Part shown: positions 1-48,777 of the stretch, piece after piece
How the letters are laid out: every line of letters begins with the position of its first letter
Position numbering within the stretch: position 1 is the stretch's first letter
From: a virus
Reading direction: 5' to 3' (one strand)
Virus record (IMG/VR): IMGVR_UViG_3300006803_000027
Location: 1-48,777 of that record
DNA length: 48,777 nt
Notes under the pieces: model-generated
Database searches by the model: none
What the model was told of the DNA's origin: nothing
What the model saw: the letters and a program-made list of their open reading frames with translations, nothing else
Position numbers and translations under genes: made by a program

Positions 1-1
1 C

Positions 2-88
2 GACAAGGACGACGACAAGGACGACGACAAGGACGACGACAAGGACGACGACAAGGACGACGACAAGGACGACAAGGACGACAAGGAC
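2..88 (+). repeat. In-frame GAC/AAG tandem repeat in the scaffold gene
   Basis: A 12-bp unit (GACGACGACAAG) is repeated almost perfectly to about position 67, followed by two shorter GACGACAAG units. It encodes Asp3-Lys repeats. It begins at the window edge, so the true copy number is not visible. Such a repeat can expand and contract by slippage. Confidence 0.95.
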
Positions 89-970
89 TACGAAGAGAAG
101 AAGAAGAAAGAGTCCATCGACGGTCTTGATGATCCACTCATCGATGAAATGGGTGATGAGGACGACGAAATGGGCGATGAAGATGACGAGTTAGGCGATG
201 AAGACGATGAAGCTCCAATTCTTGGTGAGTCTGCTCCAATCTCCGTGGTCGACAACGCTGTCGTCAAGAAGGTCATCGAATCTCTCGACCTTGATGAAGA
301 ACGCTCTGCCGCCTTTGTCGCTGTTCTGAAGACCGAGATCGCACGAGTCGCTGTTGCCGTTTCTGAAAAGGCTCTATCGAAAATGGAGCGAAAGTACGAA
401 GCCAATGCGAAAGCCCAGGAGAAAGAAATTGACCGTCGTGTTTCTGCATACGTCGAACGTGCAACAAACGACTTCTTCGAATCTCATGGTGATGTCATCG
501 TCGATAAGGCACGTCTTGCCAAACTGGAGACTCTCTTTGAGGAAACTCAGACTCTGTTCTCAGACACCGACTTCGAGATGAAGGCCGAAAACAGCTCCAA
601 AATTCAGGAACTGCAGTCTGATCTGAAGGACAAGACCGATTTCGTCGAAGAGCTTTCTACCAAGTTGGATACCGTTCGCAAAGAAGCTCTTCTGCTGAAG
701 ATTGAACGCTTCGTTGAGAATGCTTCTGACGACATGACGGACTCTGTAAAGGAACGCTTCGTCGAATCTGTCAACGAGGTCGACTTCAGCTCGTTTGAAG
801 ACTTCAAAGGCAAGGCCACCATGTTGAAGACCAAGTTCTTCACCGAGAAAGACTCCGAAAACGACAACTACATGAAGCGCATTGTCGAGAACGCTGACAC
901 TAATTTCAGTCTCAAGAGCGAAGTCAAGGGTGACCTCTTCAGTGCAATCGATGAAGCAATGGAAAGCTGA
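2..970 (+). CDS. 22: Prohead core scaffold protein, gp22-like (5' partial)
   Basis: The frame is open from the window edge, so the N-terminus is missing; 322 residues are visible. The visible start is an Asp/Lys repeat (Asp-Asp-Asp-Lys units), then a Lys-rich patch, then three acidic heptads (M/L-GDEDDE), then about 240 residues of mostly helical, charged coiled-coil sequence. Composition, the helical C-terminal half and the position just upstream of the major capsid gene match T4 gp22, the internal scaffold that shapes the prohead and is later degraded by the prohead protease. T4 gp22 is about 269 residues, so the repeat-rich acidic arm looks like an extension. Family assignment rests on synteny and pattern, not alignment. 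Confidence 0.75.
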   Translation, partial: DKDDDKDDDKDDDKDDDKDDDKDDKDDKDYEEKKKKESIDGLDDPLIDEMGDEDDEMGDEDDELGDEDDEAPILGESAPISVVDNAVVKKVIESLDLDEERSAAFVAVLKTEIARVAVAVSEKALSKMERKYEANAKAQEKEIDRRVSAYVERATNDFFESHGDVIVDKARLAKLETLFEETQTLFSDTDFEMKAENSSKIQELQSDLKDKTDFVEELSTKLDTVRKEALLLKIERFVENASDDMTDSVKERFVESVNEVDFSSFEDFKGKATMLKTKFFTEKDSENDNYMKRIVENADTNFSLKSEVKGDLFSAIDEAMES

Positions 971-971
971 T

Positions 972-1355
972 ATGCGGATCAGCCAAATCCTCGAGGATTT
1001 GAGCGAAAGAGGGTGTGACAATCTCTTCACGGAGTCTGTCACATCCTTGACGCTCACTGACTCTGAAGTCGAATCAATTTCGAAGGTCATCGAATCATTT
1101 TCGAAGACCTTCCTCGAGTCTTCCGGGTTTGCAGTGAGCACCTCGGTGGATAATGATGGCGAATCCATAGTGATCGAGAACATTCTTACGACCAAAAATG
1201 GAATCGCAATGGGTTCTGTCCGTCACACGATCACGCAAGGATATCGAACTGAAGTACATATTGCAGAGTCCTGCTCTGGGATTTCGTCACCCGAGTTCGT
1301 GAAAGCCTTTCGTGAAAAGGGCAACAAGATCGTCACAAGGATGTTGAAGTCCTGA
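972..1355 (+). CDS. Small protein between scaffold and capsid genes, unknown function
   Basis: 127 residues, starting one base after the scaffold stop, with a GGAAA-type ribosome site inside the end of the previous gene. The first half is acidic and Ser-rich; the second half has alternating beta-like segments. In T4 gene 22 is followed directly by 23, so this is an insertion relative to T4. The N-terminus (MRISQILEDLSE) resembles the short amphipathic starts of other late small proteins here, which could be head-targeting peptides. I do not recognise a family. Its position implies a role in head assembly or an internal head protein. Confidence 0.75.
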   Translation: MRISQILEDLSERGCDNLFTESVTSLTLTDSEVESISKVIESFSKTFLESSGFAVSTSVDNDGESIVIENILTTKNGIAMGSVRHTITQGYRTEVHIAESCSGISSPEFVKAFREKGNKIVTRMLKS

Positions 1356-1386
1356 TCTAAAATCGAATGCCAGCACGAGTAAAATA
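1356..1386 (+). promoter_or_regulatory. Candidate late promoters of the capsid gene
   Basis: Two motif copies lie before the capsid gene: TCTAAAATC at 1356-1364 and AGTAAAATATAC from 1378. The second fits the TGTNAAAATA class seen before other late genes and leaves a leader of about 45 bases to the start codon. No -35 element is visible, as expected for a gp55-type late promoter. Confidence 0.5.
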
Positions 1387-1435
1387 TACGAATGATCATG
1401 CAACAAATGATCCAACACCCTTAGGAGAAAACACG

Positions 1436-2755
1436 ATGGAATTTTATGGTGAAAACGACCATTTCCTTGCCCAAAAGTGGAAGAAAGTGCTTGAAGCACA
1501 GGACGACACGATGGAGCCTGTCAAGGACAAAACCAAGCAGATGGGCATCGCCCGTATGCTGGAAAACACACGCAACTTCCTGGCCTCTCAGAAGAGCGTC
1601 TTCCAAGAAGCTGCACCGACAAACACTGCTGGCGGCGTTTCTGGCTATGACCAGGTGGTAATCTCTCTGGTTCGCCGGATGGGTCCACAGATTCTGGGTA
1701 ACCAGCTTGTTGGTACTCAACCACTTACTGGTCCAACCGGTCTTGCTTTCGCATGGCGTCCACGGTTCAATAACCAATCTGGCGCTGAAATTGCGCTCAA
1801 CAACACACAAGCTGACTTCACTGGTCTCGATTCTGCCGGCGCTCGCGAAGCTGCTGTTGTTGCCACTGACCGCGCCTCTGATCCAACTGCCGACGCTGGT
1901 ACTGGTATCGGTTCCGGCTTTACGACTGGTGGGTTCATGTCCAGTGGCGAAGGCGAAGACGACGTGACCGCTCAGGTCGCCATGACTGTGGACTCCGTCC
2001 CTGTGCAAGCCAAGACCCGCGCATTGATGTCGAACTTCTCGATGGAAATGATTCAGGACCTTGCAGCACAACACGGTGTCGACGGCAAATCCATGTTCGG
2101 CTCGATGATGTCCGAACAGCTGACTTCCGAAATCAACTACGAAACGCTTCGCAAGTTGTACATCTCGGCAGTTCTGGGTTGCTCCGACACAACCACTCCT
2201 GGCGTATACGATTTGAACGCTGACACCGACGGTCAGTGGATTGGTGAGAAAGGTCGTATCTTGGCAATGCGCATTCTGCATGAATGTTCGCAGATCATGT
2301 TTGACACTCGTACCGGTCATGGTAACTTTGCCGTGGTTGACACGAAGACCTACAACCTGCTCGCCAACTCCGGCTTCATCAGTGAACTCAGCCCTGCGAA
2401 CAACCAGTTCTCCGGCGCATCTGAGGTCATCACTGACACCACGACTGCAGTCGGCATGCTGATGGGCAAAGTGCGCATCTACCGTGACGACCGTGCGCAA
2501 GTCTCTTCCCCCAACGCAGGTTTCTGCATGGTTGGTTGGAAAGGCGATGCCGAATATGCAGCTGGTGCATTCTACTGCCCATACGTCCCAGTCTGGAGCG
2601 TTGAAACTGTGTCCCCAACATCGGGTCAGCCAGTCATGTTCTTCAAGACACGGGCCGGTTTCGTTGTCAACCCTCTGGCAGACACGAACGGCGCAGTCGT
2701 AGCACGGACCAACAAGTTCTACCGCTTGTTCCGCGTGACTGGTATCCTGTTCTAA
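1436..2755 (+). CDS. 23: Major capsid protein, gp23-like
   Basis: 439 residues. The ATG at 1436 is chosen over the upstream in-frame ATG at 1367 because a strong AGGAGA site sits 7 bases before it and the upstream stretch overlaps the promoter motifs. The N-terminal 58 residues are charged and helical, followed by a glycine- and asparagine-rich HK97-like body. This matches T4 gp23, which forms the hexamers of the head. In T4 the prohead protease gp21 removes an N-terminal delta domain; the segment VFQE-AAP around residues 55-61 is a plausible equivalent site. A hairpin terminator follows 26 bases after the stop. Highly expressed late gene by context. Confidence 0.93.
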   Translation: MEFYGENDHFLAQKWKKVLEAQDDTMEPVKDKTKQMGIARMLENTRNFLASQKSVFQEAAPTNTAGGVSGYDQVVISLVRRMGPQILGNQLVGTQPLTGPTGLAFAWRPRFNNQSGAEIALNNTQADFTGLDSAGAREAAVVATDRASDPTADAGTGIGSGFTTGGFMSSGEGEDDVTAQVAMTVDSVPVQAKTRALMSNFSMEMIQDLAAQHGVDGKSMFGSMMSEQLTSEINYETLRKLYISAVLGCSDTTTPGVYDLNADTDGQWIGEKGRILAMRILHECSQIMFDTRTGHGNFAVVDTKTYNLLANSGFISELSPANNQFSGASEVITDTTTAVGMLMGKVRIYRDDRAQVSSPNAGFCMVGWKGDAEYAAGAFYCPYVPVWSVETVSPTSGQPVMFFKTRAGFVVNPLADTNGAVVARTNKFYRLFRVTGILF

Positions 2756-2781
2756 GTCGAACAGAAACACTGATCAAAATG

Positions 2782-2808
2782 ATGGCGAGCCTCGTGCTCG
2801 CCATTTTT
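2782..2808 (+). terminator. Intrinsic terminator after the capsid gene
   Basis: ATGGCGAGC (2782-2790) pairs with GCTCGCCAT (2796-2804) around a five-base loop, followed by a T run to 2808. A perfect second copy lies at 2937-2963. Confidence 0.9.
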
Positions 2809-2817
2809 GTGTGTACA
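2782..2817 (+). repeat. Direct repeat A: terminator plus promoter -35, copy 1
   Basis: 36 bp identical to 2937-2972. The repeat covers the hairpin, the T run and the GTGTACA box of the next promoter, like the promoter-stem-loop cassettes described in T4-type phages. Confidence 0.95.
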
Positions 2818-2840
2818 AGACGTACAGAGTGTGATATATC
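2812..2840 (+). promoter_or_regulatory. Early-type promoter P1
   Basis: TGTACA, 17 bp, TATATC, with GTGA directly before the -10. Its transcript would run from about 2847 to the terminator at 2937-2963, giving an RNA of about 115 bases containing only a two-codon minigene. Confidence 0.75.
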
Positions 2841-2846
2841 TTAACT

Positions 2847-2963
2847 ATCGAAACTTTTGAAATCGTCTTTCAAACGCTTTTAGAATAAGGGGAGATTGTC
2901 ATGCTGTAATCGTCTAAAGCAACATTTATAAAAGAAATGGCGAGCCTCGTGCTCGCCATTTTT
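2847..2963 (+). ncRNA. Candidate short RNA between P1 and the second terminator
   Basis: The stretch is bounded by promoter P1 and a perfect hairpin terminator and has no ORF above a few codons. It carries an unusually strong ribosome site (AAGGGGAG, 2887-2894) six bases before ATG CTG TAA at 2901-2909, a Met-Leu minigene. It could be a regulatory RNA, a minigene transcript, or the remnant of a deleted gene. Confidence 0.45.
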
Positions 2964-2972
2964 GTGTGTACA
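2937..2972 (+). repeat. Direct repeat A, copy 2
   Basis: Identical to 2782-2817: hairpin terminator (stem arms 2937-2945 and 2951-2959, T run to 2963) plus the GTGTACA box. It ends the transcript from P1 and begins promoter P2. Confidence 0.95.
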
Positions 2973-2995
2973 TCGCATTTGCTTTGTGTTATGAT
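2967..2995 (+). promoter_or_regulatory. Early-type promoter P2
   Basis: TGTACA, 17 bp, TATGAT. It would transcribe the operon starting at 3031. The leader contains TTAAACAAAGGAAAC, a variant of the common leader. Confidence 0.8.
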
Positions 2996-3030
2996 TGAAT
3001 TATGAAACCTTAAACAAAGGAAACGTAGAC

Positions 3031-3231
3031 ATGAATAAAAAAGTCCAATCGAAAGAACAGTTTGATCTCATTGTGAAATTGCGCAATGCACTCACACAGG
3101 CGTTCATTCACTCTGACGTTCGCTGTGGAATTGCAGGTTTGGAAGCTCAGAATGCGATCAACGATGCGAATAAACACATCGAGGATGTGACGAATTCGAT
3201 CAATGCGGCCGAAAGGATGGAGGAAGTTTGA
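3031..3231 (+). CDS. Small helical protein, unknown function
   Basis: 66 residues. The ATG at 3031 is preferred over the in-frame ATG at 2995, which lies at the promoter -10; an AAAGGAA site lies upstream of 3031. The sequence is mostly helical with many Asn, Ala and charged residues and no signal or membrane segment. It is the first gene of the operon and its stop overlaps the deaminase-ACP start by one base. No family recognised. Confidence 0.75.
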   Translation: MNKKVQSKEQFDLIVKLRNALTQAFIHSDVRCGIAGLEAQNAINDANKHIEDVTNSINAAERMEEV

Positions 3232-3932
3232 TGAAGAGCATCACAACCTACCCAATGTGTGTTGCATCTCTTGCATCGCAAAATTCGAAACATAACGGTG
3301 CTCATGTTGGATGTGTTATTGCCTCCAAGTCACACCACATCATCTCTACTGGATGGAATGGAAATTGTCCAGGTATCGATGATGACGCAGTTGAAAATCT
3401 ACAACGCGACGATCGTCTTGTCTTTTCAATCCACGCTGAAGAGAATGCACTCCTGAATGCTGCTCAATTCGGTACTCGTGTCGAAGGATGTGATGCCTAC
3501 GTAACTGGTTTCCCATGTGGAGGATGCATCTCCAAGCTATTCAAAGCTGGGATTGATCGCATCTTCTACATTCCGAACGAGGAATTCGAAGCTCGCTGGA
3601 AGAACCCAAACCTATATATTTTCGGAGATCGTGAATCGTCGATCATCCCGATGACAATCACTGATGATAAACCAGTGAAGGAAGTCGAAAACGACAGTCT
3701 TCTTACCCGTATCAAAAGTATTCTCGCAAGCCATCTCATGGTTGATATCGATCTCGTTCACCCCAATTCAGACATCCACACTGATTTGGGAGCTGACAGT
3801 TTGGATTGTGTCGAAATCCGTATACTCATCGAGGAAGATTTCGAACTTGAAATCGACGATCACGAGGTCGAAAGTGTCCAGACTGTCGATCAAATTTTGA
3901 AACTTATCCTCAAGAAGCAATCTTCTGAGTAG
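3231..3932 (+). CDS. dCMP deaminase-like domain fused to an acyl carrier protein domain
   Basis: 233 residues from the ATG at 3231, after a GGAGG site. Residues 1 to about 140 are a zinc-dependent deoxycytidylate deaminase-type domain, with HAE (His68, Glu70) and PCGGC (Cys96, Cys99) supplying the zinc and proton-shuttle residues. Residues about 155-230 match an acyl carrier protein: an acidic four-helix pattern with the DSL motif at 189-191, where Ser190 would carry the phosphopantetheine arm, then acidic helix II. No break separates the two. In T4 the deaminase supplies dUMP for thymidylate synthesis. A carrier domain on a nucleotide deaminase is unexpected; the acyl cargo and any modifying enzyme are unknown. 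Confidence 0.88.
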   Translation: MKSITTYPMCVASLASQNSKHNGAHVGCVIASKSHHIISTGWNGNCPGIDDDAVENLQRDDRLVFSIHAEENALLNAAQFGTRVEGCDAYVTGFPCGGCISKLFKAGIDRIFYIPNEEFEARWKNPNLYIFGDRESSIIPMTITDDKPVKEVENDSLLTRIKSILASHLMVDIDLVHPNSDIHTDLGADSLDCVEIRILIEEDFELEIDDHEVESVQTVDQILKLILKKQSSE

Positions 3933-3961
3933 ACTTGGACTACACTTTAGGAACAGAAATT

Positions 3962-4187
3962 ATGGCCAAAGCTGATTACCTTCTCGGTAAAGCGAGAACT
4001 AGAAAGAGACTGAATATGTTAGGAACAACCACAGTTTCAGCATATTCGAGAAATGACGGAATTCGAATTCAAGGTCGTATTATGCGCTACACTGGTCCTG
4101 TGATTTCCAAAAAATCCACCAGTTGGTCCGTACGTCAAGTATCGAATTCGCGTCACACTCAAGTCAGGTGTCATCCTTCACGAATAG
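3962..4187 (+). pseudogene. Small basic protein gene with an apparent frameshift
   Basis: The reading frame from the ATG at 3962 (AGGAA site upstream) is convincing up to an A6 run at 4109-4114. After that, frame 0 runs through the promoter of the ligase gene to 4243 with unlikely sequence. The +1 frame instead continues as KNPPVGPYVKYRIRV and ends at TAG 4185-4187, just before the promoter. With five rather than six A residues the gene would encode about 74 residues without interruption. Explanations are a sequencing or assembly error, a real loss-of-function indel, or slippage at the homopolymer. No family recognised. Confidence 0.6.
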
Positions 4188-4204
4188 CGTTGACAATTTT
4201 CTTG

Positions 4205-4233
4205 TTTACAATGCGTGCTATGTATGATATAGT
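4205..4233 (+). promoter_or_regulatory. Early-type promoter P3 (ligase operon)
   Basis: TTTACA, 17 bp, TATAGT preceded by ATGA. The common leader AACTATAAACAAAGGA starts two bases after the -10 (4236-4251) and carries the ribosome site of the ligase gene. Confidence 0.88.
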
Positions 4234-4255
4234 GGAACTATAAACAAAGGACAAT

Positions 4256-5452
4256 ATGATGAATCCATTCGAACTTATCCATCGCGATCTATCAATGCTT
4301 GGTTCCACAAAAGGAACCAATGCAAAAATTGAAGCTCTTCGTGAGATTGATGCACACACCGTGCAAGTCATCACCTGGTCATTTGATCCATTCCACAACT
4401 TCGGAGTCTCAAAACTTCGCCCAACCCTTCCAAATGTCGAATCTGCCATCACCGATGAACAAATCCTCACGGCCTTGGGAGAGTCCGACTTCAAATGGCT
4501 TCGCAATAACTGCGAAGATTTCTCCGACTTGCAGCTGAATGTGACCAACTCGATTCTTGGGCGATTTCAGTCATACCAACTCGGAATTGGTGGTAAATCG
4601 TTCCGTACCGTCTACAAAGACGCGTACAAGACCTTTAGCCTTCAATTGGCTGGGTCCTACACGAAATCCAAAACTGAATTCCCTTGTTACGCTCAGCCGA
4701 AATTCGATGGAGTTCGCTGTGTCGTTCTTGTAGATGCACATGGAGCCACTGAAACTCTTTCGAGAAACGGCAAGCCTCTCTACAATATCGATCCGGAAAT
4801 TCTCAATGAACTTTCTGCGTATCCCAACATGGTCTTCGATGGTGAAGCAATCACTGATGGTGGTGACTTCAACCTTTCAGTTGGTGTTATCCATCGCAGC
4901 ACTTCAGACGCAGTCCTTTCTAGCCTGAAACTCTTCGATGCAATCACAATGGAAGAATTCAAGTCTCGCAAAAGCACTCGCGAATACGAAGAACGATATG
5001 CAGCTCTGAAATCAATGATCTTAGTGACTCCACTCGCCGAACATGAGATTGTGAACTCTCTCGAAGAAGCTGAAGCTGCCAACAATCGGTATCGCAAAGC
5101 CGGTCATGAAGGTGCAATCCTCAAGAAGAAGAAGGGCAAGTACTCATTCAAGCGCACACTCGACTGGATGAAGGTCAAGCCTCTTGTTGAAGACTCTTTC
5201 GAAGTCACCGGATTTCGTGAAGGACGAGGTCGCCTCAAAGGCAAGCTTGGTGCGTTGATAGTTAAGACCCAGAAAGGCACCACAACGAAAATTGGCGGAG
5301 GCTTTTCCGATAGGCAACGCGAATATCTCTGGGAAATTCGTGATCAGTTGATCGGTGAAGAATGCGAAGCGGAATTCATGGAGTACACTCCAGCCGGTCG
5401 TCTTCGCCACCCAGAATTCTTGAAAATGCGGTTTGACAAAGGAGAAATGTGA
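4256..5452 (+). CDS. 30: ATP-dependent DNA ligase
   Basis: 398 residues (or 397 from the second ATG at 4259). Adenylation motif I is KFDG, with Lys149 as the predicted AMP-accepting lysine. Further ligase features are an FDGE segment, EGAILKKK and the WMKVKP motif before a C-terminal OB-fold region. It seals nicks in phage DNA and joins Okazaki fragments, as T4 gp30 does, and is somewhat shorter than T4 gp30. It stands directly behind an early promoter and heads an operon that continues into nucleotide-modification genes. Confidence 0.92.
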   Translation: MMNPFELIHRDLSMLGSTKGTNAKIEALREIDAHTVQVITWSFDPFHNFGVSKLRPTLPNVESAITDEQILTALGESDFKWLRNNCEDFSDLQLNVTNSILGRFQSYQLGIGGKSFRTVYKDAYKTFSLQLAGSYTKSKTEFPCYAQPKFDGVRCVVLVDAHGATETLSRNGKPLYNIDPEILNELSAYPNMVFDGEAITDGGDFNLSVGVIHRSTSDAVLSSLKLFDAITMEEFKSRKSTREYEERYAALKSMILVTPLAEHEIVNSLEEAEAANNRYRKAGHEGAILKKKKGKYSFKRTLDWMKVKPLVEDSFEVTGFREGRGRLKGKLGALIVKTQKGTTTKIGGGFSDRQREYLWEIRDQLIGEECEAEFMEYTPAGRLRHPEFLKMRFDKGEM

Positions 5453-5845
5453 ATGTCTACAACCAACCGACTCGAAGCCATCGGCGTATCGAAAGAGCGC
5501 TACTCGGTTATGTTCCTGCAGAAATGCATCGAACTTCAACGACTCAAGGGTCAGGATTACCAAAATCCAAACTCTCGCGTCAAGCAAGCTGACTATTATC
5601 CGTCAGGCATCAAGACGATCGAAGAGATCATCCATGCGAAGAAGCTTCGGCTTCAGTCACTGATCGAAACATGGGAATCGAACAATAACGCTCCAGTTTT
5701 CGAATCCGTCGAAGACACCCTGATGGATATGGTCAACTACGCAAGCTTCATGGCTGCGTTCATCAACAGAGAGATCGACGGCCAAGACCTACAGGCTGAT
5801 GTCTTCAATCGCAAATTGTCAGAAGAAGAGGAGAGCGTCCAATGA
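5453..5845 (+). CDS. DUF1599/Nmad1-like nucleotide-associated protein
   Basis: 130 residues, abutting the ligase stop, with GGAG eight bases upstream. The pattern includes KGQDYQNP, a central helical stretch with KKLRLQSL and a C-terminal DTLMDMVNYASFM helix. This is typical of the small all-helical DUF1599 family, also called nucleotide modification associated domain 1, related to MazG-like folds. Its stop overlaps the start of the gp42 homologue, which fits a role in handling modified cytosine nucleotides. The family call is by eye and the biochemical function is not established. Confidence 0.55.
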   Translation: MSTTNRLEAIGVSKERYSVMFLQKCIELQRLKGQDYQNPNSRVKQADYYPSGIKTIEEIIHAKKLRLQSLIETWESNNNAPVFESVEDTLMDMVNYASFMAAFINREIDGQDLQADVFNRKLSEEEESVQ

Positions 5846-6525
5846 ACGTACAAGATATCCGTAACCTATTCATCGAGAAGAAAGCTGCTGGTGACATCGT
5901 CAATCTCGGTGGAACGAACGTAATCGAAATCCTCGGAGCATCGTTTGAAGCTGATGAAGCAACCATATTCGGTGATCTTAACACGAAATACATCGATGCC
6001 GAAATCGATTGGTACGAATCGATGAGTCGTTCTGTTAACGATATCGGTAGATATTACGACATCGTTCCAAAAATCTGGCAAGACATCTCATCCAGTGACG
6101 GTCTCATCAACTCCAATTACGGATTGCTGATCTTTTCGCCGTTATACCATCATCAATACGCCAAAGTTTTAGAGGAACTTGCGAAAAATCCGAGTTCACG
6201 TCGAGCCGTCATGATCTACAACCGTCCATCTATTTGGGTCGAGTATGCTCACAACGGTATGTCTGACTTTATCTGCACCAATGCTGTTTCCTACCAGATT
6301 CGTGATGGTAAGCTTCATGCTGTAGTTCAAATGCGTTCGAACGATGCCTGGGCTGGATATCGAAATGATCGTGCATGGCAGATACATGTCATGAGCATGC
6401 TTGTCTGTGATTTGAATGCACACACACTTTTTGACTTCGATCTAGAGATCGGTACACTTCACTGGCAAGTGCAGAACATGCACTTCTATGAGCGCAACTT
6501 CAATCTCATTCCTGATCCCTCGTAA
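5842..6525 (+). CDS. 42: Deoxycytidylate 5-hydroxymethyltransferase (gp42)
   Basis: 227 residues. The sequence follows T4 gp42 closely by eye: IEILGASF near the start, NSNYG, NPSSRR, GMSDFICTN with catalytic Cys145, and MRSNDAWAGYRND. Asp176 occupies the position of the thymidylate-synthase Asn that selects dUMP; in T4 gp42 this is Asp179 and gives dCMP specificity, and the nucleophile is Cys148, so both sites shift by three. The enzyme converts dCMP and methylene-tetrahydrofolate to 5-hydroxymethyl-dCMP. It implies that the phage DNA carries hydroxymethylcytosine. A separate canonical thymidylate synthase lies at 28381. Confidence 0.95.
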   Translation: MNVQDIRNLFIEKKAAGDIVNLGGTNVIEILGASFEADEATIFGDLNTKYIDAEIDWYESMSRSVNDIGRYYDIVPKIWQDISSSDGLINSNYGLLIFSPLYHHQYAKVLEELAKNPSSRRAVMIYNRPSIWVEYAHNGMSDFICTNAVSYQIRDGKLHAVVQMRSNDAWAGYRNDRAWQIHVMSMLVCDLNAHTLFDFDLEIGTLHWQVQNMHFYERNFNLIPDPS

Positions 6526-6773
6526 TGGGTGCATCACCAAAAACCGTATCTGACTTCGAGCAGAAAATCTTACAGCACTTCTCGGATAATGAGTTCGACT
6601 CACTCTTTGATGCTGCTGTGGACTACTGCGAGCAACACGATGTAGATTACGAGGAAATTCACAAAACGGTGAAGTTCTCCCAAACATTCATCGAACGGGT
6701 TTCTGCTGAAGCCAGAAAGAACAACTTGCTCAAGCAATCGAAATCCACTCACATAGAACTGGACATATCATGA
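6525..6773 (+). CDS. 33: Late-transcription co-activator, gp33-like
   Basis: 82 residues, start overlapping the gp42 stop by one base. The acidic helical core (AAVDYCEQHDVDYEEI, then FIERVSAEARKNNLL) resembles T4 and cyanophage gp33, which binds the RNA polymerase flap and links polymerase to the sliding clamp at late promoters. In T4 a hydrophobic C-terminal tail binds gp45; here the end is ELDIS, a weaker version. T4 gp33 is 112 residues. The presence of gp55 and gp45 homologues supports the call, but the similarity is short. Confidence 0.6.
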   Translation: MGASPKTVSDFEQKILQHFSDNEFDSLFDAAVDYCEQHDVDYEEIHKTVKFSQTFIERVSAEARKNNLLKQSKSTHIELDIS

Positions 6774-7483
6774 GAACGACACCATACTACGCAGCCATAA
6801 TGACTCTTTTGACTTCGAAATCGTATTTGGATTTGATGGTCATCGGCGCAAATGATGCGAAATACAACGATCCGCTTTACGGCATTCTTCCTCAACTTCG
6901 AGACCGCTCAAGCTTGATTCTCGTCGAGCCAATCTCGTCACTTCATCCTATCATCCGCAATCACATGGCTGAAATCGACTATGAAGATTTCGAGATCATC
7001 CCTTCAATCGTTTCGTCGACAGATGGTGAAGATGTCGAAATCTTTTGCATCAAGGAGGAATATTGGTCGAAGGTTGCACGGACATACTCGAAACCTGATT
7101 GGCCTGAATATCGTGCACCACTCGGCGTCTCAACAATCCATTATGGGAAGTTGCGAAACTGGTTCCATCAAGCACGTCAGAACCCAGAAGACCAGGCCGA
7201 AGACGCAATCGAGAAGTTCAACTTCAAGACTCAGACCATTGAGTCTCTCGTGAACGCGTCTGGGACTCAACCCGATATCATCCAGATTGATATCGAAGGT
7301 GAAGACGCCGACGCAATCATTGCAACCGACTGGAACAAGATTCGTCCTTCTATCATCTACTTCGAAGGCAATCGAGTGACGAAGAGTGCACGTGCTGTCA
7401 AGGAGCATCTCGCGAAATACGGCTATCACACACTATGGACCACCAACAATGGTTTGGCGATCCGCGTGAACGACGATGGCTGA
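6770..7483 (+). CDS. FkbM-family SAM-dependent methyltransferase-like protein
   Basis: 237 residues, ATGA overlap with the previous gene. MVIGANDAKYNDP near residue 23 looks like the SAM-binding loop (usually VGANxG), and IIQIDIEGEDADAI near residue 170 is the family signature (IDVEGxE). FkbM enzymes usually O-methylate sugars or related hydroxyls. In this operon, behind gp42 and ahead of sugar-nucleotide genes, a DNA-linked sugar or its precursor is a possible substrate, but a surface glycan or a small molecule cannot be excluded. Confidence 0.7.
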   Translation: MRTTPYYAAIMTLLTSKSYLDLMVIGANDAKYNDPLYGILPQLRDRSSLILVEPISSLHPIIRNHMAEIDYEDFEIIPSIVSSTDGEDVEIFCIKEEYWSKVARTYSKPDWPEYRAPLGVSTIHYGKLRNWFHQARQNPEDQAEDAIEKFNFKTQTIESLVNASGTQPDIIQIDIEGEDADAIIATDWNKIRPSIIYFEGNRVTKSARAVKEHLAKYGYHTLWTTNNGLAIRVNDDG

Positions 7484-8081
7484 TAAGAATGATCTCTTTC
7501 GGTCTGCTCACGGATATCGAATGATCTTCGTGGCAGACCATGATCTTCCTCTCGACCAGGAACTCGTTCCTAGGTTCAAGTATCCGAAGATGTCGACTGC
7601 ACAGAGAGGATTTGCACAGCGTAACCTGAAGCAGATCGTAAGGAAGATGAACGACGAGTATTACTTTGCGTTCTTCTTCATCAACAACATCGCGAAGACT
7701 TCGAACATGCCTCACATTTACGACAGCGAGGTTTCAACGAGTGTCGTCGACAAATTGCATGACATCTACCAATCGTTCATACAATCAGATCATGAGGAAA
7801 ACTTTATGTTCCTTCGTGATTCTTTTCGAGCGATGCCAAATCTCGTCGAAAAGAACGGCAAAACCGGAATTGTGAATGGCGTTATCTCTGGTGAACTTTC
7901 GATTCTGTCTGCCATGAAGTATCACAGTGAGGTCGAAGAAGTCGATCTCAGCGAACTGCGGAAGGAGAAAGGGCTGCTTTCGAAGAGAGCTTACCGAATT
8001 CTTCGCCAATCCCTACGACTCGAAGATCAATACGCATTCTCTAAGAAGGTGCTCAACGTAATTAAAAAGGTCCAAAAATGA
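7476..8081 (+). CDS. Conserved-looking phage protein, unknown function
   Basis: 201 residues, overlapping its upstream neighbour by eight bases. A basic N-terminal half with aromatic residues (YYFAFFFINNIAKT) is followed by an acidic linker and a basic helical C-terminus. There is no signal peptide or membrane span and I recognise no motif. Co-transcribed with the FkbM-like methyltransferase and the next gene. Confidence 0.75.
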   Translation: MADKNDLFRSAHGYRMIFVADHDLPLDQELVPRFKYPKMSTAQRGFAQRNLKQIVRKMNDEYYFAFFFINNIAKTSNMPHIYDSEVSTSVVDKLHDIYQSFIQSDHEENFMFLRDSFRAMPNLVEKNGKTGIVNGVISGELSILSAMKYHSEVEEVDLSELRKEKGLLSKRAYRILRQSLRLEDQYAFSKKVLNVIKKVQK

Positions 8082-8452
8082 GACATTACAACAAAAACGT
8101 CACCATTGCTGATGACGGAACTGCACTCGACATCTCTGGAGTACCTCTCCATTCCTATTATCGCACGAATTCTCAGCTTGAAGGCTATTTGAACCGCAAT
8201 GTCGACTTTGTCTCATTCGAGATTGCAGATGTTCGGTTCTTTGCGAGATACCACCAGAATCGAATCATCTTCTGTTCACCCTTTGCACATCTTCATGGTC
8301 AAATCATCGATTGTTTCGATCGTTTTCTTAACGAAGAATGGATCAAGTCGATGATTTTGAAGGGAAACTTTGAAGCAACTGATGGAAGCTTTGAGTATCT
8401 CGAAGAGACGGAGGAACACTTGACCTCCTCTGCTCCAGGCACAAAGAAGTAG
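8078..8452 (+). CDS. Unknown protein, end of the 4256-8452 operon
   Basis: 124 residues, ATGA overlap with the previous gene. Mixed alpha/beta composition, two His in FAHLHGQ near residue 67, and an acidic C-terminal tail ending in Lys-Lys. No recognised family. It is the last gene before a 319-base noncoding stretch. Confidence 0.75.
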   Translation: MRHYNKNVTIADDGTALDISGVPLHSYYRTNSQLEGYLNRNVDFVSFEIADVRFFARYHQNRIIFCSPFAHLHGQIIDCFDRFLNEEWIKSMILKGNFEATDGSFEYLEETEEHLTSSAPGTKK

Positions 8453-8518
8453 TTGGAAAACGTGGAATGAAGAAGACCAAATCTTTCTTTGAAATGTCAA
8501 AAAGTTTGATAAAGGTTA

Positions 8519-8547
8519 TGTACTTATAGCCTCCACTATGATATAAT
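8519..8547 (+). promoter_or_regulatory. Early-type promoter P4
   Basis: TGTACT, 17 bp, TATAAT preceded by CTATGA. No gene follows before the hairpin at 8604-8634, so it probably makes a short RNA of about 80 bases. Confidence 0.8.
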
Positions 8548-8553
8548 TCTTCG

Positions 8554-8640
8554 AAAGTTTGTTCTGAAATATGTAAGACAAGATTGACAACCTTGATCTA
8601 ACCAGGGGAACTCAGTGAATCGCTGAGTTCCTCTTTGTCG
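8554..8640 (+). ncRNA. Candidate small RNA with terminal hairpin
   Basis: Begins about seven bases after the P4 -10 and ends with a 12-bp stem (8604-8615 with 8623-8634, one G-U pair, seven-base loop) followed by CTTTGTCG. There is no ORF inside. TCGCTGAG in the stem is complementary to CTCAGCGA downstream in the repeat module at 8678-8685, so alternative pairing is possible. Confidence 0.45.
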
Positions 8641-8641
8641 T

Positions 8642-8692
8642 TTGATGTATATTATATTGTCAATACGATCGTAAGACTCAGCGAGCTCCAGG
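8642..8692 (+). repeat. Intergenic repeat module, copy 1
   Basis: An AT-rich box TTGATG-N11-GTCAA (8642-8663) is followed 37 bases from its start by CAGCGAGCTCCAGG (8679-8692). The same two elements in the same order lie at 29712-29763, and the AT box recurs at 41953-41974. All three precede an early-type promoter. Function unknown. Confidence 0.8.
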
Positions 8693-8719
8693 TTTAACGA
8701 GGCAACAGTCACTTTACTA

Positions 8720-8748
8720 TGTACATCATGCACGAAATGTGATATCAT
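8720..8748 (+). promoter_or_regulatory. Early-type promoter P5
   Basis: TGTACA, 17 bp, TATCAT preceded by TGTGA; drives the phosphoesterase gene at 8772, whose ribosome site is AGGAG. Confidence 0.85.
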
Positions 8749-8771
8749 GAATTAAGAAATAGGAGATCAAT

Positions 8772-9398
8772 ATGACCAAAGTCCGAATTATTGGCGATGT
8801 CCACGCTAAGTTTCAGGAATACTTTGAAATTGCAGAAGTCGTTGAGAACTCTATTCAGGTTGGCGACTTTGGATTCGGTTTTTTCAGACCGCATGAAATG
8901 GTGGAAATCGTTCAATGGGTAAACAAGAATCCCAGTCATTTGTTTATTAGAGGCAATCATGACCACCCACAAATTGCTGAAGGAATGGGAAACTACATCT
9001 CAGACGGCTACTACGACAGGAAACGCTCAATCTTCTACTTCGGCGGTGCGAAAACGCCTGACAATCCTGGAAAGGTTCTTATACCAGGCATAAATTGGTG
9101 GCCTGATGAGGAAGTCACTGAAGACAAGTTTCTCAGCATACTTACCCGTTACGAAATTGCGAAGCCTCGAGTGGTCATCTCACACGACTTTCCACAATCG
9201 TATGTCGAAGATCAATTCGGTCATGAAATCACAAACACTCGCGAGATACTTCAGGAGCTTTTCGAAATTCATCAACCCGACTATTGGATTGGTGGTCATC
9301 ATCATATTTCTCGCCGTGAGAAGAGGCAAAATACACAGTTCATCACCCTGAAAGAACTTGAATACTTTGACCTGGATCTACCTGATGCTAAAGATTGA
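8772..9398 (+). CDS. Calcineurin-like metallophosphoesterase
   Basis: 208 residues with the full set of metal-binding motifs: GDVHAK (8-13), GDFGFG, RGNHDHP, SHDFP and GGHHH near residue 175. These proteins bind two divalent metals and cleave phosphomono- or diesters. Small phage members of this type include protein phosphatases and nucleotide diesterases; the substrate cannot be read from sequence. First gene behind promoter P5. Confidence 0.88.
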   Translation: MTKVRIIGDVHAKFQEYFEIAEVVENSIQVGDFGFGFFRPHEMVEIVQWVNKNPSHLFIRGNHDHPQIAEGMGNYISDGYYDRKRSIFYFGGAKTPDNPGKVLIPGINWWPDEEVTEDKFLSILTRYEIAKPRVVISHDFPQSYVEDQFGHEITNTREILQELFEIHQPDYWIGGHHHISRREKRQNTQFITLKELEYFDLDLPDAKD

Positions 9399-9624
9399 GA
9401 CCTATTCCGAACTCGTTGAAGTTTTCCGTGCGTGGAAATCTGCCGACAATAATGTGAGATTCGGACAATACATTTTCCGCAATCACTGTACCGATGTCGA
9501 AGACTTCGAGCATCCACTTCGTGAGAAACTCCTTTTCGAGATGAACGAACACGAAGTGTTTGCGAATGCCATCGAGACAATTAGATGGCAAAAACATGGC
9601 ATTGACTGTGTACAAGCTGGCTAA
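9388..9624 (+). CDS. Small unknown protein
   Basis: 78 residues from the ATG at 9388, which overlaps the phosphoesterase by 11 bases; the longer frame begins at 9358 deep in that gene and is less likely. The ribosome site is weak. The sequence is mixed, with HCTDVEDFEHP near residue 40. The C-terminus runs into promoter P6. No family recognised. Confidence 0.6.
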   Translation, partial: LKIETYSELVEVFRAWKSADNNVRFGQYIFRNHCTDVEDFEHPLREKLLFEMNEHEVFANAIETIRWQKHGIDCVQAG

Positions 9625-9637
9625 ATTGTGATACACT
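9609..9637 (+). promoter_or_regulatory. Early-type promoter P6
   Basis: TGTACA, 17 bp, TACACT preceded by TTGTGA; overlaps the end of the previous gene and drives the glycosyltransferase/mutase operon. Confidence 0.85.
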
Positions 9638-9670
9638 GAACTTAAGAACAAAACCTCTATGGAGATACCT

Positions 9671-10786
9671 ATGACTGCAAAACCGAAAATCCTCGTCACC
9701 GGAATGAACAAAGCTCAATGCAACCGAAATGCACACTCGGCTTTTCTTCGCTTGCAGATCGTTCCTTCGCACTACTCACTCGTGAATGGTCTCGAAGCAA
9801 TGGGATACGAAGTCGAACAACGAGTCGTCAAACTGGGCGAAGACCTTTCCGAGTATGAGGACGTGATTGCGATCGTCCACCCAACAGCAGCCTTCACACA
9901 GTATCTGTGGTCAGGTCTGTATGCTATCGGCGCTCGCCCAGATTGCATTGTTGCTTTCGATGATTGGCAATTCCCTGGTATCTTCAAAGACATCATCGGC
10001 TACAAGAAGCAGCTCGAAGAAGGAAATGGCTATCGCGACTATCTGTGGTCGAACTGGGGTGGCAAGGAGTCACTCGAGGAAGTGCAGAAGTACGAATCGT
10101 TCTACAAGGATGCTTGCGACAGCATTGTCAATGGCAAGAATCGCCTTCTGATGAGCGCATTTGCTGGTGGCGATCTGAGTCTCTTGAGTCTCGAATGGCC
10201 AAGTGAGCGTGTCTTCACATACAACCCAAATCCGTACCACCTAAATCGTCGACCTGACAACAATTTCGGTCTCGAAAACGACACTGATCTTGACATGTTC
10301 GATGAGCCTGACACCATTGGCATTCGTCCTGAGAAAAAGCTTCGTGAATGGAACTTCGCATCTCTCGTTCATAACAAGACACGTAAGTGGATGAAGAGCA
10401 AGAAGGTCGAATGGAAGGTGAACTTCTTCGGTGCATCACGTGGCGAATACAAATGCGAACGAGTCACTGAGACCGAAATGTGTCGCATCTTTAACAAACA
10501 ATGGGGTTGCCTGATGCCTGCGTACAGCCATGCTGGCTCTGGTTGGTGGCGTGCCCGTCCGCTTCAAGTTGCTGATGCAGGATCGATTCTGCTTTGTGAT
10601 CAGAAAGAAGCTGAAGTCTACGGTGAAGCGTACGAAAACCTCACTGCCGACAAAATCGAGGGTCTCGATACAGCTGGTCTAGTTGCTCTTGCGAAAGCAC
10701 AGAAAGACTGCCTCTATGAGAAACACCCACTTACGAAACGAGTTCAACGTGAAGAACTCCAGAAAATTTTGGATGCACGCAAATGA
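9671..10786 (+). CDS. Glycosyltransferase, GT-B fold, resembling T4 beta-glucosyltransferase
   Basis: 371 residues. The ATG at 9671 is chosen because GGAG lies six bases upstream; the ATG at 9659 precedes that site. The layout follows T4 BGT by eye: an N-terminal Rossmann half starting KILVTGMN with a VPSHYSLVNGL segment, a central IVAFDDWQFP, then a C-terminal half with NFFGASRGEYK, and WWRARPLQVADAGSILLCD in the sugar-nucleotide site region. T4 BGT adds glucose to hydroxymethylcytosine in DNA. With gp42 encoded upstream and the mutase overlapping downstream, DNA glycosylation is the most economical role, but sequence similarity is weak and a surface-glycan role remains possible. Confidence 0.7.
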   Translation: MTAKPKILVTGMNKAQCNRNAHSAFLRLQIVPSHYSLVNGLEAMGYEVEQRVVKLGEDLSEYEDVIAIVHPTAAFTQYLWSGLYAIGARPDCIVAFDDWQFPGIFKDIIGYKKQLEEGNGYRDYLWSNWGGKESLEEVQKYESFYKDACDSIVNGKNRLLMSAFAGGDLSLLSLEWPSERVFTYNPNPYHLNRRPDNNFGLENDTDLDMFDEPDTIGIRPEKKLREWNFASLVHNKTRKWMKSKKVEWKVNFFGASRGEYKCERVTETEMCRIFNKQWGCLMPAYSHAGSGWWRARPLQVADAGSILLCDQKEAEVYGEAYENLTADKIEGLDTAGLVALAKAQKDCLYEKHPLTKRVQREELQKILDARK

Positions 10787-11820
10787 GCAAAAAATGCAAA
10801 TTCATTGTCGTCGGAGCAGGACTTTCAGGATCAACAGTTGCTCGTCTTCTCGCTGAAAAGGGACACAAAATCGTCGTCATGGAGAAGAGTGACCATGTTG
10901 CCGGCAACGCTTTTGATTATGTGATCGATGACGGACATCGAATCCACAAATATGGTCCTCACCTGTTCCACACGAACAACGTCAAAGTCTTCGAGTTTCT
11001 GAGCCGATTCACGGAATGGGTGAAATATGAGCACAAGGTCAAAGCTCTTCTTGAAGATGGACGTCTTGTCACGCTTCCTGTGAACAAGGAAACGAAAGAA
11101 ATCGTCGGCGAAGAAAACGTTATCGACATCTTCTTCCGTCCTTACACCGAGAAGATGTGGGGAATGTCACTTGAAAGGGTGAGTCCGAGCATCATGAATC
11201 GTGTTCCCATTCGTGACGATATGAATGAGCTGTACTTCCCAAACGACGACATTCAGGTGCTTCCTAAGGATGGATACACCAAAATGGTTGAAAACATGCT
11301 CGATCATGAGAACATCAATGTTATGACAGGTTGCGACTTTATGGAGTTTGGTAAAACTGGATACGGTGGTGATTTCATCGCAAGTGCGGACTGGATTTTC
11401 AATTCGATGCCTATCGATGAGTATTTCAACTACATCCATGGACACCTTCCGTATCGTTCTCTCAAGTTCCATCATGCAACACTCCCACTCGAGAATGTTC
11501 TCCAGGCTGCAACAGTGAACTTCACTAACACTGGCCCATACACACGGATCACAGAGTGGTCGAAGCTTCCGAATAGCTATGGATCGTCCGAAACATCTGC
11601 CGTAATGTGGGAAGAGCCATGTGCTGCTGAAGAAAATGGTGATCGCAAATTCTATCCTGTCAAAGATGTGGACGGAGAGAATCGTAAGCTCTACGAAAAA
11701 TACAAGAAGATGGCGCGGCCATACTCGATAACCTTCATTGGTCGCCTTGGTCTTTATGCCTATTTAGATATGGATCAAGCTGTCAATTCAGCAATGCGAG
11801 CAGCAGAGGACTTCAAATGA
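10783..11820 (+). CDS. glf: UDP-galactopyranose mutase
   Basis: 345 residues, ATGA overlap with the glycosyltransferase. The FAD-binding GAGLSG motif is at residues 12-17, followed by the family segments HKYGPHLFHTNN, TRITEWSK, YPVKD and a C-terminal FIGRLGLYAYLDMDQA. The enzyme uses reduced FAD to interconvert UDP-galactopyranose and UDP-galactofuranose. Bacterial enzymes are about 370-390 residues, so this is slightly compact but complete. With galE and galU also in the window, the phage can in principle make UDP-galactofuranose itself. The translational overlap with a glycosyltransferase suggests that enzyme uses the product. Confidence 0.95.
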   Translation: MSKKCKFIVVGAGLSGSTVARLLAEKGHKIVVMEKSDHVAGNAFDYVIDDGHRIHKYGPHLFHTNNVKVFEFLSRFTEWVKYEHKVKALLEDGRLVTLPVNKETKEIVGEENVIDIFFRPYTEKMWGMSLERVSPSIMNRVPIRDDMNELYFPNDDIQVLPKDGYTKMVENMLDHENINVMTGCDFMEFGKTGYGGDFIASADWIFNSMPIDEYFNYIHGHLPYRSLKFHHATLPLENVLQAATVNFTNTGPYTRITEWSKLPNSYGSSETSAVMWEEPCAAEENGDRKFYPVKDVDGENRKLYEKYKKMARPYSITFIGRLGLYAYLDMDQAVNSAMRAAEDFK

Positions 11821-12308
11821 GACCGTACGAAGACGAAATCAACAAGTTACCAAACGATCTGATGAAGGTGGATTACGCTCTCAATCTTCTAGAGTATCAT
11901 CTCAAAATGAGCGAACATACCAAAATGGCGCTGATAAATATCGGAATCGATCCGAACTTTGGTATGGGCATTCCGAAAAATAGTAGAATTTCAATGAAGG
12001 TCATTCGCAAACGCCGACTCTTTTCACATCTTTGGTTGTGCGCACCTGATGGTCGTTGCAAAGATGTGATGTGGTCGAACATGTTCTACGACACCCTTTT
12101 CGAGTCCGGTTCTGATCTGAGCACCGTCAGTATGATGATCTCTGATATCAACAAGCACCTCAAGGAGAAAGGTCAAGAAGATTGGATGATTCAACACAAT
12201 CGGAACTTCGAAGAGAATGTCTCGTACTTCATGTGTCCACCAAAACCGTATCCTCATCGTATTCCTCATCCAAAAACTGTTGTACAAGATGAGCAGGATG
12301 TGATATAG
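11817..12308 (+). CDS. Unknown protein behind the mutase
   Basis: 163 residues, ATGA overlap with glf. Mostly helical, with a basic stretch (KVIRKRRLFSHLWL) near residue 62 and a proline-rich C-terminus (CPPKPYPHRIPHP). No membrane span or recognised motif. Its place in the sugar operon suggests, without proof, a part in the same pathway. Promoter P7 overlaps its last codons. Confidence 0.75.
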   Translation: MRPYEDEINKLPNDLMKVDYALNLLEYHLKMSEHTKMALINIGIDPNFGMGIPKNSRISMKVIRKRRLFSHLWLCAPDGRCKDVMWSNMFYDTLFESGSDLSTVSMMISDINKHLKEKGQEDWMIQHNRNFEENVSYFMCPPKPYPHRIPHPKTVVQDEQDVI

Positions 12309-12309
12309 C
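12281..12309 (+). promoter_or_regulatory. Early-type promoter P7, inside the end of the previous gene
   Basis: TGTACA, 17 bp, TATAGC preceded by TGTGA. The expected start of transcription (about 12316) falls on the ATG of the nuclease gene, and no ribosome site is visible there, so the transcript could be leaderless. Confidence 0.7.
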
Positions 12310-12315
12310 TAGACC

Positions 12316-13200
12316 ATGAGTATTTTCAAGAAATTCAGAGAGTCGGCTGAGCAACAACCAAGACTGGTCCCATTCACTCACGACTGGGATCAGTTCAAAT
12401 TTCGCAAAGACGTGCATAACATCGACGCGTACAAGGAAGGCAAATTCCCTGGGCGCTACTACATCATTCCACCAACTGACGACAATCCTGAGAAACGCGC
12501 ATATCCATCTGCAACGACGATACTCGGTCAGATTGCTGATCTTCAGGGTGAGAATGGTTGGCTTCAGGCTTGGAGAGATGCTGTTGGTGAAGAAGAAGCC
12601 GATCGCGTCAGTCATGAGGCCCGAACTCGTGGTACGTCGATGCACGATATGGCCGAACTCTACATTCGAAATGAGGTCGTCAAAGACACTCACATGCGAG
12701 GATGGAGTCTATTCAGGAAGCTTCGTCCATACCTCGACAAAATCGACAACGTTCACTGTTTGGAGCATGCTCTCTATTCGGATGTTCTTCAGATTGCTGG
12801 TAGAGTTGACTGTATTGGGGAATACGACGAGGACTACACACTCGAAGGCGTTTTGAACAAGGATGGAGGAGCATACGATGTCGAGTTCAATGGTCTCATC
12901 ACACTGATCGACTTCAAATCGTCTCGCAAAGAGAAGTCTGCGAAAGACATTGGTGGATACAAACGTCAAATATCGCTTTACGCGATGGCGTTTGAGGAGA
13001 TGACAGACATTCGCATCGATTTCGGAATGATCTTGATGGGAATTGATACGATGACCGAAACGAAGCAGCCTGGAGCGAAGCCATTCGAAGTCTTCCTCGG
13101 CGACTATAAGAAGACCACAATCGACGAGATCGCAAAGGTCCATGAACACTTCGGTAACGAGTCGTTCTCGATCGAAAAAGCCTATGACAAATTTCTCTGA
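12316..13200 (+). CDS. PD-(D/E)XK nuclease, RecB/MGME1-like exonuclease
   Basis: 294 residues with RecB-family nuclease motifs in order: RGTSMHDMAE near residue 98, AGRVDCIGEYD near residue 163, LIDFKSS (the D-x-K catalytic motif) near residue 200 and YKRQISLYA (Q-x3-Y motif) near residue 218. Such single-domain exonucleases, related to mitochondrial MGME1, are common in T4-like cyanophages and process single-stranded ends in recombination or degrade host DNA. No ribosome site is visible before the start; translation may be coupled or leaderless from P7. Confidence 0.85.
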   Translation: MSIFKKFRESAEQQPRLVPFTHDWDQFKFRKDVHNIDAYKEGKFPGRYYIIPPTDDNPEKRAYPSATTILGQIADLQGENGWLQAWRDAVGEEEADRVSHEARTRGTSMHDMAELYIRNEVVKDTHMRGWSLFRKLRPYLDKIDNVHCLEHALYSDVLQIAGRVDCIGEYDEDYTLEGVLNKDGGAYDVEFNGLITLIDFKSSRKEKSAKDIGGYKRQISLYAMAFEEMTDIRIDFGMILMGIDTMTETKQPGAKPFEVFLGDYKKTTIDEIAKVHEHFGNESFSIEKAYDKFL

Positions 13201-13211
13201 AAGGAAATAGG

Positions 13212-13472
13212 ATGAGCCCTGAAGAAATGCAAACGATCGTCGCAAGGCTGCGCGATACTAGCCTTGGAATCGATGAACTGAACGAAAATCTTTCGAGCAC
13301 TCTCGGAACGATAGTTCAAGCTCTGGATGGTAATGAGCCACCTGTCATCACAGAGCTTGTGAAATCGTTCGTTCAGTTTCAGAACAAACTCACAGCGAAT
13401 TCATTTTTGCTGACAACACAAATTTCAAATATCGGCGACAAGGTCTATGAACCAGAGGAGATCAAAGAATGA
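13212..13472 (+). CDS. Small helical protein, unknown
   Basis: 86 residues after a GAAAGGAAATAGG ribosome site. Mostly amphipathic helices with heptad-like Leu/Ile spacing, acidic C-terminus, no membrane span. ATGA-type overlap with the MazG-like gene. No family recognised. Confidence 0.75.
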   Translation: MSPEEMQTIVARLRDTSLGIDELNENLSSTLGTIVQALDGNEPPVITELVKSFVQFQNKLTANSFLLTTQISNIGDKVYEPEEIKE

Positions 13473-13897
13473 TGAACATTTTCGACATAGTGGAAGAATT
13501 CCATGAAAAGATGGGTCACGTTAACCGCTACGACGAGATCGCAAGTGACCCTGAGAAGCTTAAAGCTTTCATTGAACTTCGTGTTCGTATGATGGAAGAA
13601 GAGCTTACTGAACTGAAGAATGCAATCGCAGATAAAGATGCAGCCGAGATTGTTGATGCACTCATCGATGGTCTATATTTCAACGTCGGAACTCTCAACA
13701 TTCTGATCGGCACTGATATGTCACTTGGGGCTTTCATCGAGGTTCACGATGCCAATATGGAAAAGGAGATTGGTGTCAAACCTGGTCGTCCAAATCCTCT
13801 CGGCCTTCCTGATGCCATCAAGCCTGAAGGTTGGAAAGCACCCGATCTTTCGTCGTACGTTATTGACTCCAAAATGCTGAAAGGCATTTGTGCATGA
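13469..13897 (+). CDS. MazG/PRA-PH-like nucleoside triphosphate pyrophosphohydrolase
   Basis: 142 residues (alternative ATG three bases on). The all-helical NTP-PPase signature is present: MMEEELTEL followed by EIVDALIDGLYF, giving the ExxE and ExxD metal-binding motifs near residues 43 and 61. Such enzymes cleave NTPs or dNTPs to the monophosphate and pyrophosphate. T4 gp56, which destroys dCTP so that only hydroxymethyl-dCTP is used, has this fold, and a comparable role is plausible here given gp42. Phage housekeeping of other nucleotides, such as phosphoribosyl-ATP or ppGpp, is the alternative. Confidence 0.78.
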   Translation: MMNIFDIVEEFHEKMGHVNRYDEIASDPEKLKAFIELRVRMMEEELTELKNAIADKDAAEIVDALIDGLYFNVGTLNILIGTDMSLGAFIEVHDANMEKEIGVKPGRPNPLGLPDAIKPEGWKAPDLSSYVIDSKMLKGICA

Positions 13898-15051
13898 AAA
13901 TCCTTATCGTCTCGACTCACATCACTGGTGGTGCGTTCAAGGATCACCGAAAGCCTCGCAACGGCATCGAAGCTCGTCAGCATTCGTGGATCAAAATCCT
14001 TAAGAAGAAGGGAATTGACGTTCACGTTCTGTGCACTGGCAAGATTGATCCAGTCTTCCTGGAATATGCGACATTCCACTCTGTTAGTGAGTTGAGTCGA
14101 GACGAAGTGTTGGAACTTCATGGACCAAAGGAAGCAGTCGCCATGTCTCGAAGGGTCGGAAAGGCCTACATTGATCAGGCGAAGATCATCAATCCTGATT
14201 TCTGTTGGTCGAATGCTTCAACGACTACAGTTCCAGCTGCCATTTCGAAGTTCATTCCAACGACCCATATGATCCCAGATTGGATACCAAGTCCGATGTT
14301 CCTGCAGGGCATCGTCAGGAATTGCATGACCATCACAGAGAATGGTGGCCGAGTCTATGCTTCACCATGGATTCGCGCAAAGCATTTCGAGTTCTCTGAT
14401 ACGATGGACAATCCTCCGCCACACACTTATATTTCTGACGATGCTGACGTCTACACGACAATGGATCCGAAGATTTGGGAAATGGATGTCGTGCCGAATG
14501 AAGGCAAAACGTTGATGGTCGGTCGATGCCACCCACAGAAGAATTTCGGAAAGATTGCAAAGGCTGGAATCGAATTTGACGCATACGTCTCCGGTGCAGA
14601 CTTCCCGAACATCATCAAGACTCTCGACAAATCTGAGAACACCGTTCTTCATCACAATGAAACGAGAGATCAGCTTCTGCTCGAGTATCAGAAATGCTCG
14701 ACATGTTTGGTCGCTCGACCCGATGAGTCGCTTGGTTTGATTGCAATCGAGACACTGCTATTTGGTGGAATACCGATCACGTTCGTTGACAAGGCAGGTC
14801 AAACTCATGCTGCCGATCACTACATCAACCAGGTGACGGACCTTGGTGTCAAACCTGTCGCATATGATGATCCTGAGTGGGTACTTGACCTGAAGATCAA
14901 GCTCGTATATGTCAACTCACTATCGTTTGATGACAGAAAGTCTATCGCTGAGTCTGCACGCAAGCACTTCTCTGAAGACTCATGGTACGATGAGTTCTGG
15001 AAAGTCCTCTCGAAATCAAAGGTTCCTGCCGCCCCTCTCGATCTTTTCTGA
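13894..15051 (+). CDS. Glycosyltransferase, GT4-like
   Basis: 385 residues from the ATG at 13894 (ATGA overlap). The N-terminus KILIVSTHITGG is a glycosyltransferase B-type first strand. The C-terminal half has LMVGRCHPQKNFGKI and the family motif ESLGLIAIETLLFGGIPI, where the first Glu usually contacts the donor. It transfers a sugar from a nucleotide-activated donor; acceptor and donor are unknown. It is not similar to the glycosyltransferase at 9671, so the phage has two distinct enzymes, which could build a disaccharide. The gene ends its operon before promoter P8. Confidence 0.85.
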   Translation: MKILIVSTHITGGAFKDHRKPRNGIEARQHSWIKILKKKGIDVHVLCTGKIDPVFLEYATFHSVSELSRDEVLELHGPKEAVAMSRRVGKAYIDQAKIINPDFCWSNASTTTVPAAISKFIPTTHMIPDWIPSPMFLQGIVRNCMTITENGGRVYASPWIRAKHFEFSDTMDNPPPHTYISDDADVYTTMDPKIWEMDVVPNEGKTLMVGRCHPQKNFGKIAKAGIEFDAYVSGADFPNIIKTLDKSENTVLHHNETRDQLLLEYQKCSTCLVARPDESLGLIAIETLLFGGIPITFVDKAGQTHAADHYINQVTDLGVKPVAYDDPEWVLDLKIKLVYVNSLSFDDRKSIAESARKHFSEDSWYDEFWKVLSKSKVPAAPLDLF

Positions 15052-15080
15052 ATTTTTGTCAAAATTTTTGTATTTAGTTG

Positions 15081-15109
15081 TGTACATCAGGACTACCGTA
15101 TGATATTCT
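15081..15109 (+). promoter_or_regulatory. Early-type promoter P8
   Basis: TGTACA, 17 bp, TATTCT preceded by GTATGA; drives the small-gene operon from 15149. Confidence 0.85.
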
Positions 15110-15148
15110 ATAAATACAAGCAATTTGATAAAACAAGGAAAACGAACA

Positions 15149-15484
15149 ATGGATGTCAAAACTGCAAATGACCTCACAGCTCGGATGATCAAAGTTCTTT
15201 CGAAAGAATTTCCCGAACTAGAGTTCAAATTCAAAGGTGGAAAAGTTCATTCGAATTCTTTGATTGCGAAATTCAGCATTATCGAAGCTGGCAAAGACTC
15301 TCCTGAAATGGAAAATGCCCGCAGTTATGCACCAACAATCGGCATCAAGTTGGAAACCGAAGACTTCAAGATCATCGGGAAAACACTTCGTCGCAATAAG
15401 TTTAGCTGGCTGTACATGGAAAAGTCAACCGGCAATCGTTTCAAAGCAACCCAAGAACGCATCAAGGAGCTCTTCGGATCATGA
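15149..15484 (+). CDS. Unknown phage protein
   Basis: 111 residues from the ATG at 15149 after an AAGGAA site; the in-frame TTG at 15125 lies in the leader. Basic, alpha/beta, with FKFKGGKV near residue 26 and a C-terminal helix KATQERIKELFG. This composition is common in small phage proteins of unknown role. First gene of the operon. Confidence 0.75.
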   Translation: MDVKTANDLTARMIKVLSKEFPELEFKFKGGKVHSNSLIAKFSIIEAGKDSPEMENARSYAPTIGIKLETEDFKIIGKTLRRNKFSWLYMEKSTGNRFKATQERIKELFGS

Positions 15485-15816
15485 ACTACAGACTTTTTAT
15501 TGACAATAAAAGGTCCCCAACCGGGGCCTTTCAGACCTTCTTCGAAACCTTCGCAAGTGGGGTGATCGAAGAAGATTGGGTGGTTGTTCGCTCATACGAT
15601 GAAGGTGTTGATATCGTCGAGGAGTTTGGTGCACCTGAGTTCGTTCAGTTCGCATACAACCTTGGTCCCGATTCGAAGAATGGCGCTGAATTTGCAGAGT
15701 ATCTCATTCAGCGCGATCGTGAAAATCTCGGTTTTCCGAAAGCATTCGCCATTCACTCTGAGGATCGTCTCGGTTCTCGCAAAATCCGAAAGCTCATGGA
15801 AGGGCACAGACTATGA
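15481..15816 (+). CDS. Cyclic-phosphate-processing receiver-like protein, atypical
   Basis: 111 residues. The start YRLFIDNKRSP, the WVVVRSYDEGVDIV segment, the central QFAYNLGP and a later FAIHSEDRLGSRKI match the layout of the short receiver-like domain (cPPR) seen in phage and RNA-repair loci, where the usual segments are LFIDDxR, FDHDLG and HS. Here the first Asp pair reads Asp-Asn and the central DHD reads YN, so key acidic residues are changed. It may be a degenerate or non-catalytic member. Family call by eye only. Confidence 0.5.
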   Translation: MNYRLFIDNKRSPTGAFQTFFETFASGVIEEDWVVVRSYDEGVDIVEEFGAPEFVQFAYNLGPDSKNGAEFAEYLIQRDRENLGFPKAFAIHSEDRLGSRKIRKLMEGHRL

Positions 15817-16184
15817 ATCGCAAGCTTCGCACCGATATGTATATGAAGGTCATTCGTGATCTTCGCAATCGCATGTCGTCAATGATCAACAAGCACACTG
15901 GACCATTCCCGAACTTCATCGGTGTGGCTTCCAACTTTTGGCGCCTCGACAACAACTTCTGTGGATCAACAACTCCACCTGAGGAAGCAGTCGAGAATGC
16001 AGCAAAATTCTTTGGAGTCGAGATTGACAATCCGATCTTCAAGCTTCGCAATCCCGATGGTTCCAAGCCTCTCATAAGTCCTTCTCTCGTAGAAATTGAA
16101 GTCGCAGTTGAGAATCTGTTGAACGAAGAACCATGGAACTTCAACGAAATCCACAAGACTCAAACACGGAAGGAAACCGCATGA
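15813..16184 (+). CDS. Unknown protein
   Basis: 123 residues, ATGA overlap. Basic N-terminus, a central region with a single Cys (NNFCGSTTPPEEAVENAAKFFGV), and an acidic helical C-terminus. The sequence looks soluble; no family recognised. Confidence 0.75.
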   Translation: MNRKLRTDMYMKVIRDLRNRMSSMINKHTGPFPNFIGVASNFWRLDNNFCGSTTPPEEAVENAAKFFGVEIDNPIFKLRNPDGSKPLISPSLVEIEVAVENLLNEEPWNFNEIHKTQTRKETA

Positions 16185-16417
16185 GTAAGGTACCAAGCGA
16201 AGAGCTCGTCCAATCATTCATTGACCGCCACAAGGTTCTCGATGAACGTACATCAGTCATCAAGAAGGACAAGTCCGAATTGATGAAAGAGGCCAAAGAA
16301 CAAGGTCTCGAGCCGAAGTATCTGCGGAAGGTCATTCGCCTTTCACGGATCGCACGCGCAAAGCGTGATGAGGACGAAACCATGACATCTCTCTATATGG
16401 AGGCAGCGGGACTATGA
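16181..16417 (+). CDS. GapR/DUF2312-like DNA-binding protein
   Basis: 78 residues from the ATG at 16181. The pattern of an N-terminal amphipathic helix with LDERTSVIKKDKSEL, then EAKEQGLEPKYLRKVIRL and a C-terminal LYMEAAGL, follows the DUF2312 family, whose cellular member GapR is an alphaproteobacterial nucleoid protein that binds overtwisted DNA ahead of replication and transcription. A phage copy could track or replace the host protein on phage DNA. It is the strongest single hint for an alphaproteobacterial host. Confidence 0.8.
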   Translation: MSKVPSEELVQSFIDRHKVLDERTSVIKKDKSELMKEAKEQGLEPKYLRKVIRLSRIARAKRDEDETMTSLYMEAAGL

Positions 16418-16593
16418 CGAGAGACGATTACCGGAAGATCCAAATGTACCTTGATGACATCGAACGCATCGAACTCATCGATAATCTCAAAAACACCACT
16501 CCAGGAATCACGATTCCGTGGTGGCTTCTCACTGTTTGTGTAATCAGTGGCGCAACCATTTGGTTCGCGACCGTCGTCTGGCTGCTTGGATAA
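16414..16593 (+). CDS. Small single-span membrane protein
   Basis: 59 residues, ATGA overlap upstream. An acidic N-terminal half (about 35 residues) is followed by one hydrophobic span rich in Trp (IPWWLLTVCVISGATIWFA) and a very short tail. The topology suggests a cytoplasmic N-terminus anchored in the inner membrane. Function unknown; a holin-like, exclusion or host-takeover role cannot be distinguished. Confidence 0.75.
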   Translation: MTRDDYRKIQMYLDDIERIELIDNLKNTTPGITIPWWLLTVCVISGATIWFATVVWLLG

Positions 16594-16603
16594 GGAGAAC
16601 TCC

Positions 16604-16855
16604 ATGTTGACGAAAGCCGAAGAGGAATGGATCAAGAAGATGCAGAAGGTCCTGGACGAGTGTCCAACTGACCGAATGACGTTCTACACGATCGGAGATC
16701 GTGATCTTGTGATCTTCAATGTGTACAAAATAAATGAGATAGAGAAATGGCTCGATTGCACAGGCCACGAATTCGGAACATGTGTCGATCGGGCGCATGC
16801 GCGAATGGGAAAGCTGAAGTTCCCTCATCTCATTCGCTCAACAGCGGGTAATTAG
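16604..16855 (+). CDS. Unknown small protein
   Basis: 83 residues from the ATG at 16604, with an AAGGAG site upstream. Mixed alpha/beta with CTGHEFGTCVDRAHARMG near the C-terminus, containing two Cys and two His that might bind a metal. No family recognised. Ends the operon before promoter P9. Confidence 0.72.
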   Translation: MLTKAEEEWIKKMQKVLDECPTDRMTFYTIGDRDLVIFNVYKINEIEKWLDCTGHEFGTCVDRAHARMGKLKFPHLIRSTAGN

Positions 16856-16868
16856 TCGAAATGAGCTG

Positions 16869-16897
16869 TTTACAATCATTCCAGATTGTGATAAGAT
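16869..16897 (+). promoter_or_regulatory. Early-type promoter P9 (gene 32)
   Basis: TTTACA, 17 bp, TAAGAT preceded by TTGTGA, upstream of the single-stranded DNA-binding protein gene. Confidence 0.82.
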
Positions 16898-16904
16898 CAA
16901 TTAG

Positions 16905-16913
16905 TCTAAAATA
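16905..16913 (+). promoter_or_regulatory. Candidate late promoter of gene 32
   Basis: TCTAAAATA at 16905-16913 matches the late motif class; together with P9 it would give gene 32 both early and late transcription, as in T4. A leader of about 60 bases follows. Confidence 0.35.
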
Positions 16914-16977
16914 GACACAATCAAAAAGGCATAGCCTACCGTGGCAAAATCAGTCCTTTCATTTACCGGAGACTACC

Positions 16978-18000
16978 ATGTCATTTTCCAACCTACGTAA
17001 GACCTCAGGCGACCTCGACGCAATGAAGGCGAAACTTCAGTCCGCGAATCGCGAGCAAGAAGAGAACTTTGTGATGGGTCGCGATCCATCGAATCAGGGT
17101 TACTCACGAGTCCGTTTGCTTCCTGCTGAAGACGGCGTCAACCACATGATCACGTACATCAAGTTCGCGTTCAAAAAAGGTTCAAAGGCCTACAACAACC
17201 TTTCTCGGCGTTCGATCGGTCTTTCTGATCCATGTCAGCAATACAAGTCTGCGCTCTGGGGAGCTGGCGATGTCAAAGGTTCTCGCGCAATTGGCAAGAA
17301 GAACATCACCAAAATGTTCGTCTACGTCTACGAAGACAAGATCGACCCGAAGAACAACGGCAAAATCCTGCCTTTCTACTCTCCACAAGCCATTCGCAAG
17401 ATGGTCGAAAATGCGATCAACCCTCCCGAGGACAAATTCGCAGAAGAACAACCGAAGCCTTTCAACCCATTCGACATCTTCGGAACGACCGGCCGCGATC
17501 TGATCATCCGTATGGTCGACAAAGAAGGGTATCCGAACTACGAACAGTCCTACTTCGCGAAGGAATCCTCTCCCTGGTTTGACGAAGCCGACGAAGCAAA
17601 ATTCGAGAAGATGTACGCCGACAACGTCAAGCCACTTGGTGACCTTCTGAAGGAAGATCGCTTCAAGAAGTACGAAGACTTGATTGCCGAATTGATCGAA
17701 GTCGTTGGTATCGACGATCCTGTCATCCAGGACACATTCGCCGACAAGATCGAAGAGTTCAATATCACTTCGAAATCCCGCGCGAAGCCGAAGGAAGACA
17801 TCAAGAGGGACGAAAAGCCGAAACCACAGCCCAAGGAAGATGAAGCTGAAAATCCGAAAGAGGGGAAGAAGTCTTCTCCGAAATCATTTAATGATGAAGC
17901 TGAATCGAAGAAGGAAGAGAAGAGCCCAACTCCTCCAACTGATGATGACAGTGGAGATGATGACGATGACGACGATTTCGACGGGTTCGATTTCGACTAA
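16978..18000 (+). CDS. 32: Single-stranded DNA-binding protein, gp32-like
   Basis: 340 residues. The N-terminal segment with basic Lys/Arg/Gln residues, the OB-fold region with INPPEDKF and FDIFGTTGRDLIIRM, and a long Asp/Glu-rich C-terminal tail ending in FDGFDFD match T4 gp32 and cyanophage gp32. It coats single-stranded DNA and recruits the primase, UvsY and other replication proteins through the acidic tail. T4 gp32 (301 residues) holds a zinc in a His-Cys3 site; here only one Cys is visible in that region (SDPCQQYK), so the zinc site appears lost. A strong terminator follows. Confidence 0.9.
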   Translation: MSFSNLRKTSGDLDAMKAKLQSANREQEENFVMGRDPSNQGYSRVRLLPAEDGVNHMITYIKFAFKKGSKAYNNLSRRSIGLSDPCQQYKSALWGAGDVKGSRAIGKKNITKMFVYVYEDKIDPKNNGKILPFYSPQAIRKMVENAINPPEDKFAEEQPKPFNPFDIFGTTGRDLIIRMVDKEGYPNYEQSYFAKESSPWFDEADEAKFEKMYADNVKPLGDLLKEDRFKKYEDLIAELIEVVGIDDPVIQDTFADKIEEFNITSKSRAKPKEDIKRDEKPKPQPKEDEAENPKEGKKSSPKSFNDEAESKKEEKSPTPPTDDDSGDDDDDDDFDGFDFD

Positions 18001-18023
18001 TCACACCATCTGTTGACGAAACG

Positions 18024-18050
18024 AAGGGTTGCAATTTGTTTGCAACCCTT
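18024..18050 (+). terminator. Hairpin terminator after gene 32
   Basis: AAGGGTTGCAA (18024-18034) pairs perfectly with TTGCAACCCTT (18040-18050) around a five-base loop; followed by TGCACTTTCT, only moderately T-rich. Confidence 0.85.
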
Positions 18051-18062
18051 TGCACTTTCTAG

Positions 18063-18091
18063 TGTACAAAGTGTGCCCCATATGATATTCT
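18063..18091 (+). promoter_or_regulatory. Early-type promoter P10
   Basis: TGTACA, 17 bp, TATTCT preceded by ATATGA. The common leader AACTATAAACAAAGGA follows two bases later at 18094-18109. Confidence 0.9.
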
Positions 18092-18118
18092 TAAACTATA
18101 AACAAAGGAGAATATCAA

Positions 18119-18490
18119 ATGCAACAAACTCGTGTCCTCGCAGATTTTCCTGGATTGCTCGTTATGAGCAACTTCAAAGGAAATGAATTGCTTGAACTTC
18201 GTCCGAAAGCTGGATATGAAGATATTAAGCTTCGTACGACCGCAACTTCAATTTGCATCAAGTCGTTCCCTCGTGACAATCACGAATGGATTCGTCAGTT
18301 CACCATCGGCCACGATGTCGAAAGTGGATATTGGACCTACTCCAATGCATCAATGATCAGTGACTCTCATCAAGAACGGACTGTCGCATTTGGTTTCGAA
18401 CTCAATGATGAGATCGTTCTCGACGGAAAGACCTTCAAGATCGTTCAAGCACCTAACCAAAACATCGCACTCGAGGAAGTCACAACATGA
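18119..18490 (+). CDS. Unknown protein, first gene of the gp55-46/47 operon
   Basis: 123 residues with a strong AAAGGAG site from the common leader. Predicted mostly beta (LLELRPKAG, KIVQAPNQNIALEEV). It has no signal peptide and no recognised motif. Its last codons overlap the NADAR gene start. Confidence 0.75.
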   Translation: MQQTRVLADFPGLLVMSNFKGNELLELRPKAGYEDIKLRTTATSICIKSFPRDNHEWIRQFTIGHDVESGYWTYSNASMISDSHQERTVAFGFELNDEIVLDGKTFKIVQAPNQNIALEEVTT

Positions 18491-18924
18491 TTTCAAGCTT
18501 TCGAGGGGAATTCCAGTTCCTCTCAAACTTTCACCCTTGCAAAGTCCGGCACTTATCGCTGGATTTTGTGTCTTCTGAACATGCTTACGCTGCGTCAAAG
18601 ACCCATGACAGAGAGGTGCAGATCGCGATCTCACTTCTTCCCACTGCTGGAAAGGCAAAGCGTTTCTACCGCAAGACTCAAAATTTGATTCGGAGTGACT
18701 GGTGCCAAATCAAGATCGCTATCATGACTTCCATCATAGAAAAGAAGTTCAGTCAGAACCCAGACCTCGCAAAAATGCTGACGGAAACGGGAGAGGAAGA
18801 GTTGGTTGAAGGTAACGTTTGGAATGACAAGTTTTGGGGCCAATGCCCAATCGGAGATGGACAGAATCATCTCGGAAACATACTCATGAGAGTGAGATTC
18901 GAAATTCAAGAGGGGATTCTATGA
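18487..18924 (+). CDS. NADAR (YbiA-like) family N-glycosidase
   Basis: 145 residues. The family pattern is clear: FLSNFHPC at the start, SSEHAYAASK near residue 30, TAGKAKRFYRK near residue 53, then TGEEELVEG, FWGQCPIGDGQNHLGNILM near the end. YbiA/NADAR proteins cleave N-glycosidic bonds of ADP-ribosylated or riboflavin-pathway substrates; some members remove ADP-ribose from guanine in DNA and neutralise DarT-type toxins. In a phage it is a good candidate for an anti-defence or NAD-salvage enzyme. The gene sits among core transcription and recombination genes, overlapping neighbours only by ATGA. Confidence 0.88.
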   Translation: MISSFRGEFQFLSNFHPCKVRHLSLDFVSSEHAYAASKTHDREVQIAISLLPTAGKAKRFYRKTQNLIRSDWCQIKIAIMTSIIEKKFSQNPDLAKMLTETGEEELVEGNVWNDKFWGQCPIGDGQNHLGNILMRVRFEIQEGIL

Positions 18925-19556
18925 GAAAACGATCAGCCCATTACGTTGACGGAAAAAAGCTCACATCCGTGCTGAACGATTACGTTGAAAGACGTGATGC
19001 AGCAAGAGAAAATGGGACAGAGGAACCGAAAATTCCCGAGTATGTCGGGGATTGCATTATCAGGATTGCACGTAACTATGCTCGGTCGTACAAGTGGCAA
19101 CGAATTCCACTTCGCGAACGTGATGACCTGATTTCGAGTGCCTGTCTGGTTGCCATCAATGCGATTCAGAACAAGTACGATCCTTCGAAGATGGCTTCAG
19201 GATCAGCTTTCTCATTCCTCACAACGACGGTCTACTACGGGTTTCTCGGAGTTGTGAACAAAGCACAGAAACAGATGAACTTGCAGACTCGCTACACTGG
19301 AGCCTTCATGGATGGTCAAACAGACATTGGAGTCGATCCGTCGCATCAACAATTCTACAATGCTTCGCTTGTGGACATTCGCAAGCTCGCTGACAACTAC
19401 AAATCGGACGAGGAATCGGACAAAGACCTCAATTACGCGAAGCAATACAGCGATCGCCTCAGGAAAGAGAAAAAGGAGAGTGAAATCATGAAAAAACGTG
19501 AAGCTGAAGAGAAGCGTGCAGCAGAAGCCATCAAGGATGAAGGAAATCCATCATGA
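18921..19556 (+). CDS. 55: Late sigma factor, gp55-like
   Basis: 211 residues from the ATG at 18921, abutting the NADAR gene. YVDGKKLTSVLNDYV at the start and a sigma-2-like segment (RDDLISSACLVAINAIQNKYDPS, then SAFSFLTTTVYYGFLGVVNKAQK) match T4-type gp55, which directs polymerase to short late promoters lacking a -35. T4 gp55 (185 residues) ends with a hydrophobic clamp-binding tail; here the end is a charged helix with no such tail visible. Co-transcribed with genes 47 and 46. Confidence 0.9.
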   Translation: MRKRSAHYVDGKKLTSVLNDYVERRDAARENGTEEPKIPEYVGDCIIRIARNYARSYKWQRIPLRERDDLISSACLVAINAIQNKYDPSKMASGSAFSFLTTTVYYGFLGVVNKAQKQMNLQTRYTGAFMDGQTDIGVDPSHQQFYNASLVDIRKLADNYKSDEESDKDLNYAKQYSDRLRKEKKESEIMKKREAEEKRAAEAIKDEGNPS

Positions 19557-20542
19557 ATGGAATTGCAGTCCTGACCGATCTTCATATCGGGAAAGACAAC
19601 GATTCTGCACTTTTCGCAGATGCCTTTCTCGAATTCGTCACATTCTTCGTCAAAAACGTTCCTAAAGATGTTCGAACTCTCGTCATCAATGGAGACACCA
19701 CACAAAATTACGCTGTGACTCCGCGAACGTCAGCAACATTTCGTAAATTCGCAGGTCTCATTCGTGACCGTTTCGACCATGTGATCTTCAATGTCGGCAA
19801 CCATGACATCAAGGGCCGATCAGTCACTACTGAAAGCTCGATCGATTCGCTTACCTCATTCGGTGAAACTCGAATTCTCGGCAATGACACAAAGATTTCG
19901 ATTACCACGACGGTAACTGAGTTCATCAAGCCGTTCGAGTTCATCGTCTATCCCTACAACACCTTCACACAAAAAACGCTTGATGTATCGATGCTGGAAC
20001 CAGTGTACGCATTCACACACCAGGACAATAGCTCGAAGCTGCAAGCTGATGGCATCACTATTCTGAATGGTCACGTCCACCAGCGAGGAAAACTCGGAAA
20101 CGTCTACAACCTTGGTGTTGGCTATCAGCTTGGTTCTGAACAGAGTGTCGAACATCTTGGTTTTCACATTGCGTGGGAAGACGGAAGGTTGGAGCACATT
20201 CACTATCCTCAATCACCGATGTTCATTCGAGTTGCCATCAACAACAACCGCATCGACAATGAACATGCCGTCAAATGGATTTCGGCAAATCGGGATGCAT
20301 TGAAGAAAGCTCATTCGATCGTCGTAAAAGTCGACCATGACACGTCGAAAGCCAATCTTGAGAAGTTCAAGGGTGTGCTTTCGACGATCAACTCGAACTT
20401 CGAAATCATCGACGAGGTCAAGTTTGTGATCGACATCGACGAATCAACTGAAACCCGAAACTGCATTGTTGTTCAGAAGGAAATCCTTTCCGTCGACACT
20501 CACGAGAAGCTTCAAGAAATCCACACGGAGGCTACCCAATGA
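19553..20542 (+). CDS. 47: Recombination nuclease subunit gp47 (Mre11/SbcD-like)
   Basis: 329 residues, ATGA overlaps on both sides. Mre11-type phosphoesterase motifs are present: TDLHIG near residue 8, INGDTTQ near residue 45, VGNHDIKG near residue 81 and NGHVHQRG near residue 172. With gp46 it forms the exonuclease complex that resects DNA ends for recombination-dependent replication and degrades host DNA in T4. Length is close to T4 gp47 (339). Confidence 0.95.
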   Translation: MNGIAVLTDLHIGKDNDSALFADAFLEFVTFFVKNVPKDVRTLVINGDTTQNYAVTPRTSATFRKFAGLIRDRFDHVIFNVGNHDIKGRSVTTESSIDSLTSFGETRILGNDTKISITTTVTEFIKPFEFIVYPYNTFTQKTLDVSMLEPVYAFTHQDNSSKLQADGITILNGHVHQRGKLGNVYNLGVGYQLGSEQSVEHLGFHIAWEDGRLEHIHYPQSPMFIRVAINNNRIDNEHAVKWISANRDALKKAHSIVVKVDHDTSKANLEKFKGVLSTINSNFEIIDEVKFVIDIDESTETRNCIVVQKEILSVDTHEKLQEIHTEATQ

Positions 20543-22146
20543 GACTCGAATTCCGTCAAATCAACATCAGGAACTTCCTGTCGTATGGCAATACACCGAC
20601 AGTCGTTGATCTCTCGAAATACCCAGTGACGATTATCCAGGCCGACAATGGTCGAGGAAAGACCGCATTGATCTTCGACTCGATCTTCTTTGCATTGTAC
20701 GGCTCTCCTTTGCGTGACATCAAGAAAGGTGGAATCGCGAACTTCATCAATGGAAAGGACTGTGTTGTCGAGCTCGAGATTGGAGTCGGCACGTCAGATG
20801 TCACTATTGTCCGTGGAACACGTCCTGACAAGTTCCAGGTTACTGTCAACGGGGATGAAGTTTGGACCGATATGAAGATCATTGACAAACAGAAAGCTCT
20901 CAATGACCTGATCGCGGTTTCGAAATCTGTTGTTGAGCAGATCATCTTCATCGGCACGAAGAATACTCCTTTCATGCAGCGAACGACTGCAAGTCGCAGA
21001 GGTTTCGTCGAGTTCATTCTCGATCTACAAATCTCCAGTCGCATGAACGACATCGCGAAAGGCAAGATCAAGCGTCTAAATTCGACTCTTTCTGACAACG
21101 AGTTCGAAACGAATCGAGCTCGAACAATGCTTGAAACCCATTCGAGTCTCCTCGATTCATGTCGTGTTCCCGATCAAGACCTCATCAAGGAGCTCGAAGA
21201 GTTCATCGAAGCCAATGCTCCTCGACTCGAAAAAGGTCAAGAGAAGCTTGAACAGATTTCATCATCCGTTAAAGATGCTGGAATGAAGATGAACAGTGCT
21301 CGAATGAAACTGACGTTGCTTACACAAGAGCTTGAACAACTTGAGTCAGCATCTGAGAAAGGTGTTTGTCCCACATGTGGAGCTGATCACACTGTTGACG
21401 AATCAGATTTGAATCGGATACGTTCATCAATTACCGAGTCGCAGAAAGAGGTCGAGAGCTGTGTGAGTGAATACGATGTTCTTCTCGAAAAGAAGAATGC
21501 TCTTGAAGGCAAGGTTGAAGCCGCAAGATCGACTATTCGCGACAAGAGAGATGCTTTGAAAGTCGAAAGTTCATACAGTAATGATCAAGCTGATGATCTG
21601 AAGGTGAAGATCAAGGAGTCCGAAGAGAAAATCGCAGAACTTTCGACTCAATGGGAAATCCTCACAACTGACATTGCTGAGTACTCGACGATTCAGAAGT
21701 CGCTGCAGAAAGGTGAAGCCAAATCTGTCATCATATCCGAATACATTCCGTTTATCAATGAGCGGGTCAATGGGTATCTCGATCGATTCGGTATTCCACT
21801 GCTGATCGAGTTCGATTCCGAGTTCAACGAGAGCTTTCGTTCTCGTTATCGCGATTCTGCCTCATACGAGAACTTCTCAACTGGCGAACAGGCGATGATC
21901 GATCTCTGTATGCTTCTTACATGGCGTGATCTCGCAGAGAAGTTGACATCAGTCAGCACGAATCTGTTGGTCATCGATGAATACGGCAACAACCTCTCAG
22001 ATGTGAACGTCATCCGCATGAACGATGTTGTCAAATCGCTTGAAGGCATGAACTTCTTTGGTATGACTCCGAAATTCGGCTTCTCTGATCACTTCGATCA
22101 CACCATCACCATCGAGAAAGAGCAGAACTTCTCTGTCATCAAGTAA
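20539..22146 (+). CDS. 46: Recombination ATPase subunit gp46 (Rad50/SbcC-like)
   Basis: 535 residues. Walker A is ADNGRGKTA with Lys41; a zinc hook CPTC is at Cys277/Cys280 between long coiled coils; the C-terminal half has the signature FSTGEQAMIDL and Walker B LLVIDEYGNNL. It drives the gp47 nuclease in ATP-dependent DNA-end processing. Length and order (47 then 46) match T4 (560 residues). Translationally coupled to gene 47. Confidence 0.95.
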   Translation: MRLEFRQINIRNFLSYGNTPTVVDLSKYPVTIIQADNGRGKTALIFDSIFFALYGSPLRDIKKGGIANFINGKDCVVELEIGVGTSDVTIVRGTRPDKFQVTVNGDEVWTDMKIIDKQKALNDLIAVSKSVVEQIIFIGTKNTPFMQRTTASRRGFVEFILDLQISSRMNDIAKGKIKRLNSTLSDNEFETNRARTMLETHSSLLDSCRVPDQDLIKELEEFIEANAPRLEKGQEKLEQISSSVKDAGMKMNSARMKLTLLTQELEQLESASEKGVCPTCGADHTVDESDLNRIRSSITESQKEVESCVSEYDVLLEKKNALEGKVEAARSTIRDKRDALKVESSYSNDQADDLKVKIKESEEKIAELSTQWEILTTDIAEYSTIQKSLQKGEAKSVIISEYIPFINERVNGYLDRFGIPLLIEFDSEFNESFRSRYRDSASYENFSTGEQAMIDLCMLLTWRDLAEKLTSVSTNLLVIDEYGNNLSDVNVIRMNDVVKSLEGMNFFGMTPKFGFSDHFDHTITIEKEQNFSVIK

Positions 22147-22156
22147 GGAAGACGAA

Positions 22157-22558
22157 ATGGAAAGAACTCACCCACAGACCATACAGAATGCCACGAATAG
22201 AGAGCTCGCTGAATTGATCAAGGAGCTTGAGACTCATCAGGATGCTCTCATCAGATGTCTTAATCCATTTGCGCTTGTGTGTGTCTTGGATTCGATTGAA
22301 GACGAGCGCATCGCTACCGTTACTGCACAATTCACCAAGAAGGAAGCTCACAACTTCAACAATCTCATCGAAGCCAATGGTCTACCAATCAAGAAGGCAG
22401 ACCTCGAGAGAGGCTTCGACTTTCCGAACCACACCTTGTCGCTTGATGGCATTCGCTGTGGACATTTTCGTGATGCCGCAAAGCTTATCACCTCCATCAC
22501 AGGAAATAAGCCGTCAAGGGTGCACAAAGATGTGTACAAGACAGACCTTTCGTGTTAA
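22157..22558 (+). CDS. Unknown protein between genes 46 and 45
   Basis: 133 residues, 10 bases after gene 46, with a GGAAG site. The N-terminal third is helical and acidic; a segment CGHFRDAAKLITSITG lies near the end. No family recognised. Promoter P11 overlaps its last codons. Confidence 0.72.
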   Translation: MERTHPQTIQNATNRELAELIKELETHQDALIRCLNPFALVCVLDSIEDERIATVTAQFTKKEAHNFNNLIEANGLPIKKADLERGFDFPNHTLSLDGIRCGHFRDAAKLITSITGNKPSRVHKDVYKTDLSC

Positions 22559-22561
22559 AAT
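22533..22561 (+). promoter_or_regulatory. Early-type promoter P11 (sliding clamp operon)
   Basis: TGTACA, 17 bp, TAAAAT. The -10 region reads TGTTAAAATG, so it also fits the late motif class; the site may serve both polymerase forms. It overlaps the stop of the previous gene. Confidence 0.75.
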
Positions 22562-22602
22562 GAACTATCAAACCTAAACTCCAATGAAAAGAAAGTAAGC
22601 AC

Positions 22603-23325
22603 ATGAGCTACAAATTCCAAAAAGCCGTTATTGAGACGTTGGCGCACTTCAAAGGTTTCTCGAATGCGACCGTGATCTATCCAGGAAAAGCCATCTGTGC
22701 TTCCTCCGAAACGAAGTCAGTGACCGGTCATTCGGATGTTAACGTTGAACTGCCTGACACCGTCAATGAGGAAGTCGGTCTGCCCATCTGGGATATCAAG
22801 GCATTCCATTCTATCATCGAACTGTTCGAAGGCACTGGCGGATACAACGCCGAGTTCCAAGAAGATCGTGTTGTCTTCAAGTCCGATGACGGCAAATTCA
22901 CACAGGAATACTTCCTGAGCGAACCATCCTTGCTGGAAGGCATTGCGCCGAAACCTGAAAAGGTCGAGAAGTATCTCAGTATGGAACCACTCATGTCGTT
23001 CGACCTCGAAGAAGACACATTGAAGACGTTCGAAAAAGGTCGCAAGACTTCTTCATGCAACACGATCGGCATTCGCTCAATCGGTGGCAAGATCGTTCTG
23101 TACTCTGCGGATGTTGATGACCAAGGCAATGAAGTGAAAAACTCGTCGGTCTTCCGTTTCAACACAAACGTCGACACGAACAACGACTTCACCCTCGGGT
23201 TCTCTCGTGAAGCATTCCATGTTCTTCCAGGCGACTACACTGTACGAATCCACAACAAGTTCGTGGTATTCAAAGGCAAGGTCATCTCGTATGTCTTCTC
23301 GATCGCCAACTGGAGTGAAGTGTAA
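22603..23325 (+). CDS. 45: DNA polymerase sliding clamp, gp45-like
   Basis: 240 residues; T4 gp45 is 228. The two-domain beta-rich pattern fits: an N-terminal helix with TLAHFKGFSNATVIY, central IWDIKAFHSIIELF, and a C-terminal FSREAFHVLPGDYTVRIHNKFVVFK. The trimeric ring tethers the polymerase and in T4 also activates late transcription through gp33 and gp55. No clamp-loader genes (44, 62) are recognisable next to it, unlike in T4. Confidence 0.85.
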   Translation: MSYKFQKAVIETLAHFKGFSNATVIYPGKAICASSETKSVTGHSDVNVELPDTVNEEVGLPIWDIKAFHSIIELFEGTGGYNAEFQEDRVVFKSDDGKFTQEYFLSEPSLLEGIAPKPEKVEKYLSMEPLMSFDLEEDTLKTFEKGRKTSSCNTIGIRSIGGKIVLYSADVDDQGNEVKNSSVFRFNTNVDTNNDFTLGFSREAFHVLPGDYTVRIHNKFVVFKGKVISYVFSIANWSEV

Positions 23326-24083
23326 TGCTTCATCCATCTATTCAGATGGCCCTGGCTGAGAACGGCTATTCTCTCGAGAAGCACTTTGACGAGATGGTCA
23401 AGTGCACCAATCGGTATCCTCGTCGCGCTGAGAAGAAGTCTGACTTTCTTTTCGACGTAACGTCATTTATCGCCTGGAGCGAAGTTTGTGATATTCTTCT
23501 TCTCAATTACAATCTCATCACTCAGCCGATTCCGATCAATCTTTCGGATAAGCCTGCTCTGAAGGAATTCGGAAAGTACGCGAAAAGTTTCCTCGTTAAG
23601 GAGAAAGGACTCGTTCGTACAGACTCTTCGAGCTTCTTCTTCATGCAACGAATGCATGGCGACAAGTTCGCTGGTCTTTCTCGCGGCATTACAGGTCGCA
23701 ACATTCCGATTATTCCTGAAGAGCTGTGGGAAGACGAGTTTTGGTCAACATTCTCATCTGCCCGCTTCTTCATCGAGCAGATCGACACTCAAGGTCAGTT
23801 CGCATGGATGACATATGTCAACGATAAGCGAATCGACAATGGGATGGAAACGACTCAGGAAATGGAAGACTTCCTGGTCCTACTCATCAACGGTCTGAAA
23901 GAGAAATCGATCATTCCTCACCACCCTCACTACGTCGAAACACGAAAAGAGGGACTGCTGAATTTCTCCATCATGCTTCAGCAGACAGTCGACGGCAAGG
24001 TGTCATTGTTCGACTCTCGAATGATCATCGACCCCGAAACAATCAACGAAACAGTCAAACTCATCAAGGAAGGGAAATATTGA
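23325..24083 (+). CDS. Unknown protein in the replication block
   Basis: 252 residues, TAATG coupling with the clamp gene. Many aromatic residues, basic N-terminal third (KCTNRYPRRAEKKSDFLFD), no membrane span and no P-loop, so it is not the clamp loader. The coupling to gene 45 suggests a replication or transcription role. I recognise no family. Confidence 0.75.
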   Translation: MLHPSIQMALAENGYSLEKHFDEMVKCTNRYPRRAEKKSDFLFDVTSFIAWSEVCDILLLNYNLITQPIPINLSDKPALKEFGKYAKSFLVKEKGLVRTDSSSFFFMQRMHGDKFAGLSRGITGRNIPIIPEELWEDEFWSTFSSARFFIEQIDTQGQFAWMTYVNDKRIDNGMETTQEMEDFLVLLINGLKEKSIIPHHPHYVETRKEGLLNFSIMLQQTVDGKVSLFDSRMIIDPETINETVKLIKEGKY

Positions 24084-24085
24084 TC

Positions 24086-24343
24086 ATGCGTATCTCACGA
24101 CTCAATTTCAAGAAGACCGGTGCAAACATCTGGACCGCAAACTCCGAACTCGGAAACTTCGTTCTTGAACAGGACGACATCGGTTGTTTCAAGATCGTCC
24201 GTGACAAGCTCGTTATGAGTGAAGATGGTGTCAACTCTGTCGTCAAACAGGACGTTCTCGCCCAAGCAGAAACCCTGGACAAGGCATCTCGCGAAGCTCA
24301 ACGGCACTTCGCCAAGATTCTCGAAACCGTTGTTCAAGCGTAA
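24086..24343 (+). CDS. Unknown small protein
   Basis: 85 residues from the ATG at 24086, three bases after the upstream stop, with AAGGGAAA upstream; a TTG at 24080 is the alternative. Predicted beta-rich N-terminal half and helical C-terminus. A hairpin follows. No family recognised. Confidence 0.72.
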   Translation: MRISRLNFKKTGANIWTANSELGNFVLEQDDIGCFKIVRDKLVMSEDGVNSVVKQDVLAQAETLDKASREAQRHFAKILETVVQA

Positions 24344-24351
24344 GTAGCATC

Positions 24352-24382
24352 GCTAGTTCGGTGAACAATTTGCCGAACTAGC
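24352..24382 (+). terminator. Hairpin after 24343, possible terminator
   Basis: GCTAGTTCGG (24352-24361) pairs perfectly with CCGAACTAGC (24373-24382) with an 11-base loop. No T run follows, so it may instead stabilise or process the transcript. Confidence 0.6.
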
Positions 24383-24402
24383 ACAACAGAAGGAAAATCA
24401 AA

Positions 24403-24624
24403 ATGAAGAATGAGAATCTAGTTATTGCTGTTCTATTTGGGATCATACTTTCTTTGTGTATCTCAATCATCGTCAAAGTCGCTTATGCTGAGGAGTCAGT
24501 AGAATTCGAAGTAATCGGTGAAGGCCCTTGTGAAATTCGAATTGACAAATCGAAGCTCAGCAAAAGGTTCGAAGCCACAGCTCTCGCCTATGTTGCACAG
24601 TGCGAAAAGGCGTACACATCGTGA
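24403..24624 (+). CDS. Small exported or membrane-anchored protein
   Basis: 73 residues. A signal-like N-terminus (IAVLFGIILSLCISIIV) ends at AYA-EE, a possible signal-peptidase site, followed by about 45 residues with two Cys that could form a disulfide. Periplasmic location is inferred. Function unknown. Its stop overlaps the exonuclease start. Confidence 0.7.
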   Translation: MKNENLVIAVLFGIILSLCISIIVKVAYAEESVEFEVIGEGPCEIRIDKSKLSKRFEATALAYVAQCEKAYTS

Positions 24625-25487
24625 GTGAATTTGGACTTTCAATAGACGAGTTGAACGATCTTCCTTTGTGTGTGATTGAGATAGGACAACCTTTGCGGTA
24701 TCTCATCCGGTTACCTGTTGCCCATCTGACGAACACTGTTCCGAAGATCGGTGTCGAATACTCACACAAAGCAATCGTCCTAGACACCGAGACCACTGGG
24801 TTTGATGACGATGACGAAATCATCGCACTCTCCTATCTACTCGTAGAGTTTGACGAAGACATGACTGACATTCGTGTCGTATCATCTGACACCTTTTACA
24901 ATGAGCCTTCAAAGCCAATCACTGAGGAGATCACAATTCTCACAGGCATCACAAATGCTATGGTCAAAGGAATGTCGATTGCACCTGCGATGATTCAGAT
25001 GATTTTTGAAGACTGTGACTTCGTTGCTGCTCATCACGCTGCATTCGATCGTAAGTTCATTGAGAAGATCAAGCGGGTCGACATCCCTTGGATTTGTACT
25101 GTCAACGATCTCAACATGCAGGAACGTTATGGCTCTGCAACTTCATCTCTTGCTTCGGTTATGGCACAGGCATTCGGCTACTACATGAACCACCACGACT
25201 CCCTCGAAGACTCGTATGCGTGTTTTGTATTGGTCCGTGACAATCTCAAGACACTTCTCACAAAGGCATTCACACCTTCGCACATCGTTCGAATTCGCAA
25301 TTCGCCATTCGAAGTGAAGGAAATCCTGAAGAGTCGCAAGTATCGCTGGAACCCAGATGAGAAAGCCTGGGAGAAATCGGGTATTCGTATAGATGACCTT
25401 GATGAAGAGACCGAGTGGGTTCGTTCAGTTTGTAAATGCGGCATTTACATCGAAGAAGTGTTAGTCAATGAAAGGTATCGGTCATGA
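24621..25487 (+). CDS. DnaQ-like 3'-5' exonuclease
   Basis: 288 residues from the GTG at 24621, which overlaps the upstream stop as GTGA; another in-frame GTG at 24600 lies further inside that gene. DEDDh exonuclease motifs are visible: VLDTETTGF, HHAAFDRKF and HDSLEDSYAC. The C-terminal extension (RKYRWNPDEKAWEK) is common in phage and bacterial epsilon-like proteins. It removes nucleotides from 3' ends; proofreading, repair or RNA degradation are possible roles. Confidence 0.85.
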   Translation: MSEFGLSIDELNDLPLCVIEIGQPLRYLIRLPVAHLTNTVPKIGVEYSHKAIVLDTETTGFDDDDEIIALSYLLVEFDEDMTDIRVVSSDTFYNEPSKPITEEITILTGITNAMVKGMSIAPAMIQMIFEDCDFVAAHHAAFDRKFIEKIKRVDIPWICTVNDLNMQERYGSATSSLASVMAQAFGYYMNHHDSLEDSYACFVLVRDNLKTLLTKAFTPSHIVRIRNSPFEVKEILKSRKYRWNPDEKAWEKSGIRIDDLDEETEWVRSVCKCGIYIEEVLVNERYRS

Positions 25488-26047
25488 GACTCTCAAAACG
25501 AATCAGTTTTGTTCGTGACGGCAACGTTGTTCTGCGCGATCATTCCACACCAATGATCAACCATGGCGGCTACACAAATGGTCGCCACATGGGTGGTTGT
25601 GCACAACTTGCATTCATTTTCTTTCCTGATAGCGTCACCGTCCCTCTTTTGCAATATCTCTTGTTTCACGATACGTACGAGCAGATCACTGGTGACGTGA
25701 ATGGCTGGGCGAAGGGCAAATACCCGGCGCTGGGTGTAGCCACACAAGAGATCGAAGATGATCTCGACCGAAAGTGGGAATTCCTTCCTACCGTGGCATA
25801 CGAGGTTGATGAGCCTGGTTTCACTGAGTGTGAATATCACATATTCCACTTCATTGACAAGGTCGACCATCTGATGGTGCTTTCAGAGCAACGCAAGATG
25901 GGTAATCGTGCTGATCGCTTAGAGCTCATCTACCATCGTCTACAGTCGATCGTTCAGCGACAATTAGTGAAGCTCGAAGAACTGTGTATTCTCACGAACG
26001 CGAGGGCACTCGAAATAGATGTCGCTCTCTCCGAATATGTAAGCTAA
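25484..26047 (+). CDS. HD-domain phosphohydrolase, YfbR-like 5'-nucleotidase
   Basis: 187 residues. RHMGGCAQLAFIF supplies the first metal-binding His, and LLFHDTYEQITGDVNGWAKGKYP contains the central HD pair with the following E-x-x-GD-x-K pattern typical of YfbR-type deoxynucleoside 5'-monophosphatases. A later Asp in FIDKVDHL fits the last metal ligand. Such enzymes dephosphorylate dNMPs and are common in phage nucleotide operons. Next to the dNMP kinase gene, it could tune monophosphate pools. Confidence 0.8.
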   Translation: MRLSKRISFVRDGNVVLRDHSTPMINHGGYTNGRHMGGCAQLAFIFFPDSVTVPLLQYLLFHDTYEQITGDVNGWAKGKYPALGVATQEIEDDLDRKWEFLPTVAYEVDEPGFTECEYHIFHFIDKVDHLMVLSEQRKMGNRADRLELIYHRLQSIVQRQLVKLEELCILTNARALEIDVALSEYVS

Positions 26048-26059
26048 AGGACATAGTAA

Positions 26060-26656
26060 ATGGCGAAACTGATTATCGGCTTTGTTGGCCACAAAGACTC
26101 TGGCAAAAGCTCGACCGCACGACTTCTCACCGACGAAATACACCGATCTTTTCCAAATTGTGTGGACAAAGCTTCCTTCTCACAGCCGATCTATGACATG
26201 CTAATCGCACTCGGAGTTCCTCGTGGAAACGTCTATGACAATCGTATGCGTGATCACACTCTCCACGATTTTGGTGGAAAGACTTCTCGTCAACTGATGA
26301 CAACTCTCGGCACAGAGTGGGGTCGCGACATGATCCATAACGATCTTTGGATAGACCGAAGCATTTCGTCAATGGAGACTCGCGATGCAAAGGTCTTTAT
26401 GGTCGATGGAATACGTTTCCACAACGAAGCCGACAAAATCCTTGATGCTGGTGGCTGTCTCGTTCACGTTGCGAATGAGAAGACAACACCTGAAGGCGAA
26501 GTCCATGAATCTGAGAAGCACATCGAGGCTCTTTCGATGAAGTGTGACTTCGGTGTCGATAACACGAATTGGCAAATCAGAGAGGAAGTTCCGACACTGT
26601 GCGATCTGATCCTTGAAAGATACGCCAAATTCTTTGCAAAGATGTTGACAAAGTAG
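26060..26656 (+). CDS. 1: Deoxynucleoside monophosphate kinase, gp1-like
   Basis: 198 residues. Walker A GHKDSGKSST is at residues 10-19. TLGTEWGRDMIHNDLWI and VDGIRFHNEAD are characteristic of the T4 gp1-like kinase family. T4 gp1 phosphorylates dTMP, dGMP and hydroxymethyl-dCMP, which bacterial kinases do not accept, so it is required downstream of gp42. Length is somewhat below T4 gp1 (241). Promoter P12 begins right after its stop. Confidence 0.88.
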   Translation: MAKLIIGFVGHKDSGKSSTARLLTDEIHRSFPNCVDKASFSQPIYDMLIALGVPRGNVYDNRMRDHTLHDFGGKTSRQLMTTLGTEWGRDMIHNDLWIDRSISSMETRDAKVFMVDGIRFHNEADKILDAGGCLVHVANEKTTPEGEVHESEKHIEALSMKCDFGVDNTNWQIREEVPTLCDLILERYAKFFAKMLTK

Positions 26657-26685
26657 TGTACATTGTGTCTCCAGCATGATACTTT
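26657..26685 (+). promoter_or_regulatory. Early-type promoter P12
   Basis: TGTACA, 17 bp, TACTTT preceded by GCATGA. The upstream segment (about 26642-26662) is nearly identical to that at P17 (37168-37188). Confidence 0.8.
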
Positions 26686-26722
26686 GAATTATAAGTTAAA
26701 TCAAAACAAACTGGAGATGATC

Positions 26723-27334
26723 ATGAACAAGCATCAAGAAAAAAGACAACTTCGTAGTGAAATCAAAGCCATCACTCACCAGAATGTAGATGGTCGCACT
26801 TCTCTTGATGATCTTCGGAAAATGCTCGCTGATGTCCAGACAGAGGAACTTGCTCGCAAAGAACGTGTCGCTGCTAAAGAAACAGAGCAAGCTCAAAAGA
26901 AAGCAGAACGATTGGCACGCATCGAACGTCGCGGACCACTCGAAGAGTTTATCAAGCTCGACAAGAACGAATACATCGACAAAAGTGAACAGCGCTTCGC
27001 CAATCTTCTTTGGATTGCAAAGCACACCATTGATTGTTTCCCGAAGAAAATGGAAGAGTTCACCACTTCTATAGCTGAAAACCCCGAGCATGCCATGAGC
27101 TGGTCTATGGGTTTCATGCAGGCCACGGCACAGTTTAAAGTTGCTAAGGAGATGATGAATTTCTTCGATCGCGGTGCTACTCCTCAAGGATGGAAGGAAA
27201 ATTGTGAAACGAAGGTTCTCAACTACGCCAAATGGCCTGCTCGCTCGACCCTTGTGACTTCTAACCTCATGGAAGAGTGCATGATGGAAGCATGGGCCAA
27301 AGCTCTCGACACAGCAATCTACTCATCCTTCTGA
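26723..27334 (+). CDS. Unknown coiled-coil protein upstream of the primase gene
   Basis: 203 residues from the ATG at 26723, with GGAG seven bases upstream; the ATG at 26717 is too close to that site. Residues about 20-75 form a charged coiled coil (Lys/Glu/Arg-rich). The C-terminal half is more globular, with Trp and Met clusters. No family recognised. Co-transcribed with primase and thymidylate genes. Confidence 0.75.
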   Translation: MNKHQEKRQLRSEIKAITHQNVDGRTSLDDLRKMLADVQTEELARKERVAAKETEQAQKKAERLARIERRGPLEEFIKLDKNEYIDKSEQRFANLLWIAKHTIDCFPKKMEEFTTSIAENPEHAMSWSMGFMQATAQFKVAKEMMNFFDRGATPQGWKENCETKVLNYAKWPARSTLVTSNLMEECMMEAWAKALDTAIYSSF

Positions 27335-27353
27335 AGAAACGAAAAGTATCGAA

Positions 27354-28379
27354 ATGTCAAACGCTCGCGAATTCGTTGAAAATGTCCTAATGCAACGTCT
27401 GGAGAAAGCTCATTGGGCTTCTCCAGACAAATTGCATTTTCGATGTCCTCTCTGTGGTGACTCGAAGAAGGACCCAAACAAAACTCGTGGCGGCATTCTT
27501 CTCAATGGCGATGCTGTTGCATACAATTGCTTCAACTGTCTGCCCGGTATCTCGTTCGCTGATTTCCTGAAGCAGTTCGACTATAGTCTCTATCGCCAAT
27601 ATCGGCTTGGCAATCTTCGTGGTGATGTAGAGAAAATCAGTTTGAATCAGAAAACTGATGACGAAGATGAGGAAGTGAAGCCAGTCGAATATCCTGACGT
27701 TGATCAGTTCGATCTGGGAAGTGTCCTCAATCTCAGCAGCACTCACCCAGCCGTCGTCTATCTGAACAGTCGCAAAATCCTCAAGAGTCGTTGGGAGCAA
27801 ATCTACTTCAGCGAGAACTTCTTCGAGATTGCTGCTACGTATAGCGATTCGAAATCGAATGCGTCTCGACCTGCGATCGTCTTTCCCTTTCGAAAGAGAG
27901 ATAGTTCGATCTTTGGTTTTCAGGCTCGCTACATGGAGGGCAAATTTCGCTATCAGACAGCCATCATCGATCGAACAATTCCAAAGGTGATTGGTCTTGA
28001 TCGACTGAATCTCGATAAGAGAGTTCACGTCTTCGAAGGCTTCTTTGACTCATGCTTCACACCAAACTCTGTTGCGGTTCTCGACTCTGCGATCTATCAG
28101 CGAGTGCAGAACATCGATGAGATCGATAATGATCAGACGATTCTGTGGTACGACAATGAACCATTAAATCGACAAATCATGAAGATGAAGCGTGAAGCAA
28201 TTGATGCTGGCTTTAGAGTCGCATTTTACCCATCGGAATTTGCTGAGCATGGCAAAGACCTCAACGACTTTGTGATCAATACCGATCCTAAGACCAGAAC
28301 AAAAATCCTCAGCAAGATGCGCTTCGAAAAGGGTGTCAAAGCTCGCTTGCTGCACATTGAAAACCTGAAGGGAACCTGA
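27354..28379 (+). CDS. 61: DNA primase, gp61-like
   Basis: 341 residues; T4 gp61 is 342. A zinc-binding site is formed by CPLC (Cys31, Cys34) and CFNC (Cys59, Cys62). A TOPRIM-like region follows with HVFEGFFDS near residue 223 and LWYDNEPLN near residue 262, which carry the metal-binding acidic residues. It makes RNA primers for the lagging strand with the gp41 helicase. The helicase gene is not in this window. Confidence 0.93.
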
Positions 28380-28380
28380 A

Positions 28381-29166
28381 ATGTCAGAAACATCATACCT
28401 ACGACTTCTTCGCCAAATCATGGAGGAAGGAGACACAAACATGGACCGCACAGGGGTCGGAACGAAATCAGTCTTCGGTGCACAGATGAAGTTCGATCTG
28501 TCGAAAGGTTTTCCTCTTTTGACAACAAAGAGGGTTCATTTGCCGGCGATCATTCACGAGTTGCTCTGGTTCCTTCAGGGTGACACCAACATCCGATATC
28601 TGCAGGAAAACCACGTGCGCATCTGGAATGAATGGGCAGATGAGAATGGCGATCTCGGTCCCGTATATGGAAAGCAATGGCGCGACTTCGGTGGCGTCGA
28701 TCAGATCAGTGAACTGGTTGAACAATTGAAGACGAATCCTGCCAGCCGCCGAATGGTCGTTTCCGCTTGGAACCCACCTGAAACGTCTAAGATGGGTCTG
28801 CCTCCTTGCCACATGTTCTTCCAGTGCCGAGTCAACAACGGAAAGCTCGACCTGTTGATGTACCAGCGCAGTGCTGACATGTTCCTCGGCGTTCCATTCA
28901 ACATCGCTTCATATGCTCTTCTGCAGCAGATGCTTGCTCAAATCTGTGGCCTTGGCGTTGGCACATTCACCCATTCCATTGGCGATGCTCACATCTACTT
29001 GAACCATTTCGATCAAGTCGCAGAACAACTGTCACGCATACCGAGAAAATTGCCCATGATGGTTATCAATTCGAAACCTGATTCCATCTTCGACTTCAAG
29101 TACGAAAACTTCGTGCTGTTTGGATACGAACCACATCCAACAATCAAAGCTCCGGTGGCGGTCTGA
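28381..29166 (+). CDS. thyA: Thymidylate synthase
   Basis: 261 residues, close to the 264 of E. coli ThyA. Canonical motifs throughout: [36 protein letters not shown] with catalytic Cys143, [21 protein letters not shown] with the dUMP-selecting Asn, and HIYLNH. It converts dUMP and methylene-tetrahydrofolate to dTMP and dihydrofolate (td in T4). No intron is visible, unlike T4 td. Its stop overlaps the DHFR start, which would recycle the dihydrofolate. Confidence 0.97.
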
Positions 29167-29696
29167 TGTTCGCAATCGTAGCAACAGATCGAAATGGTGC
29201 AATCGGCAAGGACGGCAAACTGCCTTGACACATTCCTGAAGACTTGAGGTTCTTCAAGCGAAGTACAACAGGCAAGATCGTCATCATGGGGAGGAAGACG
29301 TACGAAAGTCTTCCTTTCCGACTCGCTGATCGATTCATGGTCGTCATAACGAGTCAGAAACGTACACAAGAGAATGGTGTCATCTACTGCACTCCTGAAC
29401 AAGCTATCGCCTGGTTTGCTGACTATGACAACGTAGTTGTTGCCGGAGGAGCAGAAATCTACAAGAGATTCCTTCCTCTATGCAATCGTCTACTTCGAAC
29501 AGTGGTAGACACAGAAGTCGTTGATGCTGACGCACACTTCGAATTCGATGAGAGCGAATGGAAGGTTGGGTCTTCAATGAATTTGGGTGACAATGCTCGG
29601 GTTTTCGAATACCGTCTGAGTTTTGATCGACTGTGGGAGACTCGATTTCCTGAAACCGAGGTCCCAAAACAAAGACCTGTCAATGGGACTCGGTGA
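29166..29696 (+). pseudogene. frd: Dihydrofolate reductase gene interrupted by an in-frame TGA
   Basis: From ATG 29166 (ATGA overlap with thyA) the frame reads a normal DHFR N-terminus, [20 protein letters not shown], then TGA at 29226-29228 (codon 21). It continues in the same frame with HIPEDLRFFKRSTTGKIVI, MGRKTYESLP and a complete C-terminus to 29696. The TGA stands exactly where DHFRs have their conserved Trp (Trp22 in E. coli), so one G-to-A change from TGG explains it. Full length would be 176 residues. It may be a sequencing error, a real nonsense mutation, or a readthrough codon; the rest of the gene is intact, implying that any inactivation is recent. Confidence 0.85.
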
Positions 29697-29711
29697 ATAC
29701 TCGAACCAGCA

Positions 29712-29763
29712 TTGATGAATAATATATTGTCAATGCCGTCGAGTGTTACCAGCGAGCTCCAGG
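29712..29763 (+). repeat. Intergenic repeat module, copy 2
   Basis: TTGATG-N11-GTCAA (29712-29733) followed by CAGCGAGCTCCAGG (29750-29763), in the same order and spacing as at 8642-8692. Here the second element forms one arm of a perfect hairpin. Confidence 0.8.
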
Positions 29764-29788
29764 ATTAACCAGAATGATCCTGGAGCTC
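29754..29788 (+). terminator. Perfect 12-bp hairpin after the DHFR gene
   Basis: GAGCTCCAGGAT (29754-29765) pairs with ATCCTGGAGCTC (29777-29788) around an 11-base loop. The following bases (ACTATTTAG) are not a strong T run; it may end the thyA/DHFR transcript or be part of a small RNA. Confidence 0.65.
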
Positions 29789-29809
29789 ACTATTTAGTGA
29801 AAATATTTG

Positions 29810-29838
29810 TGTACAAACAACCTAAAGTGTGATACTAT
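29810..29838 (+). promoter_or_regulatory. Early-type promoter P13, facing the spanin genes
   Basis: TGTACA, 17 bp, TACTAT preceded by GTGTGA. The -10 overlaps the stop codon of the convergent - strand spanin gene, so transcription from here would be antisense to 29845-30717. Confidence 0.8.
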
Positions 29839-30101
29839 GGTTGGAGAGTGCGCACGATATCTCCGATTGTTGTTGAATCATTGTTGACGAGCTGCTCGAT
29901 GGAGTCTGAGTTTGCCACACAGATGCGAAGATTCGTGTCGTACTCGAAAAGGAGCAGAGAAATCTGACGATCTGTCAATCGGCCTTCAGGAATCTCGACT
30001 CCTTCACATGTGAGCAGTTTTGCAGGAATCTTGCGCTGAAGGTACGTTTCTCCACAGGCTGATAGAAATATGAATGTTGCGATCAGGAATACTCTCATCA
30101 T
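29835..30101 (-). CDS. Outer-membrane lipoprotein, o-spanin (Rz1-like)
   Basis: 88 residues on the - strand. The N-terminus MMRVFLIATFIFLSAC ends in a lipobox (LSAC), so Cys16 should be lipidated. The mature part is about 70 residues and lacks other membrane segments. Its start overlaps the stop of the membrane coiled-coil gene (ATGA), with an AAGGAG site. A membrane protein followed by an overlapping lipoprotein is the hallmark of a two-component spanin, which fuses inner and outer membranes in the last step of lysis. The sequence family is not recognised; the call rests on architecture. Confidence 0.72.
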   Translation of the reverse strand: MMRVFLIATFIFLSACGETYLQRKIPAKLLTCEGVEIPEGRLTDRQISLLLFEYDTNLRICVANSDSIEQLVNNDSTTIGDIVRTLQP

Positions 30102-30412
30102 TGTCTCCTTCTCAGAATGTCGATTGCGTTGTTAAGCTCGATGCTCGTAGACTGACTGTCTTCAACATCCGTAAGCTGCTGAATGTCGGTCGCGTTTTGT
30201 TCCAATATTCGCTGAACCTCTGCGGCGTTGTCAGACAAAACGACCTCGAGCTTTTGGTTGTAGAGTTCTGCGGCTTTCAGTTTTTCAGCTGCGATCCTGT
30301 CCTCGATCACGTTTTGCGCGTAGACATAAACGGCTGTCGTGTAGCCACCGATGAAAGCGATCACTGCGAGGATCTTCCAATACGAACGAACGAAATTGAC
30401 TACTGCTAGCAT
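30098..30412 (-). CDS. Inner-membrane i-spanin (Rz-like)
   Basis: 104 residues on the - strand from the ATG at 30412 (AGGA site upstream; an in-frame start at 30439 lies inside the previous gene). One N-terminal span (ILAVIAFIGGYTTAVYVYA) is followed by a long periplasmic coiled coil with Gln/Glu/Asn-rich heptads. It pairs with the lipoprotein encoded just downstream. Rz-type i-spanins have exactly this layout. Function inferred from architecture and order. Confidence 0.72.
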   Translation of the reverse strand: MLAVVNFVRSYWKILAVIAFIGGYTTAVYVYAQNVIEDRIAAEKLKAAELYNQKLEVVLSDNAAEVQRILEQNATDIQQLTDVEDSQSTSIELNNAIDILRRRQ

Positions 30413-30717
30413 CTGAGCTTCCTCATTTCCAAATCCCACTTCACTGTGAATTCGTGATGTGGTGGCATTCGACCAAGAACCGTGTTGATGATCTTCCGCT
30501 CTTCAAGTGTGAATTTTCCATCAACGACCTTTTCGATGAATGCACTGTCGAATGTGTTCTGGATTCTGCGAATCTGATTCACGATCTCCATTGCAGACCT
30601 TCGCTGGTTCTTGACCCACTTTCTGATCTTTCGCTGTAAGATAGCGAACTGGAACATCTCCCGATGGAGGTGCTCTTCAGAAACGAATGCGATGATGAGA
30701 TGATTCTTGTTTTCCAT
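30406..30717 (-). CDS. Unknown protein, first gene of the - strand lysis operon
   Basis: 103 residues on the - strand, overlapping the i-spanin start by seven bases. Basic and helical with no membrane segment (REMFQFAILQRKIRKWVKNQRR). A late-type motif lies directly upstream on the - strand, only two bases from the ATG. The operon position suggests a lysis or late function, but no family is recognised. Confidence 0.7.
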   Translation of the reverse strand: MENKNHLIIAFVSEEHLHREMFQFAILQRKIRKWVKNQRRSAMEIVNQIRRIQNTFDSAFIEKVVDGKFTLEERKIINTVLGRMPPHHEFTVKWDLEMRKLRC

Positions 30718-30718
30718 A

Positions 30719-30728
30719 CGTATTTTGC
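30719..30728 (-). promoter_or_regulatory. Candidate late promoter of the - strand lysis operon
   Basis: On the - strand the sequence reads TGCAAAATAC followed by GT and the ATG at 30717. It matches the TGTNAAAATAC late motif with one base fewer. The short distance to the ATG suggests a leaderless transcript or that another start is used. Confidence 0.45.
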
Positions 30729-30738
30729 AACTCTCTTG

Positions 30739-30767
30739 TTTACATATTGATCCCCGTATGATATAAC
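30739..30767 (+). promoter_or_regulatory. Early-type promoter P14
   Basis: TTTACA, 17 bp, TATAAC preceded by GTATGA. The common leader AACTATAAACAAAGGA is at 30770-30785. It is divergent from the - strand lysis operon. Confidence 0.88.
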
Positions 30768-30795
30768 TGAACTATAAACAAAGGAGAATACCAAA

Positions 30796-30987
30796 ATGCC
30801 AACATACATAATCACTTCGACAATTACCGTGGAGGTAGTTATGGACATAACTGCTGAAAGCGCTGAAGCCGCAAATGCACTCTTCATCGAGAATGTTAGT
30901 GCAAATGTGAGTATTCCAGATGTTCAACATATCGTCTCTGAAGAGTCGATTGTTTCAGTCGATGAAACGACGGTGGTACAGGCATGA
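30796..30987 (+). CDS. Small unknown protein
   Basis: 63 residues with an AAAGGAG site from the common leader. Predicted beta-alpha-beta: TYIITSTITVEVVMDI, then an Ala-rich helix (AESAEAANALF), then Val-rich strands. The pattern is like small ferredoxin-fold phage proteins, but no family is recognised. Confidence 0.7.
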   Translation: MPTYIITSTITVEVVMDITAESAEAANALFIENVSANVSIPDVQHIVSEESIVSVDETTVVQA

Positions 30988-31064
30988 TTGGCAAGTTCCT
31001 TTTCGACTTCGCAGCATTCGTGATCATTGCGTATGTGACTGTCCACTTTGTCCTTTCACTTTAG
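30984..31064 (+). CDS. 26-residue single-span membrane peptide
   Basis: ATGA overlap with the previous gene; MIGKFLFDFAAFVIIAYV followed by a hydrophobic end. Almost the whole peptide is one membrane span. Its place ahead of the cell-wall hydrolase makes a lysis role possible, but so small a peptide gives no further evidence. Confidence 0.5.
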   Translation: MIGKFLFDFAAFVIIAYVTVHFVLSL

Positions 31065-31073
31065 GGGAACACC

Positions 31074-31313
31074 ATGTTCAACAAGCCTGCAAAAACACAC
31101 ATCAGTGTTCGTGATCATCTTGCGATGAATGCTCCAATCACAATTGATCATGCCTCCATCGCAATTCACGGCCGTCCACTTAAGAGTGAAACGCAACCTC
31201 ATGTGATGCAACGGATCATCGAGACTCTTGTCACAATGCAATATCAGTATGCTGATGCGATGCTTAGCCAAACTCGTGGTGTTGAAGCCAATCCCGAGGT
31301 TTTCACCTCATGA
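31074..31313 (+). CDS. Small unknown protein ahead of the cell-wall hydrolase
   Basis: 79 residues after an AGGGGA site. Soluble, His-rich N-terminal half (THISVRDHLAMNAPITIDHASIAIHG), helical C-terminus. ATGA overlap with the hydrolase gene. No family recognised. Confidence 0.72.
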   Translation: MFNKPAKTHISVRDHLAMNAPITIDHASIAIHGRPLKSETQPHVMQRIIETLVTMQYQYADAMLSQTRGVEANPEVFTS

Positions 31314-31699
31314 TTCTGTCAGCACCCATCACATGCCTCGCACTGACGATGTACTTCGAAGCTCGAGGTGAAGGCATTCAAGGAATGACGTATGTAGGCG
31401 AAGTCGTAATGGCTCGGAAATTGTCTGAAGCCTATCCTGACACACTTTGCGAAGTCATGACTCAGAGAAGTCTAAGTGGCGTCAGTCAGTTCTCCTTTTA
31501 CGAAGGACAGGAAAACTTCGTCATCAATGAGCCTGAACGATTTGACGAAGCTGTTGATATTGCAATCGACATTATCGAGCATCCGAATTATGGGATTGAT
31601 GCAACCCACTTCCATACGACATCTGTTCGGCCATATTGGGCTGACAAAATTCAGTTTGTCGCTCAAGTCGGCAACCACCTATTCTACCGAGAAGACTGA
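31310..31699 (+). CDS. SleB-type cell wall hydrolase (probable endolysin)
   Basis: 129 residues. The family signature is clear: ALTMYFEARGEGIQGMTYVGEVVMARK, with the catalytic Glu expected in FEARGE; then QFSFY, and the C-terminal ATHFHTTSVRPYWAD and GNHLFYRED. Hydrolase_2/SleB enzymes cut peptidoglycan glycan strands and are used as endolysins in many alphaproteobacterial phages. The start is mildly hydrophobic but not a clear signal peptide. It lies next to the spanin pair. Confidence 0.88.
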   Translation: MILSAPITCLALTMYFEARGEGIQGMTYVGEVVMARKLSEAYPDTLCEVMTQRSLSGVSQFSFYEGQENFVINEPERFDEAVDIAIDIIEHPNYGIDATHFHTTSVRPYWADKIQFVAQVGNHLFYRED

Positions 31700-31707
31700 A
31701 TACATTT

Positions 31708-31718
31708 TGTCAAAATAC
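31708..31718 (+). promoter_or_regulatory. Candidate late promoter before the tail gene at 31746
   Basis: TGTCAAAATAC with a 27-base leader; same class as at 33934, 38011, 42953 and 45978. Confidence 0.55.
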
Positions 31719-31745
31719 TCATAGAATAGAGATTGGAACCAAACG

Positions 31746-32204
31746 ATGAGCCAGCAGAATAACGCACAAAGCAACAACTTCATTCTGAAGATCAACCGAC
31801 TTCCTGGAGTCTCGTTCAGTTGCACAAGAACCACCACCCCTGGAATTTCAATCGGAAATGTGAGTGTCAATCGAGGGATTTACGAGATTCCATTTCCCAC
31901 GGGCTCATGGGAATGGGTGCCATTTACGGCACAGTTCATCGTTGACGAAGACTTCACGAACTGGCTGAGTGTCTTTGAGTGGATTGAGGCAATGCGGACA
32001 GCTGAAAATGTAGCTCTTGAAGTGTCTGACTTTTCAGTTGTCGTTCCGAACAATCATGGCTTTGATGGCATCAGTTTCCGATACATCAATGCGTTTCCAG
32101 TCACCCTCGATGCAATCGACTTGACGTCGAACGTGTCGTCCCCTGAATCGATCACGTGTGGTCTCACCATGTTGTATCAAGAGGTGAAGATCGAAAAATC
32201 ATGA
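31746..32204 (+). CDS. Tail-tube or baseplate-type structural protein
   Basis: 152 residues. The start FILKINRLPGVSFSCTRTTTPGISIG, the middle PFTAQFIVDEDFTNWLSVFEWI and the C-terminal beta-rich segments follow a pattern common in T4-like phages for tail-tube-fold proteins of about 150 residues (gp19/gp54-like folds). It has its own candidate late promoter, consistent with a virion protein. Which tail component it is cannot be decided from sequence alone. Confidence 0.6.
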   Translation: MSQQNNAQSNNFILKINRLPGVSFSCTRTTTPGISIGNVSVNRGIYEIPFPTGSWEWVPFTAQFIVDEDFTNWLSVFEWIEAMRTAENVALEVSDFSVVVPNNHGFDGISFRYINAFPVTLDAIDLTSNVSSPESITCGLTMLYQEVKIEKS

Positions 32205-32635
32205 AGATGACAACCGAAGATATCGTCAACGAATGGGAAAAGGATTGCGACATCACCCCTGATCTCGCAGATCAATCTCGCAAGATTCCGCACCTCCACC
32301 ACAAATACTTTACGCGCCTCATTCGTGTCAAGAGGGCAATTCGTTCTCTTGATGACGAATTCGAAACTGCTGAGTTCAAGAAGCGTCTCTATTACGGTGG
32401 TCAAGCTTCTGCTGAGGAATACAAGGCGAAGCCGTTCAATCTGAAGGTCATGAAGTCTGAAATGCCTTTGTGGCTGAAAGCTGACGACGATCTGAAGAAG
32501 ATTCGTCGTCGAAAGGAAACTCTCGTCGAAATGAAAGAAGTTCTCGAAGAGGTCGTTCGACAGATCAACACTCGAAACTTCCTCATCAAATCCATCCTGG
32601 ACTATCGACGATTTGAAATGGGAGATGTACGATGA
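32201..32635 (+). CDS. uvsY: Recombination mediator UvsY
   Basis: 144 residues from the ATG at 32201; T4 UvsY is 137. The shared layout is a helical N-terminus, a central RLYYGGQASAEEY region like the T4 YYSGR segment, and the C-terminal helix ending RNFLIKSILDYRRFEMG, closely matching the T4 end. UvsY loads the UvsX recombinase on gp32-coated single strands. It is downstream of a structural gene and a late motif, an unusual place for a recombination gene. Confidence 0.9.
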   Translation: MKMTTEDIVNEWEKDCDITPDLADQSRKIPHLHHKYFTRLIRVKRAIRSLDDEFETAEFKKRLYYGGQASAEEYKAKPFNLKVMKSEMPLWLKADDDLKKIRRRKETLVEMKEVLEEVVRQINTRNFLIKSILDYRRFEMGDVR

Positions 32636-32958
32636 AATTTGAAGATGCACGAGCAGAGGCCGCAACTCTTCTTGAAATTAGTGAGGACGCAAAGTATGCA
32701 ACGTCAGGTGCCATATGGGACTACCCTTCCGCACTGAAAAGAGCTGCTGAAACAATTGAGGCTCTTTGTATTCGAGCTGAGCAATCTGAAGCTCGAGAAC
32801 GACAATTGCTTGACAGCAAAAAATACGAACGTGCTGTCACTGTTGAGAATGCTTCTCTGACCTTCGAACTTCAGCAGTTGAATATGCAAGCCATAGGTCG
32901 AATTCTTCGCAATCCAACAAAGGTAGAAATTTTTGACGGAATGAAGGAGACAGGTTGA
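32632..32958 (+). CDS. Unknown helical protein between uvsY and galE
   Basis: 108 residues, ATGA overlap. Helical throughout with a coiled-coil-like middle (IRAEQSEARERQLLDSKKYE). No membrane span and no family recognised. Coupled to galE by overlap. Confidence 0.72.
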   Translation: MKFEDARAEAATLLEISEDAKYATSGAIWDYPSALKRAAETIEALCIRAEQSEARERQLLDSKKYERAVTVENASLTFELQQLNMQAIGRILRNPTKVEIFDGMKETG

Positions 32959-33929
32959 TGAAAGTCATGGTTTTTGGAGGAGCTGGATACATTGGCTCAC
33001 ATGCATGCAAAGCATTAGAAGAGCAAGGTCATGAAGTCATCGTATATGACAACCTCGCAACTGGTCACATCGATGCTATCAACTGTCGAATATATCCATA
33101 CAATATTCTTGACATTGAGAGGCTTGACCATACAATAGGCTCTCAAGAACCTGATGCAGTCATGTTCTTTGCTGCTATGAGTATCGTACCTGAAAGTTTT
33201 GAGATGGTGCATGAATACTGGACAAACAATCTGGTAGGATTCATGAATGTGGTCAATGCTTCGATTATTCATGGTGTCCGAAACATCGTATTCTCTTCTA
33301 CTGCTGCTGTTTACTCACCTTCGAAAAAACGTCTTCGTGAGATGGACGCGACTAAGCCCTTGACGCCTTATGGTGCTTCAAAGCTTGCGTGTGAGATGTA
33401 TCTGGCGAATATGACATACCAGCATGATGACCTCAACGCGACTGTTTTCCGGTACTTCAATGTCGCAGGTTCTGATCCTGATGGCAAAATTGGTGAATCG
33501 CACTTTCCTGAGACCCACCTCATTCCAAATCTCATCAGATCACTTCAAACTGGTGAACGTTTCAATCTTTTCGGTAACGACCATCCGACAGCTGATGGAA
33601 CAGCTGTACGTGATTACATTCATGTATGCGATCTTGTGGATGCGCATATCACCGCGATGGTCAAAAACGACACCTCTGATCCAGTGCCCGGTATCTTTAA
33701 TCTTGGAAGCCAACATGGAACTTCCGTAAGACAGTTGATGAATATTGTGGAATCTGTCATGGGTAAACGTTTCGAATCTGTCAACTCGAAACATGCTCGT
33801 CGGGGTGATCCACCCCATCTCGTATGTGATTGCACTCGTGCTGTTTCCCTCTTAGATTTCAAGCGAAAGTACAAAATCAAGGACATGGTAGAGCATGCTA
33901 TGCTTTGGCAAAACAATCGCAAGTACTGA
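32958..33929 (+). CDS. galE: UDP-glucose 4-epimerase
   Basis: 323 residues from the ATG at 32958, eight bases after GGAG. Rossmann motif GGAGYIGSH at residues 7-15, VFSSTAAVY with the catalytic Ser/Thr region, PYGASKLACE with the Tyr-x3-Lys pair, and DGTAVRDYIHVCDLVDAH. This short-chain dehydrogenase family enzyme interconverts UDP-glucose and UDP-galactose through NAD. It links GalU (39611) to the mutase (10783) in a route to UDP-galactofuranose. Epimerases acting on related sugars share these motifs. Confidence 0.92.
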   Translation: MKVMVFGGAGYIGSHACKALEEQGHEVIVYDNLATGHIDAINCRIYPYNILDIERLDHTIGSQEPDAVMFFAAMSIVPESFEMVHEYWTNNLVGFMNVVNASIIHGVRNIVFSSTAAVYSPSKKRLREMDATKPLTPYGASKLACEMYLANMTYQHDDLNATVFRYFNVAGSDPDGKIGESHFPETHLIPNLIRSLQTGERFNLFGNDHPTADGTAVRDYIHVCDLVDAHITAMVKNDTSDPVPGIFNLGSQHGTSVRQLMNIVESVMGKRFESVNSKHARRGDPPHLVCDCTRAVSLLDFKRKYKIKDMVEHAMLWQNNRKY

Positions 33930-33933
33930 CGGA

Positions 33934-33943
33934 TGTAAAATAC
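33934..33943 (+). promoter_or_regulatory. Candidate late promoter before 33979
   Basis: TGTAAAATAC with a 35-base leader and an AGGAG site before the start codon. Confidence 0.58.
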
Positions 33944-33978
33944 CCGAATACATTATGTGAACTATTAGGAGAATACAC

Positions 33979-34578
33979 ATGGAAACCAAATTTGCCGCAG
34001 CACTAACAGCAGCATCTACCGATCTTGCGAACGTCGTCATTGCAAAACTCGATGATCTGCACTTCGTCATCGCGGACGAACTCAACACTGTATACAACTT
34101 GACCATGATCAACAACTCACTGGTCATTCCTGGTACCGGCACTTCCGACGGCACTGAAGTATCAGTCGGTGAAGGCGCATCATTCTATGTTGCGAACCTT
34201 GTCTCTGATGGCGACGACTTTTCGGGCGCAATCATCACTCGTGATCGCGGACTTCCCGGTCTGACTCTCGGCTCTGCCTATCGAATCTTCCGTGCTGGAA
34301 TCGCGAGTGTTGGATACGATGGAACCGGTGCCTATGTGATCGAATTTGGTCCTGATCCTGCAGCTGTTGCCGTCGCTGGGACCGTCCAGACCACGAACAC
34401 AGTTACCCGAAACGGTGTTGCGAATGCACCGACTGTTGAATATGCATCTGCTGATACTGGTATCGCTACTATCAGTGTGAGTGGTTTGATCACTGGTGTT
34501 GCACCTGGTGTGGTTGTCATCACTGCTACTGTCCAGGGTAATCTTGCCTCGGATACGCTGACGCTGACAGTCACCTAA
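33979..34578 (+). CDS. Virion surface protein with bacterial Ig-like domain
   Basis: 199 residues. Residues 1-130 are Ala/Val/Gly-rich beta sequence without a clear family. Residues about 130-199 form a BIG2-like immunoglobulin domain, with the typical end ATISVSGLITGVAPGVVVITAT. Such domains decorate capsids or tails and bind surface polysaccharide weakly. It stands alone behind a late motif and before a strong terminator, as expected for an abundant virion protein such as a Hoc-like decoration protein. Confidence 0.75.
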   Translation: METKFAAALTAASTDLANVVIAKLDDLHFVIADELNTVYNLTMINNSLVIPGTGTSDGTEVSVGEGASFYVANLVSDGDDFSGAIITRDRGLPGLTLGSAYRIFRAGIASVGYDGTGAYVIEFGPDPAAVAVAGTVQTTNTVTRNGVANAPTVEYASADTGIATISVSGLITGVAPGVVVITATVQGNLASDTLTLTVT

Positions 34579-34595
34579 TCTAACGAGAGATTAGG
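34574..34595 (+). terminator. Small hairpin at the stop of 33979-34578
   Basis: CCTAATCT (34574-34581) pairs with AGATTAGG (34588-34595) with a six-base loop, just ahead of the main terminator. Confidence 0.5.
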
Positions 34596-34600
34596 AACGA

Positions 34601-34634
34601 AAAAGCCCTCTAATCTCAGGATTAGAGGGCTTTT
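34601..34634 (+). terminator. Strong intrinsic terminator
   Basis: A 15-bp perfect stem, arms 34601-34615 and 34620-34634 around a four-base loop, with A4 leading and T4 trailing. The symmetry makes it a potential bidirectional terminator. Confidence 0.93.
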
Positions 34635-34658
34635 CTGTGCATAATTCTCAATCTGTTG

Positions 34659-34687
34659 TGTACATTTTGCACGAAATGTGATATGGT
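34659..34687 (+). promoter_or_regulatory. Early-type promoter P15
   Basis: TGTACA, 17 bp, TATGGT preceded by TGTGA; drives 34743. Confidence 0.85.
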
Positions 34688-34742
34688 AGAATTGAACATA
34701 AAATACATTTATGTGAAGTACATTTCTGTGAAGGAAAAGAGA

Positions 34743-35255
34743 ATGACAGAATCCCTCAAGTTTCACCTATTGAAAGCCCAGTACGATATCACGGCCGCAC
34801 TCGAATCTGGGGAGACATCTGACAGCATTGCCAAGCTGGAAACAATTCGCGACTCGATAAAGAAGGCGTTGGATTACTCGAGGATGTCCCCCGTTGAGAA
34901 ATTCGTGGAAGATTTCAGATATGAGCGAAGCAGGTGGGGAACAATCTCTGGGTGGCATCTCATCAGCAAGGAAAAGGAAGGAGATTGTGAGGATTTTGCG
35001 ATCACTACACTATACCTGATCGAGGGAAGTTGGCTGAAGCTGTTTGTCTCATTACTCACATTTCGTGCAGGTCTTTGGTTATGCTATTCGTCGTCAAACA
35101 CACTCATCCCTCGTCACATGGTGCTTTGGCATCGAGATTATGGATGGATTGACAGCACCAAAACCTACTGGCGTTCAACGCCAATCCACACCCGAGTATT
35201 CCCATGGCTTTTGCCACTTGTCGTCTTCGATGTTCTTCGCGGAAAAATCTTTTGA
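34743..35255 (+). CDS. Transglutaminase-like cysteine protease (BTLCP-like)
   Basis: 170 residues from the ATG at 34743 (AAGGAA site upstream). The triad pattern is visible: KEGDCEDFAITTLYL with Cys near residue 82, HMVLWHRDYGWIDSTKTYW with His and Asp near residues 125 and 136. The bacterial transglutaminase-like cysteine proteinase family has this spacing. A hydrophobic stretch between Cys and His (FVSLLTFRAGLWLCY) is not long enough to be a confident membrane span. Substrate unknown; modification of a host protein or cell-wall peptides is possible. Confidence 0.6.
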   Translation: MTESLKFHLLKAQYDITAALESGETSDSIAKLETIRDSIKKALDYSRMSPVEKFVEDFRYERSRWGTISGWHLISKEKEGDCEDFAITTLYLIEGSWLKLFVSLLTFRAGLWLCYSSSNTLIPRHMVLWHRDYGWIDSTKTYWRSTPIHTRVFPWLLPLVVFDVLRGKIF

Positions 35256-35272
35256 GGATGTACAAGAAGTAG

Positions 35273-35301
35273 TGTACATGTAGCACAGAATGTGATATTT
35301 T
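35273..35301 (+). promoter_or_regulatory. Early-type promoter P16
   Basis: TGTACA, 17 bp, TATTTT preceded by TGTGA; the common leader AACTATAAACAAAGGA is at 35304-35319. Confidence 0.88.
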
Positions 35302-35328
35302 GGAACTATAAACAAAGGAAAATATCAA

Positions 35329-35805
35329 ATGCTCAAAACTCTTTTTGCTACTGCTACATTCACCCTGATAACTTCAACTGTGGCTGCATCCACTGATTAT
35401 GACGACTCATTGTGCGACAATGTGGTTGTTCACGGATTGTCGTACCACACTGATCGAAACCTGATCAAAGATGTCCGGGAAATCAACTTCGGTTTGGGAT
35501 GTCGAGTTGAGAAATATCCACTAGGCTTCATGGAATACGGCTTTTTTCTGAACAGCTTTGACGATTTGACAGTTTATGCTGTCGCAACCTACAATGGTCA
35601 CGACGGTCTTGGATGGGGATTTTACGGAGGTCTTGGAACTGGGTATTACGAATTTGCACCAGGACCATTTCAGGATATCGGTCTCGTAGGATTGTTCGGT
35701 GTTGCATACGTCGATGAAGATTTCACAGTTCGCATCACACCGAGCTATGACTGGAAAGATGACGAAATTGGTCTCGTATTTGGACTATCCTACAGCGTGG
35801 AATAG
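35329..35805 (+). CDS. Exported beta-barrel-like protein
   Basis: 158 residues. A signal peptide (MLKTLFATATFTLITSTVAA) is followed by Gly/Tyr/Phe-rich amphipathic strands (YGFFLNSFDD, GLGWGFYGGLGTGYYEFAPG) and an aromatic-poor end SYSVE. The pattern suggests a small outer-membrane barrel or periplasmic lipocalin-like fold. It is expressed from an early promoter, so a role in blocking superinfection or altering the host surface is possible. Two Cys lie in the mature part. Confidence 0.65.
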   Translation: MLKTLFATATFTLITSTVAASTDYDDSLCDNVVVHGLSYHTDRNLIKDVREINFGLGCRVEKYPLGFMEYGFFLNSFDDLTVYAVATYNGHDGLGWGFYGGLGTGYYEFAPGPFQDIGLVGLFGVAYVDEDFTVRITPSYDWKDDEIGLVFGLSYSVE

Positions 35806-35844
35806 TCCTCACGTCGAAACTCTGGACACTAAGGAATCAACCAG

Positions 35845-36195
35845 GTGGAAATATTCATCGCAAACAAACGCCTTGGAGAACCATACAGTGATTATGTAGG
35901 CAGAGGCCATCCACTGGGGAATCCATTCAGTCACTTGAGTAAAAAATCCCATGGCGCCAAATATCGAAAAACCAGAGAGCTGGCAATATTTGCTTATCGT
36001 GAATGGCTCACATTTCAAATTGAGAACAAGAACAATATCGTTGTGAATGCTCTCAAGGATTTGAGAATGAGAGCAAAAGGAGGCGAGGTCATCAAGCTTG
36101 GTTGCTTTTGTCACCCAAAACCATGTCACGCTGAGGTCATTCGAGAATTCATCCTCGACGAAAGAATTTCATTTGGAGAACAAAATGTCAAGTAA
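35845..36195 (+). CDS. DUF4326-like protein
   Basis: 116 residues from a GTG at 35845 (AAGGAA site upstream). The pattern DYVGRGHPLGNPFS near residue 16, AIFAYREWL in the middle and LGCFCHPKPCHAEVI near residue 86 matches DUF4326, a small family common in phages with conserved Cys/His that may bind metal. Function unknown. It starts a run of small genes ending at 37152. Confidence 0.72.
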   Translation: MEIFIANKRLGEPYSDYVGRGHPLGNPFSHLSKKSHGAKYRKTRELAIFAYREWLTFQIENKNNIVVNALKDLRMRAKGGEVIKLGCFCHPKPCHAEVIREFILDERISFGEQNVK

Positions 36196-36655
36196 TAGCG
36201 ATAAGGAAGATGTCATGATAGATCACCAGAGCTTCACCGAAAACAATCGACCTCCTCCATCAGATTGGATGCCTATCGCGAATACCGATTTCCGCAGATG
36301 GGGTCCTTGGGTTTTTCATGGGTGCAAACGGAAACGACCAGATCACATTCAATTCAATTCCATCGGTGGTACACGACATGATATCTCTGATGTTGTCGTT
36401 TATCTCACATCTGATGGAAGTGGTTGGGGTCGCAATCATTCACCGGTATGGGAAGAGATCGTATGGTATCGTATGCGAGCAGATCATCCATACTACAAAG
36501 AGATCGCCAAAACCAGAGAATACGAAGTGGGTCCACTCACGATAAAGTATGTTTTCGAGAAATCTGGACTAACAAATCTCAGTGATAAGCAAGCTCTTCT
36601 TGACTCTATCGAAATTGCGCTAACAGAATTGACAAAAAATGGAGAATTATCATGA
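36185..36655 (+). CDS. Unknown protein
   Basis: 156 residues from the ATG at 36185, with GGAG eight bases before; overlaps the DUF4326-like gene by 11 bases. Trp- and His-rich middle (RRWGPWVFHGCKRKRPDH, YLTSDGSGWGRNHS). Soluble, no family recognised. Confidence 0.72.
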   Translation: MSSNSDKEDVMIDHQSFTENNRPPPSDWMPIANTDFRRWGPWVFHGCKRKRPDHIQFNSIGGTRHDISDVVVYLTSDGSGWGRNHSPVWEEIVWYRMRADHPYYKEIAKTREYEVGPLTIKYVFEKSGLTNLSDKQALLDSIEIALTELTKNGELS

Positions 36656-36822
36656 AGAAGCGTAAACCGAATAAGCGCAAGCAGGCTCAAATTGAGAAGG
36701 CAAAATTGGAATCAAACTCCAAGAAGCCTCTACTTCGACGAGATATAGGAATGATACTGGGGTTGCCATTGGGATTGTCAATCCTTGCAGCTCACGTGAT
36801 TCGCAACAAAGGGCATAGGTAA
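36652..36822 (+). CDS. Small basic membrane-anchored protein
   Basis: 56 residues, ATGA overlap. A strongly basic N-terminus (MKKRKPNKRKQAQIEKAK) is followed by one hydrophobic span (IGMILGLPLGLSILAAHVI) and a short basic tail. The charge pattern predicts N-terminus inside. Function unknown. Confidence 0.68.
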   Translation: MKKRKPNKRKQAQIEKAKLESNSKKPLLRRDIGMILGLPLGLSILAAHVIRNKGHR

Positions 36823-37152
36823 ATGAACAAAAATCTGACAAGCAGTCTGATGGAAATGTGCAAGTCGAGTTTCCCAAAGATCATCAAGGTCGCTCTCAAT
36901 ATTGCATACAGTAACGGTATGATCAATCGAGAATGCACTGAAGAACACTTCATGAGAGAGGTTGTTCGAATCATTTCGAATAAGTCGATCTTTGAGTTGA
37001 CAGAATTAGAGTTTGTGTTGTCGAAGAAGACAAATAGCCAGCTTGGTGTAATTGCTGATGGCGAACATCGTGAAATGCAAGATCTTTTGTCAGACTGCAC
37101 AGACATTATATTCGCAAATACTCTCTTTGAAGACTTCTTCGAAATCGAGTGA
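36823..37152 (+). CDS. Unknown protein
   Basis: 109 residues, starting at the base after the previous stop. Helical, acidic C-terminus ending FEDFFEIE, one Cys pair separated widely. No family recognised. Promoter P17 follows. Confidence 0.7.
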   Translation: MNKNLTSSLMEMCKSSFPKIIKVALNIAYSNGMINRECTEEHFMREVVRIISNKSIFELTELEFVLSKKTNSQLGVIADGEHREMQDLLSDCTDIIFANTLFEDFFEIE

Positions 37153-37182
37153 ACATTTTTTGCAAAAATGTTGACAAAGTAG

Positions 37183-37211
37183 TGTACATCGGGTCTCCCG
37201 TATGATATTCT
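37183..37211 (+). promoter_or_regulatory. Early-type promoter P17
   Basis: TGTACA, 17 bp, TATTCT preceded by GTATGA. About 20 bases upstream of the -35 are shared with P12. The leader is a longer variant with AAACAAAGGA. Confidence 0.87.
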
Positions 37212-37240
37212 AAAACTATAAAGAAACAAAGGAACACATC

Positions 37241-37567
37241 ATGTCAAAAGACTATGAACCACTCATGAAGGTCACTGAAGATCAAGTGGAGGTCTTCTTG
37301 GACCCAGTAGATGCAAAAAACTTCATTCGCCGTATTCGGAAGGTCAAGTTTTTCATTCACTACAATATCAGTCTTGTCACTGAGTTGAATGAATCCAATG
37401 AACAAATTCGTGGATACGATCACAGCTCGACATTGTCTGCAAGCGCTCGTCAAGTTCAGGAAATTCTGAATGACTTCGTTCGATTCAACAAGATCAAGGC
37501 TGATAATGGACAGGATACTGGCAAAATCTCTGTCACTCGCCTTGGTAGCTGTGTGTTCATCGGATAG
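37241..37567 (+). CDS. Unknown protein
   Basis: 108 residues. Mixed helical and beta, with a basic stretch IRRIRKVKFFIHYN near residue 30. No motif recognised. First gene behind P17. Confidence 0.72.
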   Translation: MSKDYEPLMKVTEDQVEVFLDPVDAKNFIRRIRKVKFFIHYNISLVTELNESNEQIRGYDHSSTLSASARQVQEILNDFVRFNKIKADNGQDTGKISVTRLGSCVFIG

Positions 37568-37576
37568 GAGAAGAAA

Positions 37577-37807
37577 ATGGGAAGAAGATTGCTCACTACT
37601 CGTTTGCCTAAGTTTGAAGGTGAACTGGTAATCCTCAAGCGTGAAAGTATTGCTTCAAACATTAACCCTGATAAAACCATATCCCCATGGGTTGGTCGAA
37701 CAGAAAGTGGAGAAAAGATCATCGTGGACAGTTTCCGACATGACGCTCAACTCTTCCTTTCCACAGCTGGGTTTTCACGGAAAATGGAATATTCGAATGG
37801 TTCCTAG
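37577..37807 (+). CDS. Small unknown protein
   Basis: 76 residues after a TAGGAG site. Basic N-terminus, then beta-like sequence. No family recognised; it overlaps the next gene by 11 bases. Confidence 0.65.
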   Translation: MGRRLLTTRLPKFEGELVILKRESIASNINPDKTISPWVGRTESGEKIIVDSFRHDAQLFLSTAGFSRKMEYSNGS

Positions 37808-37991
37808 CGAATTCCACATCCATGTAGACGCAGACCAAATCCCTGGCTTTCACAGTCAAGAAATGATAGCGGCATCAGGGAAATGGCACCCACTATTCAT
37901 CCGTGTGAAGAAAAAGGTCGTCAACGGTACCGTCAAATGGGTTCTCTATCGAACAAAGAACAGCACCATTGACATGTATGTTCATCTGTGA
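37797..37991 (+). CDS. Small unknown protein
   Basis: 64 residues from the ATG at 37797; the longer frame from 37641 would overlap the previous gene too far. Contains HIHVDADQIPGFHSQEM and a basic beta-rich end. Weak GGAAT ribosome site. No family recognised. Confidence 0.55.
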   Translation: MVPSEFHIHVDADQIPGFHSQEMIAASGKWHPLFIRVKKKVVNGTVKWVLYRTKNSTIDMYVHL

Positions 37992-38010
37992 TTAATTGAT
38001 CTGACTGCTC

Positions 38011-38021
38011 TGTCAAAATAC
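38011..38021 (+). promoter_or_regulatory. Candidate late promoter before 38042
   Basis: TGTCAAAATAC with a 20-base leader containing AAGGAA. Confidence 0.55.
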
Positions 38022-38041
38022 GTGAGTAGAAGGAACAATTC

Positions 38042-39253
38042 ATGACAAAACGCTATGAGAAAACTTATGCATTGAGAACCGAAGGTTACTCAAATGCTGA
38101 GATTAGTATAAAGACAGGAATATCACTTCGGTCAGTTGAGCGGGACATTGCAAAGGCTAAAGCATGGAATGATGCACCCGATGAAATCAGAAGGGCTGCG
38201 AAAGTAGGCAACCTCGACGATCCTCGAAATTTAGGTCACTTTTGGCAGATACAGAAAGACGAAGACGGAAACGGTTACAGTCTGTTCATCAAGAACCCTG
38301 AAACCCACGAGAAAATATCATTCGAAACTATGATCCTCCAAGCCATCGATGATTCGAAATCTGATGGTGCAATCCCTTACGAACCACGAAGCGAACTCGC
38401 TCTTGGCGATCACCTTCTAGTTGTTGATCTTGCTGACGTACACTTCGGTAAGCTTTGTGTAAAGAGTGAAACTGGATACGTATACAATCGACAGGTTGCT
38501 CGTCACCGAGTGATCGAAGGAACGAAAGCACTCTTGAAGAAGGCAAAGCCATTTGGCATCTCACGAATCCTATTTGTAATGGGGAACGACATTCTCCACA
38601 CAGAAGACGGCAAACGATCCACACGAGGAACCGATCAAGATACCGACGGTTCCTTTTTTCAGGTCTACAGTGACGCAAAGGCTGCAACTATCGACGCCAT
38701 TAAGGAGTGTGCGAAAGTGGCTGATGTCGATTTGGTGCACGTCATGTCAAACCACGACTATCGATCAGGTTGGTGTCTCAGTCAGGACATTGCATCGCGA
38801 TTTGAAAATTGGCCTACCGTCAATGCGTCTGAATACAACTTGAGCTCGCTCGATCGCAAATACTATGGCTTCGAGCAAAATGCGATTCAGTTGACTCATG
38901 GCGACAATGCGAAAGAAGAGAAGCTCTACGGTCTGTTCGTCTCCGAAGCAAAACAGTTGATCGGCAAATGTGATCACCTTTATTCGTACATTCACCATGT
39001 TCACCACAAGATACGACAACGCAGAGGTGTCGACACTTTCATATCTGAAAAGGACCACGTCGGAATCACAGCGATCTCATCAGGTTCTCCAAACACTGCG
39101 TCTGGTACACACCTCCAGATGGAACACGTTCGTTCACCTTCTGCACCTGACAGCTGGCACAGCAAATTTGGTTTTGTAAATCGTCAAGGTGTAGAAGTGT
39201 TCCTGCATCATCCCACCTACGGCCAATCAGCTCGATTCACTGAGTGGTTCTAG
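38042..39253 (+). CDS. Metallophosphoesterase with N-terminal helix-turn-helix
   Basis: 403 residues. Residues 1-40 look like a helix-turn-helix (YALRTEGYSNAEISIKTGISLRSVERDI). From residue 125 a phosphoesterase domain follows: VDLADVHFGK, VMGNDILHTE, SNHDYRSGW near residue 238, LTHGDNAKEE and a His-rich YIHHVHHKI. Similar two-part proteins occur in many phages, often labelled DNA repair exonuclease or phosphoesterase, with no proven function. The helix-turn-helix suggests that it acts on DNA. Candidate late promoter upstream. Confidence 0.82.
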   Translation: MTKRYEKTYALRTEGYSNAEISIKTGISLRSVERDIAKAKAWNDAPDEIRRAAKVGNLDDPRNLGHFWQIQKDEDGNGYSLFIKNPETHEKISFETMILQAIDDSKSDGAIPYEPRSELALGDHLLVVDLADVHFGKLCVKSETGYVYNRQVARHRVIEGTKALLKKAKPFGISRILFVMGNDILHTEDGKRSTRGTDQDTDGSFFQVYSDAKAATIDAIKECAKVADVDLVHVMSNHDYRSGWCLSQDIASRFENWPTVNASEYNLSSLDRKYYGFEQNAIQLTHGDNAKEEKLYGLFVSEAKQLIGKCDHLYSYIHHVHHKIRQRRGVDTFISEKDHVGITAISSGSPNTASGTHLQMEHVRSPSAPDSWHSKFGFVNRQGVEVFLHHPTYGQSARFTEWF

Positions 39254-39263
39254 AACAAAACTG

Positions 39264-39292
39264 TGTACATTCCTTCGATCGTGTGTTATAAT
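39264..39292 (+). promoter_or_regulatory. Early-type promoter P18
   Basis: TGTACA, 17 bp, TATAAT, the best -10 of the set. The ATG at 39291 lies inside it, so the gene downstream must start later. Confidence 0.9.
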
Positions 39293-39341
39293 GAATTATC
39301 GAATCATTCAATCGAAGGAAGAACACACGGAGAATTTGGAC

Positions 39342-39608
39342 GTGAGTGAAGGCACACTCTGGCTGCATCTCAAGACTGGAAAGATGTACAGGGTTATAGG
39401 TTTGTTTGTTTCTGTAGGCTCGAAAGCGCATGGAATCCTGCCGTACTTTACGTCTCATTTACCGAAGGAACAAATTCCAATCCCTATCCCTATTGCTCGT
39501 GATCGCAAGGAATTCCTTGATGATCGGTTTCAGAAGATTGCCCCGTTTCTGACAATTGATGAAAACACTTCTCCACCAATTCAATATGAACAAACCAAAG
39601 GACTCTGA
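39342..39608 (+). CDS. DUF1653-like small protein
   Basis: 88 residues from a GTG at 39342, nine bases after GGAG; an ATG at 39291 is inside the promoter -10 and a TTG at 39336 is too near the ribosome site. TLWLHLKTGKMYRVIGLF near the start and EFLDDRFQKI near the end resemble DUF1653, a small barrel family. Precedes galU by two bases. Assignment tentative. Confidence 0.5.
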   Translation: MSEGTLWLHLKTGKMYRVIGLFVSVGSKAHGILPYFTSHLPKEQIPIPIPIARDRKEFLDDRFQKIAPFLTIDENTSPPIQYEQTKGL

Positions 39609-39610
39609 AC

Positions 39611-40510
39611 ATGAAGGTAACTAAAGCCGTATTCCCCGTAGCGGGACTAGGAACTCGATTTTTGCCAGCAACAAAATCCATTCCAAAAGAGATACTCAAT
39701 CTCATCGATCAACCTCTCATTCAGTATGCGATTGATGAAGCGAGAGAAGCAGGAATCAGTGAGTTCATCTTTGTAACTTCTCGTGGAAAGAGCTCTCTTG
39801 AAGACTATTTCGATCGATCACCAGAATTGAATGAGGCTTTGAGCAGCAAGGGTAAAGACGACATACTCAAAATGCTGAAAGGTATTGAGATGGAAAGCGG
39901 ATCTATCGCTTATGTTCGTCAATCTGATCCGATCGGTCTTGGGAATGCAATCTATTGTGCTCGACATCTCATCAAGAACGAACCTTTTGCAGTAATACTT
40001 CCTGACGACATCATTCAGAATGATGGGATTGGTGATAATGGTTGTATGAAACAGATGGTTGATGCTTACGATGGTGGAACGATGATCGCATGCATGAGAA
40101 TGAACGATCCTGAAGAACTCTCGAAGTATGGTGTCATGGACACTCACAATGGCAATACTGTAGGAATGGTTGAAAAGCCTGCGCCTGGTAATGCACCTTC
40201 AAATCTTGCAGCTGTTGGTCGATATATTCTCGATCCTCAGATTCTTAGCCATCTGGGTCATATCAAACCTGGATCAGGTGGAGAGTATCAACTGACGGAC
40301 GCCATCAATCTTCAATGCAAGATTTCCTCTCCCGATCCGAAAGTTGTAGTTAGACCATTCGTATTTGATGGAACAAGGTTTGATTGCGGATCCAAAATCG
40401 GATTTCTGAAGGCAACTGTTTCGCTTGCATTGCAACGAATCGATCTAGGTGATGAATTTAGGGATTTTCTGATTGAAATCACAAATTCCGAAAAGGAGAA
40501 AACACTATGA
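39611..40510 (+). CDS. galU: UTP-glucose-1-phosphate uridylyltransferase
   Basis: 299 residues. Nucleotidyltransferase motif AVFPVAGLGTRFLPATKSIPKEIL at residues 6-29, QSDPIGLGNAIYCA near residue 104, FAVILPDDI with metal-binding Asp, VEKPAPGNAPSNLAAVGRYIL and GEYQLTDAI. These match bacterial GalU (about 300 residues). The enzyme makes UDP-glucose from UTP and glucose-1-phosphate, the donor in T4-type DNA glucosylation and the precursor of UDP-galactose. Most T4-like phages rely on host UDP-glucose, so a phage copy suggests high demand. Confidence 0.95.
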   Translation: MKVTKAVFPVAGLGTRFLPATKSIPKEILNLIDQPLIQYAIDEAREAGISEFIFVTSRGKSSLEDYFDRSPELNEALSSKGKDDILKMLKGIEMESGSIAYVRQSDPIGLGNAIYCARHLIKNEPFAVILPDDIIQNDGIGDNGCMKQMVDAYDGGTMIACMRMNDPEELSKYGVMDTHNGNTVGMVEKPAPGNAPSNLAAVGRYILDPQILSHLGHIKPGSGGEYQLTDAINLQCKISSPDPKVVVRPFVFDGTRFDCGSKIGFLKATVSLALQRIDLGDEFRDFLIEITNSEKEKTL

Positions 40511-40731
40511 ACAATGAATGGCTTCCATTTTCGACTGCTCCTGATGAAGGAAATTTTCTCGTTTGGCTTAAAATTCCTAAATTCGGAAATCACATCTTCC
40601 CGATGAGAAAATCCAAAAATGTCACTTCAATAATCGGCACAAACTTCACATTTGATATGCCTACACCAACACACTGGAGACCAGAATTGGAAGCTCCTAT
40701 TGACATGAAGGATAAAGAACATGACGACTAA
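40507..40731 (+). CDS. DUF551-like small protein
   Basis: 74 residues, ATGA overlap with galU. EWLPFSTAPDEGNFLVW at the start and TPTHWRPELEAP near the end match the short DUF551 pattern common in phage genomes. Function unknown. Confidence 0.65.
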   Translation: MNNEWLPFSTAPDEGNFLVWLKIPKFGNHIFPMRKSKNVTSIIGTNFTFDMPTPTHWRPELEAPIDMKDKEHDD

Positions 40732-41053
40732 AGAAGATATCATTGAGCTCAGGAATCGAGTCATTGCTGGTGACAAACTTCTCACTATAGACTTCGCGCA
40801 CTATTTTTCAAGTGCGACATCAGCAATGCTTGCCTACAAGGCATACACGGGATCATCTGATTCTGCCTTCGATTTCATCAAAAGAGAACTTCCAGGGTGC
40901 ACAACCATCGAGCTTTCTCTATTCGACGATGCATGGACTGCTGAGCTTTTCCATAATGGAAGAACAAACACATCTGAACACAGTCATGGAAGATCGTTGC
41001 TCATGATTGCATTGATCGAGATCATCGACAATCTCTCAATGAAGGAACAGTAA
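40721..41053 (+). CDS. Unknown protein
   Basis: 110 residues, overlapping the previous gene by 11 bases. Helical, with TSEHSHGRSLLMIALIEIID near the end, a pattern seen in unnamed phage proteins. No function can be assigned. Confidence 0.7.
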   Translation: MTTKEDIIELRNRVIAGDKLLTIDFAHYFSSATSAMLAYKAYTGSSDSAFDFIKRELPGCTTIELSLFDDAWTAELFHNGRTNTSEHSHGRSLLMIALIEIIDNLSMKEQ

Positions 41054-41055
41054 TT

Positions 41056-41250
41056 TTGACTCGTAGGTTGACGCGTAGATGCATAATGTTCGAGGTGTCC
41101 AGAAAGCTTGATGCTTCTCTTGGAGACATCTTCCAAAACGATATGGCCATATCTACAGAAATGGTTGATAACGAAATCTGCATGATTGACGAGTCAATCA
41201 ATTCCACGAAAAGAGGATCGAAAACCTCAACAAGCTTAAATCTGCAATGA
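41056..41250 (+). CDS. Small unknown protein, possibly frameshifted
   Basis: 64 residues from a TTG at 41056, or 54 from the ATG at 41086. The first part (FEVSRKLDASLGDIFQND) looks like real protein. The last 20 residues are poor. A different frame continues with an amphipathic helix (VNQFHEKRIENLNKLKSAM) to a stop at 41274-41276, so a frameshift near 41190-41200 is possible. Low confidence overall. Confidence 0.4.
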   Translation: MTRRLTRRCIMFEVSRKLDASLGDIFQNDMAISTEMVDNEICMIDESINSTKRGSKTSTSLNLQ

Positions 41251-41276
41251 TAGCTTTCAGGAAGAAAACTCTGTAG

Positions 41277-41305
41277 TGTACTTTCATTCTTCTGTAGTCT
41301 ATAAT
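41277..41305 (+). promoter_or_regulatory. Early-type promoter P19
   Basis: TGTACT, 17 bp, TATAAT, before 41386. Confidence 0.85.
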
Positions 41306-41385
41306 CTAACTATAACAAATGACTACAAACCAACTATCACAATTTAAGTTGGTGAGTCTCTCTTTTCAGAAAGCCCGTATGGAAA

Positions 41386-41616
41386 ATGATTGATCTCGTC
41401 TATTTCACAGATCGAAGACGTCATCTCATCTGTGAGCCGTATTCGATTGCGAATCTCCACAGGATGGCGGAAGAACTTGGAATCAAACGTTGCTGGTATC
41501 ACTCCTACAAGCATTACGACATTCCAAAGCGTCGAATAAAAGAGATCGAAGCAAAATGCGAAATCATCACGTCGATTGAATTGATCGAGAAGGTGAAGAA
41601 AGGCTATGGACAATGA
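41386..41616 (+). CDS. DUF4031-like small protein
   Basis: 76 residues. VYFTDRRRHLICEPYSIANLHRMAEELGI and HYDIPKRRIKEI match DUF4031, a short phage-associated family that usually begins with a YVDDxRH motif and contains a helical ELHxxAxxLG segment. The ribosome site is weak. Function unknown. Confidence 0.65.
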   Translation: MIDLVYFTDRRRHLICEPYSIANLHRMAEELGIKRCWYHSYKHYDIPKRRIKEIEAKCEIITSIELIEKVKKGYGQ

Positions 41617-41804
41617 GAACATTTACGAAAACTATGTGGAATGGAAAAGTCTCGGAATTTGACGACGAAAATCCTCCACCTGGACTTAGTCGCAAGACGA
41701 GCGCGACAGACGATATGAGTTGGTACTGGGAGAAGGTCATCATGACACTTGAAATCGGTCAAGTCACAAAGGGGGACTTCTGGGACATCGAGCGTACATC
41801 GTAG
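41613..41804 (+). CDS. Small unknown protein
   Basis: 63 residues, ATGA overlap with the DUF4031-like gene. Trp-rich, acidic, soluble. No family recognised. Confidence 0.62.
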   Translation: MRTFTKTMWNGKVSEFDDENPPPGLSRKTSATDDMSWYWEKVIMTLEIGQVTKGDFWDIERTS

Positions 41805-41838
41805 ATCAAATTTTATTGCTCAATTTGCAACAAAGTTG

Positions 41839-41867
41839 TGTACTTCAGTGTCAGAATGTTGTATAGT
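41839..41867 (+). promoter_or_regulatory. Early-type promoter P20
   Basis: TGTACT, 17 bp, TATAGT. No gene follows before P21, so its product is probably a short RNA. Confidence 0.75.
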
Positions 41868-41952
41868 GTTTGTTCCATACTCTGTGATACAATAATGACT
41901 TCCAGATGCTTCACCGGTTAAACCTGTGACTCTCTGAGTACCTTCGTAGAGA

Positions 41953-41974
41953 TTGATGTATATTATATAGTCAA
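41953..41974 (+). repeat. Intergenic repeat module, AT-rich box copy 3
   Basis: TTGATG-N11-GTCAA, differing by one base from copy 1 (8642-8663). It is followed by a hairpin with CAGG-TTAC rather than the full CAGCGAGCTCCAGG element. Confidence 0.75.
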
Positions 41975-42020
41975 ACTTATTATGTAACCCAGATAACTTC
42001 AGGTTACATGAAAATAGTTG

Positions 42021-42049
42021 TGTACTTCTGAGTCCACCTATTATATACT
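42021..42049 (+). promoter_or_regulatory. Early-type promoter P21
   Basis: TGTACT, 17 bp, TATACT, before 42091. Confidence 0.83.
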
Positions 42050-42090
42050 TAAATTACTACCAATTTTAACCAAAACTGGGGGTAAGTCAA

Positions 42091-42432
42091 ATGAAAACCA
42101 AAGCGAAGAAGACTACTGCTGAAAAAGGAAAGGAACTTGTGGTCATTGACATTTTGAGCAATGACCATATGATGGTGAAGCCAGTACCTGTGAAGACTTC
42201 TCTTAGACGAGAAGTCTTCAATCGTGGTTTCAAGGATTTCATGGCTGGAAATCCATGGCCAGATGATGCAGATGCTCATAGGTTTTATGTGTATGGTCGC
42301 CAATTTGCTGCCTACATGAAAGCTTACGGGTACGCGAATGTCCGGCTGAAAACAGGACAGAAATTGAATAAGTGGGTTGAACCTCGCTTCAAAGATTTCT
42401 GCATGATCTCATTCGGTTTTGTTCCCGAATAA
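42091..42432 (+). CDS. RMF-like domain protein, paralogue 1
   Basis: 113 residues. A Lys-rich N-terminus and Val-rich linker are followed by FNRGFKDFMAGNPWP and VYGRQFAAYMKAYGYANVRLKTGQKLN. The latter pattern resembles ribosome modulation factor-like modules in phages (a G-x-x-A/D-x-x-x-G helix, then W/Y-x-x-GR). The gene at 42599 repeats the same layout. A role in ribosome binding is speculation. Confidence 0.5.
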   Translation: MKTKAKKTTAEKGKELVVIDILSNDHMMVKPVPVKTSLRREVFNRGFKDFMAGNPWPDDADAHRFYVYGRQFAAYMKAYGYANVRLKTGQKLNKWVEPRFKDFCMISFGFVPE

Positions 42433-42454
42433 GTGAAAGTGAAAGTGAAAGTCT

Positions 42455-42482
42455 TTCGCCCATGAGTTATTTCGTGGGCGAA
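42455..42482 (+). terminator. Hairpin after 42432
   Basis: TTCGCCCA (42455-42462) pairs with TGGGCGAA (42475-42482) with a 12-base loop; preceded by three GTGAAA repeats at 42433-42450. No clear T run. Confidence 0.55.
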
Positions 42483-42542
42483 TGATGTGTGAACCCCTCC
42501 CCTTCATTATCGCAATTGTCAAAAATTACAAAAAATAAGTTG

Positions 42543-42571
42543 TGTACTTTTGAGCTACGATATTCTATAAT
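42543..42571 (+). promoter_or_regulatory. Early-type promoter P22
   Basis: TGTACT, 17 bp, TATAAT; the common leader AACTATAAACAAAGGA is at 42574-42589. Confidence 0.88.
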
Positions 42572-42598
42572 TGAACTATAAACAAAGGATGCTCCAGA

Positions 42599-42910
42599 AT
42601 GGTAGTTCACGAAGAACAAGATGAACTCGAAAGACACCAATACGATCATGAAGAAACTACCGTGAAATCGATAGCTCTAACAAGAGCATTTGGAATTGGG
42701 TATCGTGAAGGTATGAAATTGAAGCCTTGGCGAAATATCGATGAGTTCGTTAGAATAGATTCAGTCATAAATTATGAAAGGGGTAGACAATTTGCTGCAT
42801 GGATGAAGTGTGAAGGCTACGAATATGTGCCTTTAAAGCTTGGAAAAAAGCTGAACGATGATTGTCTTTATCTTGTCTACCACTACGACTTTCATGTCGA
42901 CTTTATCTAG
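42599..42910 (+). CDS. RMF-like domain protein, paralogue 2
   Basis: 103 residues. Acidic N-terminus, then GIGYREGMKLKPW and YERGRQFAAWMKCEGYEYVPLKLGKKLN, paralogous to residues about 45-95 of the protein at 42091 (shared GRQFAA-MK--GY and LK-G-KLN). Each copy has its own early promoter, so the pair looks like a gene-plus-promoter duplication. Function unknown. Confidence 0.55.
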   Translation: MVVHEEQDELERHQYDHEETTVKSIALTRAFGIGYREGMKLKPWRNIDEFVRIDSVINYERGRQFAAWMKCEGYEYVPLKLGKKLNDDCLYLVYHYDFHVDFI

Positions 42911-42952
42911 TTCCTGTATGTGGCCTTAAGTCAAAAATCTTGCGCTTGTCCA

Positions 42953-42963
42953 TGTTAAAATAC
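42953..42963 (+). promoter_or_regulatory. Candidate late promoter before 42966
   Basis: TGTTAAAATAC ends two bases before the ATG, as on the - strand at 30719-30728. If functional, the transcript would be leaderless or start inside the gene. Confidence 0.4.
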
Positions 42964-42965
42964 AC

Positions 42966-43562
42966 ATGGAAGAACCACAGAACATTCTCGGAATCTACTA
43001 CAGCACATCAAGTCCTGCCGTCTGCATCAACGGCAAGGACTTCTTCTTCATCAATCGTGAACCGAAGTATGAAGGAATCTACAAGGAGGGCGACATCACG
43101 ATCAAAGGTATTTGGTACGGACCGAAGAAATCCGGTCACAACCAATTGCAGATGTTTGGTCATCTAACTCACATTCTCATTCAAGAGATCAAGCACCTCA
43201 CCCCAGGAATTGCGTATATCGAGGGGTACAGCCTCGGTTCAAAAGGCAATCTCACTTTGATCGCTGAAAACACTGGTGTGATGAAGGTCGCATTGGCGAT
43301 GCTTGGTTGGGAGATTCGAATTGTTTCACCGATGACTGCAAAAAAGGAATTTGCCGGAACTGGTGCTGCGAAGAAAGAGCAAATGGCAGATGCATGGTTC
43401 AAGAAGTTAGGCTTCTATGTCCATGATCGAGTTGGTTGCGACAAGGGTGCATCACCTGCATCAGACGTTGTTGATTCTCTTGCCATGTTGAACTGCAAGT
43501 CATACAATCTGAAAAATAAGCGCAAACCTAGAAGGAAAAAGCGAAATGAGCCTACACAATAG
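42966..43562 (+). CDS. RuvC-like/RNase H-fold resolvase, atypical active site
   Basis: 198 residues. The layout follows phage RuvC-like nucleases: a first strand ILGIYYSTSSPAV, YIEGYSLGSKGN with Glu86, then a GTGAAKKEQMADAWFKKLG helix and SDVVDSLAML with Asp167 and Asp170. The usual first catalytic Asp (GIDxS) is Tyr11 here, so one of four acidic residues is missing. Members cut Holliday junctions or branched DNA for packaging. This one may be inactive or use another residue. Lys/Arg-rich C-terminal tail. Followed closely by structural genes. Confidence 0.7.
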   Translation: MEEPQNILGIYYSTSSPAVCINGKDFFFINREPKYEGIYKEGDITIKGIWYGPKKSGHNQLQMFGHLTHILIQEIKHLTPGIAYIEGYSLGSKGNLTLIAENTGVMKVALAMLGWEIRIVSPMTAKKEFAGTGAAKKEQMADAWFKKLGFYVHDRVGCDKGASPASDVVDSLAMLNCKSYNLKNKRKPRRKKRNEPTQ

Positions 43563-43875
43563 CCTACACAATACCATCAAGAACGTGCTTGAAGGCAAAA
43601 CCGAAAAATCGTTCAATGAAGCAGTTGGAATGGATGTCATGAAGCTTCTTGAACCAACTATTTCAAAGTGGAAAGAGAAAGAGCTTGCTGAAGTCTTGAC
43701 TGCAACTGGCTACAAGACAAAGGCGTATGACATCTACAATATGAAGTATCAAGGCATCACCGGAAAGAACGCCGTGTTTAGTATCACATTCGAGAGTCCC
43801 AGAGACGACAAATCAGATGGCGGCAAAGTATATGTCTTCATCAACAAGAGCGGAATGCTTGAAGCCGAATTCTAA
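43546..43875 (+). CDS. Unknown late protein ahead of the baseplate hub gene
   Basis: 109 residues, overlapping the RuvC-like gene by 17 bases. A 12-bp direct duplication just after the ATG gives SLHNSLHN. The N-terminal helix ending NTIKNVLEG resembles those of the two small proteins at 46777 and 47088, which could be a head-targeting or cleavage signal. The rest is alpha/beta. No family recognised. Confidence 0.68.
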   Translation: MSLHNSLHNTIKNVLEGKTEKSFNEAVGMDVMKLLEPTISKWKEKELAEVLTATGYKTKAYDIYNMKYQGITGKNAVFSITFESPRDDKSDGGKVYVFINKSGMLEAEF

Positions 43876-45158
43876 TGGTTGACTTCATCTCATCATTTAA
43901 TGATGGTCCTGTCACCCCGGTGGTTCTCACGAATCCCGGGGACTACAAGGTTTTGGACTTCACACTTGAAGGTGAGAATGGCACCATTTCGATTCCTGAG
44001 AAACTGCTCGGCTTCACAGTATATGAGAACCTTTCGAATCCGTACCTGACTGCCGAATTTCTGATTGTCGACACTCAGAACCTACCAAGCACTTTTCCCA
44101 TCGAGGGTGGAGAGAAAGTCGAAGTCTTAACAAGAGACTGCCTTGGAAATGACCGAACACTCAAGTTTCGAGTCACCAAGATCACTGATCGTGCACCAAC
44201 TTCTCCGTCGTCGATCACATACACCATTCACGGAACATCTGAACACGTCATTCGATCTCATTCAAATTCGATCTCTCGAGCCATCATCAATCAACAGGCT
44301 GAGAACGAAATCGATGCCATACTGAAAGAGCTCTACTTTCCGAACGAACTGAAATCGTCAGCTACAGCTCAAGAAATCTGTGGCATCATACCAAACTGGC
44401 GACCATTGAAATCGATCTCATGGTTAACGAAACGTTCATTCTCGGATGTGTTCGAGAACTCTCCTTACGTGACGTTCATGACCATCAATGGTGAGATGTT
44501 CCATGTCCCTGTCGATCTGCTGTACAAGACTCCCGCTCGGCAGACTTATCGGTGGTTGGCAAACAAGTCGAGTGTTGACGGAAATCTTTCGTTGACAAAT
44601 GACACTCGCATGACTCGACATCTCTATTCGTTTCTCGACTTCAAGGTCATGAAGACTTCAAGCACTCTTGAGAACCTTTCGTCAGGCATGTTCAAGACTC
44701 GAGTGCAGATGATCGACCTGTTCGAACGCAAGGAAGAAGACAGCCTTTACGACTATGCCGAGTCATTCGATGACACCGAACACCTCGGTTCAAAACCCAT
44801 TTCGATCTTTGATGCTGAGGTTGGTGCTGATTCGATGTGGACGACTGTCTTTCGACACAACGGTCTCTTCTCTCAAGAGAGTGAGCAGTCCCGTTATGAG
44901 ACGAAGATTGCAGCACACAACTCAAAGAAGCAACAAATGAAGAACTTCGTGATCCATGGACGAGTTCCTGGTCACTTCGATCTCAATGTCGGTCAAAAGT
45001 ACGATGTGCGAATTCCAGGCTTCTCAAACTCACTAGATTTTCAACAATCTGACGAGTATCTGTCAGGCAACTATGTGATCGATGCCATCAAGCATGATTT
45101 CTTTCCGAACTCACAGTATGTCGCAACGATTCAAGCATTCAAGGATTCTGTAGGATGA
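43875..45158 (+). CDS. 27: Baseplate hub protein, gp27-like
   Basis: 427 residues, TAATG coupling. Beta-rich N-terminus with LLGFTVYENLSNPYLTAEFLIVD and KFRVTKITDR, followed by IHGTSEHVIRSHSNSISRAI, a pattern shared with hub proteins of T4-like and other contractile phages that adopt the gp27/VgrG double-barrel fold. It should form the trimeric hub that joins the tail tube and carries the spike. The overlapping downstream gp5-like gene supports this. T4 gp27 is 391 residues. Confidence 0.72.
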   Translation: MVDFISSFNDGPVTPVVLTNPGDYKVLDFTLEGENGTISIPEKLLGFTVYENLSNPYLTAEFLIVDTQNLPSTFPIEGGEKVEVLTRDCLGNDRTLKFRVTKITDRAPTSPSSITYTIHGTSEHVIRSHSNSISRAIINQQAENEIDAILKELYFPNELKSSATAQEICGIIPNWRPLKSISWLTKRSFSDVFENSPYVTFMTINGEMFHVPVDLLYKTPARQTYRWLANKSSVDGNLSLTNDTRMTRHLYSFLDFKVMKTSSTLENLSSGMFKTRVQMIDLFERKEEDSLYDYAESFDDTEHLGSKPISIFDAEVGADSMWTTVFRHNGLFSQESEQSRYETKIAAHNSKKQQMKNFVIHGRVPGHFDLNVGQKYDVRIPGFSNSLDFQQSDEYLSGNYVIDAIKHDFFPNSQYVATIQAFKDSVG

Positions 45159-45982
45159 ACTTCAAGAGCTCTTCAAAATACATGGTAGGCATGGTCGTGG
45201 ATCGTGCGGACCCGCAACAAAGAGGTCGTCTTCGTGTTCGCTGGTTCGGATACTACAGTGACGAGATTCCTGTCGAACAACTGCCTTGGAGCCTTGTCGT
45301 TTCTCCAATCACATCTGCTGGTCTTGCTGGAGTTGGTTCGACACCGACTGGCGCAATGGTAGGCACATTCGTTTTCGGATCATTTATCGATGAAGCTCAA
45401 CAACATGCTGTCATCTTTGGAACCATCAATCCTATCGAAGGTCTTGGTGATGGTGATGGTGATGGCATCATCAATGAACATGGTATCCTCGACACAAACG
45501 AGCAGTACGAAGGTCCATCGAATGCAACATTCAGTGGTACAGGTCCATCTTGGTTCCAAACTGCAGTTGGAGAGATTGGCACGAAAGAATTTCGGAATGG
45601 CAGTAATCCTGAGATCGTCAAGTACGCGAGATCGAATGGTTTCTCAGACGATGAGACTCCGTGGTGTGCATCCTTTGTCAAATGGTGTATGACTCAAGCA
45701 GGTCAATCAACAGACGGCATTACAGGCATGGCTCGCTCATTCACACGAAGTTCTGCCTTTGAGAAGATCAGTGAGCCTCTTCATGGATGTGTGGTTGTGT
45801 TCGATCGACCTCCCAACCCTTCTTCTGGTCATGTTGCATTACTCGACTCCATTCAAGGTGGTCGTCTTCGTGTGTTAGGTGGCAATCAATCGAATTCTGT
45901 CAACATCCAAGGCTATGCTACAAATCGTCTCGTCGGAATGTATTGGCCGTTTGGTGCCTCTAAGGACGGATTCGGTGTGTAA
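45155..45982 (+). CDS. 5: Baseplate spike protein, gp5-like OB domain fused to a cysteine peptidase/amidase
   Basis: 275 residues. Residues 1-95 are an OB-fold spike domain (VGMVVDRADPQQRGRLRVRWFG, then PWSLVVSPITSAGLAGVGS and VFGSFIDEAQQHAVIFGTI) like T4 gp5. After an Asp/Gly linker, residues about 130-275 form a TIGR02594-type (CHAP/NlpC-like) domain: WFQTAVGEIGTKEF, PWCASFVKWCM with Cys171 and SGHVALLD with His226. T4 gp5 carries a lysozyme there; this phage uses a peptidase or amidase to breach peptidoglycan at injection. No triple-helix C-terminus like that of T4 gp5 is present. Confidence 0.88.
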   Translation: MNFKSSSKYMVGMVVDRADPQQRGRLRVRWFGYYSDEIPVEQLPWSLVVSPITSAGLAGVGSTPTGAMVGTFVFGSFIDEAQQHAVIFGTINPIEGLGDGDGDGIINEHGILDTNEQYEGPSNATFSGTGPSWFQTAVGEIGTKEFRNGSNPEIVKYARSNGFSDDETPWCASFVKWCMTQAGQSTDGITGMARSFTRSSAFEKISEPLHGCVVVFDRPPNPSSGHVALLDSIQGGRLRVLGGNQSNSVNIQGYATNRLVGMYWPFGASKDGFGV

Positions 45983-45987
45983 AATAG
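45978..45987 (+). promoter_or_regulatory. Candidate late promoter of the neck operon
   Basis: TGTAAAATAG, overlapping the stop codon of the spike gene, 31 bases before the neck gene. Confidence 0.55.
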
Positions 45988-46018
45988 AAGAACAGTTTAA
46001 CCAAAAGGGACCTCATCA

Positions 46019-46765
46019 ATGAGCCTTCAACGACCTGCATCCATCAACGATCTCATCGCCCATGCAAAGATGAAAATTGGTGAACCTGTCATTCGTGTCA
46101 ATGTCACCGAAGATCAGTGCATTGCTGCTGTCTATGAAGCTGTCGATCGTTTTACCGACTATCATGACGAGGCTTCTGATGAAGGCATTTTCATCGTCGA
46201 GATCACAGAGCAAATTGCAGCTGATCAAGGCTTCGAAGTTCCTGAAGAAACGATCGCTATTCTCGAGGTTCTCGGTATGAGCGGTGGAGGAACTAGCATT
46301 TCTGGTGGTGGAGAAGAATACTCGATATCGAATCAACACTTTATGATTGGTGGAGTCCACGACAAAGTAAGCATGTTCCTTGCTCAACGTGATCTTTCGT
46401 ATCTTCGCAACGTATTGAGGCCACCACCCGTCTATCGATTCAACCAGAGCACTCGGTTTCTGCATATTGAGGAACGCTCGGAAGAATTTGTGGTTGGCTA
46501 CAACATCATGTACCGTGCAACGTTCAGTCTCGGGGACATTTCAACTCGATTCTGGCGGGATGTATGGTTGATCAAATATACGACAGCTCTCATCAAGCGT
46601 CAATGGGGAAATAACATCACCAAATACACCAATGTCGAACTGCCTGGTGGCTACACACTCAATGGTGATCAACTCCTTTCCTCTGCGAAGGAAGAGATCA
46701 AAGAGCTCGAAGAAGAACTGTATGAAAACGCATCTGTGATGCGTACAGTCATGACAATTGCATAG
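46019..46765 (+). CDS. 13: Neck protein, gp13-like
   Basis: 248 residues. KIGEPVIRVNVTEDQCIAAVYEAVDRFTDYH at residues about 20-50 and the C-terminal segment FWRDVWLIKYTTALIKRQWGNNI followed by LPGGYTLNGDQLL match the neck protein of T4-like cyanophages. It seals the packaged head and connects it to the tail. T4 gp13 is 309 residues. The gp14 and gp15 homologues downstream support the assignment. Confidence 0.88.
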   Translation: MSLQRPASINDLIAHAKMKIGEPVIRVNVTEDQCIAAVYEAVDRFTDYHDEASDEGIFIVEITEQIAADQGFEVPEETIAILEVLGMSGGGTSISGGGEEYSISNQHFMIGGVHDKVSMFLAQRDLSYLRNVLRPPPVYRFNQSTRFLHIEERSEEFVVGYNIMYRATFSLGDISTRFWRDVWLIKYTTALIKRQWGNNITKYTNVELPGGYTLNGDQLLSSAKEEIKELEEELYENASVMRTVMTIA

Positions 46766-46776
46766 GAGAAGCAAAA

Positions 46777-47076
46777 ATGAATCTGAATGAATCTATCACA
46801 TCTGTCCTCAACGAAGTTCAAGTGCGTATCGGCAAACCCCCGAAGGATACGTACAAAACCGTGCTTTCTCGTGGATACGACAACAATTTGAAGATTGGCG
46901 ATCCATGGATCGATGCTGAAGGGAAACCTATCGCGAATACGATGTATCTCGGTGAAGCGGACTTCGCTGTGAAGCGTTCTGGTGGATATATCGAGATCGT
47001 TCACAACGATATCGATGGAAGCCAATCAAACACCATGTTGAGCACTCAGCAACTCAAAGCTCTTGCACGTCTCTGA
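46777..47076 (+). CDS. Small late protein between neck genes, unknown
   Basis: 99 residues after a TAGGAGA site. Amphipathic N-terminal helix MNLNESITSVLNE, then beta-rich sequence. No T4 counterpart lies between genes 13 and 14. Probably a minor virion or internal head protein. Confidence 0.72.
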   Translation: MNLNESITSVLNEVQVRIGKPPKDTYKTVLSRGYDNNLKIGDPWIDAEGKPIANTMYLGEADFAVKRSGGYIEIVHNDIDGSQSNTMLSTQQLKALARL

Positions 47077-47087
47077 AAGGACTCAGT

Positions 47088-47414
47088 ATGAAACTCAACG
47101 ACATCATCAAGGAAGTCATGGAATCGAACGAATCTGATCCAGGCTTCTCGAAGATGAATGAAAGCGTTCTCTACAACAAAGGCCAAGACTGGGCTGTTGC
47201 TGTAGTGAAAGCAAATCGCAATCGTGTCGGCAAACCCACTGTCGATGAAAAAGGCGAAGAGATGAATGGAATGACCTGTCTGACAAAGGATGGTGCCTGG
47301 CACTATTATCCGAAGACGAACGTCCTTTCTCACATCTCTCAATTCAGTAAGAGCGAAGCATTGATCACTCTTTCCGACGAACTCAAATCCTCACTCAAGA
47401 AGTTCGTTCTGTAA
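47088..47414 (+). CDS. Small late protein between neck genes, unknown
   Basis: 108 residues, GAAAGGA site. N-terminal helix MKLNDIIKEVMES resembles that of the previous gene, then a beta-rich Gly/Trp region (GQDWAVAVVKANRNRVGKP). Probably a paralogue-like or functionally related minor virion protein; no family recognised. Confidence 0.72.
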   Translation: MKLNDIIKEVMESNESDPGFSKMNESVLYNKGQDWAVAVVKANRNRVGKPTVDEKGEEMNGMTCLTKDGAWHYYPKTNVLSHISQFSKSEALITLSDELKSSLKKFVL

Positions 47415-47423
47415 AGGACTATC

Positions 47424-48113
47424 ATGGCAAATCCACACTTCAACAACTTCCTCTGGGACAACGATGCGCAGATCATCGAGGACCTTACTTCCGATTTCAT
47501 CTACGACCATGGAATCGGAGTTCAGTATATGCCAAGGGTGGACGCTCATTTCGATCCTGTCATGCAAGAGCCGACTGTTAGCACCTTCCGAGATGCATTC
47601 GGTGTCGACATCTTCATTGAGGCTTCGACTGGTCAGTACATGGGTCCCAACGCAATGTTCGATTTTGCAGGATTCTCGTATGGCAAAGACAATGTCACGA
47701 TCCATTTCGATAAACGGAAGTTCATCGAGATTCTCGACAAGTATCCTACAGAGGGCGATCTCATCTATGTTCGCGAACTTGATCGTATCTTTGAGATCAT
47801 TGATGTCGACACACCTGATCCGATGCTTTCTGGTGGCAGACACTTCTCAATTCCTGCTACGATGCGCGTCTATGGTGCTGGTGAAGGCACAACCAACTTC
47901 GATCCTCTGCTCATTGATGATCTTGACTCCAACAACCTCAACGAAATCCTGAAGGCTCTTGACCCATCAATGGACCTTGTCGATCCGACTGAGCAAGAGA
48001 TCAATGACGCCCAAGTCAATAACGATCCTCAGACCCAGAACGAACGTCTCAAGGATGCAGAGCCTGGCACACCATCTGTCGACCCTAAAAGTAACCCGTT
48101 TGGATTCTCATAA
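47424..48113 (+). CDS. 14: Neck protein, gp14-like
   Basis: 229 residues. DAQIIEDLTSDFIYDHGIGVQYMPR near the start and FDFAGFSYGKDNVTIHFDKRKF in the middle follow cyanophage gp14. The C-terminal 50 residues are acidic and low-complexity. It completes the head neck with gp13 before tail joining. T4 gp14 is 256 residues. TAATG coupling with the gp15 homologue. Confidence 0.85.
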   Translation: MANPHFNNFLWDNDAQIIEDLTSDFIYDHGIGVQYMPRVDAHFDPVMQEPTVSTFRDAFGVDIFIEASTGQYMGPNAMFDFAGFSYGKDNVTIHFDKRKFIEILDKYPTEGDLIYVRELDRIFEIIDVDTPDPMLSGGRHFSIPATMRVYGAGEGTTNFDPLLIDDLDSNNLNEILKALDPSMDLVDPTEQEINDAQVNNDPQTQNERLKDAEPGTPSVDPKSNPFGFS

Positions 48114-48777
48114 TGCCCATTGAAAGACGCTGGTTCGCCCATGCACACATTCGCACAACGATCTCGATGTTCGGCAAACTCTTCTCGTCGGTCTATCACT
48201 CTCATCTGAGTGCTGATGGCGCTACCGTTGAAAAGTTGTCGCGGGTACCAATTCGATATGTGCCTGAATCACGCTCTCACTTTCAGAAACGTGAATCAGA
48301 CCCTGAAGACCTGAATCGCTTTATCGAAACATATCCTCGAATCGCCTACACCTTCACCGGTTTGTCGTATGACTCAAGTCGTCAGGTGTCGATGCATCAG
48401 AAATTCCGGAATCCTCAGGATGCAACACAGATTGGCTATTCGAGTGCGCCATACAATCTGTCATTCGACATGCGCATCCTCGCCAGAGACAACATCAAAG
48501 CCTGTGAAATCCTCGAACAGATTCTGCCGTTCTTCCGACCAAATCTCAATGTGTCCATTCGCAACTCTTCCTATAGGGAGTTGGATCACGACATCATGGT
48601 GACTCTCGAATCTGTCAGCCAAGAAGACAACATCGAAGACAACGAAATGCGTGTCGTCCAGTATGTGCTTAGCTTCTCTGTTCAAACCAATCTACAGGGT
48701 GTCGTCACCAACTCTGACATCGAGATCACCAAATTCGATGGCATTGTGGACGAAGGATCAGGTCCTCCACCTGGCAC
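48113..48777 (+). CDS. 15: Tail sheath stabiliser, gp15-like (3' partial)
   Basis: The frame starts with the TAATG overlap at 48113 and is still open at the window end (221 codons). ISMFGKLFSSVYHSH near the start, VPIRYVPESRSHFQKRE, YPRIAYTFTGLSYDSSRQ and APYNLSFDMRILARDNIKACEILEQILPFFRPNLNV match T4-like gp15, the terminator that caps and stabilises the tail sheath and joins it to the neck. Nearly complete relative to T4 (272 residues). Confidence 0.9.
   Translation, partial: MPIERRWFAHAHIRTTISMFGKLFSSVYHSHLSADGATVEKLSRVPIRYVPESRSHFQKRESDPEDLNRFIETYPRIAYTFTGLSYDSSRQVSMHQKFRNPQDATQIGYSSAPYNLSFDMRILARDNIKACEILEQILPFFRPNLNVSIRNSSYRELDHDIMVTLESVSQEDNIEDNEMRVVQYVLSFSVQTNLQGVVTNSDIEITKFDGIVDEGSGPPPG

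Follow-up and report, generated by a model that had tools for sequence, protein, structure and literature searches.

Gene content of the window

The DNA analysed here, referred to throughout as the window, is 48,777 nucleotides long and is a fragment of a virus genome; a longer IMG/VR contig of 126,862 bases (G001) is about 99.9% identical to it across its entire length. A megablast search of positions 5000–16000 against phages gave no match. The genes named in an earlier, sequence-only reading are all open reading frames, lying where they had been placed or a few codons away (Table 1).

Table 1. Features of the window relevant to DNA modification
Feature	Position	Strand	Basis
gp42-type dCMP hydroxymethylase, predicted maker of hm-dCMP	5842..6525	+	49% identity to T4 gp42; Asp at T4 D179 position
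FkbM-type methyltransferase, candidate sugar methylase, system membership uncertain	6770..7483	+	PF05050 above cut-off
GT1, BGT-like glycosyltransferase, proposed DNA galactofuranosyltransferase	9659..10786	+	predicted fold; recurrence beside UGM and gp42
UGM (UDP-galactopyranose mutase), predicted UDP-galactofuranose maker	10783..11820	+	PF03275; alignment to solved mutases; active-site residues kept
MazG-like pyrophosphohydrolase, candidate dCTP remover	13469..13897	+	PF01503 above cut-off
GT2, GT4-type glycosyltransferase, candidate second or alternative DNA glycosyltransferase	13888..15051	+	phage relatives; moderate GT-B model
gp1-type deoxynucleoside monophosphate kinase	26060..26656	+	PF21448 above cut-off
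Separate ordinary thymidylate synthase	28381..29166	+	Asn where gp42 has Asp
GalE, UDP-glucose 4-epimerase, predicted UDP-galactose maker	32955..33929	+	TIGR01179 cut-off passed
GalU-like UTP-glucose-1-phosphate uridylyltransferase	39611..40510	+	TIGR01099 best match, under cut-off; PF00483 passed

The gp42 reading frame matches PF00303 (E = 1.3e-11) and phrog_160 (E = 7e-40). Its 49% identity to T4 gp42, over 224 amino acids, compares with 24% to the 5-hydroxy-dCMP synthase of RB69 (ORF048), and an RB69-type hydroxycytosine synthase was therefore rejected. The dCMP-selecting Asp that had been read in this protein does fall in the T4 D179 column. By sequence the product is a T4-type dCMP hydroxymethylase, and since the virus has an ordinary thymidylate synthase as well, gp42 would not be its source of TMP. 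The gp1-type kinase (PF21448, 34.9 bits against a cut-off of 27.1) and the MazG-like enzyme (PF01503, E = 1.5e-9) were likewise found as proposed; 54 of 80 loci centred on gp42 contain a MazG relative.

An FkbM methyltransferase is indeed encoded nearby (28.7 bits against a PF05050 cut-off of 22.7). Among 50,697 phage records nothing matched it. When viral contigs were scanned with this one protein, a method sensitive to close relatives only, the sole match was this virus's own long contig. The protein is thus unsupported as a conserved part of the system, and its neighbourhood is the sole pointer to the methylation earlier suggested.

GT1 and its association with UGM and gp42

GT1 overlaps UGM by exactly four bases, as had been noted, and its previously assigned start at 9671 is an inner one. 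It belongs to phrog_14998, of unknown function, and matches no Pfam family at E ≤ 0.1, placing it outside the T4 BGT and AGT families; passages of PMC13216743 list PF09198, PF11440 and PF20691 as the Pfam families of the T4 BGT, AGT and TAGT DNA glycosyltransferases. The predicted structure is confident (pLDDT 89, pTM 0.88) and upholds the earlier description as BGT-like: T4 BGT is the nearest solved fold (Foldseek ranks 1–3, E = 4.3e-7), superposing with a VIA Z of 18.5 over 302 residues (rmsd 3.5), while other GT-B enzymes follow from Z 16.6. Profile comparisons with T4 BGT and AGT were weak (BGT, probability 29.8%) or empty, and a sequence search of the PDB gave nothing real; the link to BGT therefore rests on the predicted fold. 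Given the weak profile score and the other GT-B enzymes at Z of about 16, the fold alone is no proof of a DNA substrate. One of the fold matches, 1nzd, is titled as a D100A mutant; D100 is catalytic in BGT, and the invariant DDW of GT1 has been likened to it by position.

Comparison of loci across viruses brings in a second kind of evidence. The comparison of GT1 covered 42 non-redundant groups, one of them this virus. UGM lies directly downstream of GT1 in 34 of the 40 groups with enough sequence, and gp42 upstream in 23 of 29. A separate set of 80 loci was chosen on gp42 alone. Of the 9 that have GT1, 5 also have UGM, against 0 of the 71 lacking GT1 (p = 5e-6, without dereplication of loci), so that every UGM-bearing locus also has GT1. 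GT1 and UGM distances are correlated beyond what gp42 accounts for (partial r = 0.51 over 26 groups; 0 of 2000 permutations as high). T4-like agt or bgt genes are found in 20 of the 71 gp42 loci lacking GT1 and in none of the nine with it (p = 0.10); the corresponding figure for the GT1 groups is 0 of 42 (p = 5e-5), the two samples being differently chosen and the zero read from locus labels. By locus comparison, the association of gp42, GT1 and UGM is beyond coincidence.

Ten of 11 large GT1 records carry an Asp-type gene of the thymidylate synthase (TS) family. In the eleventh, C48C1, a Tet/JBP oxygenase gene is followed directly by GT1 and UGM, recalling Tet/JBP-linked phage cytosine glycosylation; the window differs in taking the gp42 route, and nothing in it was labelled by a query with the C48C1 Tet protein. 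Tet_JBP turned up in 1 of 13 searched records and was rejected as a regular companion of GT1, and an actinophage reading frame near GT1 suspected of being an oxygenase matched no Pfam family. The GT1 actinophages do carry a C5-cytosine DNA methylase and an Asp-type TS gene. Aeromonas phage 25 has gp42, GT1 and UGM together with annotated Alc, EndoII and a DenB-like enzyme—functions directed against DNA with unmodified cytosine, which count in favour of cytosine modification there. Two observations count against a galactofuranosyl-hydroxymethylcytosine scheme. UGM is missing from 4 of the 11 large records; and, of six GT1 groups with gp42 out of reach, five (L046, L048, L051, L059 and L080; fragments of 16–35 kb) yielded no TS-family gene. 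For the sixth, L042, an Asp-type TS gene lies in another part of the record.

UGM normally serves in the making of cell-surface glycans. On that view the mutase and transferases might alter a glycan on the host surface, for instance as a barrier to superinfection; UGM is also found in streptococcal prophages and a Lactobacillus phage. Parts of PMC6630229 and PMC10611076 read phage UGMs as cell-wall genes; the present data suggest otherwise. The UGM–GT1 pair is tightly linked to gp42-type or Tet genes, and the nearest fold of GT1 is a DNA glycosyltransferase. Furthermore, GT1 has at least four loci in 84,980 bacterial and archaeal species genomes, all of them, among the matches listed, on phage-like contigs, and none in 72,556 plasmids. 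Surface remodelling is therefore considered very improbable.

GT2 and the identity of the sugar

The second glycosyltransferase of the sequence-only reading holds as a gene family (phrog_30124 'glycosyltransferase', E = 2.3e-44), but its start at 13894 is an inner one; all of its Pfam matches fall below cut-off. Its phage relatives, 21 records in a phage-record search, all belong to Rhizobium, Sinorhizobium or Agrobacterium phages, restricting them to Rhizobiales T4-like phages, and in the three that were checked UGM is accompanied by an Asp-type TS gene. For one of these three, part of PMC6630229 describes restriction-resistant DNA. GT2 gives a moderate GT-B model whose best solved match is an RB69 ORF003c homologue tied with many GT4 enzymes, and the structure consequently singles out no DNA enzyme; a profile search of the PDB turned up nothing at E ≤ 0.1. 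No GT2 relative is labelled in the 80 GT1 loci besides that of this virus. It is plausible that GT2 adds a second sugar.

UGM was correctly named: it scores 186.8 bits against a PF03275 gathering cut-off of 26.3 and can be aligned to solved mutases, including 3hdq. Against the TIGR00031 equivalog model it reaches 289.8 bits (cut-off 303.75), a near miss for a phage protein. Two arginines and a glycine, which we take to be active-site and FAD-binding residues, respectively, are kept in 71 and 73 (arginines) and 73 (glycine) of 73 phage sequences, and all three are kept in the window. GalE, formerly placed at 32958, passes its cut-off (TIGR01179, 309.5 against 262.3). GalU passes PF00483 and has TIGR01099 as its best model, but at 285.1 it stays below that model's cut-off of 326.8. 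These families, GalE and UGM, together with the retained UGM residues, point to galactofuranose as the predicted sugar. GalE and GalU lie 17–30 kb from GT1 in this virus, and G001 carries a nucleotide-sugar dehydrogenase with no role in the proposed scheme; both count against it.

Bacterial UGM is able to use UDP-arabinose. GT1 might thus glycosylate 5-hydroxymethylcytosine (hmC) with something other than plain galactofuranose, the mutase acting on another UDP-pyranose (such as UDP-arabinopyranose, giving arabinofuranose) or the galactose being altered first. Consistent with this, a GT1 relative sits within an RB69-like sugar cluster of Providencia phage PSTRCR_121, C48C1 has epimerase and dehydrogenase-family genes, and G001 has the dehydrogenase noted above; RB69-like phages carry arabinose on their DNA, according to passages of PMC13390438. 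The window epimerase, however, passes the cut-off for a UDP-glucose 4-epimerase, the epimerase-like genes tested beside GT1/UGM best fit GalE, albeit under its cut-off, and the window showed no recognisable route to UDP-xylose or UDP-arabinose. A different sugar is on these grounds unlikely.

Ordinary glucose is another candidate, placed on hmC by GT1 or GT2 while the mutase serves some other purpose or only the other transferase. T4 BGT uses UDP-Glc, the four large GT1 records noted above manage without UGM, and GT2-type phages have UGM without GT1. Set against this are the adjacency of UGM and GT1 in most groups, the lack of a labelled GT2 relative in GT1 loci other than this one, and the fact that UGM is found in none of the 71 gp42 loci lacking GT1, T4-like agt or bgt being present in 20 of them. 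Glucose appears quite improbable. A sugar on hmC from a mutase-made donor is well supported by comparative genomics and the BGT-like predicted fold; the galactofuranose of the earlier claim is deduced from the gene families.

A proposed DNA hypermodification

The gene families, their order, the overlap, the recurrence of the set and the predicted folds are observed, and from them we infer enzyme activities, a sugar, its linkage, an order of addition and a protective role. Through gp42, the gp1-type kinase and removal of dCTP by the MazG-like enzyme, hmC would replace cytosine. GalU and GalE would supply UDP-galactose, which UGM would contract to UDP-galactofuranose; GT1 would then attach galactofuranose to hmC in DNA through its hydroxymethyl group, a step modelled on the transfer of glucose by T4 BGT. 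GT2 would probably add a further residue, or may be an alternative transferase common to Rhizobiales T4-like phages; a methyl group may be another addition. Modified in this way, the DNA would be protected against host nucleases. The favoured account of the whole is on balance galactofuranosyl-hmC in the DNA, with a possible extension by GT2.

The scheme resembles T4 glucosyl-hmC (gp42, gp1, BGT, AGT) in its T4-type gp42, gp1-type kinase and BGT-like predicted fold, and departs from it in a GT1 outside the Pfam families and in a donor made by virus-encoded GalU, GalE and UGM. With the arabinosyl-hydroxycytosine of RB69 and Mosigvirus it shares phage sugar-nucleotide genes beside a TS-family cytosine enzyme and the best (tied) solved match of GT2; in contrast, its hydroxymethylase is T4-type, and hexose and mutase genes replace the pentose set. 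The Pootjesviridae phages P10VF, phiM9, Atu_ph04 and OLIVR5 also have UGM and an Asp-type TS-family gene, the first three with a GT2 relative, but lack GT1; their TS-family gene is closer to the RB69 type than to T4 gp42, so that the base may be hydroxycytosine.

Because the same gene set recurs in many other viruses, the DNA of this T4-like virus and of others with the set is probably covered by a sugar so far unreported on DNA; no report of galactofuranose on DNA was found in the literature searched, which included few subscription papers. The balance tips slightly towards a broader proposal, that galactofuranosyl-hmC (with a GT2 sugar in this virus) is a widespread hypermodification of T4-like, jumbo and actinobacterial phages. 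GT1 would then be a DNA glycosyltransferase family switching donor with its neighbouring genes—mostly UGM, otherwise dehydrogenase/epimerase or RB69-like pentose genes—and phage UGMs printed as cell-wall genes would be DNA-modification genes. Cultivated candidates include Sinorhizobium phage phiM9, Aeromonas phage 25 and Gordonia phages. If the proposal is true, DNA bearing a furanose hexose would represent a new type of base modification, and GT1 would offer a new family of transferases with which to tag hmC. The modification might let phages evade defences directed at glucosylated cytosine, and phage UGM and GalE, hitherto read as surface-glycan genes, would gain a different purpose.

Predicted genes for a modified cytosine and its sugar donor

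The genes named in the sequence-only reading are all present in the window. Its dCMP hydroxymethylase, gp42, shares 49% identity with T4 gp42 (224 residues) and 24% with RB69 ORF048, of a type now described, in the available part of PMC13390438, as a 5-hydroxy-dCMP synthase. The proposed dCMP-selecting Asp was borne out; it lies at the position of T4 D179, where the virus's own thymidylate synthase (TS) has Asn. A gp1-type kinase and a MazG-like protein plausibly complete the route to hm-dCTP. Together with this Asp and the closer likeness to T4 than to the RB69 type, they suggest, at the level of family membership, that the product of gp42 is 5-hydroxymethylcytosine (hmC) and not hydroxycytosine. 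Elsewhere, an ORF fusing deaminase and acyl-carrier domains looks unusual, because none of the 910 phage records with a match covers 80% of it.

As to the donor, GalE scores above the cut-off of its curated model, and GalU and the UDP-galactopyranose mutase (UGM) score slightly below NCBIfam cut-offs and above those of the Pfam models. Solved mutase structures align with UGM at E-values down to 7.8e-71. In a set of 73 UGM sequences from phages, counting redundant copies, the FAD glycine, the GPHxFHT histidine and one tryptophan are each kept in all 73, and two arginines at aligned active-site positions, catalytic residues in UGM, in 71 and 73. The four-base overlap of UGM with GT1, the proposed DNA galactofuranosyltransferase, was confirmed; a third ORF, with no assigned function, overlaps UGM by another four bases.

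Features of the window, of loci around GT1 or gp42 relatives (L-numbers) and of the long contig G001
Feature	Sequence	Positions	Remarks
dCMP deaminase/acyl-carrier fusion, single ORF	window	3228-3932	PF00383; PF00550, 35.9 bits
gp42	window	5842-6525	
Late-transcription coactivator	window	6525-6773	PF16805; overlaps gp42 upstream, FkbM methyltransferase downstream
GT1	window	9659-10786	
UGM	window	10783-11820	
GT2	window	13888-15051	
NADAR-domain protein	window	18487-18924	PF08719 E=5.8e-25; PADLOC PDC-M42C E=2.6e-11
C5-cytosine DNA methylase	UGM-less loci	L075:9022-10251; L168:12055-13242	PF00145; just downstream of GT1 in the two tested
C5-cytosine DNA methylase	UGM-less loci	L088:10516-11754; L035:3051-4259; L161:14865-16049	by eye
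ORF of ~328 aa beside GT1 cluster	three actinophages	L094:12151-13140; L095:12261-13241; L096:12556-13542	no Pfam family
Small cytidylyltransferase-like gene	several loci	L042:12310-12774	PF01467, tested in one; after UGM or before gp42
Small cytidylyltransferase-like gene	several loci	L051:12024-12437; L046:10666-11091; L168:7065-7475	by eye
Nucleotide-sugar dehydrogenase, full-length	G001, outside window	G001:C1:114810-116117 (L114:14810-16117)	TIGR03026 above cut-off; best model TviB, below TviB cut-off
Overlapping contig ends	G001	G001:C1:1-3460 and 123403-126862	3.46 kb, 97.5% identity

Association of UGM with GT1

Scanning with an alignment of five GT1 members gave 298 relatives; the best 80 of these 298 loci were kept and cluster at 90% identity into 42 groups, with the window virus as one group. 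Where a group offers 1 kb or more downstream, UGM directly adjoins GT1 in 34 of 40 (35 of 40 anywhere in the locus); where it offers 5 kb or more upstream, gp42 is present in 23 of 29. The median GT1–gp42 distance, over every group with gp42, is 1.1 kb. GalE-like genes occur in 24 of the 42 groups, and seven from other loci, run against NCBIfam, all had GalE as best model and all scored below its cut-off. As a control, 80 loci were chosen by gp42 alone (the best 80 among matches listed). GT1 is present in nine of these and UGM in five: UGM accompanies 5/9 loci with GT1 and 0/71 without it (Fisher p=5e-6; loci not dereplicated), and is thus linked to GT1 rather than to gp42 loci at large. The other four GT1 loci are without UGM, and 20 of the 71 loci without GT1 have a T4-like agt or bgt. 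GT1 and UGM distances correlate over 26 groups (r=0.59; 0.51 after removing the gp42 distance); none of 2000 permutations gave so high a value.

In the available parts of PMC6630229 and PMC10611076, the UGM of phages is interpreted as a cell-wall gene; the present data point away from such a role. Among the matches listed from 84,980 bacterial and archaeal species genomes there are only four GT1 loci, in three assemblies, and 72,556 plasmid records gave no GT1 match. One of the four has the order gp42-GT1-UGM; two share a 186-kb contig with the order GT1-UGM-MazG, where T4-like gp46/47, clamp and clamp-loader ORFs were recognised by eye; the fourth adjoins an Asp-type TS gene.

Predicted fold of GT1 and possible exchange of donors

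GT1 matched no Pfam family and has no sequence relative in the PDB. Built from 43 viral sequences, the structure model has high confidence (mean pLDDT 89.2, pTM 0.88), and its top three Foldseek PDB chains are T4 beta-glucosyltransferase (BGT; first E=4.3e-7). In VIA, BGT gave Z 18.5 (302 residues, 3.5 A), followed by glycogen synthase (Z 16.6), T4 AGT (Z 16.4) and then other GT-B enzymes. Profile comparison with T4 BGT was weak, and GT1 is taken as a separate family with a predicted BGT-like fold. D101 and D102, invariant across the 43 sequences, follow a strand and by that position are reminiscent of T4 BGT D100.

Eleven large records with GT1 were compared: Aeromonas 25, Erwinia FBB1, C48C1, Providencia PSTRCR_121, DSL-LC01, Gordonia Sixama and GMA2, MW202657 and the contigs G001, G002 and G008. 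In ten of them a TS-family gene carries the Asp. Phage C48C1 gave no gp42 match; in it a Tet/JBP oxygenase (PF12851, 62.6 bits, cut-off 34.9), GT1 and UGM lie one after another. Seven records carry UGM (in G008 nearby, not adjacent); in Providencia PSTRCR_121, Sixama, GMA2 and MW202657 none was found. The Providencia GT1 sits within an RB69-like sugar cluster, and in some UGM-less metagenomic loci GT1 is neighboured by a dehydrogenase, an epimerase-like gene or another glycosyltransferase. This suggests that GT1 is a transferase family whose donors can be exchanged.

A candidate second transferase and the probable DNA modification of the window virus

The GT4-type glycosyltransferase of the window, GT2, has 21 relatives in phages, exclusively those of Rhizobium, Sinorhizobium or Agrobacterium. 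Its structure model is moderate (pLDDT 72.9); the best solved match, tied with other GT4 enzymes, is 9iqz (Z 24.6), the RB69 ORF003c homolog, given in the available part of PMC6024577 as a putative arabinosyltransferase. From these relatives and this match, the window contains two candidate DNA transferases; GT2 would likely add a second sugar or act as an alternative transferase.

Three phages with GT2 relatives, P10VF, phiM9 and Atu_ph04, also carry UGM and an Asp-type TS-family gene; GT1 was not found in them. For Atu_ph04, the available part of PMC6630229 reports an annotated deoxycytidylate hydroxymethyltransferase, DNA on which nine restriction enzymes failed, and a UGM read as a cell-wall gene. 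The TS genes of these three and of OLIVR5 are closer to the RB69 type than to T4 gp42, and the base in these phages may therefore be hydroxycytosine. On that account they are weaker as direct evidence for hmC but still link UGM to a cytosine-modifying enzyme; the odds for galactofuranosyl-hmC are unaffected, because the GT1 evidence is independent of these genes.

The window, at 48,777 bases, is part of a T4-like virus genome. The host is likely alphaproteobacterial, given that the nearest relatives of the capsid protein are phiM9 and the RHph group of Rhizobium phages (52-53% identity). G001, a 126,862-base IMG/VR contig, matches the window at ~99.9%, and its overlapping ends suggest that it may approach a complete genome.

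The literature searched yielded no account of galactofuranose on DNA. The recurrence of GT1, UGM and gp42, the predicted BGT-like fold and the UGM and GalE families bear on both parts of the sequence-only proposal of galactofuranosyl-hmC: the virus very likely has hmC bearing a sugar added by GT1, its predicted activity, and that sugar is likely galactofuranose. A second sugar on its DNA is possible.
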